A stretch of DNA of 64,000 nucleotides from Actinoallomurus soli (GTDB taxonomy: Bacteria > Actinomycetota > Actinomycetes > Streptosporangiales > Streptosporangiaceae): assembly GCF_024055715.1 (NCBI RefSeq), contig NZ_JAMXMV010000014.1, positions 1-64,000 on the forward strand, in the 5' to 3' direction. The notes below the pieces were generated by a model. That model ran no database searches. It had not been told where the DNA came from and worked only from the letters and a program-made list of their open reading frames with translations. Made by a program: the position numbers and the translations under genes. Of this stretch, positions 1 through 64,000 are shown piece after piece; positions within the stretch are counted from its first letter, which is position 1, and each line of letters begins with the position of its first letter.

Positions 1-558
1 GTCGAAGATCTCGACGAGCTCGTCCGCGCATCGGCCGGGGGTGAGACCCGCGGAGAGCAGCGGGCTGACGCTGTCGATCGAGGCGCGCAGCGCCGCCGCC
101 ATGACCTGCGGGTCGAAGGACCGGAAGGCTCCGGTGCGCTGGCCGTCGGCGAACAGGCCGGCCAGCCGGTTCACCGAGTCGATGTGGTGCCGTTGCCAGT
201 CGCCCAGGCCGCCGTTGAGGAAGATCTGCTGCAGTGCGCGGACCTGCGGCGCGTTGTCGGCGATGAACGCGACGTTCGCCCGGATGAGGGCGGCCAGGAG
301 CTCCCGGGCGCCGGTCGTGGCGTCGAGGGCGGGCCGCATGTAGGCCTCGGCGTCGGCGACGACCTGGTCGGCGACGGCCGCCAGCAGCTCGTCCTTGCTG
401 GAGAAGTGATAGGTGATCAGCCGCTTGCTGCTGAGGCCCGCCTCCCTGCAGATGGCCTCGAACGTGGTGGCCTGGTGGCCGCGCTCCGCCAGCAGGGCGA
501 TCGCGGCACGGGTGATCTGCTCCTTGCGGGCCGCGGTCGCCGCCTGGCGGGTGGTCAT
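1..558 (-). CDS. TetR/AcrR-family transcriptional regulator (3' end cut by window edge)
   Basis: Reading the minus strand from the ATG at 556-558 gives an open frame to the window edge, starting MTTRQAATAARKEQITRAAI. Residues 10-55 form a TetR helix-turn-helix with the usual LLAERGHQATTFEAICREAG pattern followed by SSKRLITYHFSSKDELLAAV. The rest is a typical all-helical ligand-binding half; about 186 residues are present and the end is missing. It lies 11 nt downstream of the small membrane-protein gene on the same strand, so the two are probably one operon. The paired palindromes at 943-976 sit upstream of that operon and are the natural candidate operator. Ligand unknown. Confidence 0.85.
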   Translation of the reverse strand, partial: MTTRQAATAARKEQITRAAIALLAERGHQATTFEAICREAGLSSKRLITYHFSSKDELLAAVADQVVADAEAYMRPALDATTGARELLAALIRANVAFIADNAPQVRALQQIFLNGGLGDWQRHHIDSVNRLAGLFADGQRTGAFRSFDPQVMAAALRASIDSVSPLLSAGLTPGRCADELVEIFD

Positions 559-569
559 GACGGTCGAAT

Positions 570-952
570 CTACTCGCCGCGCCGAGAGTAGGCGCGCCGG
601 ACGGTCCTGCGGCTCACCGCCACCGCGACCACGGCCAGCAGGAGGCCGACGACCGCCTGTTCGACCTTCATCCAGACGGGGAAGCCGTCGTGCGGCAGCG
701 CGACGATGACCACGATGGCCGCCGGTGCGACGGTGGACATCACCCGCATGCGCCGGTAGGCGGTCCGGCTGCCGTCGTAGGTCCGTCTGGCCGCTGTGAG
801 GAGCAGGATGGCGATCGCGACGACGATGAGGCCGCGGATCCACACGGCGGCGCCCCCGCCGGCCAGGGCCGCGACGCCGAGAGTCGCGATCGAGAGGACG
901 AGCACCGCGCCGAAGAGGAGGCGGACCCGCTCGTAGAGCTTCTTATCCACAC
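570..952 (-). CDS. Small multi-pass membrane protein, unknown function
   Basis: The encoded protein of about 126 residues has four hydrophobic segments (such as LLFGAVLVLSIATLGVAALA and GLIVVAIAILLLTAA) separated by short basic loops (RRTYDGSRTAYRRMR), and ends in arginine-rich SRRTVRRAYSRRGE. I place the start at GTG 952; an in-frame TTG at 986 would add 11 residues but would put the two TTATCC-N4-GGATAA palindromes inside the coding region. Neither start has a strong ribosome-binding site. Co-directional with the TetR gene, so it may be that repressor's target. I do not recognise the family. Confidence 0.6.
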
Positions 953-976
953 GGATAACTTTATCCGTCCGGATAA
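943..976. promoter_or_regulatory. Tandem inverted repeats, probable TetR operator
   Basis: Two perfect palindromes with identical arms, TTATCCacacGGATAA (943-958) and TTATCCgtccGGATAA (961-976), lie 2 nt apart, 18 bp centre to centre. Duplicated palindromes of this size ahead of a TetR operon are typical of binding by two repressor dimers. The assignment to this TetR is inferred from position. Confidence 0.6.
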
Positions 977-1022
977 CGTTCGCCAAGCGTCCCGGTCCAT
1001 CGGCCGACGTCCCGCGGGGGCG

Positions 1023-3101
1023 TCACGGAGTGACCCCCGGCGGCAGCCGCCGCCGGAACTCCGGGTTCAGGCGGATCGCCCTTCGCAGGTGGGCCCGGCC
1101 CTGGTCGGCCTGTCCCTGGTCGATGAGCAGCAGGCCGAGGTTGAGTTCGGCCGCCGCGTTGCGAGGCTCGATGCGCAGGTCCCTCCGGTAAAAGGAGATC
1201 GCTTCGACCGGTCTGGTCGCGGTCAGCAGGACGCCCAGGTCGTACAGCGCGCCGCCGAACCGCGGATCGATGGCCAGTGTCCTCTTGTACTCGCTCTCCG
1301 CGTCGGCGGCGTCTCCGTTCTGCTGGAGGAGCACGCCCAGGTCGTAGTGCGCGAACGCGTTGCGGGGATCGATCCGTGCGGCCGCCTTGTACTCGTGCAG
1401 GGCCTCCACCGTGTCGCCGGCTCGCTGGGCGGACCGCCCCGCGCCGACCAGCCGATCCGCGGCGTCGCCGGGCAGGCTCCCCGGATCGAGCTCCGTCGTC
1501 CTCTGGAACAGATAGGCGCCGGGCTCGACGTGGATCAGCGTGTAGCGCGACCAGAGGGAGAAGGTGGACTCCGCCGTCCAGGGGACGAAGCTCGTCCTCG
1601 GGGAGACCAGGACGATGTAGTCGGCCTGCCCCATGGCCGTCGCCCACTCCCGTACGAGTCGCGGCGTGAACGGTCCCGCGAAGGGCGGCGGGTGCGCGGG
1701 GTCGGCCGCCAGCCACTGCCCGTAGACGTCCACCGTCGCGGGGCAGTGCCGCTTCGTGGCGAGACGGTCGGCCTCGATCAGCGCGGTGGCGGCATCGAAG
1801 ATCACACATGCGCCCGGCCGGATGTAGGCGGAGAGCTCACGTCCGGAGTCGACGTAGTGGGTCGTGTAGTTCCGGGCGTAGCCGAGCCGGGCCAGGGCGG
1901 CCAGGGAGGCGACGACCAGGACGATCGCCATCGCGGTGCGGCGCAGGAGCGGCACGGCGCGTCCCGCGCCGGAACGGCCGGCCCCCACCGCACGCGCGAA
2001 CCTGCCGACGACCACGCCGAGCAGCAGGGCGAGGAACACGCCGGGGAAATAGCCGTAGCCGTTGAAGAACTGACGTGGGACGCACAGCCCGGCCACCGCC
2101 GCGATCGCGGCCGCGAGGATGAACCAGTCCAGCGCGACGCGGCGGCCGGCCACGGCATAGCCGACGACGACCGCCACCGCCAGCGTCGCCAGCACCCCGA
2201 CGGCCAGGACCGGCGCCGCGCTGAGACCCGGCACCGCGCCGAGACCGGTCATCCACGCGAACCTGGCGTCGATCGGCGCGGCGGCCCATCCGGAGGTCCC
2301 CCTGGTGAGCTGGACGACGATCACATCGTGCACGAAGGTCCCGGGGGCCAGGGCGAAGAACGGGAGGACGGGAGCGGCCGCCCCCGCCGTGATGCCGCCG
2401 ATCAGCCACCCGGCCCGCCTCCATCCGCCGGTCGCCGCGCAGAAGACCGCGTAGACGGCCAGCAGGGCCACGACCGGCATGAGCGCCCAGACCTTCACCG
2501 CGCAGGCGAAGCCGAACGCCAGACCGCCGGCGAAGGTCCGCCGGCGACTCGACGTGAGCGTGCCGGTCGAGCCGAACAGGGTGAGCGTGCCGATGAGGCA
2601 CAGGAAGAGGTGATAGACCTCGAGTTCGACGGTGTTGGTGACGTCGAAGGTCAATGGAGAGCAGGCCAGGGCCAGCCCTGTCGTCGCCATGGCGACCCGC
2701 CCGCGATACCGGACGATCAATGAGCCGGCGATGGCGATTCCCAGCGCCGGCGCGGCGGTCAGGACACGTGCGATCGCCATGGCGACCGGCTCGCCGACGA
2801 CCTTGGCCAACGCCGCGATGGGCGCCAATATGAGCGGCAGGCCCGGTGGGTGCAAGAATGTGAAGTCCCGATAGGGCAGTCGCCCGCCGACCAGCCGCAA
2901 CGCCGCCCCGAAATAGACGCCGTCGTTGTACGAGTTCAGCTGGTGTATTCCGATGAGGGCGTGCGGCCGGGAGAACTCCCAGCCGAGCAACGCGGCCGAG
3001 ACGAACCCCACGCCACCGGCGACGGCCCTGTGATGCCATGCCGGCGGTATGCGGACGGCGGGCGCTCGTGGGAAGGAACGGGGCCGACCTTCGATCTTCA
3101 T
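1023..3101 (-). CDS. Multi-pass membrane glycosyltransferase (ArnT/PMT-like) with C-terminal TPRs
   Basis: About 692 residues from the ATG at 3101, chosen because GGAG lies 8 nt upstream; longer in-frame starts add only low-complexity sequence. Residues 20-420 hold roughly ten to twelve hydrophobic helices. An early extracytoplasmic loop carries NDGVYFGAALRLVGGRLPYR followed by DFTFLHPPG, the acidic/HPPG loop seen in GT-C mannosyl/arabinosyl-type transferases that use polyprenyl-phosphate sugars. The last about 140 residues contain three to four TPR units (HEYKAAARIDPRNAFAHYDL, EYKRTLAIDPRFGGALYDLG). Substrate unknown; a role in cell-envelope or protein glycosylation is inferred. Transcribed divergently from the SARP gene. 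Confidence 0.7.
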   Translation of the reverse strand: MKIEGRPRSFPRAPAVRIPPAWHHRAVAGGVGFVSAALLGWEFSRPHALIGIHQLNSYNDGVYFGAALRLVGGRLPYRDFTFLHPPGLPLILAPIAALAKVVGEPVAMAIARVLTAAPALGIAIAGSLIVRYRGRVAMATTGLALACSPLTFDVTNTVELEVYHLFLCLIGTLTLFGSTGTLTSSRRRTFAGGLAFGFACAVKVWALMPVVALLAVYAVFCAATGGWRRAGWLIGGITAGAAAPVLPFFALAPGTFVHDVIVVQLTRGTSGWAAAPIDARFAWMTGLGAVPGLSAAPVLAVGVLATLAVAVVVGYAVAGRRVALDWFILAAAIAAVAGLCVPRQFFNGYGYFPGVFLALLLGVVVGRFARAVGAGRSGAGRAVPLLRRTAMAIVLVVASLAALARLGYARNYTTHYVDSGRELSAYIRPGACVIFDAATALIEADRLATKRHCPATVDVYGQWLAADPAHPPPFAGPFTPRLVREWATAMGQADYIVLVSPRTSFVPWTAESTFSLWSRYTLIHVEPGAYLFQRTTELDPGSLPGDAADRLVGAGRSAQRAGDTVEALHEYKAAARIDPRNAFAHYDLGVLLQQNGDAADAESEYKRTLAIDPRFGGALYDLGVLLTATRPVEAISFYRRDLRIEPRNAAAELNLGLLLIDQGQADQGRAHLRRAIRLNPEFRRRLPPGVTP

Positions 3102-3468
3102 GCCACGAGGCTCCGGCACCCTGCCATACGCACCGCGTGGCGACAGCCGCGCACATGGCAAATGAGAGTCGTTCCGCACCGGATCTTGACCTTGCCGGTT
3201 CCCGGGATACGCAACGTCGACGGTTCTCCGGTCCGACCGGCGGCGGGTGGCGCCGCCGACGCCCCCGCTCGGCCCGCGGGGTGACGGCGCTTCGCACCGG
3301 CCTTCCCGCCTCGCGCGAATCACCAGGGACGGCCGGCGGTGAAAAGGCACGAACCGCCTCTAGCCGGACTCGGTTGATCGTGCTCAATTGAATAGGTCTG
3401 GTCCGTCGCAGGCGATGTGGTCGATCGTCCCGAGGGTGACGGCCCTCCTCAACACCTTGGTGGTATGT
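3102..3468. other. Divergent intergenic region
   Basis: This 367-nt stretch separates the divergent membrane glycosyltransferase and SARP genes. It must hold both promoters, but no element stands out beyond a short AT-rich patch near 3370-3395. Open frames here are GC-rich shadows. Confidence 0.4.
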
Positions 3469-6400
3469 ATGGAGTTCCGCATCCTCGGCCCGGTCGAAGT
3501 AATTGACGACACGGTAAGCGTGAGAATCGGAGGGCCGAAACCTCGGACCATTCTGGCGATGCTCCTCTTGGCCCAAGGGCGGGTCGTTCCCGACTACCGG
3601 GTCATCGAGGTCGTCTGGCCCGGCAACGAACCCGCGACGGCCGAGGCCCAGCTGCGGACGTACATCTATGGGCTGCGCAGGAGCGTGGGATCCGGAGCGC
3701 GCATCGTGCGGCACCCACCCGGTTATCGGCTGGAGACCGCTCACGACCAGATCGACCTGTTCACCTTCGAGCAGCTCATCCGGGACGGACGCCGCGCGGC
3801 CGCGACGGGGCGGATGGAGGAGGCCGCTCGCCGTTTCGCCAAAGCGCTGTCGCTGTGGCGCGGCCCGGCCCTGTCGGGCGTCACCGAGCCGCTCGCGCGC
3901 CTTGAGCAGCCCCGGCTGGAAGAGGCCAGGCTGGCGGCGGTGGAGGACTGGGCCGACGCTTTACTGGCCCTCGGCCGGCACCACGAACTCATCCCGGAAC
4001 TCACCAGCGTCGCCTCACAGCAGCCCTTGCGCGAGCGGCTGCGTGCGCAACTCATGGTCGCGCTGTATCGAAGCGGGATGCAGGCCGATGCCCTGAGTCT
4101 GTTTCATGACACGCGCCGTATTCTGGCCGACGAACTGGGGATCGACCCCGGTGCCGAACTCCGTCAGGTCCATGCGGCGATTCTCGCCGCCGACCCGGCC
4201 CTCGGCGCCGGCGGTGACGGCGCCGTCAGGATCCATCGGGAGGCTCCGGCGGAACCCGGTGGCCGTACCCGTCCGGTCGCGCGCCGCAAACAGCTTCCGC
4301 GCAACATCCCGGATTTCAGCGGCCGGGAGAAGCAGATCGGCCAGCTCTGCACCCTGTTGAAGGCCCCCGCGGACCGGTCGGCGAAAGAAGCGCCGACCGT
4401 GCCCGTGATAACGGGGATGCCCGGGGTCGGCAAGACGGCCCTCGCGGTGCGTGTGGCTCACTTGTGCGTCGAGCACTATCCCGACGGCCAGCTCTACATC
4501 GACCTGCGAGGCGACCGGCCCGATCCCCTCTCGGCGATGGAGGCGCTGAGCCGGCTGCTGCTCATGCTGGGCGTCGACGGCTCGGCGATACCCGACGACC
4601 TGACCGAGCGCATCCGGCTGTACCGGGACCGGCTCGCCGACCAGCGGATCCTCCTGCTGCTCGACAACGCGGCCGGAGAGGGGCAGGTGCGGCCGCTGCT
4701 GCCGCACGACCCGGGCTGCCGGGCGATCGTCACCAGCCGGACCCGGCTGGCGGCGCTCGAGGGCAGCCAGATCTTCGACCTGAACGTCTTCGAGCGGGAC
4801 AGCGCCTTGGAACTGCTGGGCCGGGTGATCACGTCCGAGCGCGTGGCGGCCGACCCGCGGGCCGCCGAGCGGATCCTGGCGATGTGCGGCTACCTGCCGC
4901 TGGCGGTACGCATCGCGGCGGCCCGGCTGGCCGCCCGGCCGCACTGGCCGCTCGCCCGGATGGCCCGGCTGCTGGAGAACCACCATCGGCGGCTCGACGA
5001 GTTGTGCTTCGCCGATCTGGAGATACGCGCCGGACTGATGCTCGGTTACCGCGGGCTGCCCCCGACGGCCCGCCACGCCTTCCGGCTCCTCTCCCTGCCC
5101 GACGTTCCGCACGTCGGCGTCTGGCTCGCCGCCAGCCTCCTCGACGTGCCGATGGAGACGGCCGAGGAGTTACTCGACTCGCTCGTGGACGCTCATCTGA
5201 TGGAGGTCGAGGGCGGCGACGGGCCCGGGCGTTTCCGGTATCGCTTCCACGACCTGGTCAGGGTGCTGGCGAGGGAACTCGCCGCCGAGGAGGGCTCGGA
5301 GGAGGAGAACACCGCCGCCTGCGACCGGGCGCTGAGCGCCGCGCTTCACCTCGCCCGGCAGGCCGACGACCGCCTGCCGAGCCAGTGCTTCGGCGTCCTC
5401 GGCGACGTAGGGCCGGTCCGGGGCGTCGATCCGCGCGCGCTCGACCTGGTCGCGAGCGATCCGATCGCGTGGTTCGCGACGGAGCGAGAAGGGCTGGTCG
5501 GCATGGTCGTGCAGGCCGGCGCGCTCGGCCGCCCCCGGTTTCCGTGGCTGCTGGCCCAGGCGCTGACGAACTTCTTCGACCTGCGCGGCCTGTACGACGA
5601 CTGGTCGCACACCCACCAGCACGCTCTCGACGCGGCCCGGCGGACCGGCGACCGGCTGGGCGAGGCGGTGATGCTGCGCGGGCTGGCCGAGCGGTGCGCC
5701 TTCCTGAGCGACAACGCCACGCGCCTGTCGTACGCGCAGCAGGCGCTCGCCCTGTTCGAGCAGCTCGGTGAGATGGCCGGGCAGGCGGACGCGCTGTACC
5801 ACTGCGCGGACGTCCACCGGCAGACCGGGCACACCGAGACCGCGATCGCCCTGCTCGAACAGGGGCTGCGGCGGGCGACCGATGGCGGCCACCTGGTGGG
5901 CGAGGCGCAGGCACGGGAGGGGCTCGGCAAGGTGCACACCGACCAGGGGCGCCTGGAGGAGGCTCTGCGTGACTACGAGCGGAGCGCGGCGATCTGGCAG
6001 GGACTGGGGCGGCATCGCTACCGGGCGCTCATCACCCGCAGCATCGGCATCATCGAACGGGAGCTCGGCCGGTACCCCGCCGCCGCGCTGCGGTTCGAGG
6101 AGTGCCTGGCGGCGTTCCGTGACGTCGGCGATCGCGTGGGAGAGGCGTACACGCGCAACAGCCTGGGCGACCTGTGCCGCAAATGGGGGTCCACCGACCG
6201 GGCACGCGTCCAGTACGAGCAGGCGATCAGCATCTTCACCGACCTGGGGCTGCAGCGCCACTTCGGGCACGCGGTGGCGCTGCGCGGGCTCGGCGCGCTC
6301 GATCTGGCCGCCGGCCGTCTCGATTCGGCGATCGACCAGCTCACCCGGTCGCTCGGCCTGTGGCGGGAACTCGACATGCCGGTGTGGGAGGCACGTACGC

Positions 6401-6561
6401 TGCTGATCCTCGGCGAAGCACACGCCATGCACGGCGACTCACGTGCCGCGCGGGACACCTGGCAGACCGCCCTGATCCTCTGCCAGCGCCTCGGTCTGCC
6501 CGAGGCCGCCGAGCTGGCACTGCGGCTGACGACCGCGAAGGGGAGCACCGCGGGCGCCTGA
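3469..6561 (+). CDS. AfsR-type SARP transcriptional activator (SARP-NB-ARC-TPR)
   Basis: About 1030 residues from ATG 3469, where the typical SARP opening MEFRILGPVEV begins; earlier in-frame starts are not family-like. Order: OmpR-type winged helix (1-95), bacterial transcriptional activation domain (about 100-245, DELGIDPGAELRQVHAAIL), NB-ARC ATPase with Walker A GMPGVGKTA and Walker B ILLLLDNA, then C-terminal TPRs from about 690. Such proteins activate antibiotic clusters by binding direct repeats at -35 regions. It lies immediately upstream of the cyclitol operon in the same direction, so it is the likely activator of that operon; control of the enediyne genes is also possible. Confidence 0.9.
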   Translation: MEFRILGPVEVIDDTVSVRIGGPKPRTILAMLLLAQGRVVPDYRVIEVVWPGNEPATAEAQLRTYIYGLRRSVGSGARIVRHPPGYRLETAHDQIDLFTFEQLIRDGRRAAATGRMEEAARRFAKALSLWRGPALSGVTEPLARLEQPRLEEARLAAVEDWADALLALGRHHELIPELTSVASQQPLRERLRAQLMVALYRSGMQADALSLFHDTRRILADELGIDPGAELRQVHAAILAADPALGAGGDGAVRIHREAPAEPGGRTRPVARRKQLPRNIPDFSGREKQIGQLCTLLKAPADRSAKEAPTVPVITGMPGVGKTALAVRVAHLCVEHYPDGQLYIDLRGDRPDPLSAMEALSRLLLMLGVDGSAIPDDLTERIRLYRDRLADQRILLLLDNAAGEGQVRPLLPHDPGCRAIVTSRTRLAALEGSQIFDLNVFERDSALELLGRVITSERVAADPRAAERILAMCGYLPLAVRIAAARLAARPHWPLARMARLLENHHRRLDELCFADLEIRAGLMLGYRGLPPTARHAFRLLSLPDVPHVGVWLAASLLDVPMETAEELLDSLVDAHLMEVEGGDGPGRFRYRFHDLVRVLARELAAEEGSEEENTAACDRALSAALHLARQADDRLPSQCFGVLGDVGPVRGVDPRALDLVASDPIAWFATEREGLVGMVVQAGALGRPRFPWLLAQALTNFFDLRGLYDDWSHTHQHALDAARRTGDRLGEAVMLRGLAERCAFLSDNATRLSYAQQALALFEQLGEMAGQADALYHCADVHRQTGHTETAIALLEQGLRRATDGGHLVGEAQAREGLGKVHTDQGRLEEALRDYERSAAIWQGLGRHRYRALITRSIGIIERELGRYPAAALRFEECLAAFRDVGDRVGEAYTRNSLGDLCRKWGSTDRARVQYEQAISIFTDLGLQRHFGHAVALRGLGALDLAAGRLDSAIDQLTRSLGLWRELDMPVWEARTLLILGEAHAMHGDSRAARDTWQTALILCQRLGLPEAAELALRLTTAKGSTAGA

Positions 6562-6742
6562 TTCGCTCCCGCCCACCGGCGGTCGTAGTTCTTTCAGAGA
6601 TTTCTCGTACTCCCGCCGGGACGAGGCGAGCGAGACCTCCCGGAGCCGCCGACCTGGCCGGACGCCGCGGCGACTTTTTTCGTACGCGCCGGCCGCAGTG
6701 TGAACCCGACGACACAGCGACCTGATGTCGGAGGAGATCACG

Positions 6743-6895
6743 ATGAACGGCCCTTGCCCCGCGAGCGTTCGGGTCAGCCAGTCTTCGCGGCCCGAGACGG
6801 CGAAGTCCCTTCCGCGCTTCCGCGACTCCGACGACGAGTGGCGCGACCAGTCCAAACGTCTCGCCAGGTTCGCTTGGCGGCCCGGAACGCGCTGA
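6743..6895 (+). CDS. Possible 50-residue peptide ahead of the cyclitol operon
   Basis: ATG 6743 is preceded by a near-perfect ribosome-binding site (GGAGGAG at 6730-6736). The frame runs 50 codons to TGA 6893-6895. The peptide starts MNGPCPASVRVSQSSRPETA and ends KRLARFAWRPGTR; it has one Cys, is strongly basic at the C-terminus, and has no signal peptide or membrane segment. It ends 54 nt before the GH5-like gene, in the same direction. It could be a leader peptide, a small carrier or precursor, or a translated but non-functional ORF. I do not recognise a family. Confidence 0.4.
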   Translation: MNGPCPASVRVSQSSRPETAKSLPRFRDSDDEWRDQSKRLARFAWRPGTR

Positions 6896-6949
6896 CGGCG
6901 GCCTGACCGGTATCGCGACACCGTCCCCCTACTTCCCGAGGAGATCGCC

Positions 6950-8461
6950 ATGTCCATCGCAAATCCCCCGTCGTTCCTGCGGGTGAACGGATCCGCCATC
7001 ACCGACGCCACCGGGCGCCCGGTCCGGTTGTACGGGATCGGGCTGGCCGGCTGGCTGAACATGGAGAACTGGATCACCGGATATCCGGGGCACGAGAACG
7101 GCATGCTGACGGCTGTCAGGAACGTGCTCGGCCCGGATCTCGCCGCGGTGTTCCTCGACCGCTTCCTGGAGCACTTCTTCACGGCCGACGACGCCGCCTA
7201 CCTCGCCTCGCTGGGGATCAACGTGGTGCGGATCCCGTTCCACTACAAGTACCTCGAAAGCGATGACGCCCCCTTCCAGATCAGGGACGACGCGTTCATC
7301 CACCTCGACCGGGCCGTCCGGCTCTGCGCCGAGCACGGGATCCGGACGATCCTCGACCTGCACACGGTCCCCGGCTGGCAGAACCAGGACTGGCACTGCG
7401 ACAACCCCACCAACACCGCGCAGTTCTGGCGGCACCCGCACTTCCAGGACCGGGTGCTGAACCTGTGGAAGGCGATCGCCGCGCACTACCGGGACGAGCC
7501 CTGGGTGGCCGGCTACAACCCGCTGAACGAGCCGGCGGACCCGACCGGCGAACGGGTCCTGCCCTTCTACCGGCGGCTCGTCGAGACGATCCGGGAGATC
7601 GACGACCGGCACATCATCTTCCTGGACGGCAACCGGTACGCCGTGGACTTCCACATCTTCGACGAGACCTGGCCCAACGTCATCTACTCACCGCACGACT
7701 ACCCCCCGCCGGGCCACACCCCGGGCAGCCGGTACCCGGGCCGGATCAACCTCGTGCACGTGGTGGCCCCCGAGGACGGCAAGTCGGCGGAGGTGGAGCC
7801 CGCGATCCAGTACTGGGACAAGGACGCGGTGGAGCGGGGCTTCCTCGGTCGGGTCGAGTTCCCGCGCCGCACCGGGACGCCGATCGTGGTCGGCGAGTTC
7901 AACGCCGTGTTCCCCGGCGACCCGGAGACCGACCGGATGCGCCTCAACCTCGTCGAGGACCAACTGGACGTCTTCCGGCGGCACGACGCGCACTGGATCT
8001 ACTGGTCGTACAAGGACGTCGGGCTGGCCGCCCCGCTCACGCTCGACCCGGACAGCCCGTGGATGCGCCGCGTCCGCCCCATCATGGAGAAGAAGGACCG
8101 TCTGGCGGTGGACCTCTGGGGCGGTCTCCTGGACAACATCGCTCCGGTGCTCGACCCGATCCGCGATGTCTTCGCCAAGGAGTTCCCCGACTACTGCCCC
8201 TTCCCGTGGGGCGCCCAGTTCGCGATCAACCGGCTGGTGCCGAACATCCTGTTCGCCGAGGCGATGATCCCCGAGTTCGCCGAGGCGTTCCGCGGCATGG
8301 ACGAGCAGGAGATCGACGACATGATGCGGTCGTTCCGCCTGGAGAACTGCCGGCCGAGAGAGGACCTGGTCGCCACGCTGCGTGACGCCATCGCCGCCAC
8401 CGAGGCGGCCCAGCCCACCATGGCCGCGCCGACCATGGCCGCGCCCACCACGGTCCGCTGA
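6950..8461 (+). CDS. Glycoside hydrolase family 5-like protein, cytosolic
   Basis: 503 residues with a (beta/alpha)8 GH5 pattern: ASLGINVVRIPFHYKYL near residue 85, EHGIRTILDLHTVPGWQNQ near 135, the acid/base strand GYNPLNEPA near 187, and a nucleophile strand IVVGEFNA near 313. GH5 enzymes retain beta-glycosidic configuration and cleave or transfer beta-glucosides/mannosides. There is no signal peptide, which is unusual for GH5 and suggests an intracellular glycoside substrate. A C-terminal extension of about 100 residues ends in TMAAPTMAAPTT repeats. SD-like GGAGA (6941) precedes ATG 6950. It heads the packed operon, 35 nt before the cyclase gene; release or remodelling of a glycosylated cyclitol is an inference. 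Confidence 0.8.
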   Translation: MSIANPPSFLRVNGSAITDATGRPVRLYGIGLAGWLNMENWITGYPGHENGMLTAVRNVLGPDLAAVFLDRFLEHFFTADDAAYLASLGINVVRIPFHYKYLESDDAPFQIRDDAFIHLDRAVRLCAEHGIRTILDLHTVPGWQNQDWHCDNPTNTAQFWRHPHFQDRVLNLWKAIAAHYRDEPWVAGYNPLNEPADPTGERVLPFYRRLVETIREIDDRHIIFLDGNRYAVDFHIFDETWPNVIYSPHDYPPPGHTPGSRYPGRINLVHVVAPEDGKSAEVEPAIQYWDKDAVERGFLGRVEFPRRTGTPIVVGEFNAVFPGDPETDRMRLNLVEDQLDVFRRHDAHWIYWSYKDVGLAAPLTLDPDSPWMRRVRPIMEKKDRLAVDLWGGLLDNIAPVLDPIRDVFAKEFPDYCPFPWGAQFAINRLVPNILFAEAMIPEFAEAFRGMDEQEIDDMMRSFRLENCRPREDLVATLRDAIAATEAAQPTMAAPTMAAPTTVR

Positions 8462-8496
8462 ACGGCCGCCGCACCGCCACCGCCGGGAGTTCGACC

Positions 8497-10812
8497 ATGC
8501 GCCCCACGCTGACCGGCCTGCGCCCGGACCCGTGCCCGCCGTCCGACGGCGAACGCTCTCTGCACGCCACGTTCACCGCGTCCTACCGCGTCGACGCCGT
8601 GCCCGGACTGTTCGATCACGGCAACGACACGTTGATCGAGATGCTCGGGCCGGCTCGGCGGCTGGTCGTCGCCTGCGACTCCACGGCCGCCGTCCGCAGA
8701 GACCTGCTCGTCTCCTATCTCGAGAACGCCCAGAGCCGAGGGCTGCTCGAAGATCTCATCGTGGTCGACATCGGCGATGACCACGAGCCGGACACCGACG
8801 GGATGGACGCCTGCGACGCCCTCGTCGATGCGGCGGTCAAGGTCCAGCTCGGCCGCCGAGACGCCTTCCTGGCCTTCGGCGGCGAACGGATCGGCCAGAT
8901 CGTCGCCGTCACCGCCGCCTCGTTCCGCCGGCATACCACCGCCGTCCGCATCCACCGGGACCTCGCGGCCGTGGTCGCCTCCCTCCGCGATGGGGTACGG
9001 GTGCGCATGGCGGGCGGCCCGATCAGCGCGCTCCAGCGCCAGGCCCACGTCATCGTGGACGAGGACGGCCTGGCCGAGGTCCCGCTCGGCCCGGCCGAGC
9101 CCGCGGCGCTGCTCGCCCTGGCACTGCTCGACCGGTCACTGCTCGACCGGCTGCTCACCTGCGCGCCGCAAGAGTGGCGGGCCGAAGGACTCGCCGCGGT
9201 CCTGCGCCTGTGCCGCCGACCCGGGCCCGGCAGCCCGGCCTGGCAGGTCGGAGAGGCGTGGTCGGGATTCGCGCCGAAGGAACTGGACGCCGGACGGCGG
9301 CGGGTCTGGTCGATCCTGCTCGCGGCAAGGGTGGCCGAGCGAATGCGCCTCCTGCCGGCCGACACCCGGCTCAAGCTGACGGCCCTCGCCCGCCGGCTGG
9401 AACCCGACCTGCCGGCGGCCCGGGCGGTGACGGAGGGGATGGCCGAGACGGCGGCCGACGCGGCGGCCGTACGACGGTGGCGCGCCGGCCACGAGGGCGG
9501 CAGAGGCGTCCTGGCCGTGGCGCTGCCGACCGCGCACGGGGTGGAGCTGGTGGAAGCGGACGTGACGGTTCTGGAGACCGCGCTTGCCGCCACGCCGGAG
9601 GACGCCCTCGCCCGGCCGCACGCGGACGTCACCGTGCTCAGCTCGGAACGGATCGTCCCGACGGCGCTCCGGGCCCAGGCCCGTACGACCGTGTCCGCGG
9701 GCTTCTCAGTGGGGTTCACCGAGCGCGTGCTCGATCCCGGCAGCGCGGCCCTGGCCGACCTGCTGCCCACGGGCGGTCACGTGCTGGCGTTGGTGGACCC
9801 GTACCGGCCCGACCAGCTCCGTCGGGTACGGCGGCTCATGGCCGGATACCAGCGCGAGGGCTACGTGGCGCGCTTCACCATCCTGCCGGTCACCCCGACC
9901 GACCGGGCCAAGACGCTCGACCAGGTCACCCGGATCGTGCACGCGGCGGAGGGGCTGGGGCTGGGCGAACACGACCGGATCATCGTGGTCGGCGGCGGGA
10001 CGGTGATGGACATCGCCGGCTACGCCGCCTACCTCTACCGCGGCGACACGCCGTACATCCGGGTCCCGACCACGCTGGTCGGCATGATCGACGCGGGCAT
10101 CGGCCTGAAGGTGGGCGTCAACGTCAACAACCAGAAGAACCTCATGGGCGCCTACCACCCGCCGCTCGCCTGCGTCTGCGACCCCGAGTTCCTGCGCACG
10201 CTGTCGCAGGACGAGCTGAGGTGTGGCCTCGCCGAGGCGGTGAAGATCGCTGCGGTCTGTGACGCGGGCCTGTTCGACCTGATCCAGGACCACCATCCCG
10301 ACGTGCTGGCCAGCCGTGACACCACCGCCGTACGGGAGATCCTCGACCGGTCGATCCGGGCCATGCTGCAGCAGCTGCAGGCCAATCCGTTCGAGGACGA
10401 CCTGCGCCGGCTGCCGGACTTCGGGCACGAGTTCGGCCATGTCCTCGAGTCGCTGTCCCGGTACCGGCTGCGGCACGGCGAGGCGGTGGCGATCGGCATG
10501 GCCCTGTCCTGTTGCCTGGCCGTCCACACCGGCCACCTGAGCCGGACCGACCTGGACCGGCTGCTGACCCTGCTGCGCGCGACCGGGCTCGCGTTGTACG
10601 ACCCGGTCTGCGACCCCGACGTGCTGTGGCGAAAGCTGCACGACGACGTCATCCCGCACAAGGCAGGACGACTGCATCTCGTGGTGCCGCGCCAGATCGG
10701 CGTGGGCGGCTTCATCGACTCCATCGAGGAGCTCGACGTGCGGATGCTGCACGAGGCCTGTGCGGAGCTGCGTGCCTGGACCCGGAAGGACCACGATGAA
10801 CCAGACCAGTGA
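8497..10812 (+). CDS. Double-domain sugar phosphate cyclase (EEVS/DHQS superfamily) with degenerate N-terminal copy
   Basis: 771 residues, about twice the length of a normal cyclase. The C-terminal half (about 400-771) is a complete sugar phosphate cyclase: nucleotide loop VVGGGTVMDIAG (G499), PTTLVGMIDAGIGLK (524-538), GVNVNNQKNLMGAYHPP (540-556), and the three metal ligands in GLAEAVKIA, FGHEFGH and LRHGEAVAIG. The DAGxGxK/GVN-x4-KN-xxG-xYxPP pattern matches 2-epi-5-epi-valiolone synthase and relatives better than DHQS (DSSVGGK) or DOI synthase. The N-terminal half (about 28-355) follows the same order (FTASYRVDAVPGLFDHG, DAFLAFGGERIGQIVAV) but lacks the PTT, KN and metal-ligand motifs. A C7 substrate such as sedoheptulose 7-phosphate is likely, not proven. 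First committed step of the operon. Confidence 0.8.
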   Translation: MRPTLTGLRPDPCPPSDGERSLHATFTASYRVDAVPGLFDHGNDTLIEMLGPARRLVVACDSTAAVRRDLLVSYLENAQSRGLLEDLIVVDIGDDHEPDTDGMDACDALVDAAVKVQLGRRDAFLAFGGERIGQIVAVTAASFRRHTTAVRIHRDLAAVVASLRDGVRVRMAGGPISALQRQAHVIVDEDGLAEVPLGPAEPAALLALALLDRSLLDRLLTCAPQEWRAEGLAAVLRLCRRPGPGSPAWQVGEAWSGFAPKELDAGRRRVWSILLAARVAERMRLLPADTRLKLTALARRLEPDLPAARAVTEGMAETAADAAAVRRWRAGHEGGRGVLAVALPTAHGVELVEADVTVLETALAATPEDALARPHADVTVLSSERIVPTALRAQARTTVSAGFSVGFTERVLDPGSAALADLLPTGGHVLALVDPYRPDQLRRVRRLMAGYQREGYVARFTILPVTPTDRAKTLDQVTRIVHAAEGLGLGEHDRIIVVGGGTVMDIAGYAAYLYRGDTPYIRVPTTLVGMIDAGIGLKVGVNVNNQKNLMGAYHPPLACVCDPEFLRTLSQDELRCGLAEAVKIAAVCDAGLFDLIQDHHPDVLASRDTTAVREILDRSIRAMLQQLQANPFEDDLRRLPDFGHEFGHVLESLSRYRLRHGEAVAIGMALSCCLAVHTGHLSRTDLDRLLTLLRATGLALYDPVCDPDVLWRKLHDDVIPHKAGRLHLVVPRQIGVGGFIDSIEELDVRMLHEACAELRAWTRKDHDEPDQ

Positions 10813-13048
10813 GCCGGCCTCGATCGTGGTGGACATGGGCGGTACCACCACCCGCGTCGGCGCGTACCGCGACGGGCGGCTGACCGGCGACACGGTGCGC
10901 TTCGCCACGCCCAAGCCGGCGGGCGGCCGGTCCGTACGCGAGGAGCACCTGGACCGGATCGCGGCCGAGGTGGACCGGATGCGCAAGCGCCACCCCGCCC
11001 CGGACGTCCGCGAGGTCGGCGTGGCGGTCGGCGCCACCGTCGACTCCCGCGGCCGTATCCGCAACGCCTCCCTGCTGTGGAACGAGCCCGGCACCGGGTT
11101 CGATCTCGGCGCCGCCCTCGCCCGGCGGCTCGACTGGGCCCGGATCACGGTGTGCAACGACATCGCCGCCGCGGCCTGGCGATACCAGGACCTGGGCCGG
11201 TTCGCGCTGCTCACCATCAGCACCGGCGTCGCGATCAAGGTCTTCGACGCCCGGCTGCCCTTCGCCGCCCGGCTGTTGCTCGACGACGAGGGCCTGGGAG
11301 GAGAGATCGGCCACGTCCGCGTCGACCCCGAGCGCCGGGCCCCGCACCGTACGCTCGGGCGAGCGGCCGCCGCCGGGGACCTCGCCGCCCGGGCACGGCT
11401 CGGCGACGCGGGTCTGCGGTGGTGCGAGTGCGGGACCGTGGGGGACCTGTGCGCCCACGCCTCGGGACCCGCGACCGTGCGGGCCGCCGCCGCTCTCGCC
11501 CGCAGCGACCCCGGGCTCTGGGACGGCTCGCGACTCGCGGGCCGGTGCGGAGGCGACCCCGAGAAGATCACCGCGCCCGCCATCGCCGCGGCGGCACAGT
11601 CCGGCGACGCGTTCACCCGGACGCTGCTGTCGGCCGCGACACGGCCGCTGGCGGCGCAGATCCTGCAGTTGTCCGCCGCGCTCGGGCTGCGCACCTTCGT
11701 GGTCATGGGCGGATTCGCCAACGGTGTGGGTGAGCCGTGGTTCGCCGAACTGCGCGCCAACCTCGCCGATCTGCTGCCCGCCGGCGGCTGGTTCACCGGC
11801 TGGACGGACGCGGAGGTGGACGCACTGGTCCGGCCCTCCCGCGACCGCGACGACAGCCTGGTCGGCATGGGATGCCTGCTCGCCGAGCGGCGCACCCAGG
11901 TCAGGGAGGTGCACAAGCCCGTCGGGGAGGCCCGCGCCCTGCTCCGCCACCGGAGCGCGACGCGGTGCGGCCGCAGGCAGTTCGCCGTGCGGATGGCGTT
12001 CGCCGGCATCTGCGGAACCGACCTGCAGGTCATCCGAGGCGACAGGGGCTGTGAGCCCGGCGTTCCGGGCCACGAGTGCGTCGCCCAGGTCACCGAGGTC
12101 GGCGCCGACGTGTCGGGGGTGAGCGTCGGCGACGTCATCGGCGTGAACCCCAACCGGCCGGACGACGAACACGACAAGTTCGGCCACAACCTCCCGGGCG
12201 TCTTCCGGGAGCGGGTCGTCTGGGACGAGCACCTGATCGACCGCGGTCAGATCATTCCACTGCCCGCCGCCGGACTGGCCGAGTGGACGCTGCTGGAACC
12301 GCTGTCCACCGTGGTGCGCTCGGCCCGGGCGGGCGGGGACCGATGGCGGGACCGCCGTGTCCTGATCGTGGGGGCGGGCGTTTCCGGGCTGCTGCACGCG
12401 ATGCTGGCCCGGCACGACAAGGCTCGACGCGTCCTGGTCGCCAACCGCAGCCCGCAGCGGCTGGAACTCGCCGTGGAGCGTGGCGTCCTCGCCCCTGAGG
12501 ACTGCCTGGCGCTCGACGGCTCGCTGCCCGCCGCGATCGCGGAGGCGACCGGCGGCGCCGGAGTGGACGTCGTCGTCCTGGCCGTCCCGCGCGGCACCGG
12601 ACCTGCCATCCTGAACGACCTGTGGCCCAGCGTCGCGGACGGCGCGACCGTCCACCTCTTCGGCGGGTTCCACCCAGGCTCGACCGTACGCCTGCCCGGC
12701 GGAGAGCAGGTGGCGGCCCATCCGATCCGCGTTCGCGGCGAGCGGCACCGGGCGAGTCTGGGCGGCGCCCGCGCGTGCACCCTGGTCGGGTCGAGCGGCG
12801 CGGATCGCGAGGACTACCAGCGCGCTCGCGACCTGTGCGTCGCCGGGGAGGACCGGCTGGACCTGGCCCCGCTGGTCAGTCATGTCGTTTCCCTGGACGC
12901 CACGCCCGGTGTCCTCCGGCAACTGATGTCCGACGGCCGGCTCGGCGGCCGCCCGGCGCTGCGGGTGATCATCGACTTCAGCCTGACGGGTGACGTCGTC
13001 CGGGCGGTGGACGGCGGCGACCTGCCCCGGATCGGAGTACGCACATGA
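10796..13048 (+). CDS. ROK-family kinase fused to zinc-type MDR alcohol dehydrogenase
   Basis: About 750 residues from ATG 10796 (AAGGA 10 nt upstream), overlapping the cyclase gene by 17 nt. Residues 1-360 are a ROK sugar kinase: phosphate loop VVDMGGTTTRVGAY, catalytic VCNDIAAAAW, LGGEIGHVRVDPERR and a zinc-type cluster CECGTVGDLCAH. Residues about 385-750 are a medium-chain dehydrogenase: FAGICGTDLQV, VPGHECVAQVTEVGADVSG, LLEPLSTVVRSARAG, and Rossmann loop VLIVGAGVSGLLHAM. This gives ATP-dependent phosphorylation and NAD(P)-dependent oxidation of a sugar or cyclitol in one polypeptide. The pairing fits phosphorylation/oxidation of a valiolone-type ring. Confidence 0.85.
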   Translation: MNQTSEPASIVVDMGGTTTRVGAYRDGRLTGDTVRFATPKPAGGRSVREEHLDRIAAEVDRMRKRHPAPDVREVGVAVGATVDSRGRIRNASLLWNEPGTGFDLGAALARRLDWARITVCNDIAAAAWRYQDLGRFALLTISTGVAIKVFDARLPFAARLLLDDEGLGGEIGHVRVDPERRAPHRTLGRAAAAGDLAARARLGDAGLRWCECGTVGDLCAHASGPATVRAAAALARSDPGLWDGSRLAGRCGGDPEKITAPAIAAAAQSGDAFTRTLLSAATRPLAAQILQLSAALGLRTFVVMGGFANGVGEPWFAELRANLADLLPAGGWFTGWTDAEVDALVRPSRDRDDSLVGMGCLLAERRTQVREVHKPVGEARALLRHRSATRCGRRQFAVRMAFAGICGTDLQVIRGDRGCEPGVPGHECVAQVTEVGADVSGVSVGDVIGVNPNRPDDEHDKFGHNLPGVFRERVVWDEHLIDRGQIIPLPAAGLAEWTLLEPLSTVVRSARAGGDRWRDRRVLIVGAGVSGLLHAMLARHDKARRVLVANRSPQRLELAVERGVLAPEDCLALDGSLPAAIAEATGGAGVDVVVLAVPRGTGPAILNDLWPSVADGATVHLFGGFHPGSTVRLPGGEQVAAHPIRVRGERHRASLGGARACTLVGSSGADREDYQRARDLCVAGEDRLDLAPLVSHVVSLDATPGVLRQLMSDGRLGGRPALRVIIDFSLTGDVVRAVDGGDLPRIGVRT

Positions 13049-14631
13049 ACGACGCGAGACCGACCGATCATGCCGACGCGCGTCAGGTCGACGCGCGTCA
13101 GGTCGGCACGAGATGGAACGGCGCGGTGTTGAACCGCGCGGTGGTGGACGGCGCGGTGGTGGACGGCGCAAGGCCGGCCGGTTCGCCCTGGATGGGGCAG
13201 GCCGGCGCGGCGTTGGACGGCCTGGACGGCGACACGCTGTGGACGGCCGTCCTCGCGGCCGCGGCCGGTTCGCGTGCCGGACCCGCCGCCTCGGTCGCAC
13301 GGCTGTGCGAGGGCGGCGGCTCGACCCGGCTGGGCTGGGTCCGCCCGCCGAGCCGGCGCCTGGTCGAGCAGAACCTCACGGAGATCCAGGCCGCCCTGGC
13401 CGTCCCCGAGGACCGGCCGGTGGTGCTCCTGGGGACCGGCGGCTGGACGTTCGCCGTCCAGGCGCTGCGGGAGGTCCTCGGTCCCGACTCCGGAGTCGTG
13501 CCGATGGACAGCCTCTGTCCGGCGACGATCCGCGCGACCCTCACCGACGCCGGTCCGCCGGGCGCCTACGTGGCGGTGTCCGCGTCGCGATCCACGATGG
13601 AGGCGGTGCGACTGGCCGAATGCGTCCCGGCGTTCGCCGGAGCGGAGCGGGCCCGGCTGGTCTGGCTGAGCGACCAGGCCACACCGCCGTCGGCGTTCGC
13701 GCTGTCCCCGCGGCAACTGCGGGACCAGACCGCGATCATCGGCGCGCCGCTGTCCACCGCGTTCCTGCTGCCTGCGGCGATCATGGCGGGGCCACGGCTG
13801 GCCGCGGTCTACACCGGTTTCGTGCGCCGCTACCGGCCGCTCGGCCTACGCGCCGCCCGGATGGCCGCCGAAGCGCCCGCCGACGGTGCGCCGGACATCC
13901 ACATCGCCACCCCGCGCTGGGCGGGCCCGGGCCTTCGGCTGTGGTTGCTCCAACTCGGCAGGCAGGCGCTGTGCGGCAAGTCCGGCCGCTTCCGGCCCGC
14001 GATCGCCGTGGTCGGTCCCGATGAGGACGCCCCGGCCACCGTGCGGCTGGATCTCTCCGCGGCCGAACCGGGGCTGGCCGGGCTGGTGGACACGATGTAC
14101 CTCGCCGGGGTGTTCGCCGCCTGCCTCGCCCTCCGCGCCGGGGTCCCGGTCGCCGAGGAATGCAACGTCCACGCGTACAAGGACCTGCTCCGCGGAGCCG
14201 CCACGCCGGAGACCGGGTCCCGGGTGCGGACCGTGCACGCGCTGCCCGACGCGGCGGCGGACTGGCTGGCCGACCGGCCGGATCTCACGAGGCTGCACGT
14301 GGTCCGCTACGACTCCGCCGCCGAACTGCCCGACGCGGTGCGCGCGCGGTTCGCCGCAGTCACCCGGCGGCCCTGCGAGGTCCACGACGGCAGCGCCTGG
14401 AACCACCATTCCTTCCAGGCGGTCTACGCCGACCGGTCGGCCGCGGTCCTGGTGCTCGCGCCGCCGGAACCGGCGGGGGATCTCCCGCTCGCGCCGCCGG
14501 AACCGGCCGGGGATCTCCCGCTCGCCGAGGCGGCGCGGGCACAGCACCGAATCGCGGTGGCGACACACCGTTCGCTGGCCGATCGCAGCCGGCTGATCCG
14601 GGTGCACCGGGAGGGAGGCCGCCGTGGGTGA
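13045..14631 (+). CDS. Divergent glucose-6-phosphate isomerase-like (SIS-fold) protein
   Basis: 528 residues, starting ATG 13045 inside the end of the ROK-MDR gene (ATGA overlap). Residues 1-45 are low complexity, with DARQV and AVVDG repeats. The body resembles phosphoglucose isomerase: VVLLGTGGWTFAVQALREVL near 128, a serine-rich loop VAVSASRSTMEAVRLAE near 175 (the SKSGTTAET position), and a helix AEECNVHAYKDLLRG near 372 like the PGI FDQPGVExxK helix. The key residues are only loosely conserved, so substrate and even catalysis are uncertain. Residues 471-492 carry an exact LAPPEPAGDLP duplication. It probably isomerises a sugar or cyclitol phosphate; a bacterial PGI of primary metabolism would be better conserved. 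Confidence 0.55.
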   Translation: MNDARPTDHADARQVDARQVGTRWNGAVLNRAVVDGAVVDGARPAGSPWMGQAGAALDGLDGDTLWTAVLAAAAGSRAGPAASVARLCEGGGSTRLGWVRPPSRRLVEQNLTEIQAALAVPEDRPVVLLGTGGWTFAVQALREVLGPDSGVVPMDSLCPATIRATLTDAGPPGAYVAVSASRSTMEAVRLAECVPAFAGAERARLVWLSDQATPPSAFALSPRQLRDQTAIIGAPLSTAFLLPAAIMAGPRLAAVYTGFVRRYRPLGLRAARMAAEAPADGAPDIHIATPRWAGPGLRLWLLQLGRQALCGKSGRFRPAIAVVGPDEDAPATVRLDLSAAEPGLAGLVDTMYLAGVFAACLALRAGVPVAEECNVHAYKDLLRGAATPETGSRVRTVHALPDAAADWLADRPDLTRLHVVRYDSAAELPDAVRARFAAVTRRPCEVHDGSAWNHHSFQAVYADRSAAVLVLAPPEPAGDLPLAPPEPAGDLPLAEAARAQHRIAVATHRSLADRSRLIRVHREGGRRG

Positions 14632-15301
14632 GGCACGGGCCGTCCTGCTGGACGTCGACGGCGTCCTGGTCGACACGACCGCGCTGTTCGCCGGGGTGTG
14701 GCGCCGCTGGGCGGCCGCGCGATCGCTGGATCCGGTCCTCGTGGCCGGCCGTACGTCCGGGCGTCGCGTCCGCGACGTGCTGGCGGAGGTCGCCCCGCAC
14801 CTCGACGCCGCCGCCGAGTCGGCGGTGCTCGACGAGCTCACCGCCGCGGAACTCGGCCGGGTGCGGCCGATCCCGGGGGCGGCGGACCTGCTCCGGCGGC
14901 TCGACGGAGTTCCGTGGGCCATCGTGAGCAGCGGCAGCAAGTGGTGCGTCGAGGCGTGCCTGCACGCGGCGGCGCTGCCGCTCCCCGCCGTCCGCGTCTT
15001 CGCGGAAGACGTGCGGCTGGGCAAGCCGTCGCCCGAGGGATACCTGACCGCCGCCCGGCGGCTGGGGGTTCCGGCCGCCGACTGCGTCGTGGTCGAGGAC
15101 AGCCCCGCCGGCGTCCGCGCGGGCGGGGCCGCCGGATGCACGGTGGTCGCCGTGGCGACGACGCACAGCCTCCGCGAGCTCCAGGCGGCCGACGTGCGCG
15201 TGCCGACCCTGGCGGCCGCCTCCCGCCGGCTGGCGGGCGCCGTCGGCCCTTTGACCGTCACGGCCCCCCTCCGGGCCCGGACACACGGAGGCCACCGATG
15301 A
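14624..15301 (+). CDS. HAD-superfamily phosphatase/phosphomutase
   Basis: 225 residues from GTG 14624, overlapping the previous gene by 8 nt. All four HAD motifs are visible: LLDVDGVLVDT (nucleophile Asp), WAIVSSGSKW (motif II Ser), RLGKPSPEGY (motif III Lys) and CVVVEDSPAGVRAG (motif IV). A helical cap lies between motifs I and II (about 15-85), so it is a subclass I enzyme of the beta-phosphoglucomutase/phosphoglycolate phosphatase type. In aminocyclitol pathways a HAD protein removes the phosphate from the cyclitol phosphate; the same role is inferred here. Ends with an ATGA overlap with the ABC ATPase. Confidence 0.85.
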   Translation: MGEARAVLLDVDGVLVDTTALFAGVWRRWAAARSLDPVLVAGRTSGRRVRDVLAEVAPHLDAAAESAVLDELTAAELGRVRPIPGAADLLRRLDGVPWAIVSSGSKWCVEACLHAAALPLPAVRVFAEDVRLGKPSPEGYLTAARRLGVPAADCVVVEDSPAGVRAGGAAGCTVVAVATTHSLRELQAADVRVPTLAAASRRLAGAVGPLTVTAPLRARTHGGHR

Positions 15302-16053
15302 CCGAGCATGTGATGAGCGCGCGGGATCTGCGCAAACGCTACCGTCGCGGGGTCGCGGTCGACGGCGTCAGCCTGGACGTCGCGCCCGGCGAACGCGTGG
15401 CCCTGGTCGGGCCCAACGGCGCGGGCAAGACGACCACGCTGATGATGTGCCTCGGGGCGGTGCGGCCCGACGCCGGCACCGTCGAGATCCTCGGGCAGCG
15501 CACGGAACGCCAGCGCCGGGCCGTACTGGCCCGGGTCGGGTTCGCCGCCGGCTACCTGCCGCTGCCGCCGCACATCCGGGTGATCGAGTACCTGACGATG
15601 TTCGGGCGCCTCTACGGGTCGCCGGATCCCAAAGGACAGGCCCGCGCCGCCCTGGACCGGTTCGGGATCGGGCATCTGGCCCGGGCGATCGGCACGGAGA
15701 TGTCCAGCGGCCAGCGCACCCTGGTCGGCATCGTCAAGGCCACGATGCACGCGCCGGCACTGCTGATCCTGGACGAGCCCACCGCCTCACTCGACCCCGA
15801 CATCGCGCTGCGCGTCCGTACGAGCCTGCTGGAGTTGTGCCAGAGCGAGGGCACCGCGCTCCTGGTGACCAGCCACAACATGACGGAGGTCGAGCGCCTC
15901 GCCGATCGGGTGGTCTTCCTGATGAACGGCCGGGTGATCGTCGACGGGGCGCTCGAAAGCGTCGCGGCGCGGCTCGGGCAGTCGAATCTGGAGGACGTCT
16001 ACCTGCACCTCAGCACGATTCCGCAAGCGTCCCGAGCTCGGAGGGCGACATGA
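15298..16053 (+). CDS. ABC transporter ATP-binding subunit (DrrA-like)
   Basis: 251 residues with Walker A LVGPNGAGKTTTLMM, Q-loop region near 90, signature EMSSGQRTLVGI, Walker B ALLILDEPTASLD and H-loop VTSHNM. The family exports antibiotics and polysaccharides together with ABC-2 permeases. Its start ATG 15298 overlaps the HAD stop codon and its stop overlaps the next start (ATGATGA), so it is translationally coupled to both. Probably powers export of the cyclitol product. Confidence 0.9.
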   Translation: MTEHVMSARDLRKRYRRGVAVDGVSLDVAPGERVALVGPNGAGKTTTLMMCLGAVRPDAGTVEILGQRTERQRRAVLARVGFAAGYLPLPPHIRVIEYLTMFGRLYGSPDPKGQARAALDRFGIGHLARAIGTEMSSGQRTLVGIVKATMHAPALLILDEPTASLDPDIALRVRTSLLELCQSEGTALLVTSHNMTEVERLADRVVFLMNGRVIVDGALESVAARLGQSNLEDVYLHLSTIPQASRARRAT

Positions 16054-16880
16054 TGAGCACGATCTCGGCCGGGCGCCCGCGGGCCGTTCCCGCGCTCCGC
16101 CGGATCCAGGCGATCGCGGTACGCCATCTCCTGGTCACCGTACGGAACTGGCAGCGCGTGTTCGACATCGCGGTCTGGCCGGCCGTCGACACGATCCTCT
16201 ACGGCTCCATCGCCACCTACGCACAGCACGCGCCCGCCGGCGGTTCGGCCCGGACGGCACTGTCGGTGGTCGCCGGAATCGTGATGTGGCACCTGGTCTA
16301 CCAGGCGGAGATCGCGGTCGCGACCGGGTTCTTCGAGGAGAGCCACTCGCGGCAGTTGCCCGGCCTGCTGGTGACACCGTTGCGTCCCCTCGAATGGGTC
16401 CTCGGGACCGCGCTGCAGGGAATGGCCAAGGTGGTCCTGGGCGTCACCGCGGTCGCCGGAACCGCGGCCCTGCTGTACGGCTACGACATGTTCGACCCGG
16501 GCCCCGGCATCGTGCCCGTCATGGGCCTCCTGCTGCTCAACGGCTGGGCGCTGGCGCTGATCGTCGTCGCGCTCGTCCTGTACTTCGGAGCGGGTTCGGA
16601 GGGACTCACTTGGGGGCTGCTGTTCGTCATCCTGCCGCTGTCGGGCGCCTTCTACCCGGTGTCGGCGCTGCCGTCCGCCGTCCGCCCCCTGTCGGCGGTG
16701 CTTCCGACGAGCTACACCTTCGCGGCGGCCCGCGACGTCACCGCCCACAGCGCCTCGGCCGGACCCCACATCGCGATCGCCGCGCTGGCCACCGTGGCAC
16801 TGGTGATCGTCTCGGTCGGCTTCGTCACCGCCTCGCTGCGAACCTTCCAGCGGCGCGGTTTCATCAGCCGCTACCAGTAG
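16050..16880 (+). CDS. ABC-2 type permease subunit
   Basis: 276 residues with six hydrophobic segments, including GIVMWHLVYQAEIAVATGFF near 77, VVLGVTAVAGTAALLYGYDM near 128, a long pair around 155-185 and WGLLFVILPLSGAFYPVSAL near 190. This is the ABC-2 exporter pattern with a YPVSALPS-like exit motif. Overlaps the ATPase gene by 4 nt (start ATG 16050, GAGGG upstream). Forms the exporter with the preceding gene. Confidence 0.85.
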   Translation: MMSTISAGRPRAVPALRRIQAIAVRHLLVTVRNWQRVFDIAVWPAVDTILYGSIATYAQHAPAGGSARTALSVVAGIVMWHLVYQAEIAVATGFFEESHSRQLPGLLVTPLRPLEWVLGTALQGMAKVVLGVTAVAGTAALLYGYDMFDPGPGIVPVMGLLLLNGWALALIVVALVLYFGAGSEGLTWGLLFVILPLSGAFYPVSALPSAVRPLSAVLPTSYTFAAARDVTAHSASAGPHIAIAALATVALVIVSVGFVTASLRTFQRRGFISRYQ

Positions 16881-16893
16881 GCAGGAGGATCCC

Positions 16894-18276
16894 GTGCCGA
16901 GCAGCGTGGACTACCTGCGCCGACTGCGGACCCCCGCCCCCGTGGCGGACCGCGACGCGGCGGGGCCGGGCGTCACCGTCCTGGTGCCGACCTACACCGC
17001 CCCGGAGACGGACCGGATCGAGAGCCTGCGGCTCTGCGCCGACAGCGTGCTGCGCGGCGGCCCGGCCCGCAGCGGCCTGCCGGTCTCGTTCGTCGTCGTG
17101 GACAACGGCCTGTCACCGGCCGCCGCCCGGCGGCTGGGGGCACTTCTGGCGGCCACCGGCCGTCCCCATCACATCGTGCGGAGCCCGAGCCGCCCGCCGG
17201 GCGATCGCTACACCGCGGCACAGGCGCGGAACGCCGGCCTGGCCCACCTCGCCGGTCTCCCGGCCGACTCACCGCTCCGCCATCGGTACCTGCTGTTCCT
17301 CGACGACGACACCGCGCTCGCCCCGGACGCCCTCGAACTCCTGATCGCCACCCTGGAGACCCGCCGGCAGGCCGTCGCGGCCTGCCCCCGGGTCGTCCCC
17401 GTCGCCGATCCGGCCCGATGGCTCCATCGGCCCCGCCCGGGGCCCGCCTCGGCCGCGGTACGGCTGCCCGGCGCGCTGCGCGACGGCGAGTACGACCTGT
17501 TGTCCACCACGTCGCACGGCAGCCTGGTCACCGGCCGTACGGTCGGGCTGCTGGTCCGTCAGGGACCGGTGCTGGCGTCGATCCGGCGCCACGGCCCGTT
17601 GTTCTACGAGGCGACGCCGTACGGCAGCACCGAGGACATCCTGGTCATGGCCGTCCTGTCGCACCTGGGCGAGCTGTGGTCGGTGCCCGCCGCCGAGGTC
17701 GCGGACGAGACCCGCAAGACCCCTGGCACGACCCGGGCGCAGCAGTACAAGTGGGGCTACGACCACGCCTGGCTGAGCAGGGCCATGTCCGACGCCGGTC
17801 TCCTCCGGCCCGGCGTCCACACGCTGAGCTGGGCGCCCGGCCACGGATGGCGCTACACCCGGCACGCCTGGGGCCCGGTGACCGGATTCCTCATCAATCC
17901 CGACGAACTCACCCTCGGACACCGGATGCTGTCGGCCCTGACCGAGCAGCGGTCGGTCGCCGCCGGCCTGTTCGGTCCGCGGGCCGGCCAGATCACCGCG
18001 GGCACCCGGCTGCTGGGCCGGATCCTGCGACGGTGGCGGACCGGCCCCGCGCCCGAGGTGGAGACGCACCGCCCTGACCTGCCTCCCCTGGCCGGGCGTG
18101 ACTGGGCCGGCCTGCGCGACGGGCTCGACGCGCTGATCGGTCACCTGGCCGGAAACGCCGTCGGCAGCCTCGACAACCGCCCCGGCCCGGACGGCGTTCC
18201 CCTCTGCTTCCTCTATGGCGCCCGGCAGCCCGCCGTCCAGGGAGCGCCGGCGCTGACCACCCAGACCACCTCCTGA
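16894..18276 (+). CDS. Family 2 glycosyltransferase
   Basis: 460 residues from GTG 16894 with AGGAGG 5-11 nt upstream. The GT-A fold starts at GVTVLVPTYTAPETDRIESL (about 28) and carries the DxD-type metal motif LLFLDDDTALAPDALELLI near 136. SLVTGRTVGLLVRQG and FYEATPYGSTEDILVMAVL fit the acceptor-side region with an ED catalytic pair. The last about 160 residues are an extension that may hold a lipid or cyclitol acceptor. No membrane segment. Likely adds a sugar to the cyclitol core using a nucleotide sugar. Confidence 0.8.
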   Translation: MPSSVDYLRRLRTPAPVADRDAAGPGVTVLVPTYTAPETDRIESLRLCADSVLRGGPARSGLPVSFVVVDNGLSPAAARRLGALLAATGRPHHIVRSPSRPPGDRYTAAQARNAGLAHLAGLPADSPLRHRYLLFLDDDTALAPDALELLIATLETRRQAVAACPRVVPVADPARWLHRPRPGPASAAVRLPGALRDGEYDLLSTTSHGSLVTGRTVGLLVRQGPVLASIRRHGPLFYEATPYGSTEDILVMAVLSHLGELWSVPAAEVADETRKTPGTTRAQQYKWGYDHAWLSRAMSDAGLLRPGVHTLSWAPGHGWRYTRHAWGPVTGFLINPDELTLGHRMLSALTEQRSVAAGLFGPRAGQITAGTRLLGRILRRWRTGPAPEVETHRPDLPPLAGRDWAGLRDGLDALIGHLAGNAVGSLDNRPGPDGVPLCFLYGARQPAVQGAPALTTQTTS

Positions 18277-18293
18277 CCCGAAGGGAGCGTCAG

Positions 18294-19445
18294 ATGGATC
18301 TCAGGATCGGCATCGTCGGAGCCGGCTTCCTCACGCGCCACTCGCTCGTCCCGGCCCTGCGCTCGGTTCCGAACATGCGGCTGGCCGCCGTACTCGACAC
18401 CGAACCGGAAGCCCTGCGCGCGGTCACGGCGATGTGCTCGGGCGTCGAGACGTACACCGACGAGGACGCCTTCTTCGACGCCGGGCTCGACGCCGTGCAC
18501 GTGGCCACGCCCAACCACCTGCACGAGCACTTCGCGGTGCGGGCGCTGGACTGCGGGCTGGCCACGCTGATCGACAAGCCGCTGGCGCACCGGGTGGCCT
18601 CCGCCCAGCGGATCCTCGCCGTCGCTGCCAAGGCCACGGCCCCGGCCCTCGTCGGCTACATGTCGAAGTACAACGTCTACAACCGCGAAGCACGGCGGCT
18701 GGTGCGCTCCGGAGCGATCGGTGCTCCGCGTGCCATGTACGCGGCCCGGCTGGGCTGGCGCAAGTACGACTGGCGCAGCCGCCGCCGGTACAGCGGCCTC
18801 GGCTGCCTCGCCGACCTCGGCATCTATCCGGTGCTGACGGCCATCGACCTGTTCGGCGAGGATCCGGTGCGCTGCCAGGGCACGCTCTGGCCGGTGAACG
18901 ATCCCGAGTGCACCGACCTCCACGCGCAGGCGACCCTCTGGTTCGACGACCGGCGGTATCTGCAGTTCACGACGGCCGCGACGTTCAACGAGGAGCCCGC
19001 GTCGGCCGAGGTCTCGGCGTACACGCTGGTCGGGGAGGAGGGTATCATCCAGGTGCGGGACTCCTGGGCCATGAGCGGTGCCGGGCATCTGGAACTGTGC
19101 GACGGCGGCGGCTGGCACCGCGCCGATCTGGTCCCCACCGATCCTTACGCCGAGCAGTACCGGCTCCTGGCCGAGTGCGCGGCCGGCGCCCCCGTGCCCG
19201 AGGAGGTGGGCCTCGCGCGCGGGCTGGCGGACCTGGAGATCCTCTACGCGGTAGCGGACAACGCCGCCGGGGCCGGCGGGGTCACGCCCATCCGGCACTC
19301 TCCGGCCGCGAACGGCGTCACCCGCTCTCCGGACCCTGACGGCGCCGCGTGGCCGCCGGACACGAACGGCGCCGCGCAGTCGCCGGCCGCCGGCGCGATC
19401 GAGCACGCGCCGACCGGGACCGGAACCACGTCGGAGCGATCATGA
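18294..19445 (+). CDS. Gfo/Idh/MocA-family NAD(P)-dependent oxidoreductase
   Basis: 383 residues, ATG 18294, GGGAG upstream. Rossmann loop RIGIVGAGFLTRHSLVPAL (4-22), substrate-site VHVATPNHLHEHFAVRALD and DKPLAHRVASAQRIL, the counterpart of the usual EKP motif. The second domain has GCLADLGIYPVLTAIDLFG (the G-x-DxGxH-like stretch, here GIY in place of GxH). The C-terminal about 45 residues are a Pro/Ala/Asp low-complexity tail. Oxidises a ring or chain hydroxyl of a sugar or cyclitol. Its stop overlaps the start of the isomerase gene by 4 nt. Confidence 0.85.
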   Translation: MDLRIGIVGAGFLTRHSLVPALRSVPNMRLAAVLDTEPEALRAVTAMCSGVETYTDEDAFFDAGLDAVHVATPNHLHEHFAVRALDCGLATLIDKPLAHRVASAQRILAVAAKATAPALVGYMSKYNVYNREARRLVRSGAIGAPRAMYAARLGWRKYDWRSRRRYSGLGCLADLGIYPVLTAIDLFGEDPVRCQGTLWPVNDPECTDLHAQATLWFDDRRYLQFTTAATFNEEPASAEVSAYTLVGEEGIIQVRDSWAMSGAGHLELCDGGGWHRADLVPTDPYAEQYRLLAECAAGAPVPEEVGLARGLADLEILYAVADNAAGAGGVTPIRHSPAANGVTRSPDPDGAAWPPDTNGAAQSPAAGAIEHAPTGTGTTSERS

Positions 19446-20296
19446 AACTCGTCATGCACAGTTACTCGTTCCGGAACTACCCGATCGAGCACGTCTTCGC
19501 CGTCGCACGGCACTTCGGCTTCCCCGCGGTGGAACTGGCCTCCTGCCACTTCGACGCCGCCGAGGCCCGGCGGGACGTGGCCGCGGCGGCCCGGCTGGGC
19601 CGGCGCTTCGGCGTGGACATCCACTGCGCCGGGTACTACGGCGACTTCATCGCCGACGGTGCCGTCCGCACCCGATCCATCGAGACCGTCCGGGCGGTCA
19701 TCGACGCCTGCGCAGACAACGGGATCGATCTCGTCAACGGGTTCGGCGGCTGGCTCGTGCGCGACGAGCCGGACTGGCGCCGCAACGGCAGCGCCATGGC
19801 CGGGGCTCGGGAGTACGAGCGCGCCGCGGAGGCCTATCGCATGCTCTGCGAGTACGCCGCCGAGCGTGGGGTCCGCGTCTCGGTGGAGGTGCACCCCAAC
19901 ACGGTCCACGACACGATCGGGGCCGCGCTGCGGCTGCGCGACCTGGTGGGCGGCGACTCGTTGATCATTACCCCGGATCCCGCCAATTCGTACATCCTCT
20001 CTGAGCCGGACCGCGATCCGGGCATCCTCGACCGGCTCGGTCAGGTTCCCTACTTCCACCTGAAGAACTGCCGGCCGGCCGACCCGTGCCCCGATTTCAC
20101 CGTGGGTACGGCGGACGGGGCCATCGACAACCACCGCTGGCTGGAGAAGCTGACTCTGCTCAAGGTTCCCGCCGTGTGTCTCGAGTACTGCGGGACCGGC
20201 GACCCCCACCCTCCGATCGCGGCGGCCCGGGAGTACGTGCACGACTGCCTGCGGCTCGGCGAGGCCCTCCGGAACCATGGCCGGGAGAGCTCATGA
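19442..20296 (+). CDS. Sugar phosphate isomerase/epimerase (AP-endonuclease 2-like TIM barrel)
   Basis: 284 residues from ATG 19442. The barrel runs throughout: MKLVMHSYSFRNYPIEHVFA, GFPAVELASCHFD, GVDIHCAGYYGDF, ADNGIDLVNGFGGW, metal-site strand VRVSVEVHPNTVHDT and a later ITPDPANSY/YFHLKNCRP, giving Glu, Asp and His ligands typical of IolE/IolI/xylose-isomerase-like enzymes. Sandwiched with 4-nt overlaps between two Gfo/Idh genes, an arrangement like inositol catabolic or 3-keto-sugar pathways, where keto intermediates are epimerised or dehydrated. The exact reaction here is unknown. Confidence 0.85.
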   Translation: MKLVMHSYSFRNYPIEHVFAVARHFGFPAVELASCHFDAAEARRDVAAAARLGRRFGVDIHCAGYYGDFIADGAVRTRSIETVRAVIDACADNGIDLVNGFGGWLVRDEPDWRRNGSAMAGAREYERAAEAYRMLCEYAAERGVRVSVEVHPNTVHDTIGAALRLRDLVGGDSLIITPDPANSYILSEPDRDPGILDRLGQVPYFHLKNCRPADPCPDFTVGTADGAIDNHRWLEKLTLLKVPAVCLEYCGTGDPHPPIAAAREYVHDCLRLGEALRNHGRESS

Positions 20297-21300
20297 CGAT
20301 CACCTGGGGCATTCTCGGCACCGGCCGGGTCGCCGGGATCTTCACCGAGGACCTCCTGCTGGCGGGCCACCGGGTGGCGGCCGTCGGTTCGCGCGCCCCC
20401 GGCACCGCGGCGGCCTTCGCCGCCCGGTACGGCATCGGCCGCGCCTACGGGTCGTACGCCGAGCTGGCCGCGGACGACCGGCTCGACATCGTCTACGTGG
20501 CGACCCCGCACAGCTCGCACCACCCGCTGGCCCGGCAGTGCCTGGAGGCGGGCCGGGCGGTCCTCGTGGAGAAGCCCTTCACCACGAGCCCGGCCGACGC
20601 CCGGGATCTCGTGGCGCTGGCCCGCCGCCGCGGCCTGTTCCTCATGGAGGCCATGTGGACGCGCTTCAATCCCGTCATCGTCAAGCTGCGGAGCCTTGTC
20701 TCCGAAGGCCGCATCGGCGAGATCAAGGCCGTGTACGCGGACTTCTCCGTGGCGCACGACTTCGATCCCGCACATCGCCTCTGGGCCCCCGCACTGGGCG
20801 GCGGCGCCCTCCTCGACCTCGGTGTGTACGCCCTGTCGTTCGCCTCGATGCTCCTCGGCCGGCCCGACTCGGCCGAGGCGATGATCGCGCCCGCACCGAC
20901 CGGGGTGGACGCCAACACCGGCATCCTGCTCGGGTACTCCTCGGGGGCGGTCGCGCTCCTGCACTGCGGGCTGCTGGCCGAGTCGCCCCAGACGGCCACG
21001 GTCGTCGGCACCACGGGGTGGATCGAGGTCGGGACGCCGTTCTTCCGCCCGACCCGGCTCGTGCTGCACCGGCACGGGGCCGCCGCCGAGACGTACAGCG
21101 CGGACATCCGCGGACACGGCTACGTTCACCAGGCCGAGGAGGTGGCCCGCTGCCTGCGGGCGGGTCTCATCGAATCGCCGATGATGCCGCTGGACGACAG
21201 CCTCTCAGTGCTCGACACCGCCCACGCCGTGGCTCAGCGGTCCGCGACCGCTCGGCGATCGATCTCCGAGAGGACCCCGTCGGCCTCCGGTACGCCGTGA
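20293..21300 (+). CDS. Gfo/Idh/MocA-family oxidoreductase, second copy
   Basis: 335 residues, ATG 20293, overlapping the isomerase stop. Rossmann loop TWGILGTGRVAGIFTEDLL, IVYVATPHSSHHPLARQCLE and the canonical LVEKPFTTSPADAR with catalytic Lys, then MEAMWTRFNPVIVKL and GGALLDLGVYALSF. It resembles trans-dihydrodiol/1,5-anhydro-fructose reductase-type members more than the first copy does. With the neighbouring isomerase it could perform an oxidation-epimerisation-reduction sequence. Last gene of the cyclitol operon. Confidence 0.85.
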   Translation: MTITWGILGTGRVAGIFTEDLLLAGHRVAAVGSRAPGTAAAFAARYGIGRAYGSYAELAADDRLDIVYVATPHSSHHPLARQCLEAGRAVLVEKPFTTSPADARDLVALARRRGLFLMEAMWTRFNPVIVKLRSLVSEGRIGEIKAVYADFSVAHDFDPAHRLWAPALGGGALLDLGVYALSFASMLLGRPDSAEAMIAPAPTGVDANTGILLGYSSGAVALLHCGLLAESPQTATVVGTTGWIEVGTPFFRPTRLVLHRHGAAAETYSADIRGHGYVHQAEEVARCLRAGLIESPMMPLDDSLSVLDTAHAVAQRSATARRSISERTPSASGTP

Positions 21301-23363
<2,063 letters not shown>

Positions 23364-23409
23364 GGTTCCAGCGGTGCGTTGATCCCGCCGAAGTCTGATC
23401 GCCCTTCCT

Positions 23410-23458
23410 GACGAGAGAAGCCTCCGGTGCGGCGAACCCGCCGCGCCGGAGGCTCGTC
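23410..23458 (+). terminator. Strong hairpin after the xylanase
   Basis: GCCTCCGG (23420-23427) pairs with CCGGAGGC (23446-23453), with an inner CGGCG/CGCCG stem and outer GACGAG/CTCGTC. There is no long T tract, as usual in actinomycetes. The rest of the 311-nt gap to the lectin gene holds no gene; AAGGAG (23662-23667) is the lectin ribosome-binding site. Confidence 0.7.
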
Positions 23459-23674
23459 ACTTTCGTTCGGAGAGGGTCGGCGCAGCGCCCGGGCCGCCGC
23501 GCCGGCGTCGTCGCGGCGCGAAGCAGCCGGGCGTACTCGGGCGAGGTCGGCCGTACTCGCCCGAGAACAGAGCCGTCCGGTGGTGAACCCGATCACGGTG
23601 GGATTCGTATGCCTTACCAAGGGGTCGGCCTACCGCCGATACCGCCTGCGTAAGGGGCGATAAGGAGCGCGATC

Positions 23675-24724
23675 TTGTCTTCTCAGTCAGGACCCGGCGA
23701 ACGCGTGGAGTCGCTCGGTATCCGTCAGCCCGTGGAACTGCCCAAGGTGGACATCGAGGAGGCCGGAGACCTGGCACCGGCCGGCGGCGTCGAGCCGGCC
23801 CAGGAGGGTGACGGGCCCGCCACCGAGGAGGAGAAGGCCGACGAGACTCCAGAGCCGCCGGAGGGCGGGCCGTCGACGGTGAAGGAGAAGGAGGACCCCG
23901 CCCCGGACGCGGACGTCGCGGTGGCGGCCGTCCCGCAGGGCGGTGCGGCGAACGACGATGAGATGCCCCCCGACCGGCCGAAGAAGCCCGTGCTGGCCGC
24001 GGTCGCGATCGGCGGGGTCGTCCTGCTCGCGATCCCGGTCCTCCTGGTCGGCACGGGCTCGCGCCACGCCAAGAAACACCCCGTTTCGGCGGCGGCCGAC
24101 AGGGTGCTGTCCGGCAACGGCCAGCAACCTCCGCCGGGCGCGTACACCTCCGTGTCCCCATCGGCGACCCCGACCTCGGCGCCCTCCGCGACACCCTCCG
24201 CACACAAGACGCACAAGCCGGCGTCCGGCAAGAGCGCCGCGCCCAAGGCCTCCGGCAAGTCTTCACCTCGCGCCCAGGCGGCCCATAAGGGCGGTTCCTC
24301 CAGCAAAGCGGCCGGCAAGGGCGGTTCCGCGGTCAAAGCGGCCGCCCACAAGGGCGTTCCGGCGAGTGAGAAACCGGTGTCGGGCGGGAACCCGTGGGCA
24401 CTCGAAGTGCATGCGCCGTACGACCTCAACCCGGGTAAGACCCTGCGCACCAACCGCCTCGCGCTGACCATGCAGAAGGGCGGCGACCTGGTGCTGAGGG
24501 ACACCAGCGGCAAGATCATCTGGTCGACCGGGACGCATCACGCCGGTGCGTACGCCGAGTTCCAGACCGACGGCAACCTGGTCGTCTACATCAACGGCCG
24601 GCAGGCGGTCTGGGGAGCCGGAACGTTCGGTCACGATGGCGCGACGCTGGTGCTCCAGGCCGACTACAACATGGTGATCTACGACGGCCACAACGCGCTG
24701 TGGGCGACCAATACCTACAGGTGA
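23675..24724 (+). CDS. Membrane-anchored protein with bulb-type mannose-binding lectin domain
   Basis: 349 residues from TTG 23675 with AAGGAG 7 nt upstream. Residues 1-104 are an acidic, Pro/Glu-rich cytoplasmic region; one membrane helix lies at 105-126; residues 130-240 are a Ser/Ala/Lys-rich stalk with KGGSS/KAA repeats; residues 240-349 are a B-lectin domain with beta-prism motifs QTDGNLVVYINGRQAVW and QADYNMVIYDGHNALW (the QxDxNxVxY mannose site). Type II topology with the lectin outside is inferred. Binding of mannose-rich glycans or hemicellulose fits its position beside the xylanase. Confidence 0.75.
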   Translation: MSSQSGPGERVESLGIRQPVELPKVDIEEAGDLAPAGGVEPAQEGDGPATEEEKADETPEPPEGGPSTVKEKEDPAPDADVAVAAVPQGGAANDDEMPPDRPKKPVLAAVAIGGVVLLAIPVLLVGTGSRHAKKHPVSAAADRVLSGNGQQPPPGAYTSVSPSATPTSAPSATPSAHKTHKPASGKSAAPKASGKSSPRAQAAHKGGSSSKAAGKGGSAVKAAAHKGVPASEKPVSGGNPWALEVHAPYDLNPGKTLRTNRLALTMQKGGDLVLRDTSGKIIWSTGTHHAGAYAEFQTDGNLVVYINGRQAVWGAGTFGHDGATLVLQADYNMVIYDGHNALWATNTYR

Positions 24725-24881
24725 CCCGGGCCGTCCTTCGCTGTACGTTCCCAGTCCCCGAAACCGGCCGGTTCCGTAACGATCCGGTGCCGGAACGCTT
24801 GGGTACGGTGGTGACGCCCCGATTCCTCAAGAACGGTGCCCCGATACCCGAGACCAGGGACGAGCGCGCCGCGCCCCACGG

Positions 24882-25133
24882 GTGATCCGCCCGGAACGCC
24901 CGCTCGGCCGCGAACGCGACCACACCCGCGACGCTGAGATCCTCCAGGCCGCCCGCGACGCCCTCCATGGCCGCTCACCGCGTCATGTTCATGAACGGCA
25001 CGGTGGACCGCGCCTTCATGGAGAACCCGATCAACCGGGTCGTACTCCCCGTCCTCGGCCTCGGCCCCTCCTGAACCTCGCCGAAGAGCGCCCCGACGAG
25101 GTCGTCCGGGAACTCGCCGGGTTCTTCGCGTAA
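24882..25133 (+). pseudogene. Possible degraded gene remnants
   Basis: The stretch GRERDHTRDAEILQAARDAL looks like the beginning of a TetR helix-turn-helix, but the frame then degenerates. In other frames MNGTVDRAFMENPINRVVLP and LNLAEERPDEVVRELAGFF (the latter resembling an alpha/beta-hydrolase C-terminus) appear as short islands ending in stops. No intact gene can be built between 24725 and 25175. Read as decayed fragments beside an old transposase. Confidence 0.3.
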
Positions 25134-25175
25134 TAGGCGCCCCATTGGCCACGATGTGTCACGGGTTCAACACAG

Positions 25176-26477
25176 GTGCCGCGGAGCAATATCCCTTACG
25201 TGGCGAGGCTCCGCGAGCAGGTCGGCGACCTGCTCGCGGACCGGGTTGCGGTCGGCGTGCTGATCCGGGCCTTTCCGCCAGAACTCGTCGATCGCGTCGT
25301 GGACCGGCTCGGCGTGCGGGAGCAGCGCATGCGCGCGCTGCCGGCCCGGCTGATGGTCTACTACGTGCTGACCATGGTCATGTTCTTCCGGTCGGGTTAC
25401 GGCGAGGTCTGGGACAAGCTCGTCTCGGGGCTGGCCTGGGCGTACCCGTTCACCGCCGAGCCTCCGCGCGAGATGCGGCCGACTCCGGCCGCGATCACCT
25501 ATGCCCGCAAGAGACTCGGCTCGCAGGTGATGGCCGCGTTGGTGGAGGAGGCCGCCGGGCCGCAGGTGCGGGAGGAGCCCGGGCATGTGCGCGTCGGCGG
25601 GATGCGGCTCGTGGCCCTGGACGAGGCGCCGCTGAGCCTGCCGAATACGCCCGGGAACGTCAGCGTGTTCGGCTACCCGCCCGGCGGTTCTGAGCCGGAC
25701 CCGGTCCCGCAGGCCCGCGTCGTGGCGCTCGGCGAGTGCGGGACGTCGGCGATTCTCGGCGCGGGCGTTTTCGGCGCGGCCTTCGACGAGACAGCGCTGA
25801 TCCGGGAGCTCCTGCGGAAGCTGGATCCCGGTGACCTGCTCCTGTTCGGCGGCATCCTGCCCGCCTATGACCTGCTGGGGGAGGTGATCGCCGCCGGGGC
25901 GCACGTGTTGTGGCAGGCGGGGCCGGAGGACGACCTGCCCAGGCTGAGCACGCTTCCCGACGGCACCTACCTGTCCCGCCTCGCCGGCCCGGCCGCCCGG
26001 CCCGGCTCCGGCGGCGCCCCCGGCCTCGCGGTCCGGGTCATCCCCGATGCCGGCGAAGGCCCGCCGGCCGCGGGGAGGCCGGGGAAGCCCCTCCTCGTGA
26101 CCGACATCCTCGACGCCAGGGTGCTGCCCGCGGAGGCGTGCGTCGCGGCGCATGCCTCCCGCTGGCGTCTCGGGGACTGCTTCAGCACGCTCGACCTTCT
26201 GCCTCCCGGAGGGTCGGCGGTGACGCTCCGGTCCAGGGATCCCGACCTGATCCGCCAAGAAGTGCACGCCATCCTGTGCTGCTATCAGGCGGTGCGGCTC
26301 CTTGTCAGCCGTCGTCCGAACGGCCAGACCGTTCCCGCGGCGATTTCCCATCAACCGGCAGAGGCCCGAAGATCGGCTCGCGCATTACCCGCCTGGGCGC
26401 CCGGAGCCGTCGTCGGGCTGGCCCGGGACGTGAGACGTAGGCGATTGTCCGGCCGAGCCGGCCCTCCTGAGACGTAG
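25176..26477 (+). mobile_element. IS4-family transposase lacking catalytic residues
   Basis: 433 residues from GTG 25176. The N-terminal IS4 domain is clear (FPPELVDRVVDRLGVREQRM, LPARLMVYYVLTMVMFFRSG) and the DDE domain starts with VALDEAPLSLPNTPGNVSVFG, retaining the first Asp (D149). The second Asp, normally LLADRGF, is LLFGGIL (Gly225), and the third acid in RWxxE is RWRLGDCF. The C-terminal LRSRDPDLIRQEVHAILCCY is normal. The frame is intact, which suggests either a slowly decaying or a repurposed transposase. No clear terminal inverted repeats were found. Confidence 0.75.
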
Positions 26478-27033
26478 GAGATTCTCCCGCCGAGCGGGCT
26501 CCGGGGGTCGGCGTCGAGGAGGCCCTCGGAGGCGTTCCGCCGCGAGCAGGCCGGCCGGGAGCCGGCGTGGTGGATCGGCGGAGCGTGCGCCCGGCAGGCT
26601 GGGCCGCGGACGGACGACCGATACCGACCAATATCGTCGTCCGGTATCGCTCAATCCCGCCCGCAATGGTATTAAGTTAACGGGGAATGGCCGCGGAAAC
26701 GACCTGGCCGTTCGAGCGGTGGCCGACATGGGGCCGCACCGCCTGTCGGCAACTCCGCGGCACCCATGGGGGACCGGTGACGCACCGCGGCCCCTCGGTG
26801 CGTCGTCCGCTTTCGCGACCTCGCGAGCCGCCCCGCACCGTCGTCTGCCCCGCCGCACGAAATGGCGGCATCAATTGCGCTCGCCCGCAGGCGGCCCGGC
26901 GGCTAACTTAAGAGCATTGTTTTAGGTCCGCAACCGGTCATGAGGACGGCCCGGGCCGCGGGTTCCGGCCCGGCAACTGCTATGCGCATAATCGTCGCTA
27001 GTTTGTTGAACGCCGTGAGCTCTTGGAGAGACG
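26478..27033. other. Intergenic region between transposase and StrR-like gene
   Basis: 556 nt without a credible gene. Two AT-rich patches stand out, ATTAAGTTAACGG near 26671 and GCTAACTTAAGAGC near 26901; the shared TAACTTAA octamer is inverted about 230 nt apart. A promoter for the regulator is expected near 26930-27020. The ribosome-binding site GGAGAG precedes ATG 27034. Confidence 0.4.
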
Positions 27034-28182
27034 ATGACATCGTCCAGGACTGCAGCACACAGGCCTATCACCGAACCGAACGTGGAAATGCGCCTTCCGG
27101 TGCGCAGTTCGGCAGCGGGAGCCGCCGAACGAGAAGGGCCGACCATGCTCCCCGCGCCCGATCAGGACGTGCACACCGTTCCGCTGAGCGAGCTTTTGCC
27201 GGCCGACTCGCCGCGGCTTGCCGGGGAAGATGAGAATCACACCCGCCGGCTGGTCGAGGCCGAGGCCGAGTTGCCGCCCATCCTCGTGCACCGCAGCACT
27301 ATGCGGGTGATCGACGGCATGCACCGCCTCCGCGCCGCGATGGCCAGCGGCAGGCAGGAGATCCGGGTTCGATTCTTCGAAGGCGACGAGAACGAAGCAT
27401 TTCTACACGCCGTCAGGGAGAACGTCACTCACGGACTCCCGCTCAGCCTGGACGACCGGAGGCGCGCCGCCCAGCGGATCATCGCCGCCAGCCCCGACCT
27501 TTCCGATCGCGCGATCGCCGGTTACACCGGGCTGTCCGACAAGACGGTCAGTGCCATCAGAAAACGCTCAAACGCGGAAAATCCGCAGTCGAGCAAGCGC
27601 ATCGGCGTCGATGGCCGCGCCCGCCCGCTCAACAGCACCGAGGGCAGACGGCGCGCCGTGGAATTCCTCACCGCCCGCCCGGACGCCTCTCTGCGGGAGA
27701 TCGCCGCCGGCGCCGGCATCTCGGTCGGAACCGCCCATGACGTCCGCAAGCAGATGCAGCGTGGGGAAGACCCCATCCGCTCGCGCCGGCCCAGCGCCGA
27801 CCCGGACCGCGCAACGTCCCCCGGGCCCGGCCAGGTCGTCACCGCCCGGCGCCCCGCCCGGCGCCCCGCCCCCGACGTCACCGGCTTCGATCCCGGGTCA
27901 CTGCTGGAGAGCTTCGTCCATGACCCCGCGATCCGGCAGTCGGAATCCGGCCGGGGCATGCTCCGCTGGCTGCACGACCACGTGGTCCGCGGGGCCGACG
28001 TCAACCAGCTCATCGAAGCGGTTCCTCCCCACCGCGCCGACTGTCTCATCACCCTCGCCGAGCACTGCGCCGGGGTATGGCGTTCCATAGCCGACCGGCT
28101 CGCGGCGGATCAGACCTCCCAGTCGCCCGGACGCCGTCTGACCGGCCATCCCGCCGAACCATCAGCACGCCCAGAACCCTGA
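27034..28182 (+). CDS. StrR-like pathway regulator with ParB N-terminal domain
   Basis: 382 residues from ATG 27034 (GGAGAG upstream; ATG 27145 is an alternative). Residues about 45-140 form a ParB-like nuclease domain: VHTVPLSELLPADSPRLAGE, ELPPILVHRSTMRVIDGMHR, FLHAVRENVTHGLPLS. A helix-turn-helix follows (AGYTGLSDKTVSAIRKR, 160-177) and a second possible one (REIAAGAGISVGTAHDVRKQ, 218-237). This is the architecture of StrR/NovG/TeiR2-type activators of antibiotic clusters rather than of chromosome-segregation ParB. It lies 279 nt upstream of the enediyne operon in the same direction and is its probable activator. No perfect StrR-type palindrome was found. Confidence 0.8.
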   Translation: MTSSRTAAHRPITEPNVEMRLPVRSSAAGAAEREGPTMLPAPDQDVHTVPLSELLPADSPRLAGEDENHTRRLVEAEAELPPILVHRSTMRVIDGMHRLRAAMASGRQEIRVRFFEGDENEAFLHAVRENVTHGLPLSLDDRRRAAQRIIAASPDLSDRAIAGYTGLSDKTVSAIRKRSNAENPQSSKRIGVDGRARPLNSTEGRRRAVEFLTARPDASLREIAAGAGISVGTAHDVRKQMQRGEDPIRSRRPSADPDRATSPGPGQVVTARRPARRPAPDVTGFDPGSLLESFVHDPAIRQSESGRGMLRWLHDHVVRGADVNQLIEAVPPHRADCLITLAEHCAGVWRSIADRLAADQTSQSPGRRLTGHPAEPSARPEP

Positions 28183-28461
28183 GACGCCGGACGAAGGGTT
28201 CGTGCCCACGCTGCGAAGGCGACGCGAGGCCCATGCCCGGAAAGGGCCGGCCTCGGTCGCCCGGCTCCAGGCCGCGGTGCGGCTGCCGTTCGCGATCATC
28301 GTGGAATCTCGTCCGCCGAGCGGAACAAAACGCCGGAATCGGTGCATTCTGGCTGTCTCATGAGTGTCAGTTAAAATACCGGAACCGGCGTGAAATAACT
28401 GATCATTCCATGAGGTCAATTGATCCAGGCAGTGAATGCTCCCTACGGTTAAGGGAACTCT

Positions 28462-29541
28462 ATGACTTTCGCTACGGGGCGTGCTCTCCATAAGATGCTG
28501 GCGCCGCCATCGACCGAGGTGACCTTTCTCGTGCGCGGCTTCCACGTCGGGCAGCCGCAGGCTCGCGACTATCTGGAGCAGGTCGGCCGCTGGTTCCTCG
28601 TCGGCCTGGAATACGGCATGACCGTGCGGGGAGAGCGCGAGGTCGCGACGCGTCTGGAAACGGTTCCCCCGGAGTACCGTGGTTTCGCCTATGAGGGCGC
28701 CTCGATGGCGCTGGCGATCCTTGACGGTCTTCTTCCGGGAGCCGGGGGGCGGCTGCACAGGTTCATCGCCGGCCCGGCGGCGCACCAGATCTACACCGCA
28801 CACGTCGGGGCGGGCTGGGCGCTGGCCCGTCTGCCGCGCCCGCTGCGCCCTCGGGTCCGGCTCAGGGATCCGTTGCTGCGCTGGCTGGCCCTCGACGGAT
28901 ACGGGTTCCACGAAGCCTATTTCCGGACTCCGCTCGTCGTAGGCGAGCAACGCCGGCCTCGGATCCTCCGCGGCCACCCAGGGGACGCCCGTGACGCCGC
29001 GCACGTCGTCGACCAGGGGATAGGCCGGGCCCTGTGGTTCGTCTGCGGGGCCGACGCCGCTCACCTGGCCGGCACGATCGCGGGCTTCGCCCCCGACCGG
29101 CAGCCGGACCTGTGGGCCGGCGCGGGCCTGGCCGCGGCGTACGCCGGTCAGCAGAGCGCGGCCGGCCCGGCCGGTGGGGAGGACCCGGCCGCGAGGCAGG
29201 CGGTCGAGGCATCGCTGCGGGAGTTGGCCGCCTGCGCCGGCCGCCACCTGCCGGATGTAGCCCAGGGTGCGGCTTTCGCGGCCAAGGCCCGGTATCAGGC
29301 GGGGCTGGTCACCCCCCTCACCGCCACCGCGGTGCGGGTGCTGTGCGGGATGGAGGTCGCGGAGGCGGCGCGATGGACCGATGACGCCCGGCCTGCCGAC
29401 CCGGCGGCCGGAGACGCCTATCAGGCATGGCGCCTCCGGATCCGCGGGCGCTTCACGCGTGAGCCTTCCCATCCCCGTCGAGATGGTCAGAGGTCCGGCG
29501 GTCCTGGGTTCCGGACAGAAAGGTTCGCGGGAGAGAAGTGA
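28462..29541 (+). CDS. Enediyne biosynthesis protein E3 (DUF1702/UnbL family)
   Basis: 359 residues, ATG 28462, AAGGGA upstream. The family signature YRGFAYEGASMALAILDGL sits near 72, with TAHVGAGWALARLPRP near 113 and LDGYGFHEAYF near 144. DUF1702 proteins occur almost only in enediyne clusters and form the first gene of the conserved E3-E4-E5-E-E10 cassette; they are needed for enediyne core formation but their chemistry is unknown. Length is normal. GTGA overlap with E4. Starts the core operon. Confidence 0.9.
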   Translation: MTFATGRALHKMLAPPSTEVTFLVRGFHVGQPQARDYLEQVGRWFLVGLEYGMTVRGEREVATRLETVPPEYRGFAYEGASMALAILDGLLPGAGGRLHRFIAGPAAHQIYTAHVGAGWALARLPRPLRPRVRLRDPLLRWLALDGYGFHEAYFRTPLVVGEQRRPRILRGHPGDARDAAHVVDQGIGRALWFVCGADAAHLAGTIAGFAPDRQPDLWAGAGLAAAYAGQQSAAGPAGGEDPAARQAVEASLRELAACAGRHLPDVAQGAAFAAKARYQAGLVTPLTATAVRVLCGMEVAEAARWTDDARPADPAAGDAYQAWRLRIRGRFTREPSHPRRDGQRSGGPGFRTERFAGEK

Positions 29542-31499
29542 ACATAAGAAAGCTCGCACCGCCGGCCGTCGTGCTCGCGCTGATCGGGGTGCTGTTGCCG
29601 CTGGCGCAACCACGCGGAGCGTCAGCCCGGCAGCAGGCAGCCGTGGTCTCGCGATATCACTTCACGCAATTGCCCATCGCCGAACCGCCGGGCCTACCGA
29701 ACGCCACGATCCGGGACGTCAACCCGGCCTACCGGCGCATTCAGGCGTGGATCTCGTCGGTGGGCGCCGCGGTCGCGATCAACGACTTCACCGGCAGCGG
29801 CCGGCCCGACGACATGTGCCTGGTCGATACCCGGAACGATTCGGTGATCGTCACTCCGGTGCCGGGCACGCAAGCCGTCGGGACCTTCGCGCCATTCGTG
29901 CTCAGCCCGTCCCCGGCGCTGCCCTACGACACGTCCACCATGGCCCCGATGGGCTGCGTTCCCGGCGACTACAACCAGGACGGACTGACCGATCTGCTGG
30001 TGTATTACTGGGGCCGGACTCCGGTGCTCTACCTGCTCAAGCGGGAGGCGAAGCAGCTGTCCGCGTCGGCCTACCGGCCGACCGAGGTCGTCCCGCACCA
30101 GCCCGGCCCGGGAGGCCGCTACACGGGCCCGCTCTGGAACACCAACGCGGTGGCCGTGGCGGATCTCGACGGCGACGGCCACCAGGACATCGTCATCGGC
30201 AATTACTTCCCGGACTCTCCGGTCCTCGGGTCGCACTCCCGGGGCAAGGTGGTCATGCCCGAAGGGTTCTCCCGTGCCACGAACGGCGGCGGCGACCTCG
30301 TCCTCCGGTGGGACGGCGCCACCGCGACCGGGGCGCCGAGGTACGCCGAGGCCCGCGACCCGTTCCCGAAGGGTTCGGCGACCGGCTGGACGCTGGCCGC
30401 GGCGGCGGCGGACCTGGACGGCTCGATGATCCCGGACCTGTACGTGGCCAACGACTTCGGCCACGACCACCTGTTCGTCAACAGGTCCGAGCCCGGGCAC
30501 ATCCGGTTCACCGAGGCGAAGGGCTGGCGGTCACCGGTCGTGCCGAAGTCCAAGGTCCTCGGCAACGGCTCGTTCAAGGGCATGGGCGTCGACTTCGCCG
30601 ACCTGACCGGCAACGGCAGGCTCGACATGGTGGTCAGCAACATCACCACCTCGTTCGGCCTCGAAGAGAGCAACTTCACGTGGATGAACACGTCGAGCAG
30701 CCAGGCCCAGATGCGTCGCGACCTGCTCCGGGGGAACGCCGACTTCACCGACAGGAGCTGGCCCATGGGCCTGGCCCAGAACGGGTGGTCGTGGGACGTC
30801 AAGGCCGGGGACTTCGCCAATCGCGGTACCCAGGACGTCGTACAGACGGCCGGCTTCGTGAAGGGCACGGTCAACCGCTGGGCGCAGTTGCAAGAGCTCG
30901 CGACGACGAACGACAACTTCCTCTCCAACCCGGTGTACTGGCCCAACATCGAGGCGGGCGACGACGTGGCCGGACACCAGTGCCCGGCGTTCTTCGCCCC
31001 GGGACAGGGCGGCCGCTACGTCGACCTCAGTGGCCCGCTGGGTCTGTGCGTGCGCACCCCGACGCGCGGGATCAGCATGGCCGACACTCGTGCCAACGGG
31101 GCGCTCGACCTCGCGGTCGCCCGTCAGTGGGGGCCGCCGGCGTTCTACCAGAACGACGCTCCCCATCTCGGTGAATACCTCGACCTGCGGCTCTTCCGCC
31201 CGGTGCCGGGGCAGCGGGCACCGCTCCAGGCGGCGGGTACGCCGGCCATCGGAGCGACGGTCACCGTACGGACCTCCTCGGGCAAGACCATGATCGCCCA
31301 GGTCGACGGCGGCAGCGGGCACTCGGGCAAGAACGACTTCGGCCTGCACTTCGGGCTGGGCGAGTCCGGCGCTCCGGTGGCCGCGACGGTGACCTGGCGG
31401 GACACGAACGGCCAGGTCCACCGCGAGACGACCCGTATCACCCCCGGCAGCCACACGCTCCTACTCGACTCGACCATTCATGAGGTACCGGCGCGATGA
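29538..31499 (+). CDS. Enediyne biosynthesis protein E4 (UnbV, ASPIC/CRTAC1 family)
   Basis: 653 residues from GTG 29538 with a signal peptide (APPAVVLALIGVLLPLAQPR, ending GASA), so it is exported. FG-GAP/VCBS calcium-binding repeats occur at DYNQDGLTDLLVYYW, DLDGDGHQDIVIGNYFPDS, DLDGSMIPDLYVANDFG and DLTGNGRLDMVVSN, making a beta-propeller. The C-terminal ASPIC/UnbV domain is about 560-653 (GATVTVRTSSGKTMIAQVDG, NDFGLHFGLGESG). Second gene of the enediyne cassette; essential in known systems, mechanism unresolved. ATGA overlap with E5. Confidence 0.9.
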   Translation: MNIRKLAPPAVVLALIGVLLPLAQPRGASARQQAAVVSRYHFTQLPIAEPPGLPNATIRDVNPAYRRIQAWISSVGAAVAINDFTGSGRPDDMCLVDTRNDSVIVTPVPGTQAVGTFAPFVLSPSPALPYDTSTMAPMGCVPGDYNQDGLTDLLVYYWGRTPVLYLLKREAKQLSASAYRPTEVVPHQPGPGGRYTGPLWNTNAVAVADLDGDGHQDIVIGNYFPDSPVLGSHSRGKVVMPEGFSRATNGGGDLVLRWDGATATGAPRYAEARDPFPKGSATGWTLAAAAADLDGSMIPDLYVANDFGHDHLFVNRSEPGHIRFTEAKGWRSPVVPKSKVLGNGSFKGMGVDFADLTGNGRLDMVVSNITTSFGLEESNFTWMNTSSSQAQMRRDLLRGNADFTDRSWPMGLAQNGWSWDVKAGDFANRGTQDVVQTAGFVKGTVNRWAQLQELATTNDNFLSNPVYWPNIEAGDDVAGHQCPAFFAPGQGGRYVDLSGPLGLCVRTPTRGISMADTRANGALDLAVARQWGPPAFYQNDAPHLGEYLDLRLFRPVPGQRAPLQAAGTPAIGATVTVRTSSGKTMIAQVDGGSGHSGKNDFGLHFGLGESGAPVAATVTWRDTNGQVHRETTRITPGSHTLLLDSTIHEVPAR

Positions 31500-32524
31500 C
31501 ATCACTCCGCGGAAAAAGCTCGCGTACGCCGGCCCGGCCGGCCGGCCAGGAGCCGCCGAAGGACGTCCCTCAGGACCCGCCGGAGGGCGTCCGTCCGAAG
31601 CCGCCGAAGGACGTCCGGATCGCGGCCCTGCGCAGGTTCGCGATCTCGATCACCGTGTTCAACATCATCGGCTACCTGTTGCTCGGGTTCGAACAGCCCT
31701 GGCTGTGGCCGTTCATGGCGGTGGGCACCGCCTACGCCACCGAGATCCTGGTGGAGGCGGTCACGGCGTGGGCCCACCGCCGGCCCCCCGCCTACCGGGG
31801 GCACGGGCTGAGGGGGCTGGTCGACTACCTGCTGCCCGCGCACATCACCGGCCTCGCCGTGAACATGCTCCTGTACGCCAACGCGCAAGCGTGGCTGGTG
31901 GTCTTCGCGGTCGTGGTGGCCGTCGGCCAGAAGGCGATCCTGCGCGCCCCGATCAAGGGGAAGTCGCGGCACTTCATGAACCCGTCGAACTTCGGCATCG
32001 CGGTGGCGCTGCTGCTGTTCTCGTGGGTCAGCATCGCGCCGCCGTACGAGTTCACGGAGAACACGGGGGCGGTGCTGGACTGGCTCATCCCGGTCCTCAT
32101 CCTGGCGTCGGGGACGATGCTGAACGCCCAGCTCACCAAGAAGATGCCACTGATCGGCGGGCTGGTGCTGGCGTTCGCGGCCCAGGCCGTGTTCCGGGCC
32201 GCCGTGTTCGGGATCGCCTGGCGGCCCGCGCTGCTGATGATGACGGGAACGGCGTTCGTGCTGTGGCTCAACTACATGGTCACCGACCCGGGCACCACCC
32301 CCGTCAGGCCGCGCGACCAGGTCATGTTCGGCGCGTCGGTGGGTGTCATCTACGGCGTCCTGATGGCGCTGCACATCGTGTACGGCCTGTTCTTCGCGCT
32401 GGTCGTCGTCTGCGCCGTCCGCGGCGCCTACCACTGGGGCAAGGCGCTGCCGGCCGCGCGGCGGCTGCGGCGCGAGTCCGCGCCGCCCGTCCAGGTCGCG
32501 GCCACCGTGGCCGAGGCCAGGTGA
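31496..32524 (+). CDS. Enediyne biosynthesis protein E5 (UnbU, NqrB/RnfD-like membrane protein)
   Basis: 342 residues. After a basic/Pro-rich N-terminus (1-40), about eight to nine membrane helices follow, e.g. FNIIGYLLLGFEQPWLWPFM and VDYLLPAHITGLAVNMLLYA, with the polar signature GKSRHFMNPSNFGIAVALLL near 157 and LNYMVTDPGTTPVRPRDQVM near 257 that resembles flavin/ubiquinone sites of NqrB/RnfD. UnbU proteins are a fixed member of the enediyne cassette and are thought to move electrons across the membrane. Ends 4 nt before the PKS start. Confidence 0.9.
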   Translation: MTSLRGKSSRTPARPAGQEPPKDVPQDPPEGVRPKPPKDVRIAALRRFAISITVFNIIGYLLLGFEQPWLWPFMAVGTAYATEILVEAVTAWAHRRPPAYRGHGLRGLVDYLLPAHITGLAVNMLLYANAQAWLVVFAVVVAVGQKAILRAPIKGKSRHFMNPSNFGIAVALLLFSWVSIAPPYEFTENTGAVLDWLIPVLILASGTMLNAQLTKKMPLIGGLVLAFAAQAVFRAAVFGIAWRPALLMMTGTAFVLWLNYMVTDPGTTPVRPRDQVMFGASVGVIYGVLMALHIVYGLFFALVVVCAVRGAYHWGKALPAARRLRRESAPPVQVAATVAEAR

Positions 32525-32528
32525 CGAC

Positions 32529-35500
32529 ATGGGGCAACGGATCGCGATCATCGGACTGGCGTGCGAGTACCCGGATGCCTCCTCGCCCGCCCAGCTGTGG
32601 GAGAACGTACTGGCGCAGCGCCGGGCGTTCCGCCGCCTACCGGACGAGCGGCTGAGCCGCGCGGACTACTACTGGCCCGATCCGGATGCCGGCGACCGGT
32701 TCTACACGGACATGGCCGCGGTCATCGAGGGCTATGAGTTCGACCGGGTCGGCTTCCGGGTCGGCGGCAGCACGTACCGGTCCACCGACCTCACTCACTG
32801 GCTGGCCCTGGACGTCGCATCCCGGGCGCTCGCCGACGCGGGATTCCCCGGCGGCGCGGGCCTGCCCGCTCTGACCACGGGCGTCATCGTGGGCAACACC
32901 CTGACGGGTGAGTTCAGCCGGGCGAACCTCATGCGCCTGCGCTGGCCGTACGTCCGGCGGACCGTCGCGGCGGCGCTGCGCGCGGAAGGCTTCGACGACC
33001 GCCGGCTGGAAGGCTTCCTGGCCGGCCTTGAGCGGCAGTACAAGGCTCCGTTCCCCGAGGTGGGTGAGGACACCCTGGCCGGTGGGCTGTCGAACACCAT
33101 CGCCGGGCGCATCAGCAACCACTTCGACCTGCGGGGCGGCGCCTACACCGTCGACGGTGCCTGCTCCTCGTCCCTGCTGGCGGTGGTGACCGCGTGCACG
33201 GCGCTGGCCGACCACGAGATCGACGTCGCGGTCGTCGGCGGGGTCGACCTGAGCATCGACCCGTTCGAGCTGATCGGTTTCGCCAAGGTCGGCGCGCTGA
33301 CGCCGGGGGAGATGCGGGTGTTCGACCAGCGCAGCTCCGGTTTCCTGCCCGGCGAAGGCGCCGCGATGGCGGTGCTCGTACGCGAGGAGGACGCGACCGG
33401 CGGCTACGCGGTGATCGAGGGCTGGGGGAGGTCGTCCGACGGCCGCGGCGGGATCACCCGCCCGACCGTCGACGGCTACCGGCTGGCGATGCGCCGCGCG
33501 TACGAGCGGGCCGGGTTCGGCCCGGACACGGTCGGCTACTTCGAAGGGCACAGCACCGGCACGCCGACCGGCGACCAGGTCGAGCTCGAGGCCATCTCGG
33601 CGGAACGCGACGCCGCCGATCCGCAGGCGCCGCCGGCCCCCATCGGCAGCATCAAGGCCCTCATCGGGCACACCAAGGCCGCCTGCGGCATCGCGAGTCT
33701 CATCAAGGCCACGCTGGCGGTCCGGGACGGCATCATCCCGCCCACCGCGGGCTGCGTGGACCCGCACGACGTGCTGCTGCGGGACCGCCCGGCACTGCGC
33801 GCCTCGGCCGGCGAGCCGTGGCCGTCCGGGCGGCCGCGCCGGGCGGGCGTCACCTCGATGGGCTTCGGCGGGATCAACACGCACGTGGTCATCGGGCAGG
33901 CCCGCGACCGCCGTACCGATGAGGCGCGGTCGGTCGCGCTGCTGGCCTCGGCGCAGGACCGGGAACTGCTGCTGGCGGACGCCGACGAGCCCGCGGAGCT
34001 GCGGGAGACGCTGCTGCGGCTGGCGGACTCCGTCTCCGCCCTGTCCTTCGCCGAGATGGGGGACCTGGCCGCCGTCCTGCACGACGGATATCGCGGGCGG
34101 CCGCTGCGGGCCGCCATCGTCGCCGGGCACCCGGTCCGGGCGGCGGAAGCGCTTCGGCGGGCCACCGACGCACTGGGGGAGGGGCGCGAATCGCTGTTCG
34201 ACCCCGATGCCGGTGTCTTCCTCGGCCGGGTCACCGGCCCGGTCAAGACCGGGCTCCTCTTCCCGGGGCAGGGCTCCATCCGGGGCTCCCGGCACGGTCA
34301 CAGCGCCGCCCGCGGCCGCTTCCGCGCCGTGCTCGACTCGTGGCCGATGCCCGACGGGGACCCCGTCGACACCGCCGTGGCCCAGCCCCGGATCGTCGCC
34401 GCCTCGCTGGCCGCCGTACGCGTCCTGTCGGCCCTCGGGATCGAGGCGGAGGTCGCGGTGGGGCACAGTGTGGGCGAGCTCGCGGCCCTCGCCTGGGCCG
34501 GGGCGGTCGACGAGGCCGCGGCGCTGCGGATCGCGACCGTGCGGGGACGCATCATGGCGGGCCTCGGCAGCGGGGGAGCGATGGCGGGCCTCGCCGCGGC
34601 GCCGGACCGGGTGACGCCGCTGCTGGCCGGCGATCCCGTGGTGATCGCGGCGCTGAACGGCCCCGGCCAGACGGTCGTGTCCGGGCCCGCCGACGCGGTG
34701 GACCGGGTCGCCGTACGGGCCCGGCAGTCGGGCATCGAGTGCACGCGCCTCCGCGTGTCGCACGCCTTCCACTCACCGCTGGTGGCGCCCGCCGCCGCCC
34801 CGCTGGCCGAACACGTACGGGACCAGGAGTTCCGGCCGCTCCGCGGCCGGGTCATCTCGACCGTGACCGGCCAGGAGCTCGCGCCCGGCACCGATCTGGT
34901 CCGGCTGCTGACCGAGCAGGTCACCGCCCCGGTTCGGTTCGGACCGGCGGTCGCGGCCGCGGCCCGCGACGTCGGCCTGTTCATCGAGGCCGGGTCGGGT
35001 TCGACGCTGAGCGGGCTGGCCGCGGGCAACGCCGGTGTTCCGGCGCTGAGCATGGATCTCGACGCACCGTCACTGGCCCCCCTGCTGAGGGTCGTGGCGG
35101 CCGCGGTGGTCCTCGGGGTCCCGGTCCGTACCGAGGCGCTGTGGAACGGCCGGTTCACCCGGCCGTTCCGGCTCGGCGCGCCGCTGCGGTTCTTCGCCAA
35201 TCCGTGCGAGTCCACCCCGGACCTCGACCTGCCCGCCGCCCCGGTCGTGCCGCGTGACCGCGGCGAGGCCGAGCCCCGGAACGACGCGTCCGGGAACGAG
35301 GCCGGCGCGACCGAGGACAGCGCGATCGAGCGGCTGCGGAGACTGACGGCCCAGCGGGCGGAGCTCCCGCTCGAGGTGGTCCGCCCGGACACCAAGCCGC
35401 TGGACGACCTGCACCTCAGCTCCATCGTCGTCGGCCAGATCATGAACGAGGCGGCCGCCGAGCGCGGGCTGACCACGCTCGCCCCGGCCACCGGCTTCGC

Positions 35501-38261
35501 CACCGCCAGCCTGGCCGAGCTCGCCGAGGCGCTGGACGACCTGGCCGCGGCGGCGTCGCCGGGACAGGACGCGCGGCGTGACGCCGTGGAGGGGGCGGGA
35601 CCGTGGGTGCGCCCGTTCGCGGTCGCGTGGGTGCCCGCGGATCCGCTACCGCCGCGAGCGGACGCCGCCGCCGGCGGAACGGGCTCGTGGCAGGCGTTCG
35701 TCTCGCCCGGAGCCCCCGAGGCCGAGCGGCTCCGCCGTGCCCTGGAGACCGCGGGCATCGGTGACGGGGTGCTCATCTGCCCGTCGCCGGCGCGCGACAC
35801 GGCGGAGACCGGGATGCTGCTGGCGGGCGCCCGCGCCGCACTCGCCGGAGCCCGGCGCTGTCTCGTCGTCCAGAGCGGCGGCGGCGCCGCGGCCCTGGCC
35901 AAGACGCTGCACCTGGAGAACCCGGAGGTCGTCACCTGCGTGGTGAACGTCCCGGCCGGTCCCTTCCCCGTCGCCGCCGTCGTACGCGAGGCCGCCGCCG
36001 CGACCGGCTTCACCGAGGTGCGCCTCGACGAGCGCGGCCGGCGCAGCGTTCCCGTGCTGCGCCCCCACACGCCCAGGCCCGGCCCGCTGCCGCTCGGGCC
36101 CGAGGACGTCGTGCTCGTCACCGGCGGCGGCAAGGGCATCACGGCCGAGTGCGCGCGGGAGCTGGCCACCGGCACCGGCGCGAAGCTCGCGATCCTGGGC
36201 CGCTCCGATCCGGCGCGCGACGCCGCCCTCGCGGCCAACCTGGCGCGGCTGGAGGCCGTCGGCGTCGAGCACGCGTACTTCCCGGCGGACGTGACGTCGG
36301 AGGAGCAGGTCGCCGCCGCCGTGGCCGGCGCGCGCGAACGGCTGGGCGAGGTGACGGCGGTCCTGCACGGCGCCGGCCGCAACCGGCCGGCCGCGCTGAC
36401 CAACGCCGACGAGGCGTCGTTCCGCGCCACCGTGGCGCCCAAGGTCGACGGGCTGCGCGCCGTGCTCCGCGCGGTCGACCGCGGTCGGCTGCGGCTGCTC
36501 GTCACGTTCGGCAGCATCATCGGCCGGGCCGGCCTGCGCGGACAGGCGGAGTACGGGACGGCCAACGAATGGCTGACCGACCTGACCCTCGACCAGGCCC
36601 GCCGCCGCCCGGACTGCCGCTGCCTGGCCATCGAGTGGTCGGTGTGGTCGGGCGTGGGGATGGGCGAGCACCTCGGCGTCCTCGACGCCCTGGTACGCGA
36701 CGGCATCAGGCCGATCCCGCCCGACGAGGGCGTCAGGATGTTGCTGCGGCTGATCGCCGACCCCGGAGCCCCCGGCGTCACGGTGGTCGTCGGCCGCACC
36801 GGCGACCTGCCGACGGTCTCCTTCGAGGAACGGGAGCTGCCGCTGGCGCGGTTCACCGAGAATCCGCTGGTCTTCTACCCCTCGATCGAGCTGGTCGCCG
36901 AAGCCCGCCTCACCGAGCACGACGATCCGTACCTGGCCGACCATCAGGTGGACGGGGTGGCGATTCTGCCGGGCGTGCTGGCCCTGGAGGCGATGACCGA
37001 GGCGGCCGCCGCCGTCACCGCGTTGCCCAACCGGCCGGTCTGGGAGAACGTGGAATTCCTCCGGCCGGTGACGGCGGACGGAGACCTGACCGCCACGATC
37101 AGGATCGGTGCGGTGGTGCGGGAGGACGGGGATTCGGCCGACGTGGTGATCCGCAGCGCGGAGACCGACTTCGCCGCCGAGCACGTCCGCGGCACGTTCC
37201 GGCCCGGGCCGGTGCCCCCCGCCGGTGACGCGCCGACGCATCCGGCCGCCCGCCTGATCAAGGCAGGGGACTGGTACGGCCCCTTGTACTTCCAGGGCAG
37301 CCGGTTCCAGCGGGTCATCGGCTACCGGAAGCTCACGGCGACGGGCTGCGTGGCGGAGATCTCCGGAAGCCCGGACAAGCCGTGGTTCGGGCCGATGCTG
37401 CCCGCCAGACTGCTGCTCGCCGACCCCGGGCCCAGGGACGCCTTCATGCACGCGATCCAGGCGTGCGTGCCGGACGCGACGCTCCTGCCGGACCGGGTCG
37501 AGCGCCTGGTGCCCGCGACGGGCCTGTGGCCCGATCGGCTCTTCCTGGACGCCCGCGAGCGCAGCCATGACGGCGACAGCTATCTGTACGACCTCACGGT
37601 GTACGACGAGGCGGGCCGGGTCGTGGAAGAGTGGCAGGGACTACGGCTGCGGGCGCTGCGCCGCCATGGCCCTCCCGCGATCGCGGCTCTCATCGGGCCC
37701 TACCTTCAGCGGCGGCTGCCGGAGGGCGTCGGGGTGGCGGTCGAGCCGGAGGGCCACGATGAGCGCGCCGAGGCGACCCGCCGTGCCGTCAGTCGCGCGG
37801 TCGGCGCCGACGTGTTCGTACGACACCGTCCCGACGGACGGCCCGAGATCGAGCTGCAGGTGGGCTCCGGCCACGGGCCTGAGATCTCGGCGTCCCACGG
37901 CCCGGGGTTCGTGCTGGCCGTCGCCGGGAACGGTCCGCTCGGCTGCGACGCCGAGGAGGCCGTCGACCGTCCCTGGCCGCAGTTGCTCAAGGCCGGCCGG
38001 ATCACGCTGGCCGAACGGGCCGCGGCCGAACTCGGCGAGCCCCTGGCGGTCGCCGCCACGCGGGTGTGGGCGGCCACCGAGTGCCAGGTGAAGGCCGGCG
38101 GCTCTCCCACTGATCCGTTGAGTCTCATCGGATCGGCCGAGCCGGGGTCGCTGACGTTCGCCTCGGGCCGGGCGCGGATCGTCACGATCGCCACCGTCCT
38201 GAGCGGCGCCGAGCACCCTGTCGTGTTCGCCGTCCTCACCGGAGACGAGGGTCGCGCATGA
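32529..38261 (+). CDS. pksE: Iterative type I enediyne polyketide synthase (KS-AT-ACP-KR-DH-PPTase)
   Basis: 1910 residues, the usual PKSE length. KS: Cys212 in VDGACSSS, His in EGHSTGT and IGHTKAACG. AT: Ser647 in VGHSVGEL after FPGQGS. ACP: Ser965 in DLHLSSIVVGQ. KR: VLVTGGGKGITAEC near 1195. DH: His1472 in DHQVDGVAILPG. C-terminal integrated phosphopantetheinyl transferase: GCDAE (1805-1809) and WAATECQVK (1847-1855). This architecture is unique to enediyne PKSs, which build a linear polyene precursor on their own ACP and self-phosphopantetheinylate. All catalytic residues are intact. Overlaps E10 by 4 nt. Sequence alone does not decide between 9- and 10-membered cores. Confidence 0.97.
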   Translation: MGQRIAIIGLACEYPDASSPAQLWENVLAQRRAFRRLPDERLSRADYYWPDPDAGDRFYTDMAAVIEGYEFDRVGFRVGGSTYRSTDLTHWLALDVASRALADAGFPGGAGLPALTTGVIVGNTLTGEFSRANLMRLRWPYVRRTVAAALRAEGFDDRRLEGFLAGLERQYKAPFPEVGEDTLAGGLSNTIAGRISNHFDLRGGAYTVDGACSSSLLAVVTACTALADHEIDVAVVGGVDLSIDPFELIGFAKVGALTPGEMRVFDQRSSGFLPGEGAAMAVLVREEDATGGYAVIEGWGRSSDGRGGITRPTVDGYRLAMRRAYERAGFGPDTVGYFEGHSTGTPTGDQVELEAISAERDAADPQAPPAPIGSIKALIGHTKAACGIASLIKATLAVRDGIIPPTAGCVDPHDVLLRDRPALRASAGEPWPSGRPRRAGVTSMGFGGINTHVVIGQARDRRTDEARSVALLASAQDRELLLADADEPAELRETLLRLADSVSALSFAEMGDLAAVLHDGYRGRPLRAAIVAGHPVRAAEALRRATDALGEGRESLFDPDAGVFLGRVTGPVKTGLLFPGQGSIRGSRHGHSAARGRFRAVLDSWPMPDGDPVDTAVAQPRIVAASLAAVRVLSALGIEAEVAVGHSVGELAALAWAGAVDEAAALRIATVRGRIMAGLGSGGAMAGLAAAPDRVTPLLAGDPVVIAALNGPGQTVVSGPADAVDRVAVRARQSGIECTRLRVSHAFHSPLVAPAAAPLAEHVRDQEFRPLRGRVISTVTGQELAPGTDLVRLLTEQVTAPVRFGPAVAAAARDVGLFIEAGSGSTLSGLAAGNAGVPALSMDLDAPSLAPLLRVVAAAVVLGVPVRTEALWNGRFTRPFRLGAPLRFFANPCESTPDLDLPAAPVVPRDRGEAEPRNDASGNEAGATEDSAIERLRRLTAQRAELPLEVVRPDTKPLDDLHLSSIVVGQIMNEAAAERGLTTLAPATGFATASLAELAEALDDLAAAASPGQDARRDAVEGAGPWVRPFAVAWVPADPLPPRADAAAGGTGSWQAFVSPGAPEAERLRRALETAGIGDGVLICPSPARDTAETGMLLAGARAALAGARRCLVVQSGGGAAALAKTLHLENPEVVTCVVNVPAGPFPVAAVVREAAAATGFTEVRLDERGRRSVPVLRPHTPRPGPLPLGPEDVVLVTGGGKGITAECARELATGTGAKLAILGRSDPARDAALAANLARLEAVGVEHAYFPADVTSEEQVAAAVAGARERLGEVTAVLHGAGRNRPAALTNADEASFRATVAPKVDGLRAVLRAVDRGRLRLLVTFGSIIGRAGLRGQAEYGTANEWLTDLTLDQARRRPDCRCLAIEWSVWSGVGMGEHLGVLDALVRDGIRPIPPDEGVRMLLRLIADPGAPGVTVVVGRTGDLPTVSFEERELPLARFTENPLVFYPSIELVAEARLTEHDDPYLADHQVDGVAILPGVLALEAMTEAAAAVTALPNRPVWENVEFLRPVTADGDLTATIRIGAVVREDGDSADVVIRSAETDFAAEHVRGTFRPGPVPPAGDAPTHPAARLIKAGDWYGPLYFQGSRFQRVIGYRKLTATGCVAEISGSPDKPWFGPMLPARLLLADPGPRDAFMHAIQACVPDATLLPDRVERLVPATGLWPDRLFLDARERSHDGDSYLYDLTVYDEAGRVVEEWQGLRLRALRRHGPPAIAALIGPYLQRRLPEGVGVAVEPEGHDERAEATRRAVSRAVGADVFVRHRPDGRPEIELQVGSGHGPEISASHGPGFVLAVAGNGPLGCDAEEAVDRPWPQLLKAGRITLAERAAAELGEPLAVAATRVWAATECQVKAGGSPTDPLSLIGSAEPGSLTFASGRARIVTIATVLSGAEHPVVFAVLTGDEGRA

Positions 38262-38692
38262 CGCCCTACTTCGAGTACCGCCACGTCGTCGGGCTGGACG
38301 AGACCAACGTCGTGGGGAACGTCTACTACGCGCACTTCGCCCGCTGGCAGGGCCGGTGCCGGGAACTCTTCCTCCGGGAGCGTGTGCCCGGGCTGCTCGC
38401 CGAGCTCGGCGACGGCCTGAAGATCTTCACGCTCACCTGCTCATGTGAGTATCTCGCCGAGGTGTTCGCGTTCGACGAGATCGCCGTACGGATGCGGCTC
38501 GCCGAACTGACCCAGACGCAGGTGGCCTTCACGTTCGAGTACGTGCGGGTGCGCGAGGAGGCGGAAGAGCTGGTGGCCAGGGGGCGGCAGCGCGTCCTGT
38601 GCATGCGGGCCGAGAACGGCGGGATGAAGCCGGCGCGCGTGCCGCCGGCCTTCCGCCGGGCCCTCACCCCGTTCCTGGCGCGGGTCGGCTGA
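38258..38692 (+). CDS. Enediyne hot-dog-fold thioesterase E10 (TEBC)
   Basis: 144 residues from ATG 38258. The opening YFEYRHVVGLDETNVVGNVY and ARWQGRCRELFLRERVP are near-diagnostic for SgcE10/DynE7-type thioesterases, which release the polyene from PKSE. Later conserved stretches are SCEYLAEVFAFDEIAVRMRL and RVLCMRAENGGMKPARVP. The catalytic Arg/Glu of the hot-dog fold fall in RWQGRCRE. TGATG overlap with the following flavin reductase gene. Confidence 0.95.
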   Translation: MTPYFEYRHVVGLDETNVVGNVYYAHFARWQGRCRELFLRERVPGLLAELGDGLKIFTLTCSCEYLAEVFAFDEIAVRMRLAELTQTQVAFTFEYVRVREEAEELVARGRQRVLCMRAENGGMKPARVPPAFRRALTPFLARVG

Positions 38693-39201
38693 TGGAGCAG
38701 CTCAGGCGCGCGATGGCGCAGCACGCGGCGGCGGTCGCCGTGGTGACCGGGCCGGGCCCGGTCGGGCTGACCGTGACCACGTTCACCTCGGCCAGCCTCG
38801 ATCCGCCGCTGGTGTCGTTCTTCGTGTCGCAGACGTCGACCACCTGGCCACGGCTGCGCGACGCCCGGGTGTTCGGGGGGAACGTGCTGGCCGCGGACCA
38901 GGCCGACATCGCCGACCGGTTCGCGCGCCGCGGCACCGATCGGTTCGGGCCGCACACGCGGTGGTGGAGCGGCCCCCTGGGCGTCCCGCTCATCGCCGGC
39001 ACCGCGTGCCACGTGGCCTGCGAACTGGACAGGGTCATGCCGGTCGGCGACCACTGGCTCGTCGTCGGCCTGGTCGTCCACGCGGAGGCCGGCGGCGTGC
39101 CGCCGCTGCTCCGCCACTCCCGCCAGTACGGCCGCTTCCAGGGCATCCGGCCACCGGCCGGCGAACCCGAGCCGGGCCCCGCGGCGACGCTGCTGCACTA
39201 G
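38692..39201 (+). CDS. Flavin reductase (E6-like)
   Basis: 169 residues from ATG 38692 (overlapping the E10 stop). Flavin-reductase fold: MAQHAAAVAVVTGPGPVGLT, VTTFTSASLDPPLVSFFVS, NVLAADQADIADRFARRG and the terminal HSRQYGRF. Supplies reduced FMN/FAD to two-component monooxygenases; SgcE6 in the C-1027 cluster does this. Here the likely clients are the acyl-CoA-dehydrogenase-fold monooxygenases at 42975 and 56168. Last gene of the core operon. Confidence 0.88.
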   Translation: MEQLRRAMAQHAAAVAVVTGPGPVGLTVTTFTSASLDPPLVSFFVSQTSTTWPRLRDARVFGGNVLAADQADIADRFARRGTDRFGPHTRWWSGPLGVPLIAGTACHVACELDRVMPVGDHWLVVGLVVHAEAGGVPPLLRHSRQYGRFQGIRPPAGEPEPGPAATLLH

Positions 39202-39443
39202 TCGTATGGCCTCGATCGCTCGGCTATCTGTTCATTTATCGATAGTTAAGGCGAACCGTCCGGATCGCGAGCGCTGACGATGAAGCTCGATATTCAGCGG
39301 GTTCGTCCTCTATTGCGGTGCACAACTGCGGAACCCCGGCCTTGATGCGGTTCTGACGCTATGTAAAACTGAACTGTCGATCGATCGATGGCAGTGAATC
39401 ACCCGGGTCCCAACCTCCCGCAAGCGAACAGGAAGGAATCCCT

Positions 39444-39974
39444 ATGATTCCCCGCATTGGCAGCAGGGTCGCTGCCGCGGTCGCCACTCTCGCCCTCGCC
39501 GGCGCCGGCGCCGTCGCGGCTCAGGTGCCGGCGAGCGCGTCCAGCTTCACCGCCACCTACCTCTGCAACGTCCCCGGCGCGGGCACCGAGACCTCGACGA
39601 TCAACGCTTCGCTGACGGCCTCGCCGAACCCGGCCACCTCCGGCTCGAAGGTCGGCTTCGCGCTGGACGTCACCAGCATCAGCGTGCCCGCGTCCGTGGC
39701 CATCAACTCCTGGAACGCCACGGCCGTCATCGAAGGCAGCGGCGCGGAGACCTCGGCGTTCACGGCCACCGCGTCCGGCGGCTCGGTCCCGGCCGGCCAG
39801 CCGATCAACAACGTGGACATGACCGGATCCTGGACGCCCTCCGCCTCCGGCACGGACAAGTTCCTGATCGGTGACATCACGATCAACATGGACGCCGCGT
39901 CGTACGGGAACGTGACCGTGTCCTGCACACCCAGCGGGTCCCGGCCGACCGCCGGGACCCTTACCGTCCGCTGA
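39444..39974 (+). CDS. Secreted small beta-rich protein of unknown function
   Basis: 176 residues, ATG 39444, AGGAAGG upstream. Signal peptide to about residue 33 (VATLALAGAGAVAAQVPASA, cut near SAS). The mature protein of about 143 residues is Ser/Thr/Ala/Gly-rich, has two Cys (YLCNVPGAG and VTVSCTPSGS) that could form one disulfide, and alternates beta strands like an immunoglobulin-type sandwich of the DUF6801 sort. It follows the enediyne core operon after a 242-nt promoter gap. It is not recognisably homologous to the neocarzinostatin/C-1027 apoprotein family, though size, export and composition are similar. Possible drug-binding or surface protein. Confidence 0.6.
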   Translation: MIPRIGSRVAAAVATLALAGAGAVAAQVPASASSFTATYLCNVPGAGTETSTINASLTASPNPATSGSKVGFALDVTSISVPASVAINSWNATAVIEGSGAETSAFTATASGGSVPAGQPINNVDMTGSWTPSASGTDKFLIGDITINMDAASYGNVTVSCTPSGSRPTAGTLTVR

Positions 39975-39990
39975 GCCGCCACCGCTGACC

Positions 39991-40024
39991 GATTCCCCGG
40001 CCGGGCGCTCCCGGCCGGGGAATC
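39991..40024 (+). terminator. Perfect 15-bp hairpin terminator
   Basis: GATTCCCCGGCCGGG (39991-40005) pairs perfectly with CCCGGCCGGGGAATC (40010-40024) across a CGCT loop, 16 nt after the secreted-protein stop. It closes that monocistronic gene. Confidence 0.85.
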
Positions 40025-40213
40025 CGCCCAATCCGTGCCGTTCACTGCCGTGACGCCAGTTGATTCTCCGGTGGAGAGGCGATAATTCCTCAGCGTGATC
40101 GTTGAACATCCTTTACAAGGTCGAGCTCATCGATACAGCCTTTACGGACGCGAACTTATCGATCTCCTTCCGGACCGGCGGGGAGCCGGAGCCTCCAACC
40201 CCTGGATGTCATC

Positions 40214-41854
40214 ATGTCGAACACCGCCGCACGCCGGCAGACGCAGCAGTGGAACCGTTTTGAACATCCAGTCGCGTTCTGGCTGGGAGCCGCGGCCTGC
40301 ACCGCGGGCGTCGCATTGCATCTTCCGATGTATTACAGCGCGCGTGACATGGGGTACCGGATGGCCGGGATGCGGCCCGACGCCGAGATGCTGACCGGTA
40401 TGGCCCTGATCATCGGCGGACTCGCGGCGGCGCTGTACGGCCTGCTGCCGAGGGGGACGCGGGAGTTCCGGCAGGCCGCCGCCGGGATCCGGGTACGGGC
40501 GCTCGACGACGCTCCGATCCGGCCGCGGCACGTCGCAATGCTCCTGGTCATCTCGGTCGCGATCGTCATCGACGTGATGAAGCCGGCCGCGCTGGCGTTC
40601 GTCGCACCCGGAATGGCGAAGGAGTACGGGCTCAAAGCGGCAGGCAACCCGCACGGCCACATCCCGGTGGCACTGCTGCCGTTGTCGGGCATCAGCGGGA
40701 CCGTCCTCGGATCCTGGCTGTGGGGGTGGCTCGCCGACCGTATCGGACGCCGGTCGTCCATTCTCTACGCCGGGCTACTGTTCGTGACCACGTCCATCTG
40801 CGGTGCCATGCCCGGTTTCAATTGGAACCTGCTCATGTGCTTTCTCATGGGCATCGGCGCGGGCGGCATGCTGCCCATCACCTTCGCCCTGCTGGCCGAG
40901 ACCATTCCGGCCCGTCACCGCAGCTGGATCATGGTCTTCATCGGCGGCGGCGTATCGGGTGCCGGTTATGTGCTGACGAGCTGGCTGGCGGGCGCGCTGA
41001 CCCCGCACTACAGCTGGCGCATCCTCTGGTTGATCGGACTGCCCACCGGGGTTCTCTTCATCGCGCTGAGCCACTGGATTCCAGAGTCCCCGCGGTTCCT
41101 CCTCGCGGTCGGACGCCGGAAAGACGCCGAGACGATAATGGCGCAGTTCGGTGCCGCGGTCGTCGAGGAGACGGACGACACCGAGGCGGCCGACGATCGG
41201 GGCGGCGGATTCCGCCGGCTGTTCGGCTCGCCGCTCATCGGTTCGAGCGTGGCGATCAGCATTCTGGCGCTGGGAGTGGGACTCATCACCTACGGCTTCC
41301 AGCTCTGGATTCCCACGAACCTTCAGCATCTCGGTTACACCACGGTCAACTCGGACTACATCGTCCGGAACGCCGCGCTCATCGGGCTTCCGATCGGCCT
41401 GCTGGCCACGGCCATGTACGGTTTCTGGAGCAGCAAGAAGACCATCATCGCGTTCTTCGGGCTGCTGGCGCTGGCCCTGTTCGGATTCGTCCTGGCCGGC
41501 GACTCGCTCGCGCATGATCATGTTCTCCTCACCGCGTTGCTGGTCGTCCCGCTCTCCGGGACCAGCCTGGTGGCGGCGCTCATCACGGTCTACGCGTCCG
41601 AGGTGTACCCGACGCGGATCCGGTCCCGGGGCACCGGGCTGGCCGCCGGGATCACCAAGGCGGGAGGCGTGCTGATCATCGTCATGGTCGTCGCCGCGGC
41701 CACCCCGCCGTCGATCGCGGTGACCGCGATCATCGGGGCCGCGCCGCTGCTGATCGGCATGGCCGTCTTCGCGCTCACCAGTCATGAGACGCGTAGCAGG
41801 CGGCTGGAGGAGATCAGTCACGCCGAGTCCGTGGCGGCGTCCGCGCGGCCCTGA
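40214..41854 (+). CDS. MFS transporter with an extra N-terminal helix pair
   Basis: 546 residues from ATG 40214. Two extra helices (FWLGAAACTAGVALHLPMYY and MLTGMALIIGGLAAALYGLL) precede a 12-helix MFS core. Motif A is WGWLADRIGRRSSILYAGLL; PESPRFLLAVGRRKDAETIM after helix 6 is the sugar-porter/metabolite:H+ symporter signature. A cytoplasmic loop ends EETDDTEAADDRGGGFRRLF. In this setting it is likely an exporter or precursor transporter. Transcribed alone; a shared bidirectional terminator separates it from the convergent gene. Confidence 0.8.
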   Translation: MSNTAARRQTQQWNRFEHPVAFWLGAAACTAGVALHLPMYYSARDMGYRMAGMRPDAEMLTGMALIIGGLAAALYGLLPRGTREFRQAAAGIRVRALDDAPIRPRHVAMLLVISVAIVIDVMKPAALAFVAPGMAKEYGLKAAGNPHGHIPVALLPLSGISGTVLGSWLWGWLADRIGRRSSILYAGLLFVTTSICGAMPGFNWNLLMCFLMGIGAGGMLPITFALLAETIPARHRSWIMVFIGGGVSGAGYVLTSWLAGALTPHYSWRILWLIGLPTGVLFIALSHWIPESPRFLLAVGRRKDAETIMAQFGAAVVEETDDTEAADDRGGGFRRLFGSPLIGSSVAISILALGVGLITYGFQLWIPTNLQHLGYTTVNSDYIVRNAALIGLPIGLLATAMYGFWSSKKTIIAFFGLLALALFGFVLAGDSLAHDHVLLTALLVVPLSGTSLVAALITVYASEVYPTRIRSRGTGLAAGITKAGGVLIIVMVVAAATPPSIAVTAIIGAAPLLIGMAVFALTSHETRSRRLEEISHAESVAASARP

Positions 41855-41890
41855 GGCACCGTGTCCGGCCGGTCGGCCCCTGCGGCGCAC

Positions 41891-41921
41891 ACCGCTTTCT
41901 CCGCTACTCGGAGAGAGCGGT
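41891..41921. terminator. Bidirectional terminator hairpin
   Basis: ACCGCTTTCTCCG (41891-41903) pairs with CGGAGAGAGCGGT (41909-41921), a 13-bp stem with one G-U pair and a 5-nt loop, between the convergent MFS and maleylpyruvate-isomerase-like genes. Confidence 0.75.
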
Positions 41922-41937
41922 GCTGCGCGATGGATCA

Positions 41938-42837
41938 TCACGGTATGCGGATGGTGCGGAAGAAATGGCGCAGCCGCCAGGGGCGGGGCCCGCTGATGAC
42001 GACCTTGCCCGTGAGCACCGCCCGCGGTCTGCCGACGCGGCGGAACAGCATCAGGGCGAGCGCCGCCGGATCGTACGAGACGCGTACGTCAGGCTTGCGT
42101 CCGGGCCGTTCGGCCCGGACGCGGCCCTCGTGCACGACGATGGTCACCGGCGTCGTGTAGCGGGAGCGGAACTCCGCGACCAGCCGGCCGGTGCGCACGG
42201 GCCGGCCGGTCGCGCCGGCGTCCAGGACGTGACCGGCGCCGTAGGCCGTGAGCCCGACGAAGAACAACTCGAAGAACCACGCGGCGTCCTCCGGCGGGAT
42301 CGGCCAGGGAAGCCGCCTCGCGCGGGCGATGTCACGCCCGTGGATGAGCAGCTCGTTGAGCAGGTGAGCGAGCAGCCCGGCGACGGGCACACGGGAGCCT
42401 CCCAGCCACGGCACCGGCGTATGCGGAGCGGTTCCGGCGGTGGCCGAGAGCACGACGCCGACGTTCGCCCGCAGCGACGCGGCGAGTCTCCGCGGGTCGC
42501 GGTCGGTGAGCTCCCGCAGCCAGGCCGCGTTCATCGACCCGACGGTGTCCAGCGTGGCGTTCGCCACGCGGGCGGGCAGCCTCGCGTCAGGACCGCGGTC
42601 GGCATCTGCCGCCGTCAGCGAGATGTACAGCCCGGCGATCGTGGCCACGTGCGCGGCCACGTCGGTCACGGACCAGTCCCGGGTCGCCTTCGCCCGCCCG
42701 TCCGGCAGCGACGCCACCAGCGCCGCGAACCGGTCGGCCGTCGCGTCCAGAGCGGCACGGACCTTCGCCCACGACTCGTCGGTGATGACCGGCAGCGGCT
42801 GGTCGGCCGGTTCGCGGCCCATCGTCACAGGACCCAT
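41938..42837 (-). CDS. Mycothiol-dependent maleylpyruvate isomerase-like protein (MDMPI_N plus SCP2-like)
   Basis: 299 residues from ATG 42837 with AAGGGAAG upstream. Residues 20-190 are the DinB/MDMPI helical bundle with DWSVTDVAAHVATIAGLY and LLNELLIHGRDIARARR, which supply the metal-binding His residues. The C-terminal about 100 residues resemble an SCP2/sterol-carrier fold (TTPVTIVVHEGRVRAERPGR, YDPAALALMLFRRVGRPRAV). Such enzymes use mycothiol for isomerisation or conjugation; in natural-product clusters they can detoxify reactive metabolites. Divergent from the DszC-like gene across a 137-nt promoter region. Confidence 0.8.
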   Translation of the reverse strand: MGPVTMGREPADQPLPVITDESWAKVRAALDATADRFAALVASLPDGRAKATRDWSVTDVAAHVATIAGLYISLTAADADRGPDARLPARVANATLDTVGSMNAAWLRELTDRDPRRLAASLRANVGVVLSATAGTAPHTPVPWLGGSRVPVAGLLAHLLNELLIHGRDIARARRLPWPIPPEDAAWFFELFFVGLTAYGAGHVLDAGATGRPVRTGRLVAEFRSRYTTPVTIVVHEGRVRAERPGRKPDVRVSYDPAALALMLFRRVGRPRAVLTGKVVISGPRPWRLRHFFRTIRIP

Positions 42838-42930
42838 CGTCTTCCCTTTTCAAGGTCTCACGGCGACGCATCATGGCGGCACGCGCTTTCTTGACGCCAT
42901 TATGAGTGCGTCCTAAGCTCATTTGCACTA

Positions 42931-42951
42931 ACTATATTTTTCGAAAGTAAG
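42931..42951 (+). promoter_or_regulatory. Shared ACTA-N8-GAAAGT element upstream of the DszC-like gene
   Basis: ACTA-TATTTTTC-GAAAGTAAG, 23 nt before ATG 42975, in the divergent promoter region. It matches elements at 52321, 59849 (minus) and 61478 in core bases and 8-nt spacing, though it is the weakest of the four (GAAAGTAAG rather than TAAAGTGTT). Confidence 0.5.
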
Positions 42952-42974
42952 ACGGCCGGAAAAGGACGCGGATA

Positions 42975-44204
42975 ATGACCACGACCTCGGACCAGGCGAT
43001 CGCCGCTGAACTGGCGGGTAGTCCCTCCACCGCCGGCGAGTGGGTCGATCGCGGGCGTCAGGTAGCCAAGATCCTCGCAGTCGACGCGGCACAGCGGGAT
43101 GGCGAGGGAAAACCCCCGTACCGGGAGATCAAACTGCTGAAGGACAGCGGGCTGGTGACCTTGCTGGGGCCGGAGGCTCACGGTGGTGGAGGGGAGACCT
43201 GGCCGACGGCGCTGCGGGTGTGCCGGGAGATCTCCAAGGCGGACGGCTCGGTGGGCCAGTTGCTCGGGTACCACTACCTGTGGGCCTGGGCGACGCGATT
43301 CTTCGGCACCGACGAGGAGATCGCCCAGGAAGAAGAGCGTTACACGCTCAACCGTTACTTCTACAGCGGCGCCATCAATCCGCGGGACAAGGACATCGTG
43401 GCGACCGACGAGGGGGACAGTCTTCGGCTGAACGGCGGCAAGTCATTCGCCTCGGGGAGCCTGGTCTCCGACCTGACCTGCCTGACCGCCGCGCTCGAGA
43501 CCGGCGGGAGTCTCTTCGTCATCGTGGACACGAAGTCACCGGGCCTGTCGTACAACCATGACTGGGACAACATGGGCCAGCGCCTGACGGAGTCGGGCAG
43601 CATAACCGCCACGGATCTGGTCGTGCCGTGGAGCGCGGCCATCGGCCGCGGCGGCAAGAAGGCGACTCCGATGGTCTACAGCTCGCTGTCGCTTCTCACG
43701 CTCCAGCTCGTCATGACGAACATGTACCTCGGCATCGCGGAAGGCGCCATGGAATCGGCCGCGGAGTACACCCGGACCAGAACGCGGCCCTGGCCGTACG
43801 GCGGCGATGACAAGGAAGCGGCGACCGACGAGTGGTACATCCTCGAGGCGTACGGTGACTTCCGCGCCAAGCTGTGGGCGGCCGAGGCGCTGATCGACCG
43901 GGTCAACGACGAACTCGCCGATCTGCTGCACGGGCAGCGGGAGGCCGTCACGTTCCCACAGCGGGGCGAGGTGGCGGTCCGGATCTCCGCGGCCAAGCAT
44001 CGGATCGTCCGGGACGGGCTCGACGTGTGCTCCCGGATCTTCGAGGTGATGGGGGCCCGTTCGACGGCCGCGAGGTACGGATTCGACCGGTTCTGGCGGA
44101 ACCTGAGGACCCACAGCCTGCACGACCCGGTGGCGTACAAGGCTCGGGAGGTCGGACGTTACACACTGCTGGGCGAACTGCCGCAGCCCTCCTGGTACAC
44201 GTGA
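42975..44204 (+). CDS. DszC-like flavin-dependent monooxygenase (acyl-CoA dehydrogenase fold)
   Basis: 409 residues. N-terminal helical domain (LLKDSGLVTLLGPEAHGGGG), middle beta domain and C-terminal helix bundle as in acyl-CoA dehydrogenases. The end RTHSLHDPVAYKAREVGRYT plus LLGELPQPSWYT is very like the C-terminus of dibenzothiophene monooxygenase DszC and sulfone monooxygenase SfnC, which use FMNH2 and O2 from a separate reductase to oxygenate S, N or C atoms. The acyl-CoA dehydrogenase catalytic Glu is not evident. The E6-like reductase may supply FMNH2. Substrate unknown; a tailoring oxidation is inferred. Confidence 0.8.
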   Translation: MTTTSDQAIAAELAGSPSTAGEWVDRGRQVAKILAVDAAQRDGEGKPPYREIKLLKDSGLVTLLGPEAHGGGGETWPTALRVCREISKADGSVGQLLGYHYLWAWATRFFGTDEEIAQEEERYTLNRYFYSGAINPRDKDIVATDEGDSLRLNGGKSFASGSLVSDLTCLTAALETGGSLFVIVDTKSPGLSYNHDWDNMGQRLTESGSITATDLVVPWSAAIGRGGKKATPMVYSSLSLLTLQLVMTNMYLGIAEGAMESAAEYTRTRTRPWPYGGDDKEAATDEWYILEAYGDFRAKLWAAEALIDRVNDELADLLHGQREAVTFPQRGEVAVRISAAKHRIVRDGLDVCSRIFEVMGARSTAARYGFDRFWRNLRTHSLHDPVAYKAREVGRYTLLGELPQPSWYT

Positions 44205-44322
44205 CCGGCCGGTCGTCCCGCGTCGGTGGTCGTCGGGTCCCGGTGCGCCGGCGGTCGTGGCGCGGCTGAAAGGATCGCGGGTGGAATATCATTATCAAGC
44301 GATTCCACCGGAGGTCACGGTC

Positions 44323-44976
44323 GTGAAGCATCAACGCCGCAACTACGGCCAGTACTGTGGCCTCGCCGCCAGTCTCGACCTCATCGGCGAGCGCTGGACG
44401 CTCCTGATCATTCGGGAGCTCCTGGCCGGGCCCTGCCGCTACAACGTGCTGCTGGCCAACCTGCCGGGCATCGGCACCAACCTGCTGGCCGACCGGCTGA
44501 AGTTCCTCACCGAGTGCGGGATCATCCGCCAGCGGGCCCGTGAGGGCTCGAAACTCCGAGACTACGAGCTGACCGAGCAGGGAGAGGGTCTGCGCGAGGC
44601 GGTGCTCGCCCTGGCCCGTTGGGGTCTGGGCACGCTCGAGCAGCCCGCTCCCGGCGACATCGTGCGCCCCCGGTGGGCGGCGCTCGCCATCGAGGCGATG
44701 ATCGATCCGAGTGCGGCAGGACCTGACGAGCAGTACGAGTTCCGCATCGACGACGAGGTCTTCCACGTGAGCGTGCTCGACGGCCAGGTGACGGTCGCCC
44801 AGGGGAAGGCCACCACCGAGCACGCGCTCACGCTCACTACGGATTCGCTCACCTTCGTAAAGATCGGCGCCGGGTTGCTGAACCCACTGGAAGCCACGCT
44901 GACCAACCACCTCGTCATCGACGGGGACGAGGACGCGATCGTCCGCTGCTCGCGCCTGCTCGGCCTGATGGCTTAG
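44323..44976 (+). CDS. HxlR-family transcriptional regulator with SCP2-like C-terminal domain
   Basis: About 217 residues from GTG 44323 (GGAGG 8 nt upstream; an earlier ATG at 44257 lacks a site). Residues 1-105 are an HxlR winged helix: QYCGLAASLDLIGERWTLLI, ELLAGPCRYNVLLANLPGIG, TNLLADRLKFLTECGIIRQR and DYELTEQGEGLREAV. The C-terminal about 100 residues (EYEFRIDDEVFHVSVLDGQV) look like the SCP2-type fold seen in some HxlR members. HxlR proteins sense quinones, aldehydes or electrophiles, which would fit an enediyne producer. It may control the ACTA-N8-AAAGT promoters. Confidence 0.85.
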   Translation: MKHQRRNYGQYCGLAASLDLIGERWTLLIIRELLAGPCRYNVLLANLPGIGTNLLADRLKFLTECGIIRQRAREGSKLRDYELTEQGEGLREAVLALARWGLGTLEQPAPGDIVRPRWAALAIEAMIDPSAAGPDEQYEFRIDDEVFHVSVLDGQVTVAQGKATTEHALTLTTDSLTFVKIGAGLLNPLEATLTNHLVIDGDEDAIVRCSRLLGLMA

Positions 44977-45004
44977 AAGGAGCAGCGCACAAGGGAGGTA
45001 CCCG

Positions 45005-45736
45005 GTGACCGAAGCGTACGGGCGCGGGCCGGTCCGCGCGAACCTCAGCGTCGGCACGAGCGTGTCGTACGCGTTCGCCGTGGAGGCCACGATCGGGCAG
45101 CGGGGCATGCGCTACCTGATCGGCCGCCGGTTCGGCGAGCACACCGCCGTGACGGTGCTGCTCGTCTCACATCCGGCGAATCTCGCCGGCACCCACGTGT
45201 GCATCAACGAGGACGCGGCGGCGGGCAGCTGCGACGTCGTGACGTACGTGCCCACCATGAAAACCCCGATTCACCTGGTCGAACGCCATGTCCTCGGCTG
45301 CCTGCCGCTGACCGACATCGGCTACCTGGATCTCATGGCCTGGCGTTACCCGGGCCTGGGCCCCGGCGAAGAAGGCCGCACGGCCGACATCTCGTGGAGC
45401 CGGTGGGCCGATGCCGAGGCCCGCACCTACCCTGGACCGGCCTCCACCCCGGGGCTGACCGTCACCGAGGCGATCGACCGGTCGACCCGCCTGGTCGTGG
45501 CGCGGGCCGTCGAGCGCCTCGGCATGCCGGTCCGGCGCTGGGAGGTGCTCGAACTGGGCGACCCGGACACCGGGGACCTGCCCCTGCGCATCCGGGTCTC
45601 CCGGCCGCAGACCGGGCACTGCACCGAGCTGCAGCGCACCACCGAGCCGGTGGAGATCCCCGAGGGGGAGTTCGACACCGGGCCGGTCGCCCTCGGCCGG
45701 ACGATCGAAGAGGCCCTGGGCGACCGGGCGGCCTGA
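45005..45736 (+). CDS. Possible LolA-like (outer membrane lipoprotein-sorting-type) protein, function unknown
   Basis: 243 residues from GTG 45005 with GGGAGG upstream, 28 nt after the HxlR stop. Pattern GMRYLIGRRFGEHTAVTVLL, HPANLAGTHVCINEDAA, VVTYVPTMKTPIHLVERHVL and DIGYLDLMAWRYPGLGP follows the strand order of the LolA-type protein annotated in some actinomycetes as lipoprotein-sorting protein. There is no signal peptide. The second half (IDRSTRLVVARAVERLGMPV, TTEPVEIPEGEFDTGPVALG) continues a beta-rich fold. Probably co-transcribed with the regulator. Function not known. Confidence 0.4.
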   Translation: MTEAYGRGPVRANLSVGTSVSYAFAVEATIGQRGMRYLIGRRFGEHTAVTVLLVSHPANLAGTHVCINEDAAAGSCDVVTYVPTMKTPIHLVERHVLGCLPLTDIGYLDLMAWRYPGLGPGEEGRTADISWSRWADAEARTYPGPASTPGLTVTEAIDRSTRLVVARAVERLGMPVRRWEVLELGDPDTGDLPLRIRVSRPQTGHCTELQRTTEPVEIPEGEFDTGPVALGRTIEEALGDRAA

Positions 45737-45843
45737 GTCGTCCGGCAGGCCGGACCGGCCCGTTCAACCTCGGAATTCTCGCGATCGAGCGGCGTGCGCG
45801 GCCGCCGAAGCATGCGTGGCGTGAGGCCGGCCGGGTCGGCCGT

Positions 45844-46878
45844 TCACTGGTCCGGCGCGAGGCGGCGGGCCAGCCAGGCGAGTGACAGCAGGTGGCGCTG
45901 ATCGAGGTCGCCGTGCCCGCCGGGGAAGAGCTCGAAGTGCACGGTCTCGTCGGGCACCCCCGCCCTGGCGAGGGCCTGGTGGAACGCCTGCGCGCCGAGG
46001 TCGAGATGATGCTCGTCCCCTGCTCCGCTGTCCACCCAGATGCCGCGCATCGATCGCATCGCATCGGCGTGCCCGGCGACCATGCGGACGGGATCGAGGT
46101 CCAGCCAACGCTGCCAGACGTCCGGGAGCAGCATGCCGCTCTGCCCGTCGAAAGGAATTTCGGGCGTGCCGTCCCTCCGAGCGGAGAAACAAGCGGACAC
46201 ACCGTACAGGATGAGCAGGGAACGGTCCGCCGCCTTCGCCGGGACCCCGCGCTCCCGGAATTCCTTCCACCAGCGCTGAATGTCACCGTCGTATGAGCGC
46301 AAGAAGCGGATGCACCCGAGGAACTTCGCCACGCAGGTGTATTCGAACAGGGCGTCCCCGGCGTGGGTGGCGAGGCCGCCGAAGAGATCGGGACGCAGCA
46401 TCGGGGTGATCATCGCCCCATAGCCGCCGCTCGACTTTCCGGCGATACCGCGGTGATCGCGATGAGCCAGGGTCCGGTAATGCCGATCGACCCAGGGCAC
46501 GATCTCATCGCACAGGTAAGAGTGGTACCGGCCCGTGCCCGGCGAGTCCACGTACTGGCTGCCGCCGTAGCTGGTCCAGGCGTCGACGTACACCACGATG
46601 GCCGGCGGTGCGGCCCCTTCGGCGAAGAGCTCGTCCACCGCCTCGATGAACGTCTTGCGAAACGGACCGCGGTTACGCCACATCCCAATATGTCCCAGAT
46701 ACCCGTGTATCACGTAGACCGTCGGGTAGCGGCGGTCCGGCGTATCCTCGTAGCAGGGCGGCACATGAACCCACAGCGGGCGTTCCCAGGGATCGCCCAG
46801 CGGATTATCGCGAAGCATCTCACTTTCGAAGAGGTGCTCATCGAGGCGGCCGGACAACTCCGCTGACCACGGAAGCAT
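45844..46878 (-). CDS. Alpha/beta-hydrolase esterase (esterase D/antigen 85-like)
   Basis: 344 residues from ATG 46878, preceded by AGGAGGAG (46881-46888); an upstream ATG at 46959 has no site. RPLWVHVPPCYEDTPDRRYP and TVYVIHGYLGHIGMWRNRG open the fold, GIAGKSSGGYGAM holds the nucleophile Ser (GxSxG-like KSSGG), and LFPGGHGDLDQRHL holds the catalytic His; the acid is likely in WVDSGAGDEHHLDLG. No signal peptide. Could deacylate or hydrolyse a pathway intermediate. Divergent from the ABC1 gene. Confidence 0.8.
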   Translation of the reverse strand: MLPWSAELSGRLDEHLFESEMLRDNPLGDPWERPLWVHVPPCYEDTPDRRYPTVYVIHGYLGHIGMWRNRGPFRKTFIEAVDELFAEGAAPPAIVVYVDAWTSYGGSQYVDSPGTGRYHSYLCDEIVPWVDRHYRTLAHRDHRGIAGKSSGGYGAMITPMLRPDLFGGLATHAGDALFEYTCVAKFLGCIRFLRSYDGDIQRWWKEFRERGVPAKAADRSLLILYGVSACFSARRDGTPEIPFDGQSGMLLPDVWQRWLDLDPVRMVAGHADAMRSMRGIWVDSGAGDEHHLDLGAQAFHQALARAGVPDETVHFELFPGGHGDLDQRHLLSLAWLARRLAPDQ

Positions 46879-47030
46879 TTCTCCTCCTGAATGCGCCTTG
46901 CCGAAGATTGATGAGCGGCCATTGGCGATGTTTAACTGTACGCCGGGCCTGTCATTCATTACAGCATTCTGGTGATCGCTGTATCAGGCCGCGGTGAATA
47001 GGCGAGCGGCACCAGGGAGGGAATTCGAAC

Positions 47031-48332
47031 ATGACCGGCCAGGTGACGTGGGCCACGATCGGCCGGAGGCTGGCCCGGCTCTGCGGGCTGTGCCTGCTGA
47101 CCGGCGGGCGCATGGCCGTCATCGTGATCACGACGAGGCGCTCCAAGCGCGCCGGACGCCTGACGATCGAGCTGGTCCGCATGATCGAAGAACTCGGAGG
47201 CGCGTTCATCAAGGCGGGCCAGGTCGTGGCGACGCGCGTGGACCTGGTGGGCCCGGCCGTGGCCGGCGAGCTCAACCGGCTCCACGACCATGTGGCGCCG
47301 ATGACGGCGGTGGAGGCGATCGGCACCGTACGGCACGCCCTCGGTCCGCTGTCCGACGACCTCGTCGACGCGCTGGCCCGCCCGCCGGTGGCCAGCGGCT
47401 CGATCGCATCGGTCTACCGGGTGCGCCTCGCGGACCGGACGGTCGCGCTGAAGGTCCGCCGCCCCGATGTGGGCGCGACCATCGCCGCGGATCTCGCCAT
47501 CATCAGATGGCTGGGCAAGGCGGTCACGAGGACGCCCGCCTTCCGCCGGGTGCCGATCGTCGAGATCGCCGACCAGATCGGGCGCTGCCTGATCGGGCAG
47601 CTCGACTTCGCCGCCGAGGCCGACAGCCTCCGGCAGATGAAAGAGCACCTCGCCGCGGTGTCCGGAGTGCACGTTCCCGCGGTCATCCCCGAGCTCTGCG
47701 GAGACGGCGTCATCGCCATGGAGTTCGTCGACGGGCTGACGCACGCGTCGATCGAGAGGCTGCCGGCGGCCGTTCGCGAGGCGGAGGTCGCCGTCCTTGT
47801 CCGGGCCGTCTACCACCTGCTGTTCGCCGCCGGATTCGTCCACGTGGACCTGCACCAGGGCAACACCTACTTCCGGTCCGACGGGACGGTCGTGCTGCTG
47901 GACGCCGGCTTCACGTACGAACTGAGCCGCGAGGCCTCGCGGAGCTTCACCGCGTTCTTCGGTGGCATGATCCAAGGAGAGGGCGAGGCCTGCGCCGACG
48001 TCCTGTACGCGACCGCGCGAGGGACCACGTCGCCGGCCGCGACCAGGGAATTCCGCACCGGGATCGCCGATCTGGTCGAGCGGAACACCGGCTCCCGCGT
48101 CCAGGACTTCAATCTGTCGCTTTTCTGCGTGGAGCTGTTCGATCTCCAGCGCCGCTGCGGGCTTTTCGCTGAGGCGGAGTTCATCTTCCCGATGCTCTGC
48201 CTGCTCAGCCTCGAAGGATTGGTCAAGGAACACCATCCGACGATGGATTTCCAGATCGAGGCGGCGCCCTACGTCATGCAGAGCCTGCTCACCGAACCGC
48301 CCGATGAGCCGCAGCGGGTCGCCTCGCCCTGA
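47031..48332 (+). CDS. ABC1/UbiB/AarF atypical kinase-like protein
   Basis: 433 residues from ATG 47031. UbiB hallmarks: GGAFIKAGQVVATRVDL (KxGQ), alanine-type loop VASGSIASVYRV, VALKVRRPDV, MEFVDGLTHASIERLP, FVHVDLHQGNTYFRSD (catalytic HxDxHxGN) and VLLDAGFTYEL (DAGF in place of DFG). No terminal membrane helices are obvious. UbiB proteins act as ATPases or lipid-quinone kinases assisting quinone biosynthesis; in secondary metabolism a role with an aromatic or lipophilic intermediate is only inferred. Followed after 68 nt by a methyltransferase. Confidence 0.85.
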   Translation: MTGQVTWATIGRRLARLCGLCLLTGGRMAVIVITTRRSKRAGRLTIELVRMIEELGGAFIKAGQVVATRVDLVGPAVAGELNRLHDHVAPMTAVEAIGTVRHALGPLSDDLVDALARPPVASGSIASVYRVRLADRTVALKVRRPDVGATIAADLAIIRWLGKAVTRTPAFRRVPIVEIADQIGRCLIGQLDFAAEADSLRQMKEHLAAVSGVHVPAVIPELCGDGVIAMEFVDGLTHASIERLPAAVREAEVAVLVRAVYHLLFAAGFVHVDLHQGNTYFRSDGTVVLLDAGFTYELSREASRSFTAFFGGMIQGEGEACADVLYATARGTTSPAATREFRTGIADLVERNTGSRVQDFNLSLFCVELFDLQRRCGLFAEAEFIFPMLCLLSLEGLVKEHHPTMDFQIEAAPYVMQSLLTEPPDEPQRVASP

Positions 48333-48400
48333 AGTACGAACAACGCCACTCTCGAATGATGTTTCCGTGGAATCCACCGACCATCGAATGAGGAGCCAGA

Positions 48401-49219
48401 ATGACAACGCCAGCGCAGACCATGGCCGAGCGGACGCGCCAGATGTGGGCGGCGGTCGACTACCACCCCATCGCCGTGCAGGACGTCCTGGTGAGCGAGC
48501 TGCTGGCCCGGGCCGCGGACGTGCACAGCGGGCACCGGGTCCTGGACGTGGCCGCCGGCTCGGGGAACAGCGCCCTGGCCGCGGCCAGGCGCGGAGCGCG
48601 GGTGACGGCCACCGACATCGTGCCCGCCGCGCTGGAGACCGCCGTGCGGCGGGCGGCGGCCGAGGGCCTGCAGTTGGAGGTGGAGGTCGCCGACGCACAG
48701 GACCTGCCGTTCGAGGACGGTACGTTCGACGTGGTGCTGTCGAGCTTCGGGGCCATGTACGCGCCGGACCAGCAGCGAACGGTCGGCGAGTTGCTCCGGG
48801 TCTGCCGTCCCGGCGGGCGGATCGCCATGGCGAACTGGACACCGGACGGGGTGGTGGCGAGGCTCCAGCGGGTCATGGCCTCGGTCATGCCCCCGCCCGC
48901 CCAGGCCGCCCCGCCGCGTAAGCCGCCGGTGGCATGGGGCAGCGAGCAGCACTGCCGTGAGCTCTTCGGCGACCGGGTGACCTCGCTCAGCGCGACCGTA
49001 CGCGTGGACGAGATGTGCGCGCCCTCCGCCGGGGCGCAGGTCGAGCTCATGGCCGGTCACCTCGCGCCCTGGCACATGGCGACCAAGGTCCTGCCTCCGG
49101 AGTCCCAGCAGAAGCTGGCCGAGGCGGCGGCCGCCGAGTACGAGCGCGTCAACCGCGCCACGGACGGCACCCTCGTCGCCCGCGCCGAGTACCTGGAAGT
49201 GGTGGCGGTCAAGGCCTGA
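48401..49219 (+). CDS. SAM-dependent class I methyltransferase
   Basis: 272 residues, ATG 48401, GAGGAG upstream. The first about 35 residues form a cap helix; motif I is RVLDVAAGSGNSALAAARRG, the SAM acidic strand VTATDIVPAALETA, then QDLPFEDGTFDVVLSSFGAM and post-motif RVCRPGGRIAMANWTPDG. Methyltransf_11/ubiE-like; the WTPDGVVARLQRVMAS tail is common in tailoring C- or O-methyltransferases. Likely co-transcribed with the UbiB-like gene. Substrate unknown. Confidence 0.85.
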   Translation: MTTPAQTMAERTRQMWAAVDYHPIAVQDVLVSELLARAADVHSGHRVLDVAAGSGNSALAAARRGARVTATDIVPAALETAVRRAAAEGLQLEVEVADAQDLPFEDGTFDVVLSSFGAMYAPDQQRTVGELLRVCRPGGRIAMANWTPDGVVARLQRVMASVMPPPAQAAPPRKPPVAWGSEQHCRELFGDRVTSLSATVRVDEMCAPSAGAQVELMAGHLAPWHMATKVLPPESQQKLAEAAAAEYERVNRATDGTLVARAEYLEVVAVKA

Positions 49220-49235
49220 GCCTCCGTCCCGCGAC

Positions 49236-49283
49236 GAATCCCGGGGCCGCCGTGCCGGCAATGGCGCGGCGCGCCCGGGATTC
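49236..49283 (+). terminator. Hairpin after the methyltransferase gene
   Basis: GAATCCCGGG (49236-49245) pairs with CCCGGGATTC (49274-49283) around a GC-rich loop of 28 nt that can itself fold. The remaining gap to 49491 has AT-rich promoter-like sequence near 49385-49435 (AAAGTAACGACTTTACC, TTGACTAAGC). Confidence 0.55.
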
Positions 49284-49491
49284 GATCTTGCCTTTGATGA
49301 GCCGCCGTTCGGCGGCGAGCTCCGCCTCGGTGGCGTTAAGCGCGGTGAACGGCCGCCTGCCGACGCGGCGAACACCTGCAGTGACAAGAAGAAAGTAACG
49401 ACTTTACCTTGCTCGGACAGGTGAGTTGACTAAGCTTCGGTGGGCGCAACAATCTTCAACGCAAGAAGGCACCAGCCGAGGAGGATGACCG

Positions 49492-49974
49492 ATGCCCAGC
49501 ACCGACCTGATCACTTGCCTGTGGTTCAACGGTAACGGTGAAGAGGCGGCCGAGTTCTACACCAGCGTCTTCAAAGACTCATCGATCGGCCGGATCAACC
49601 GGTTCACCGCGACCGGGCCAGGTCCCGAGGGATCGGTCGCGAGCGTGGAGTTCACTCTGAACGGCCAAGATTTCATCGCGCTCAACGGCGGTCCGGCGTT
49701 CACCTTCAGCGGGGCGATCTCCTTCCAGGTCCCGTGCGCGGACCAGGCCGAGGTGGACTACTACTACGACGCGTTGGCGGAGGGCGGCGAAGAAGGCCCG
49801 GGCGGCTGGCTCAAGGACAAGTACGGCGTGTCCTGGCAGGTCTTCCCGGCCGTGCTTCCGGACATGCTCAACGCGCCGGACCGAGAGAAGGCGGCCCGGG
49901 CCGCGAAGGTGATGATGGGCACGCGCGGCAAGATGGACGTCGCCGCGCTCCACCGGGCGTTCGACGGGGACTGA
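49492..49974 (+). CDS. PhnB-like VOC-superfamily protein
   Basis: 160 residues, ATG 49492, GAGGAGGA upstream. PhnB/glyoxalase pattern: ITCLWFNGNGEEAAEFYTSV, DFIALNGGPAFTFSGAISFQ, VDYYYDALAEGGEEGPGGWL, KDKYGVSWQVFPAVLPDML. It has the GGWLxDxxGxSWQ motif of the demethylubiquinone-methyltransferase-like branch. Drug-binding VOC proteins give self-resistance in enediyne producers (TnmS-type), but this branch is also common in ordinary genomes, so resistance is only a possibility. Confidence 0.8.
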   Translation: MPSTDLITCLWFNGNGEEAAEFYTSVFKDSSIGRINRFTATGPGPEGSVASVEFTLNGQDFIALNGGPAFTFSGAISFQVPCADQAEVDYYYDALAEGGEEGPGGWLKDKYGVSWQVFPAVLPDMLNAPDREKAARAAKVMMGTRGKMDVAALHRAFDGD

Positions 49975-50007
49975 GCAACCGGGCCGGCCACGGTGGCGGC
50001 CGAACAC

Positions 50008-50047
50008 ACCTACCGTGATCGTCGCTGCCTCGGTGATCACGGTAGGT
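50008..50047. terminator. Bidirectional terminator hairpin
   Basis: ACCTACCGTGATC (50008-50020) pairs perfectly with GATCACGGTAGGT (50035-50047) over a 14-nt loop, between the convergent VOC and P450 genes. Confidence 0.8.
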
Positions 50048-50112
50048 CGCTCGGTGCCTCCAGCGGGTCGACCGGTCGTGGCGGCGCCGAGCGGTTCGGA
50101 GCGTGACTCCGG

Positions 50113-51348
50113 CTACCAGGCGACGGGTACGGTGGCCGGACCCTTCTGGATGAGGGACGGACGCCAGGTCGCCGGCCGGCCCGGAACGAGGCGAAGTTCC
50201 GGGAGGCGCTCGGTGAGAACGCGCAGCGAGATCTCGAGCTCAAGGCGAGCCAGCCTGAACCCGATGCAGTAATGCGGCCCATGCCCGAACGCCAAATGGC
50301 CGGTTGACGAATCGCGGGTTATATCGAACTCGCCGGGCCGGTCGAAGACCGCCTCATCTCTGTTGGCCGCGGCCGGGCAGACCGCAACCTCGGTGCCTTC
50401 AGGCAGTTCCTGCCCGGCCAGCACCGTGTCCCTGGTGGTCTGCCGCAGGAAGAGATGGCCGGGGGCGCAGAAACGAAGGATCTCCTCGACGGCGTGCGGA
50501 ATCATGTCCGGCCGGTCGCACAGCAATCGCCACTGCTCCGGGTGCTCGAGCAGTCGGAGGACCCCGGCGCCGATCACGGCGGACGTGGTGATCTGGCCGG
50601 CCAGCGTGACGCCCCAGGCCGAGCCGACCAGTTCGGCCTCCGCGTCCTCAGAGAGCTCGCCGTCGGGCGCGTAGGCCGCGATCGCCTCGCTGATCAGGTC
50701 GTCACGCGGCTCTGCTCTGCGCGCGTCCACGTAACTGCCGATCAGTTGCTGGGAGTGCACCCACGACTGCGCGGCCTCGGCCTGCTCTTCCTCGGAGGGG
50801 GCGACATAACCGATGGCGATCTTCACGGCGTTTCTGGTGTCGTCGCCCAGTGCGGCATGGTCCTCCGGCGCGATCCCCATCACGTGGGCGATGACGGAAT
50901 TGGCCAGCGGGTTGGCGTAGGCGGCCATGAGCTCGGCCGTACTCCCGCCCGCGGTCAGTTCGTCGGCCAGCGCCGTGGCCCGCTCTGTGATGTACGGCCT
51001 GACCGCTTCCACCCGCTCGGCCGTGAATCCGGCGGCCCACGGCCGCCGGTGCTCCAAATGCTCCTCGCCGTCCATCACGAGAAAGACGGGTACGAGGGGG
51101 TAGCCGCTGAACATGATGGGAAGCACTTCCATGCTGAGCGGTTCCAGCGGCCGCAGGTTGTTGACGGACGAGAAGGTCCGTCCGTCACGCATGACCTTCT
51201 TCACCTCCGCCATCCGGGTCACCACCCAGACACCCAGCTTGGACGAGAAGAAGACCGGCATCTCGCGTTGGGCGCGCCTGTAGAAGTCGAACGGATCGTC
51301 GAGATGCGTTCCCATCGGGTCGTACTCGTCCCCCAGGGACTCAGACAT
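50113..51348 (-). CDS. Cytochrome P450 with atypical I-helix
   Basis: 411 residues from ATG 51348, which has GGAGGAAG just upstream; ATG 51360 lies inside that site. ExxR motif VEEILR, heme loop FGHGPHYCIGFRLARLEL with Cys361. The I-helix reads VTLAGQITTSAVIG (250-255), so the normally conserved acid of AGxD/ETT is Ile253 while the Thr pair is kept. Loss of the acid impairs ordinary O2 activation and is seen in P450s with substrate-assisted or non-hydroxylating chemistry. Overlaps the upstream methyltransferase gene by 8 nt, so the two act in one operon. Confidence 0.9.
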   Translation of the reverse strand: MSESLGDEYDPMGTHLDDPFDFYRRAQREMPVFFSSKLGVWVVTRMAEVKKVMRDGRTFSSVNNLRPLEPLSMEVLPIMFSGYPLVPVFLVMDGEEHLEHRRPWAAGFTAERVEAVRPYITERATALADELTAGGSTAELMAAYANPLANSVIAHVMGIAPEDHAALGDDTRNAVKIAIGYVAPSEEEQAEAAQSWVHSQQLIGSYVDARRAEPRDDLISEAIAAYAPDGELSEDAEAELVGSAWGVTLAGQITTSAVIGAGVLRLLEHPEQWRLLCDRPDMIPHAVEEILRFCAPGHLFLRQTTRDTVLAGQELPEGTEVAVCPAAANRDEAVFDRPGEFDITRDSSTGHLAFGHGPHYCIGFRLARLELEISLRVLTERLPELRLVPGRPATWRPSLIQKGPATVPVAW

Positions 51349-52084
51349 CGCTTCCTCCATCTGCTCGCGAAGCTACTTTTCGGTCCCCTGCTTTCCTGCC
51401 GGAAAAGTAGGCGTAAGCGCCACGCTGCCTGACCTGAGGATCGGCGATTCCCGCCCGGGCGAGCCACCGCTCGATGTCCTCGGCCTTCCCGACGGTGGCG
51501 AACTGATCGGCACGCTTGAAGATCGCGATGCATGCGGCGGGAACATGGCCGGCGCCGGCGACCACCGCGGTTCCGCGCACCTGTCCGCCAGGACGTAGTA
51601 CACGAGCCATCTCCGCGACGGCGAGTTCGGGGTCCGGAAAGCAATGCAGGCCGTTGTAGGTAAGGCACAGGTCGAAGGCGGCGTCCTCGAACGGCATCGC
51701 GCTCACATTCGCGTGCACGAAATCGATCCCCGCCAGGCCCCGCCGCGCCGCCTCCGCCTTGGCTCGATCCAGCATGAAAGGCGATATGTCCGCGGCGACG
51801 TAGCGCACCCGCCGGCCGGGCGTCAGCCCGCGAAGGGCCACCCCTCCTCCACACGGGATGTCGAGGATCTCCGATCCCGCGGGCACGTCACCGAGCCTGG
51901 CGATATCCGCGTAGAGATCGCCCATTTCGTTGTGCCACATGATGCGGCCGAGCGGATCGGCAAGCCACTTGTGCATGACGATGAAGTCGTACATGCGTGC
52001 CCCGAAGTTGTCTCTGCTCCACTGCTGGGCCACGCGGTCGGCGGCCTGCGGCAGTTTCCCCGCGGCGCCGGCTTCGCCTGTCAT
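51341..52084 (-). CDS. SAM-dependent class I methyltransferase
   Basis: 247 residues from ATG 52084, GGAGGA upstream. N-terminal helix ADRVAQQWSRDNFGARMYDF, motif I EILDIPCGGGVALRGL, acidic strand VRYVAADISPFMLDRA, then ANVSAMPFEDAAFDLCLTYN and RVLRPGGQVRGTAVV. Methyltransf_11 type. Transcribed first, followed by the overlapping P450, suggesting sequential oxidation and methylation of one intermediate. Its promoter lies in the 274-nt region shared with the divergent MFS gene. Confidence 0.85.
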   Translation of the reverse strand: MTGEAGAAGKLPQAADRVAQQWSRDNFGARMYDFIVMHKWLADPLGRIMWHNEMGDLYADIARLGDVPAGSEILDIPCGGGVALRGLTPGRRVRYVAADISPFMLDRAKAEAARRGLAGIDFVHANVSAMPFEDAAFDLCLTYNGLHCFPDPELAVAEMARVLRPGGQVRGTAVVAGAGHVPAACIAIFKRADQFATVGKAEDIERWLARAGIADPQVRQRGAYAYFSGRKAGDRKVASRADGGSDV

Positions 52085-52320
52085 CGCAGTCCTCCTGAAC
52101 GGTCGCAGCGAGCTCGATTCTCGGCACGTCGCACCAGTTGCTAAAGCTATTGTTGGCGAACTTCCTGTGCAACGTGCGCGACTGTTCAGCGGCCGTCCGG
52201 CGACGATTCACGTGCTCAACTGCGGGAATCCGCAGTTGAGCGGGAAATGCTAGGGCGGGAGCGACAGGCTTGGATGTTCAGTTTCCCGGTTGAGCCCCTT
52301 GTGATTCACGGCGCCTAAAT

Positions 52321-52341
52321 ACTATATCTACCTAAAGTGTT
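52321..52341 (+). promoter_or_regulatory. Shared ACTA-N8-TAAAGTGTT element upstream of DHA2 exporter
   Basis: ACTA-TATCTACC-TAAAGTGTT ends 17 nt before the GTG start of the exporter, just ahead of its GGAGG. Same core and spacing as at 59849 (minus) and 61478, and nearly as at 42931. Its closeness to the start suggests an operator overlapping the -10/transcription start rather than a -35. Confidence 0.55.
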
Positions 52342-52358
52342 GGATGGAGGAACCTGTC

Positions 52359-53834
52359 GTGCGCATTGTGACAGCAAGTGAATCACCTGCCGCAGATCCC
52401 GAGGGCATGTCGTCGCGGCGGCAGCGACAGACGGTCGTCATCACGTCGGTCACCGCCTTCATGGTCGGCTTGGACGTACTGGTGATCATGGTGGCCCTGC
52501 CCACCCTGCTCCAGACACTGCGGGCGAACGCCAGCGGCCTCGCCTGGACGGTCAACGCGTATGAGATCGGCTTCGCCGGAGCGCTTCTGACCAGCTCGGC
52601 GCTCGGCGACCGCTACGGCCGGCGCGCGGTCTTCATCGCCGGCGTCGCCGTCTTCACGGCCGGGTCGGCCTGGTGCGCCCTGAGTTCCGCATCGGGAATG
52701 GGGATGCTGATCGTCGCGCGCGCGTTTCAGGGGATCGGCGGGGGAACCGGGATGGCGCTCGGGCTGGCCATCGTCACGGTGGTCACCCCACCCGCCAAAC
52801 GGGGCACGGCGTTCGGCATCTGGGGCGCGATCATGGGAATCGCCGTCGCCGTCGGGCCGCTGATCGGCGGCGCCATACTCTATTTCCTGCCCTGGCAGTG
52901 GATATTCTGGGTGAACGTTCCGATCGGCGTGACCCTGATCGTGCTGAGCTTTTTCTCGATCGAGGAGACCAAGGGCGATGTACGGCGCCTCGATCTCATC
53001 GGGCTCATCATCGCCACAACGGCCATCGTCCTGCTGCTCCAGGCGCTCATCCGCGTCGGAAGCGTCAGGTGGTACGACCCGGCGATGCTCGTAGGCCTGG
53101 TCGCCGGCATCATCGGGTTCTTCGTATTCGTACGCTGGGAACAACGGTGTTCGCACCCGATGATTCCGCTTGCGATGTTCCGCAATAAGAGCTTCACCGG
53201 GGGATGCCTCGCCAGCTTCGCGCTCGGCGCAGGCCTTTATGGCAATGCCTTCATATTCACCCAGTACCTCGAGCTCGTACTCGGTGCGAATTCCATCGGA
53301 GTCGGGCTGCGCCTGCTCCCTTGGGTCGCTCTGGCGCCCTTCGTCGCGCCCGTGGCCGGTGTGCTCGCCGACCGGCTCGGCGAACGACCTATCGTCACCG
53401 CCGCTCTCGCCATGTTCGCCGCGGCGTTCTTCGCGATCGGGATACTCGTGACGTCAGGGCAGACGTACGCGACGCTGGTCGTTCCATTGCTGGTCGCGGG
53501 GATCGGAGTCGCGGCCGCGTTCCCAACGACTGCCACCGCCGTGATGAGGTCGATGGACCCCGGGCGGTTCGCCATCGCGTCCGGAGTGAGCACCACCATA
53601 CGACAGACGGGGGCGGGCTTCGGGGTGGCCCTTGCCGTGGCGATGTTCTCCGGCTTCGGCGGATACGGATCCGGGCGGCAGTTCTTCAACGGATTCGGCG
53701 CGGCCGTCTACGCGCTGGCCGCGATCACCCTGCTCGGCGTGATCCCCGCCCTGATCATCCCGGCCTTGAAGTCCCGCGGCACCGAATCCGTCCCGCCATC
53801 GGAGATCCTGACCGGGCCGGCGAGATCGTCGTAG
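52359..53834 (+). CDS. DHA2-family MFS drug exporter (14 helices)
   Basis: About 491 residues. Start taken at GTG 52359, since GGAGG (52346-52350) sits inside the longer ATG 52344 reading. Motifs: FMVGLDVLVIMVALPTLLQT (motif D1), LTSSALGDRYGRRAVFIAGV (motif A), VARAFQGIGGGTGMALGLAI and AIMGIAVAVGPLIGGAILYF (motif C). Fourteen hydrophobic segments. Members of this family export antibiotics including enediynes, so self-resistance by efflux is likely. Divergent from the methyltransferase-P450 operon. Confidence 0.88.
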   Translation: MRIVTASESPAADPEGMSSRRQRQTVVITSVTAFMVGLDVLVIMVALPTLLQTLRANASGLAWTVNAYEIGFAGALLTSSALGDRYGRRAVFIAGVAVFTAGSAWCALSSASGMGMLIVARAFQGIGGGTGMALGLAIVTVVTPPAKRGTAFGIWGAIMGIAVAVGPLIGGAILYFLPWQWIFWVNVPIGVTLIVLSFFSIEETKGDVRRLDLIGLIIATTAIVLLLQALIRVGSVRWYDPAMLVGLVAGIIGFFVFVRWEQRCSHPMIPLAMFRNKSFTGGCLASFALGAGLYGNAFIFTQYLELVLGANSIGVGLRLLPWVALAPFVAPVAGVLADRLGERPIVTAALAMFAAAFFAIGILVTSGQTYATLVVPLLVAGIGVAAAFPTTATAVMRSMDPGRFAIASGVSTTIRQTGAGFGVALAVAMFSGFGGYGSGRQFFNGFGAAVYALAAITLLGVIPALIIPALKSRGTESVPPSEILTGPARSS

Positions 53835-53954
53835 CCGGCCCGGCGGCCACCACGTTGACGTACGACCTCCCCGTCGCCGGCCACTCATCTCGGCGCGGCT
53901 CGCCGGAGTCCCGCCTCGGCTCTGGCGGCCGAGGGGCACTCGAATGGATGTCCA

Positions 53955-56102
53955 ATGAAAACAAGAACGAATTCCTGTCTGCTGGGTACCATCACATTGC
54001 TCGCCGTCCTCATCAGCGCGTGCGGATCGGCCCAGAAGAAGCCGGCGGACTCCGTGAACGCCGGGATCACGTTCCGGAACATCGCGGTTGCCGGAACGAC
54101 GCTGGCCGCGTACCGCCGATGCGTGACCGAACCCGAGCACCAGAAGCGGGTGCACAACAAGAAGAGGTTGTTCATCACGATGAACGACTTCACCGATGAG
54201 CCGATGCACGACCGGGGGATCCCGGGCGTCGTGATCTTCGACTACAACAACGACGGCTACCAGGACATCTTCGTCTCCAACGGGCCGTGCCGGCCGAGCT
54301 CCCTCTACGAGAACATGATGGGAACGACGGGGAAGCTCGAGTTCCGCGACGTGGCGGCCCAGGCGGGCCTGGCGCTGCCGGGGTTCAACGCCAACGGCGC
54401 CTGTGCGGGCGACATCAACAATTCCGGGTACGAAAGCGTCTACGTTCTTGGGCGGAATGGCCCTAACCACCTGCTGTTGAACGAGGGCAACGGCCACTTC
54501 AAGGACATCACGCAGGCGAGCGGGGCCGAGGCGGGCGTTCACAGTCACATCAGCTGCACGATGGGGGACTTCTCCGGTAACGGGCGGCTCGATATCGCGA
54601 TCGCGAACTCGAGTGACATGAAGACCGCGAAAGCGATCATGAAGAACACGGCGGACTATAACCAGCCGAACCAGTTGCTGGAGAACATGGGCGGAAACGC
54701 TCCGCGCTTCCGTGATGTCAGCGTGAGCTCGGGATTCGCCACCACGACGCCGCTCCCGGGCCAGACCTGGGCGATCGCCGCGGTAGACCTCTTCCAGAAC
54801 GGCTGCACCGACATCGTGGCGGGCACCGACCAGGGCGCGGTTCCGATGACGAAGTACGGCGGCGGCGGCGACCGAGGGTTCATCCGGGTGTACAAGAATG
54901 ACTGTCACGGTCGATTCACGGACGTCACGCGGCAACTCGGGCTCATGAGCTCTCCCGGCGCCTGGATGGGCTTCGCGTTCGGGAACTTCAACTTCAACGG
55001 AAGGATAAGCATCTTCGGCACCAATTTCGGCGACTTCCTGCTGCCCATGTACGGTCTGCCGCAGAACCTCGGTGACCTCTCCAGCCGCTGGATACTGCAG
55101 CGGGCGAACGGAACCTTCGCCGACCCGCGGAGCTCGACCTTCAAATATCCCGCCAAGAGCGGCGCGGACCCCAGTCTGGGGGGTCTGCATGCGACGCCGT
55201 TCGGTTGGGGTGTCGCCGCCCTCGATTACGATAATGACGGCTACACCGACATCGCCTATGCCGGGAGCATGGACGGTATGAACGGCGCTGACGCCGATAA
55301 CCCCGGAACACTGCTGCGGAACAACGGTCCGAAGAAACTCATCAAGGGCTTCTATCCATCGTTCTCCTACGATCCGGCCCTGGCCAACGACGGTGCCGAC
55401 GACCGCAGGCGGATCATCACCGGCGTTGCGGCGGGCGATCTCGATAACGATGGTCACGCCGACCTGGTGACCGCCGCCCAGGGAGTGATGGTCGGCAAGC
55501 TCACCGAGGACCACCAGCACTTCGGCTCGCCATTCGATAACAGCCAATACCTTGCGGAATACACGTCGGTCGGCGTCATGAGCTACAAGCCGGCTCCGGG
55601 CAACACCACCGACGGGACACTCGCCGTCGAGATGAACAAGGGCGGCAACGGAAACAACTCGGTCGCAGTGCGCACACTCGGCGCCGTGGGACTGGTTCCC
55701 GGTGCGAAGGCGAACCGGGACGGCGTCGGCGCCGTCGTCGGTTTCACCCCCGCCGGTCTTCCCACGGAGATCGATCCTGTCGTGGCCGGTTCGAGCTACG
55801 CGTCCCAGAACTCGCTGGTCCAGACGTTCGGAATGGGCAAGTCGAGGACCGGGACCCTGGAGGTCCTCTGGCCAGGGGGCGTCCGCAACAAACTCTTCGA
55901 CGTCCAGGCCGGCGAGCGGATCACGTTCCCGGAGATCCCCTGCAGCTATACCGATAAGTCGATGTCGGTGCGGGCGTACACGTCATGTGTCCGGGGATCG
56001 CTCGACGCACTGGTTCGCAAGGGCAAGGTGAGCGGTTCGACGGCGGCGCGGTTCACCTCCAGCGCGCTGAAGGCGTTCAACGAGGCGCACCAGCCCGACT
56101 AG
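53955..56102 (+). CDS. Second UnbV/ASPIC (CRTAC1-family) protein, predicted lipoprotein
   Basis: 715 residues from ATG 53955. The N-terminus is a lipoprotein signal with lipobox LISAC (CLLGTITLLAVLISACGSAQ). FG-GAP repeats: DYNNDGYQDIFVSNG, DINNSGYESVYVLGRN, DFSGNGRLDIAIANSS, DYDNDGYTDIAYAGS and DLDNDGHADLVTAAQG, the calcium-binding loops of a propeller. The ASPIC/UnbV domain is about 560-660 (VGAVVGFTPAGLP, SSYASQNSLVQTFGMGKSR, GTLEVLWPGGVRNKLF). An extra tail has Cys pairs. Paralogous to the cassette E4 but about 60 residues longer and lipid-anchored, so it is not a simple duplicate. Probably works with the enediyne pathway at the outer face of the membrane. Confidence 0.85.
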   Translation: MKTRTNSCLLGTITLLAVLISACGSAQKKPADSVNAGITFRNIAVAGTTLAAYRRCVTEPEHQKRVHNKKRLFITMNDFTDEPMHDRGIPGVVIFDYNNDGYQDIFVSNGPCRPSSLYENMMGTTGKLEFRDVAAQAGLALPGFNANGACAGDINNSGYESVYVLGRNGPNHLLLNEGNGHFKDITQASGAEAGVHSHISCTMGDFSGNGRLDIAIANSSDMKTAKAIMKNTADYNQPNQLLENMGGNAPRFRDVSVSSGFATTTPLPGQTWAIAAVDLFQNGCTDIVAGTDQGAVPMTKYGGGGDRGFIRVYKNDCHGRFTDVTRQLGLMSSPGAWMGFAFGNFNFNGRISIFGTNFGDFLLPMYGLPQNLGDLSSRWILQRANGTFADPRSSTFKYPAKSGADPSLGGLHATPFGWGVAALDYDNDGYTDIAYAGSMDGMNGADADNPGTLLRNNGPKKLIKGFYPSFSYDPALANDGADDRRRIITGVAAGDLDNDGHADLVTAAQGVMVGKLTEDHQHFGSPFDNSQYLAEYTSVGVMSYKPAPGNTTDGTLAVEMNKGGNGNNSVAVRTLGAVGLVPGAKANRDGVGAVVGFTPAGLPTEIDPVVAGSSYASQNSLVQTFGMGKSRTGTLEVLWPGGVRNKLFDVQAGERITFPEIPCSYTDKSMSVRAYTSCVRGSLDALVRKGKVSGSTAARFTSSALKAFNEAHQPD

Positions 56103-56167
56103 GAGGAAGGGCCGCCCACGGCGGAGTGCCGCGATGAGACATCGGAATCCGGAAGCAGGTGAGTTTT

Positions 56168-57355
56168 ATGGCGCACGGTTCGGAGGCGCTGACCCCCGCC
56201 GAGGCCACTGCCCGCGCGCAGGCGCTCATTCCCGTCATCGCCGAGCGCGCGCTCAAGACCGAAGCACTCCGCCGACTACCGGACGAGACGTTCACCGACC
56301 TCGCCGATTCGGCCCTGATGCGGATCACGCAGCCGCGGCGCTTCGGCGGCTCGGAGCTCGACCTGGCCGACGTCTTCGACGTCATCAACCTGCTCTCCCA
56401 GGGCTGCGGATCCACCGGCTGGACCTATTCCCTGATCATCGCTCACGGCTGGTTCGTGGCGTTGTTCGGTGAACAGGCCCAGCAGGAGGTCTGGGGATCG
56501 AACCCAGACGGGATATTGAGCACCTGCTTCAGTGGCGGATGCCCGCCGGATGCCGTCGACGGCGGCCTGCACATCCGAGACGGCCGGTGGCGGTTCTCGA
56601 CCGGCGTACACCACGCGGACTGGGTGGCGCTGCTGGCCCCGGTACGCCAGGAGGACGGGCCGCCGGACATGCGGTTCCTGCTGATTCCGAAGGACGAGGT
56701 CGAGATCGTCGAGGACTGGCGGGCCGCCGGGCTGGCCGGCACGGGCAGCTGCAGCGTCGAGGCCAGGGACGTCTTCGTACCGCACCATCGCACGCTGCGG
56801 CTCCAGGACCTGCTCAATGGCACTGCGCCCGGCTCCGCGGTCAACGACGGCCCGATGTACAGGCTTCCGCTCGTCGGCACCTGGCAGGTCTTCCTCACCG
56901 CACCCGCGGTCGGCATCGCGCGGGCCGCGATGGCCGCGTGGATCGAGCGGACGAAGAGCAGGCTGCGCCCTGCAACCGGCGCTCCCCGGGCTGCGGACCC
57001 CATCGGCCTGGTCCGGCTCGGTGGTGCGGCCGCGCGCATCGAGGCCGCCGAGACTCTGATCCGGCGGGCAGCGGAAAACGTGACCTCGGATGTGCGCGCC
57101 CTGGGCGCGGCCGCCCCCGCGACGCTCGCTCGCAGTCGCCGGGACAACGCCTTCTCGGTCGGACTGTGCGTGGAGGCGGTCGAGGACCTGTTCCGGGGCG
57201 CCGGAGCGAGCGCGCTGGACGAGAACTCACCGCTCCAGCGGAACTGGCGGGACGTGCACGCCGTGGCGCAGCACGTCGCGAACAGCCTCGACATGAACCT
57301 CCGCGCCTGGGGTGAGCGAGCCGTCGGACTGAGCGACGGCCTCCGCTTCGGCTGA
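56168..57355 (+). CDS. Flavin-dependent monooxygenase, acyl-CoA-dehydrogenase fold (HsaA-like)
   Basis: About 395 residues; ATG 56168 has AGGTGA upstream, GTG 56159 is an alternative. Layout: helical N-terminus EALRRLPDETFTDLADSALM, ITQPRRFGGSELDLADVFDV, STGWTYSLIIAHGWFVALFG, beta domain GRWRFSTGVHHADWVALLAP and VEIVEDWRAAGLAGTGSCSV, and C-terminal bundle ending NWRDVHAVAQHVANSLDMNL. This is the group D flavoprotein hydroxylase pattern (HsaA, 4-hydroxyphenylacetate-type), acting on phenols with FADH2/FMNH2 from a reductase. Follows the UnbV lipoprotein gene by 65 nt. Confidence 0.8.
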   Translation: MAHGSEALTPAEATARAQALIPVIAERALKTEALRRLPDETFTDLADSALMRITQPRRFGGSELDLADVFDVINLLSQGCGSTGWTYSLIIAHGWFVALFGEQAQQEVWGSNPDGILSTCFSGGCPPDAVDGGLHIRDGRWRFSTGVHHADWVALLAPVRQEDGPPDMRFLLIPKDEVEIVEDWRAAGLAGTGSCSVEARDVFVPHHRTLRLQDLLNGTAPGSAVNDGPMYRLPLVGTWQVFLTAPAVGIARAAMAAWIERTKSRLRPATGAPRAADPIGLVRLGGAAARIEAAETLIRRAAENVTSDVRALGAAAPATLARSRRDNAFSVGLCVEAVEDLFRGAGASALDENSPLQRNWRDVHAVAQHVANSLDMNLRAWGERAVGLSDGLRFG

Positions 57356-57887
57356 GGACCGGCGGTACGCCGCCGTCGGCCGGTCAGCGACTCGGGGCGG
57401 CGGCGACGTCGCGGCTCGCCCTCTCCGCGATTCGGTCGGATCTCCGGGCTGCGGCTCACGGCTTGCCCTCTTCATGATCCGGTCGGCCGGCCGGTCATCG
57501 GCGGCGTGGACCTGACCGATGCCGGCGTCGCCCTGCCCAGGCTTTTCGGGCCGCCGCCGTCGACCACCGACCGTCGACCACCGACCCGTCGACCGCCGAC
57601 CACCGGCCACCGGTCAGCCGGTCGCCGATCGGCTACCGGGTGCCGCGGCGGGCCGGATACAGGTTCCGGGCAGCACTTGGCCCTCCGGCTGCGACGGCGA
57701 CGGGAGTGCTACCTGACCTGGGGGACGAGTACCTGCCCGAAGCGGGACAGGCACCGCACCCGCCTCGCACGCGGCCGCCCGGAAAGCCGCTACAACCGGT
57801 TCTAAGGGAGCCCCAGGACGGGCAATGCGCTGGGCCGGCGCGACCGCGTCGGCTGGTTCGCCGGGCGTCGCGGTCACGCCCTTCATC
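57356..57887. repeat. Non-coding gap with a 14-15 bp tandem repeat
   Basis: Between convergent genes, 532 nt without a credible gene. GTCGACCACCGACC (57559-57572), GTCGACCACCGACCC (57573-57587) and GTCGACCGCCGACC (57588-57601) form three tandem copies, followed by imperfect ACCGGCCACCGGTC. Purpose unknown; could be replication slippage. Confidence 0.6.
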
Positions 57888-58703
57888 TCACTTACGCTCG
57901 ATCACGGCGAGCCATGCCTGCGCCTGAGTCACGCCGTGGAACGGATTGAGCTCGAACGCGTCGGCGGTGAGGGACTCGACGGTCCATCCGTCGCTGAACG
58001 CGGCGCGCAGCTCCTCCGCGTGGAACCGGTGCGGACCCCAGTTGCCCGGCTGCCGGTCGCTGAAACAGATGAGGTAGCACGTACCGCCGGGTCGCAGCAC
58101 TCCCGCGAGGCTCGCGACGTACCTGGCCCTGTCCTCCGCGTCGAGCACGTGGAGAACGGCGCTGTCGATCACCGTGTCGACGGTCATGGCCCGGCGCGGC
58201 AGATCGAGTGCGTCGGCGACCTCGAATCGCGCGCTCACACCACGCTCGGCCGCCTTCGCGCGGGCACTCGCGATCGCGGTCGGCGACAGGTCGATGCCGA
58301 TGACATCGGCGCCGCGGCTCGCCGCGAGCAGTGCGTGCTCGCCGGTCCCGCACCCGGCGTCGAGAACGTGACCGCGGAGCCGGCCTTCGTCCGCCAGCCG
58401 TACGAAGGCCGGCTGCGGACGGCCGATGTCCCACGGCGGCGGAGTCTCCCCGGTATAGCTGTCGTCCCAGGACTCCTTCATGTCGCGAGCAGCGATGACG
58501 ACGGCCTCCTCGCCCGCGGCGATCACCGACACCAGCAGGTGGCGGCCCCCGTGGGTGAGGCCGTAGACCAGGGTCGTGCCTTCCGGGCCGGGGGCGGACC
58601 AGTAAGGGCGCTCGAGGATCGCCTCCCGCGCTTCATCCGGTCTCACGCCGCGAGCGGCGACATCATTATCCGACCAGTCACTTTCCCGGACCGCCTTGAA
58701 CAT
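57888..58703 (-). CDS. SAM methyltransferase with N-terminal BrnT-like domain
   Basis: 271 residues from ATG 58703 (GAGGG upstream). Residues 1-80 resemble BrnT-type toxins: WSDNDVAARGVRPDEAREAI, TTLVYGLTHGGRHLLVSVIA and VVIAARDMKES, matching the (I/V)SARDM end of that fold. Residues about 82-271 are a normal methyltransferase: SWDDSYTGETPPPWDIGRPQ, motif I GHVLDAGCGTGEHALLAASR, DVIGIDLSPTAIASARAKAA and GVLRPGGTCYLICFSDR. The methyltransferase alone fits thiopurine/TehB-like SAM enzymes that often detoxify. The BrnT part lacks a neighbouring antitoxin, so it is probably structural or regulatory. Confidence 0.75.
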   Translation of the reverse strand: MFKAVRESDWSDNDVAARGVRPDEAREAILERPYWSAPGPEGTTLVYGLTHGGRHLLVSVIAAGEEAVVIAARDMKESWDDSYTGETPPPWDIGRPQPAFVRLADEGRLRGHVLDAGCGTGEHALLAASRGADVIGIDLSPTAIASARAKAAERGVSARFEVADALDLPRRAMTVDTVIDSAVLHVLDAEDRARYVASLAGVLRPGGTCYLICFSDRQPGNWGPHRFHAEELRAAFSDGWTVESLTADAFELNPFHGVTQAQAWLAVIERK

Positions 58704-58762
58704 TCCAATCACCCTCAATGTCAATTACTGCATTATCGGCAGGGTAATGCGTTGGCAGGAAA

Positions 58763-58798
58763 GGGGAAGCCCGCCGGATTCTCCCGGCGGGCTTCCCC
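58763..58798 (-). terminator. Second strong hairpin
   Basis: GGGGAAGCCCGCCGG (58763-58777) pairs perfectly with CCGGCGGGCTTCCCC (58784-58798), 6-nt loop. It lies between two minus-strand genes and may back up the terminator at 58874-58915 or attenuate read-through into the methyltransferase gene. Confidence 0.65.
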
Positions 58799-58873
58799 GA
58801 CCTGTTCTCCCGACCGGCGGCACCGTTGCCGACAGCGAGTTCGGATCAGGCCATTCCGTCGCGGCTGGGTGAT

Positions 58874-58915
58874 GGCCGGCTCCGGCGGGCCGAGAGCGGC
58901 CCGCCGGAGCCGGCC
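58874..58915 (-). terminator. Perfect 18-bp hairpin terminator
   Basis: GGCCGGCTCCGGCGGGCC (58874-58891) and GGCCCGCCGGAGCCGGCC (58898-58915) are exact complements with loop GAGAGC, starting 6 nt after the stop of the minus-strand gene at 58922. Confidence 0.85.
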
Positions 58916-58921
58916 TCACAC

Positions 58922-59665
58922 CTATGCCTTCAGGAGCACCTCGGCCAGCGCCGGCGAGATGGTCACACTGTCGATCGGCACGTGGTGAAGCAGCGCACCG
59001 ATCTCGATGTCGGCCGCGATGAGCTCACCGACCGGGCGGTTCTCGCTGTCGTACAGCGGGTACCTCGTCGAGGTCCGCGACACGTCGCCGATCGGGGGGA
59101 CCATCGCGACCCGGGACTCGAGCCGCACCACGCGGTCACCGGTGTGGATGATCTGGCCGAGCTCTTCGATCTCGAACTGGGGGTAGATGTCGGTGACGCA
59201 GTCCTTGATGGGCATCAGGGTGCCATCGCGGTACGGCGTCGGCCGGACCCTGGCCCCTTCCGGCCTGGAAGGAGTGTTGGAGACCTTGACCTGGCCGAAG
59301 ACATCGCTGTGGCCGGTGACCTGAAGGGTCAGGAACTGCGCGGTGATCGTGGAGGTGACCCACTCCAGCTCCACGCCGTCGGCCGCGTACGGGTCGTGCC
59401 GGCGGTACATCGCCATGCCGTGCAGGTCCACGATGTCCTCGCCGAGGCCCTCGACGAGGACGTGGATGCGCTCGCGCACGGTGAACGCCTCGAGAGCCGG
59501 CGGGGTCAGCGTGTACGGGCGGATCGGGTACAGGTTGCCGGGCCCGCCCCAGGCGGACTCGTGGCCCTTGACGACCGCGTCCGGGTTGGGGGTCTTCAAG
59601 CCTTCGGACCCGACGGCGACGCCGCGTTCCATCACGCGTTTGAGGATGTTCTCCGATTCGCTCAT
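58922..59665 (-). CDS. Uncharacterised conserved-looking protein
   Basis: 247 residues from ATG 59665. It is soluble, with no signal peptide or membrane helix, and looks beta-rich: ESAWGGPGNLYPIRPYTLTP, VRERIHVLVEGLGEDIVDLH, MAMYRRHDPYAADGVELEWV, TSTITAQFLTLQVTGHSDVF. The single His/Asp cluster GMAMYRRHDPY and the line DCVTDIYPQFEIEELGQIIH could be a metal or substrate site. I do not recognise the family with confidence. It has its own terminator and a shared ACTA-N8-TAAAGTGTT element upstream, so it is probably part of the regulon of this cluster. Confidence 0.55.
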   Translation of the reverse strand: MSESENILKRVMERGVAVGSEGLKTPNPDAVVKGHESAWGGPGNLYPIRPYTLTPPALEAFTVRERIHVLVEGLGEDIVDLHGMAMYRRHDPYAADGVELEWVTSTITAQFLTLQVTGHSDVFGQVKVSNTPSRPEGARVRPTPYRDGTLMPIKDCVTDIYPQFEIEELGQIIHTGDRVVRLESRVAMVPPIGDVSRTSTRYPLYDSENRPVGELIAADIEIGALLHHVPIDSVTISPALAEVLLKA

Positions 59666-60315
59666 GACTGAGCCTTTCCGTGGAGGAAATGGGACTGGAC
59701 TGCGGCGTTCCGGCCGGGCGGCCGGTGACGCCCTGAGCTGGTCGACGATGTGGGCGCAGTCGACCAGGCTTGGTGGATTCGGGTCTGCGCCGCGGCGATG
59801 CTGACGACGGAGTGGGTTGGGATGGGCGGGCTCGCTTGAATCAAGACAAACACTTTAAGAAAAGATAGTCAATGAGTACGCCCTGGACGCGACCTCCCGG
59901 GTGCCGTGCGGACGAAGTCGCAGTTCGCGTCAGAGCGACTTGTCGGAATCGGTCGCGGAGCCAGGATGATCGAAACGTGTTTCAGGAGCATCCGAGCGCC
60001 GACGCGCCGTACCTCGTGAGGACACCGTGCGGGGCTCTTCGCCGACCGCGGCTGCGGGCGGGCCGCTCAACCGCGAATCTCCCGAGGTTGAGCGGCCGGC
60101 CGCCTTCGCGTCGGCTCACCCGGCGTGGCTCACTCCGGGCGGATCGCCTCGCACAAGGCCTGGGCCGGCAGATCGACCGGGCGGCAGTGGGGGTCATGCA
60201 TCGCCGACAAAGGCGCCTTGCATTTCCTATTGCGAGCTGCGCGATCTGATAGGGCTTGATAACGTTCGAATGAGTGCCGCCGTGCCGGGACATTGATCAG
60301 GCGGGTGAGTGAAGC
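59666..60315. other. Large divergent intergenic region
   Basis: 650 nt between the minus-strand unknown gene and the plus-strand CMD gene. It contains the shared element at 59849-59869. Apart from that, GC-rich shadow frames and an AT-rich stretch near 60235-60275 are all that is seen. Confidence 0.45.
59849..59869 (-). promoter_or_regulatory. Shared ACTA-N8-TAAAGTGTT element (minus strand)
   Basis: Read on the minus strand it is TTG-ACTA-TCTTTTCT-TAAAGTGTT, nearly identical to the copy at 61478 including the preceding TTG. It lies 184 nt upstream of the unknown gene's ATG (59665) and could also serve the divergent CMD gene at 60316. Confidence 0.6.
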
Positions 60316-60900
60316 ATGCGGCTGAGTAATCTTGAAACGGGTCAGCGGAGGCCGGCCAAATTCTTCATGCTGATGGCCTCGAAAGCCTCGGGCGCGGAGA
60401 TGGCCGACGTGGTGAAGATGTTCCTCTACCGGCCGGAGTTCTTCGGCCGTGCGATAAGCGAGATCTTCACGGAGGTCATGCGCGGGCCATCCTTCTGGAC
60501 CGCTGGAGAGCGTGAGTTCATCGCGCTGCGCATCGCGCAGCTCTATAAAATCCAGTATTGCATAGACATCCATACCGAGATGATCAGTATCGCGTCCACC
60601 GGCGAGGTAGACGCGGCAGATGTCGACACCGCACGGCCAGAGCTCAGGGCCGTTCTCCCGTTCCTGGAAAAAGTGACGCGCTCTCCTGACTCGGTCGGTG
60701 AGAGCGATCTCGCGGAGGCGCGGGAGCTAGGGGTCTCCGACGAGGCCGTGATCGAAGCGCTGCATGTCGCGTTCATCTGGGATGCGGTTGACCGCCTGGC
60801 GTACGCATTCGACTTCAAGCTGCTCGACGGCCAGGTCACGAAGGGAACCCGGGCACTCCACCAGTTCAAGTACCGGTTCCCCGCGTTCACGCTGCGGTGA
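60316..60900 (+). CDS. Carboxymuconolactone decarboxylase/AhpD-like protein, single-Cys variant
   Basis: 194 residues from ATG 60316. CMD-type helical fold: WTAGEREFIALRIAQLYKIQ then YCIDIHTEMISIASTGEVDA. The usual peroxidase CxxCxxxH is reduced to IQYCIDIH (Ile79, Cys82, His86), so the resolving cysteine is missing. The second half (LGVSDEAVIEALHVAFIWDA) matches the conserved CMD helices. Ten nucleotides before the next CMD-like gene, so co-transcribed. Without the CxxC pair a disulfide peroxidase activity is unlikely; decarboxylation, cyclisation or binding is possible. Confidence 0.75.
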   Translation: MRLSNLETGQRRPAKFFMLMASKASGAEMADVVKMFLYRPEFFGRAISEIFTEVMRGPSFWTAGEREFIALRIAQLYKIQYCIDIHTEMISIASTGEVDAADVDTARPELRAVLPFLEKVTRSPDSVGESDLAEARELGVSDEAVIEALHVAFIWDAVDRLAYAFDFKLLDGQVTKGTRALHQFKYRFPAFTLR

Positions 60901-60910
60901 AAGGGAGATA

Positions 60911-61234
60911 ATGCGCGACGAAGAGGAAGCCACCGCGGCGAAGTATTCACGCCTCATCTCCGATCTGCGTGAAGCGGTGTTCGAGGGGCCCGGCCGGACC
61001 GACCAGGCGGCACGCAAGTCCGCGGCCACGGGAGGAGCGCTTGCTGAGCCTTGGCTGTCCTACGCGGCGAAGGTCAGGGATGAGTCATGGGGGGTGACGG
61101 ATTCGGATATCGAGGACCTCAAGGCGGCCGGCCACAACGAGGACGAGATATTCGAGATCACTGTCGCCGCCGCCGTGGGCGCCGCACTGCGCGCGCTCGA
61201 CGCCGGCCTGCGGACGCTGCGCGCTGCCGGCTGA
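60911..61234 (+). CDS. Small CMD-like half-domain protein
   Basis: 107 residues, ATG 60911, AAGGGAGA upstream. The segment WGVTDSDIEDLKAAGHNEDE and IFEITVAAAVGAALRALDAG corresponds to the C-terminal helices of carboxymuconolactone decarboxylase-like proteins. It has no cysteine, so no peroxidase site. Small proteins of this kind often sit beside a larger CMD protein and may complete or regulate it as a heteromeric partner; that role is inferred. Confidence 0.7.
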   Translation: MRDEEEATAAKYSRLISDLREAVFEGPGRTDQAARKSAATGGALAEPWLSYAAKVRDESWGVTDSDIEDLKAAGHNEDEIFEITVAAAVGAALRALDAGLRTLRAAG

Positions 61235-61567
61235 GCTGGTATTCCCGCACAAGACGGCCATCACCGCCCGTCCGGAGCTTCGTGCGAACCGGCGGGCCGT
61301 GTCCTGTGACGTCGAGCCGCCGGCGGAGTGCGCGGCTCGGTTCCGAGCCCTTTCACGTCGGCGGGAGTTCCGGGAGAACCGGGCGTAGGGATTCCCTGTC
61401 CTGAGCTCCGGCAGAGTTGTCCGCTGCCGTTTTCCACACCGTCCCGCCTGCGGCGCTGAACGAGCCATCAATAATTGACTAGCTTTTTTTAAAGTGTTCT
61501 ACTGATGGCGAGGCCCCGGTGCCGCCCTTAACGGCGGTGGCGGGCGTGGAGATATCAAGGAGGTATC
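61235..61567 (+). other. Promoter gap before the third CMD gene
   Basis: 333 nt without a credible gene. A T-rich stretch near 61470-61500 carries the shared element; GGAGG (61559-61563) is the ribosome-binding site of the next gene. Confidence 0.5.
61478..61498 (+). promoter_or_regulatory. Shared ACTA-N8-TAAAGTGTT element upstream of CMD-desulfurase operon
   Basis: TTG-ACTA-GCTTTTTT-TAAAGTGTT, 69 nt before ATG 61568. TTGACT with TCTACT 17 nt later could serve as -35/-10, so here the element would lie inside a normal promoter. Confidence 0.6.
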
Positions 61568-62149
61568 ATGCCCCACATTCCCGTAGCCGAGGGCAGTCCC
61601 GGAATCTTCGGGCTCTTCCAGTTCAGGCCGGAAACCGCGGTACCGATGCTCGAGCTCTGCGAGGTGCTGCTTCGCGCGGACAACTCGCTGTCGCGTGGCG
61701 AGCGTGAAATGATCGCCGGCTACGTGTCCCAGGGAAATCGCAGCGAGTTCTGCCAGGACGGGCACTTCACCATTGCGGCCATCCAGATGGAGGACGGCCG
61801 CGATCTCGTGCGCGCCGTCCGGGCGACGCCGGAGGATGCGCCGATCAGCGCCAAGATGAAGGCTCTGCTGCGCATCGCCGAAAAAGTACGGATCGGCGGC
61901 CGCTCGGTGCTCGAGGACGACGTCGACGCGGCGCGGGACGCCGGGGCGACGGACGTCGAGATCCACGACGCCGTGCTGATCGCCGCGGCGTTCTCCATGT
62001 TCAACCGGTACGTCGACGGCCTCGACGCGATCATCCCCGAGGACCCCCACTTCCACGACGTGGTGGCGCAGAAGGTCGTCGCTCAGGGGTACTCCAGGAT
62101 GGCGAAGATGCTCGCTGAGGGGGCCTCCAAGGCCGGCGCCGCCCGGTGA
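61568..62149 (+). CDS. CMD/AhpD-like peroxidase-related protein, single-Cys variant
   Basis: 193 residues, ATG 61568, GGAGG upstream. SLSRGEREMIAGYVSQGNRS, then EFCQDGHFTIAAIQ: the CxxCxxxH motif is SEFCQDGH (Ser59, Cys62, His66), so only one cysteine remains. Helices MKALLRIAEKVRIGGRSVLE and VEIHDAVLIAAAFSMFNRYV match peroxidase-related CMD proteins. The gene ends 11 nt before the cysteine-desulfurase-like gene and is surely in its operon. Confidence 0.8.
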   Translation: MPHIPVAEGSPGIFGLFQFRPETAVPMLELCEVLLRADNSLSRGEREMIAGYVSQGNRSEFCQDGHFTIAAIQMEDGRDLVRAVRATPEDAPISAKMKALLRIAEKVRIGGRSVLEDDVDAARDAGATDVEIHDAVLIAAAFSMFNRYVDGLDAIIPEDPHFHDVVAQKVVAQGYSRMAKMLAEGASKAGAAR

Positions 62150-62160
62150 GCTGATCTGCC

Positions 62161-63618
62161 GTGACAGTGGAGACGCAGCAAGAGATCAGTCCCGCGGAGT
62201 TCTCGCGAGCCTATCCGGAGTACCTCGCCACCGGGCATCTCGACCGGATTCGCCGGGACGACTTCGCCCGGCTCGACGACCACGACCTGGTCTATGTGGA
62301 CTACGCCGGCAGCGGCCTTCCCGGGCGGTCACAGGTTGCCGCGTTTCAGCGACTCCTGTGCCAGGAGACCCTGGGTAATCCGCATTCGGAGAACGCGCCG
62401 TCCCGGCGTTCCTCTGAAGCGATGCGGCGGGCCCGGCGGGCCACGCTTCGGTTCCTGAACGCCGACCCCGACGAGTACTCGGTCATCTTCACCGCGAACG
62501 CGACCGGCGCCCTGCGGCTCGTGGGTGAGGCGTTTCCGTTCCGGCCGGGGTCCCGGTTCGCGCTGTTGCAGGACAACCACAACTCCGTGCTCGGCATCCG
62601 CGAATACGCCGCCGCGCGCGGTGCCACCCTGGAGATGATTCCGCTGCGGCCGGATCTGCGCGCGGATCCGGCCGCCGTGATCGAGGCCCTGGACCGCGGG
62701 AGCACGCTGCCGTCGCTGTTCGCGTATCCGGCGCAGAGCAACTTCTCCGGCGTGCAGCATCCGCTCGGCTGGATCCACGAGGCCCGGTCGCGTGGCTGGC
62801 GCGTGGTGCTCGACGCCGCGGCGTACGCAGCGGTCTCCGACCTCGACCTGAGCAGCGACAAACCGGATTTCGTGCCGCTGTCCTATTACAAGATATTCGG
62901 CTGGCCGACCGGGCTCGGGTGCCTGGTCGCCCGCAATGACGCGCTCGCCGAGCTGCGGCGTCCGTGGTTCTCCGGCGGAACCGTGCTGGCCTCCAGCGCC
63001 CTGGGCGGATGGCATGCGCCCGCCGCTGCGCCAGAGGGTTTCGAGGACGGGACGCCCGACTTCACCGGCGTGCTCGGAGTCACGATCGGCCTGGACTACG
63101 TGCGGGAGAGCCTGGGCCGCGATGCGGTCCGGACCAGGCTGGGGTGCCTGATGGATCGCCTGCTGGACGTCATGCGCACCCTGCGTCACGGGAACGGCCT
63201 CCCCGTCTGCACGGTCTACGGCCCCGCCGACACGAAGGACCGGGGGGCGACGATCGCGTTCAACCTGCTGGACACCGATGGCGTCCTCGTCGACGAACGG
63301 GCGGTGGAGACGAGCGCGGCCCACAGCGGAATCGCCCTGCGCGCAGGTTGTTTCTGCAATCCGGGAGTCGGCGAGACGATCTTCGCGCTCGATCCCGAGG
63401 ACCTGCTCCGCGCCGGGCGACAGCGGCCCGCGCCGGCCACGGCGGATGAATACCGGCGCGCGATGCGGTTGCCCACCGGCGGTGCCCTGCGGATCTCACT
63501 CGGGCCGATGAGCAACCTGCGCGACATCTCCCGGCTGATCCGGTTCCTCAAGTCCTGGCGGGACTACCGTGCCGCCGATGACGACCTGTCGAGGCTGGGC
63601 GAGCGAGCCCGGTGCTGA
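62161..63618 (+). CDS. MOCOS-like PLP cysteine desulfurase (class V aminotransferase fold)
   Basis: 485 residues from GTG 62161. Class V fold: VYVDYAGSGLPGRSQVAAFQ, GNPHSENAPSRRSSEAMRRA and VIFTANATGALRLVGEAF. The PLP lysine is K244 in PLSYYKIFGWPTGLG, and the cysteine loop is ALRAGCFCNPGVGET (Cys397/Cys399), both closely matching the N-terminal domain of molybdenum cofactor sulfurases rather than IscS/SufS. The C-terminal MOSC domain of MOCOS is absent. The predicted activity is persulfide formation from cysteine. No Moco enzyme lies nearby, so sulfur transfer to a pathway intermediate is possible. Confidence 0.8.
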   Translation: MTVETQQEISPAEFSRAYPEYLATGHLDRIRRDDFARLDDHDLVYVDYAGSGLPGRSQVAAFQRLLCQETLGNPHSENAPSRRSSEAMRRARRATLRFLNADPDEYSVIFTANATGALRLVGEAFPFRPGSRFALLQDNHNSVLGIREYAAARGATLEMIPLRPDLRADPAAVIEALDRGSTLPSLFAYPAQSNFSGVQHPLGWIHEARSRGWRVVLDAAAYAAVSDLDLSSDKPDFVPLSYYKIFGWPTGLGCLVARNDALAELRRPWFSGGTVLASSALGGWHAPAAAPEGFEDGTPDFTGVLGVTIGLDYVRESLGRDAVRTRLGCLMDRLLDVMRTLRHGNGLPVCTVYGPADTKDRGATIAFNLLDTDGVLVDERAVETSAAHSGIALRAGCFCNPGVGETIFALDPEDLLRAGRQRPAPATADEYRRAMRLPTGGALRISLGPMSNLRDISRLIRFLKSWRDYRAADDDLSRLGERARC

Positions 63619-63679
63619 AGGTCGGCCGCGGACAGGCCGGCGCGGCCGGGCACCGCCTGGGCGCCGGGCCGGGCGGTCT

Positions 63680-64000
63680 CTAGGAGTCCACCTGGTCCGG
63701 CGATACCTCGGCCAGCGCGGTGCGCGGTTGGGCGGTCACGTTCTCCAGCAGGACCAGGATGAGCACGGCGGCGATGACGAGCACGATGGCGGTGACGCGG
63801 AACGCCAGCGTGTATCCGTCGGTCTGCGCTACCGCTACGGGCGTCCCCGTGCGGATGTGGTCGGCGGCATGGCGGAGCGCGATGGTGAGCAAGATGGACA
63901 GGCCGAGTGCCGAGCCGACTTGCTGCATGCCGGTCTGCACCCCCGATCCAAGGCCGGAGTCCTGACCGGTGACCTGGTGCAGCGCGCCGTTGATCAGGCC
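63680..64000 (-). CDS. MFS transporter, DHA2-like (C-terminal part, cut by window edge)
   Basis: The minus-strand frame runs past the window edge and ends at 63680. Visible: GLINGALHQVTGQDSGLGSG, MQQVGSALGLSILLTIALRH and a last helix FRVTAIVLVIAAVLILVLLE, the C-terminal part of a 14-helix drug:H+ antiporter (the GxxSGxxQxxxQxGxALGxA motif). About 106 codons are present; its start lies outside. Convergent with the desulfurase gene. Confidence 0.8.
   Translation of the reverse strand, partial: GLINGALHQVTGQDSGLGSGVQTGMQQVGSALGLSILLTIALRHAADHIRTGTPVAVAQTDGYTLAFRVTAIVLVIAAVLILVLLENVTAQPRTALAEVSPDQVDS

Follow-up and report, generated by a model that had tools for sequence, protein, structure and literature searches.

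In the pathways to enediynes, which are DNA-cutting antibiotics, the polyketide synthase PKSE makes an ACP-bound polyene, E10 releases it, and E3, E4 and E5 help to convert it into the enediyne core. The window analysed here, a stretch of 64,000 nucleotides, holds all five genes within an enediyne cluster of about 46 kb that covers about 25.2-70.8 kb of the contig, its right end lying beyond the window (Table 1). The five genes are nearly contiguous, with 4-base overlaps at the E3/E4, E4/E5 and PKSE/E10 junctions and a 4-base gap between E5 and PKSE. Their placing in the first-pass annotation agrees with their coordinates, with Pfam matches (ketoacyl synthase, acyl transferase, KR and dehydratase domains in PKSE), and with the matches of E10 to the solved structures of SgcE10 (E 3e-53), CalE7 (4e-50) and DynE7 (3e-41). 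The joint occurrence of E3, E4, E5, E and E10, the criterion of Yan et al. 2016 for an enediyne PKS cassette, is thus found here. The translation also bears out the five PKSE residues and motifs named earlier as intact: C212 in DGACSS, S647 in GHSVGE, S965 in LHLSSI, H1472 in an HxxxGxxxxP motif and CDAE at 1806, so that the KS, AT, ACP, DH and PPTase sites, the five that were inspected, are all intact. Judged by its sequence, the cassette is complete and apparently functional. It is not a product of chance; such cassettes are common in the host family, where an E5 homologue at E <= 1e-20 occurs in 134 of 341 genomes. The genome has a single DUF1702 gene. A PKSE scan of the genome_contigs collection gave one match, of 19 aa and spurious, and neither an Rfam nor a tRNA search gave a match in the window.

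Table 1. Genes of the enediyne cluster, with identities to counterparts in other clusters where available
Feature	Position	Strand	Remarks
IS4-type transposase (Nterm_IS4)	25176..26477	+	left edge of cluster; beside StrR in G247 too, 69.7% aa
StrR-type regulator	27034..28182	+	75% in G247; 39-44% to C-1027 StrR-like regulator
E3 (DUF1702)	28462..29541	+	Pfam 343.8 bits; 82% to G247 E3; last gene before core break
E4 (FG-GAP/UnbV_ASPIC)	29538..31499	+	Pfam; 52% to G247
E5 (NQR2/RnfD, UnbU-like)	31496..32524	+	Pfam 30.6 bits, cut-off 27.7; 56% to G247
PKSE, iterative enediyne polyketide synthase (KS-AT-ACP-KR-DH-PPTase)	32529..38261	+	53% to G247, 59-61% to G044
E10 thioesterase (4HBT_2)	38258..38692	+	60% to G247, 65% to G044
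Flavin reductase (Flavin_Reduct), non-E6 clade	38599..39201	+	60% to G044, 34% to G247
ORF, no family	39557..40045	-	no Pfam match; no homologue in compared clusters
MFS transporter, travels with core	40214..41854	+	58% in G044; no match in G247 stretch
MDMPI_N/SCP2 protein (mycothiol-dependent isomerase-like)	41938..42837	-	71% in G247
DszC/SfnB-like flavin monooxygenase	42975..44204	+	below curated cut-offs; 84% in G247
HxlR/SCP2 regulator	44257..44976	+	marker of clusters without nine-membered set
hyp45005, 243 aa, no family	45005..45736	+	in 10/15 clusters without nine-membered set
Esterase (PF00756)	45844..46959	-	79% in G247
UbiB/AarF-type kinase	47031..48332	+	marker of clusters without nine-membered set
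SAM methyltransferase	48401..49219	+	85% in G247
PhnB/3-dmu-9_3-mt fold protein	49492..49974	+	69% in G247
Cytochrome P450	50113..51360	-	85% in G247
SAM methyltransferase	51341..52084	-	75% in G247
DHA2-family MFS efflux protein	52344..53834	+	TIGR00711 249 bits, cut-off 230
Second FG-GAP/UnbV protein	53955..56102	+	in 4/341 genomes; marker of window/G247/G016/G246 cluster family
HsaA-like flavin monooxygenase	56159..57355	+	below curated cut-off; 84% in G247
SAM methyltransferase	57888..58724	-	78% in G247 over 57% of its length
DUF6073 protein, remotely DynF-like	58922..59665	-	PF19550 267 bits
CMD/AhpD-type protein	60316..60900	+	family match
CMD/AhpD-type protein	61568..62149	+	47% to one in C-1027 cluster
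Class V aminotransferase/cysteine-desulfurase-like protein	62161..63618	+	family match
MFS-like gene	63680..64000 in window (63680-65197 of contig)	-	cluster continues beyond window
Two genes of no known kind and a class I/II aminotransferase	to about 70.8 kb		right end of cluster

Several assignments within the cluster needed closer inspection. The gene after E10 had been described as an E6-like reductase; it does encode a flavin reductase, but this matches C-1027 E6 at 36% over 113 aa and falls in a separate clade with its counterpart in genome G044, with no grouping with SgcE6, and its identification as an E6 orthologue was dropped. Because its reading frame, opening at 38599, shares 94 bases with E10, the true start is probably later, at about 38698. 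A reading of the MDMPI_N/SCP2 gene (41938-42837) as E11 was also rejected (TIGR03084, 23.9 bits against a cut-off of 248). A PDB search with a profile of hyp45005 gave no match at E values up to 1; in another genome, G248, the corresponding gene lies on a different contig from the cassette. The DUF6073 protein is remotely similar to DynF of the dynemicin pathway (6ubl, E 6.4e-4; profile, 6.6e-4); its predicted model had a mean pLDDT of 45, too low to be usable. PMC8725005 reports the DynF orthologue Sgd15 to be essential for sungeidine.

The neighbourhood of the cassette, in which the accessory genes had been thought unusual, is not unique. Three uncharacterised clusters share it on cores of different lineage: G247:C6, from another genus, nearly gene for gene, with 24 accessory genes at 69-90% aa and E3 similarly conserved, and G016:C5+C33 and G246:C16 in good part, with 17 and 15 of the 24 genes and, in both, a third core type. 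G247 differs from the window in the core, at 52-60% aa for E4, E5, PKSE and E10 and 34% for the flavin reductase (Table 1). The uncharacterised cluster G044:C96 has the closest PKSE and resembles the window in E10, flavin reductase, MFS transporter and E3 (57%), but of the accessory set only the HxlR, UbiB and StrR genes are clearly present in it. The earlier suggestion of an undescribed enediyne type thus survives in part. The best identity of the window PKSE among 48 others is 61%, to G044, far under the 90% clade cut-off of Yan et al. 2016 (PMC5181780), and "undescribed" holds against this sample, which is without named dynemicin, esperamicin, calicheamicin, kedarcidin and maduropeptin PKSEs. 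The type itself is less open than proposed, the accessory set being that of clusters without nine-membered genes.

Gene content argues for a ten-membered product. PMC5181780 gives E2 as a feature of nine-membered enediyne clusters and R3 as a marker of ten-membered ones. The genome's single DUF1702 gene is E3 by both place and tree, and E2 is thus missing. The first-pass annotation had noted no E2, E7-E9 or E11 within 25 kb downstream, and tblastn of the C-1027 proteins against positions 1-104 kb of the contig supports it: E2 matched solely E3, E7 aligned solely with part of the P450 at 50.1 kb (29%), and E8, E9 and E11 matched nothing. We compared 22 clusters, seven with nine-membered genes and 15 without E7/E8/E9/E11; the HxlR/SCP2 protein (which may be R3), hyp45005 and UbiB were absent from all seven and confined to the 15. 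The same three genes are common to dynemicin- and esperamicin-like clusters. Since, among the 22, accessory genes of these types are found only in clusters without E7/E8/E9/E11, the product is probably a ten-membered enediyne, a prediction that rests on gene content.

Comparison with known systems gives a mixed picture. The nine-membered C-1027 (sgc) cluster, on plasmid SGLP1 of Streptomyces globisporus C-1027, has a similar cassette (PKSE 52%, E10 54-56%), StrR-type regulator and CMD protein, but possesses a second DUF1702 gene, E7, E8, E9 and E11, which the window cluster does not, and within the 46 kb compared is without the hyp45005, UbiB, DUF6073/DynF-like and full-length HxlR genes that the window cluster has. 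Among ten-membered systems, dynemicin shares with the window an E10 at 50% (DynE7, 2xem) and the remote DynF likeness, but the window E10 and PKSE lie outside the dynemicin-like clade; used as a query, DynE7 itself has a best match of 62% among 345 genomes from the order and 61% among 394 from the class, so neither set supplies a dynemicin reference. Two clusters, G232 and G249, whose E10 proteins are 93 and 89% identical to PDB 5vpj, from Actinomadura verrucosospora, are esperamicin-like and form the sister group of the four clusters in the accessory-gene tree (HxlR 75-76%, hyp45005 57-60%, UbiB 57-58%), but their PKSEs are just 43-44% like the window's and fall in a different clade, and the 40 kb of G232 compared contain no match to the second UnbV, DUF6073 and DszC-like genes. 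The window PKSE thus lies outside the dynemicin/esperamicin-like clade, and all four cores (window, G247, G016 and G246) are on the C-1027 side of the PKSE tree, which alone would favour a nine-membered product. We give a small chance to the reading that the cluster is a nine-membered one with unusual accessory genes: E4, E5 and E10 also fall on the C-1027 side, and the StrR-type regulator (39%) and CMD protein (47%) are common to C-1027, but this reading must contend with the missing E2, E7, E8, E9 and E11 and with the three accessory markers found in none of the seven nine-membered clusters. Moreover, CalE7 (2w3x), 58% identical to the window E10 and from the ten-membered calicheamicin pathway, also lies on the C-1027 side, in an unsettled position in the E10 tree.

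Core and accessory genes disagree in their relationships. Against G247:C6, the blastn blocks are 78-85% identical from 25.2 to 29.5 kb and from 41.9 to 70.8 kb, apart from 71% in the block at 65.7-66.5 kb; identity is 68-71% over 29.7-38.6 kb, and 38.7-41.9 kb has no match. Fourfold sites agree at 58-87% outside the core and 51-57% in E4, E5, PKSE and E10, ranges that overlap slightly (two accessory genes at 57.8 and 58.4%; flavin reductase at 64.5%, over 31 sites). The idea that the window core has merely evolved fast was rejected: the difference extends to fourfold sites, and G044 has the same PKSE lineage. The PKSE tree joins the window with G044 (support 100) and G016 with G246 (100) and sets G247 apart (100), the E3 tree joins the window with G247 (99), and the accessory-gene tree unites all four clusters (100/99). 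In AU tests, whose groupings were chosen with the identities already known, the PKSE rejected a pairing of window with G247 (p 3.3e-5), and both PKSE (p 1.5e-5) and E3 (p 4.6e-6) rejected uniting the four cores; E3 separated window plus G247 from window plus G044 weakly (p 0.034). Core and accessory trees are thus incongruent, from which we infer recombination, with at least two core exchanges among the four clusters. Because the window's E4 and E5 do not pair with those of G044, its core may itself be a mosaic. Finding much the same tailoring genes around cores of different descent suggests an exchange of enediyne cores in the manner of plug-in parts; among the open-licence titles and abstract openings listed, a scope that leaves most subscription literature outside, we found no report of core-cassette exchange under a conserved accessory set.

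An ancestor with two adjoining cassettes, lost differentially in its descendants with no transfer between clusters, is a slightly poorer prospect than the nine-membered reading. G016, G246 and G247 do have a further enediyne cassette apiece, separate from the first, but those of G247 and G246 are not sisters of the relevant core, the stretches compared contain no cluster with two adjacent cassettes, and the break lies inside the E3-E4 overlap, which is not expected from whole-cassette loss. Somewhat less probable again is a cluster that is silent or makes a polyene rather than an enediyne: E5 homologues are also present beyond the actinomycetes, plasmids of Sinorhizobium and Serratia being examples, but the cassette's residues are intact and its 24 accessory genes are kept in another genus. 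Although both genomes are draft assemblies, of 60 and about 60 contigs, we consider an assembly chimera the least probable source of the window-G247 difference, since the junctions are internal to their contigs (205 and 506 kb) and the frames are intact, and G016 and G246 independently combine this accessory set with a different core. We favour, with a probability of about 0.75, the reading that this is an intact cluster for an uncharacterised enediyne, most likely ten-membered, and that its core and accessory genes have different histories.

We propose that the window cluster follows the family's route, in which PKSE would make the polyene, E10 release it, and E3, E4 and E5 form the core. The DUF6073 protein, second UnbV, P450, three methyltransferases and two aminotransferase-like enzymes would then shape and decorate this core, together with two flavin monooxygenases, whose reduced flavin probably comes from the flavin reductase; the StrR- and HxlR-type proteins would act as regulators, and the MFS proteins as exporters. 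In the proposed history, the window, G247, G016 and G246 inherited the accessory set as a unit, and recombination swapped the core at least twice, most clearly between window and G247, where the breaks fall at the E3/E4 boundary and ahead of 41.9 kb. More tentatively, and at rather less than even odds, enediyne clusters may be two-part machines, in which a ten-membered-type accessory chassis has repeatedly been fitted with cores of varied descent, even of nine-membered lineage. The window and G247 would then make the same ten-membered enediyne from PKSEs only 53% alike, so that the chassis, rather than PKSE lineage, would determine ring size. To our knowledge, what determines the nine- or ten-membered fate of the PKSE polyene is not settled. 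Since the core has changed and about two dozen accessory genes have been kept, a comparison of what two living species produce would reveal the deciding part. For the sorting of cryptic clusters, PKSE trees alone, a usual method, can misplace a cluster's product, and the 243-aa protein, HxlR/SCP2 and UbiB are candidate markers.

The uncommon part of this cluster is the repeated replacement of core genes beneath a conserved accessory set. Enediyne cassettes are common in the host family (134 of 341 genomes), and a second UnbV (E <= 1e-90) occurs in 4 of the 341, marking a rare cluster type. The first-pass annotation's claim of a cassette of E3, E4, E5, an iterative enediyne polyketide synthase (PKSE) and E10 is borne out, with catalytic motifs intact. 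The cassette lies on a 205 kb contig of a draft assembly (9.42 Mb, 60 contigs), in a cluster unit delimited by DNA conservation with G247, a relative sharing the accessory genes. Another member of the host's database family is G153, with an enediyne region 99.99% identical across 18 kb to the one in Nonomuraea gerenzanensis (NCBI family Streptosporangiaceae), so the host is probably an actinomycete of Streptosporangiaceae as the database defines it. Outside the cassette, the cluster encodes two regulators (StrR-type, 39% identical to that of the nine-membered reference C-1027, and HxlR/SCP2), a P450, two flavin monooxygenases (one closest to DszC/SfnB, the other to HsaA), three methyltransferases, a UbiB-type kinase, an esterase, a DUF6073 protein, the second UnbV-type protein, two CMD proteins, MFS proteins, and cysteine-desulfurase-like and class I/II aminotransferase-like genes. 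Since NCBIfam scores fall under the curated cut-offs for both monooxygenases, the UbiB-type kinase and the desulfurase-like protein, these names denote resemblance rather than function. Glycosyltransferase families had no match among the genes scanned at 25.2-64.0 kb.

Features of the contig and their coordinates
Feature	Position	Remark
Separate gene set	8497-21300	beyond the stretch conserved in G247
Glycosyl hydrolase family 10 gene	21715-23363	two overlapping frames, profile positions 3-167 and 187-310
Cluster unit	25.2-70.8 kb	
IS4-type transposase	25176-26477	adjoins StrR gene
E3-E4-E5-PKSE-E10 cassette plus flavin reductase	28462..39201	
ORF	39557	no match in 80 kb of G247:C6
MFS gene	40214	no match in 80 kb of G247:C6
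Block inverted relative to the rest, against G247:C6	41.9-49.2 kb	
HxlR/SCP2 regulator	44257..44976	
hyp45005	45005..45736	243-aa protein without family
UbiB-type kinase	47031..48332	
Weak ORF	65783	53% match in G247

All 24 accessory genes are matched in G247:C6 at 69-90% amino-acid identity, and E3 at 82%. Core identities are 52% for E4, 56% for E5, 53% for PKSE, 60% for E10 and 34% for the flavin reductase, and E3 and E4, which overlap by 4 bases in the window, lie about 110 bases apart in G247. Identities of G247 to C-1027 are 58% for E4, 63% for E5, 60% for E6 and 72% for E10. In both clusters an IS4-type transposase adjoins the StrR gene (G247:C6, about 224.6-225.8 kb; 80% nucleotide identity), possibly a clue to cluster mobility.

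In a tree of 49 PKSEs, which split or cut proteins (for example G278, Mg1 and G069-type short stretches) entered only with at least 1200 aligned residues, the window's PKSE pairs with that of G044 (support 100). This pair branches separately within the half (43 rows) containing C-1027 and the other clusters with nine-membered genes; five PKSEs like those of dynemicin and esperamicin (100) and the long branch G312 stand apart. The PKSEs of G016:C5 and G246:C16, two further relatives sharing accessory genes, form a sister pair (100) branching deeply on the C-1027 side. The E10 tree recovers the window/G044 pair (99/87, bootstrap not yet settled), and in G044 the E10, MFS and flavin reductase genes are contiguous and adjoin the PKSE. 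In the E4 and E5 trees the window stands not with G044 but alone near mixed groups. Core genes may have been shuffled more widely, since E4/E5 of G006, G267, G246:C4 and G077 also cluster away from their own PKSEs. Five stretches of 12-20 kb carry E3-E5 or E4-E5 but no PKSE (L051 in G323, L060 in G044, L061 in G269, L069 in G246, L073 in G311); these are rearranged or distant cassettes, the PKSE lying further off in G044, G246:C4 and G311.

Constrained trees gave p values that are descriptive, the groups having been named after the identities were seen: 3.3e-5 for PKSE with window and G247 together, 1.5e-5 (PKSE) and 4.6e-6 (E3) with the clusters of the window, G247, G016 and G246 together, 1e-81 for PKSE with these four beside the five dynemicin/esperamicin-like PKSEs, and a weak rejection (0.034) for E3 with window and G044 together. 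A joint accessory tree of HxlR, UbiB and hyp45005, limited to the 14 clusters that have two or more of these genes, unites the four (100/99), with G232/G249/G278/G289 beside them (95/94) and then G038/G166 (100/100). UbiB alone also unites them (99), and in the HxlR tree they fall unresolved within a set of seven rows.

At identity of at least 45% and coverage of at least 80%, G016 keeps 17 of the 24 accessory genes and G246:C16 keeps 15. By these cut-offs both lack orthologues of the HsaA-like, cysteine-desulfurase-like, IS4, MFS63680, CMD60316 and g66802 genes; G246:C16 also lacks P450, MDMPI and MT57888, and G016 lacks PhnB. The G016 cluster is split across C5 and C33, contigs that both end inside it and carry complementary genes in the order of G246:C16.

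Two exchanges would be enough whichever of two core types is ancestral. If the window's type came first, the G016/G246 line would have replaced it, and so would G247 from E4 onward; if the G016/G246 core came first, the ancestor of window and G247 would have gained the window's type, G247 being replaced from E4 onward later. The accessory tree places the four within the dynemicin/esperamicin-like clusters and the PKSE tree does not, so an even earlier exchange is possible. Each of the G016, G246 and G247 genomes also has another enediyne cassette elsewhere, which may have supplied recombining cores. PKSEs from nine- and ten-membered pathways can reportedly yield the same polyene (Horsman and others), which would account for tolerance of core exchange.

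We predict a ten-membered product for the window's cluster, with a probability of about 0.8. PMC5181780 gives E2 as the marker of nine-membered and R3 of ten-membered enediynes; no orthologues of C-1027 E2, E7, E8, E9 or E11 were found at 1-104 kb of the contig. We compared markers in 22 clusters (23 rows; at least 33 kb each, or G016's two contigs combined), chosen largely via related matches and several only 33-45 kb long, so that they give a pattern rather than a random sample. Seven carry at least one of E7, E8, E9 and E11 (G311 E7 only, G052 three, five all four), and HxlR (70% coverage), hyp45005 and UbiB are absent from all seven. Among the 15 without these genes, HxlR is full length in 14 (the G289 copy is cut by the stretch end), UbiB present in 14 (missing in G312) and hyp45005 in 10. 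DUF1702 is less clean: single in each of the 15, and among the seven double in five, single in SclavB and absent from the short G052 contig. Across 80 chosen enediyne-bearing genomes, hyp45005 occurs in 22, at 24 places, of which 20 lie less than 25 kb from a cassette gene (E5 or E10) on the same contig; the single G248 copy and both G016 copies sit on a different contig from the cassette. A homologue in G267 (C2:391021-391704) is separated by about 133 kb from that genome's cassette (C2:523879), and the E10 of G267 is the one closest to CalE7 (77%).

The plasmid-borne cluster L085 (Streptomyces clavuligerus pSCL4) has one DUF1702 gene and HxlR and UbiB homologues, with none of E7/E8/E9/E11 in its 41 kb; its PKSE is next of kin to that of a second S. 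clavuligerus cluster, which has all four, and L085 is possibly another chassis/core mismatch.

Upstream of the cluster, the separate set encodes a DHQ-synthase-like (AroB-type) protein, a ROK/alcohol dehydrogenase fusion, a HAD hydrolase, a glycosyltransferase 2, two Gfo/Idh/MocA proteins and a sugar-isomerase-like protein, and looks like a cyclitol-type pathway. The glycosyl hydrolase family 10 gene is a frameshifted gene or a sequencing error.
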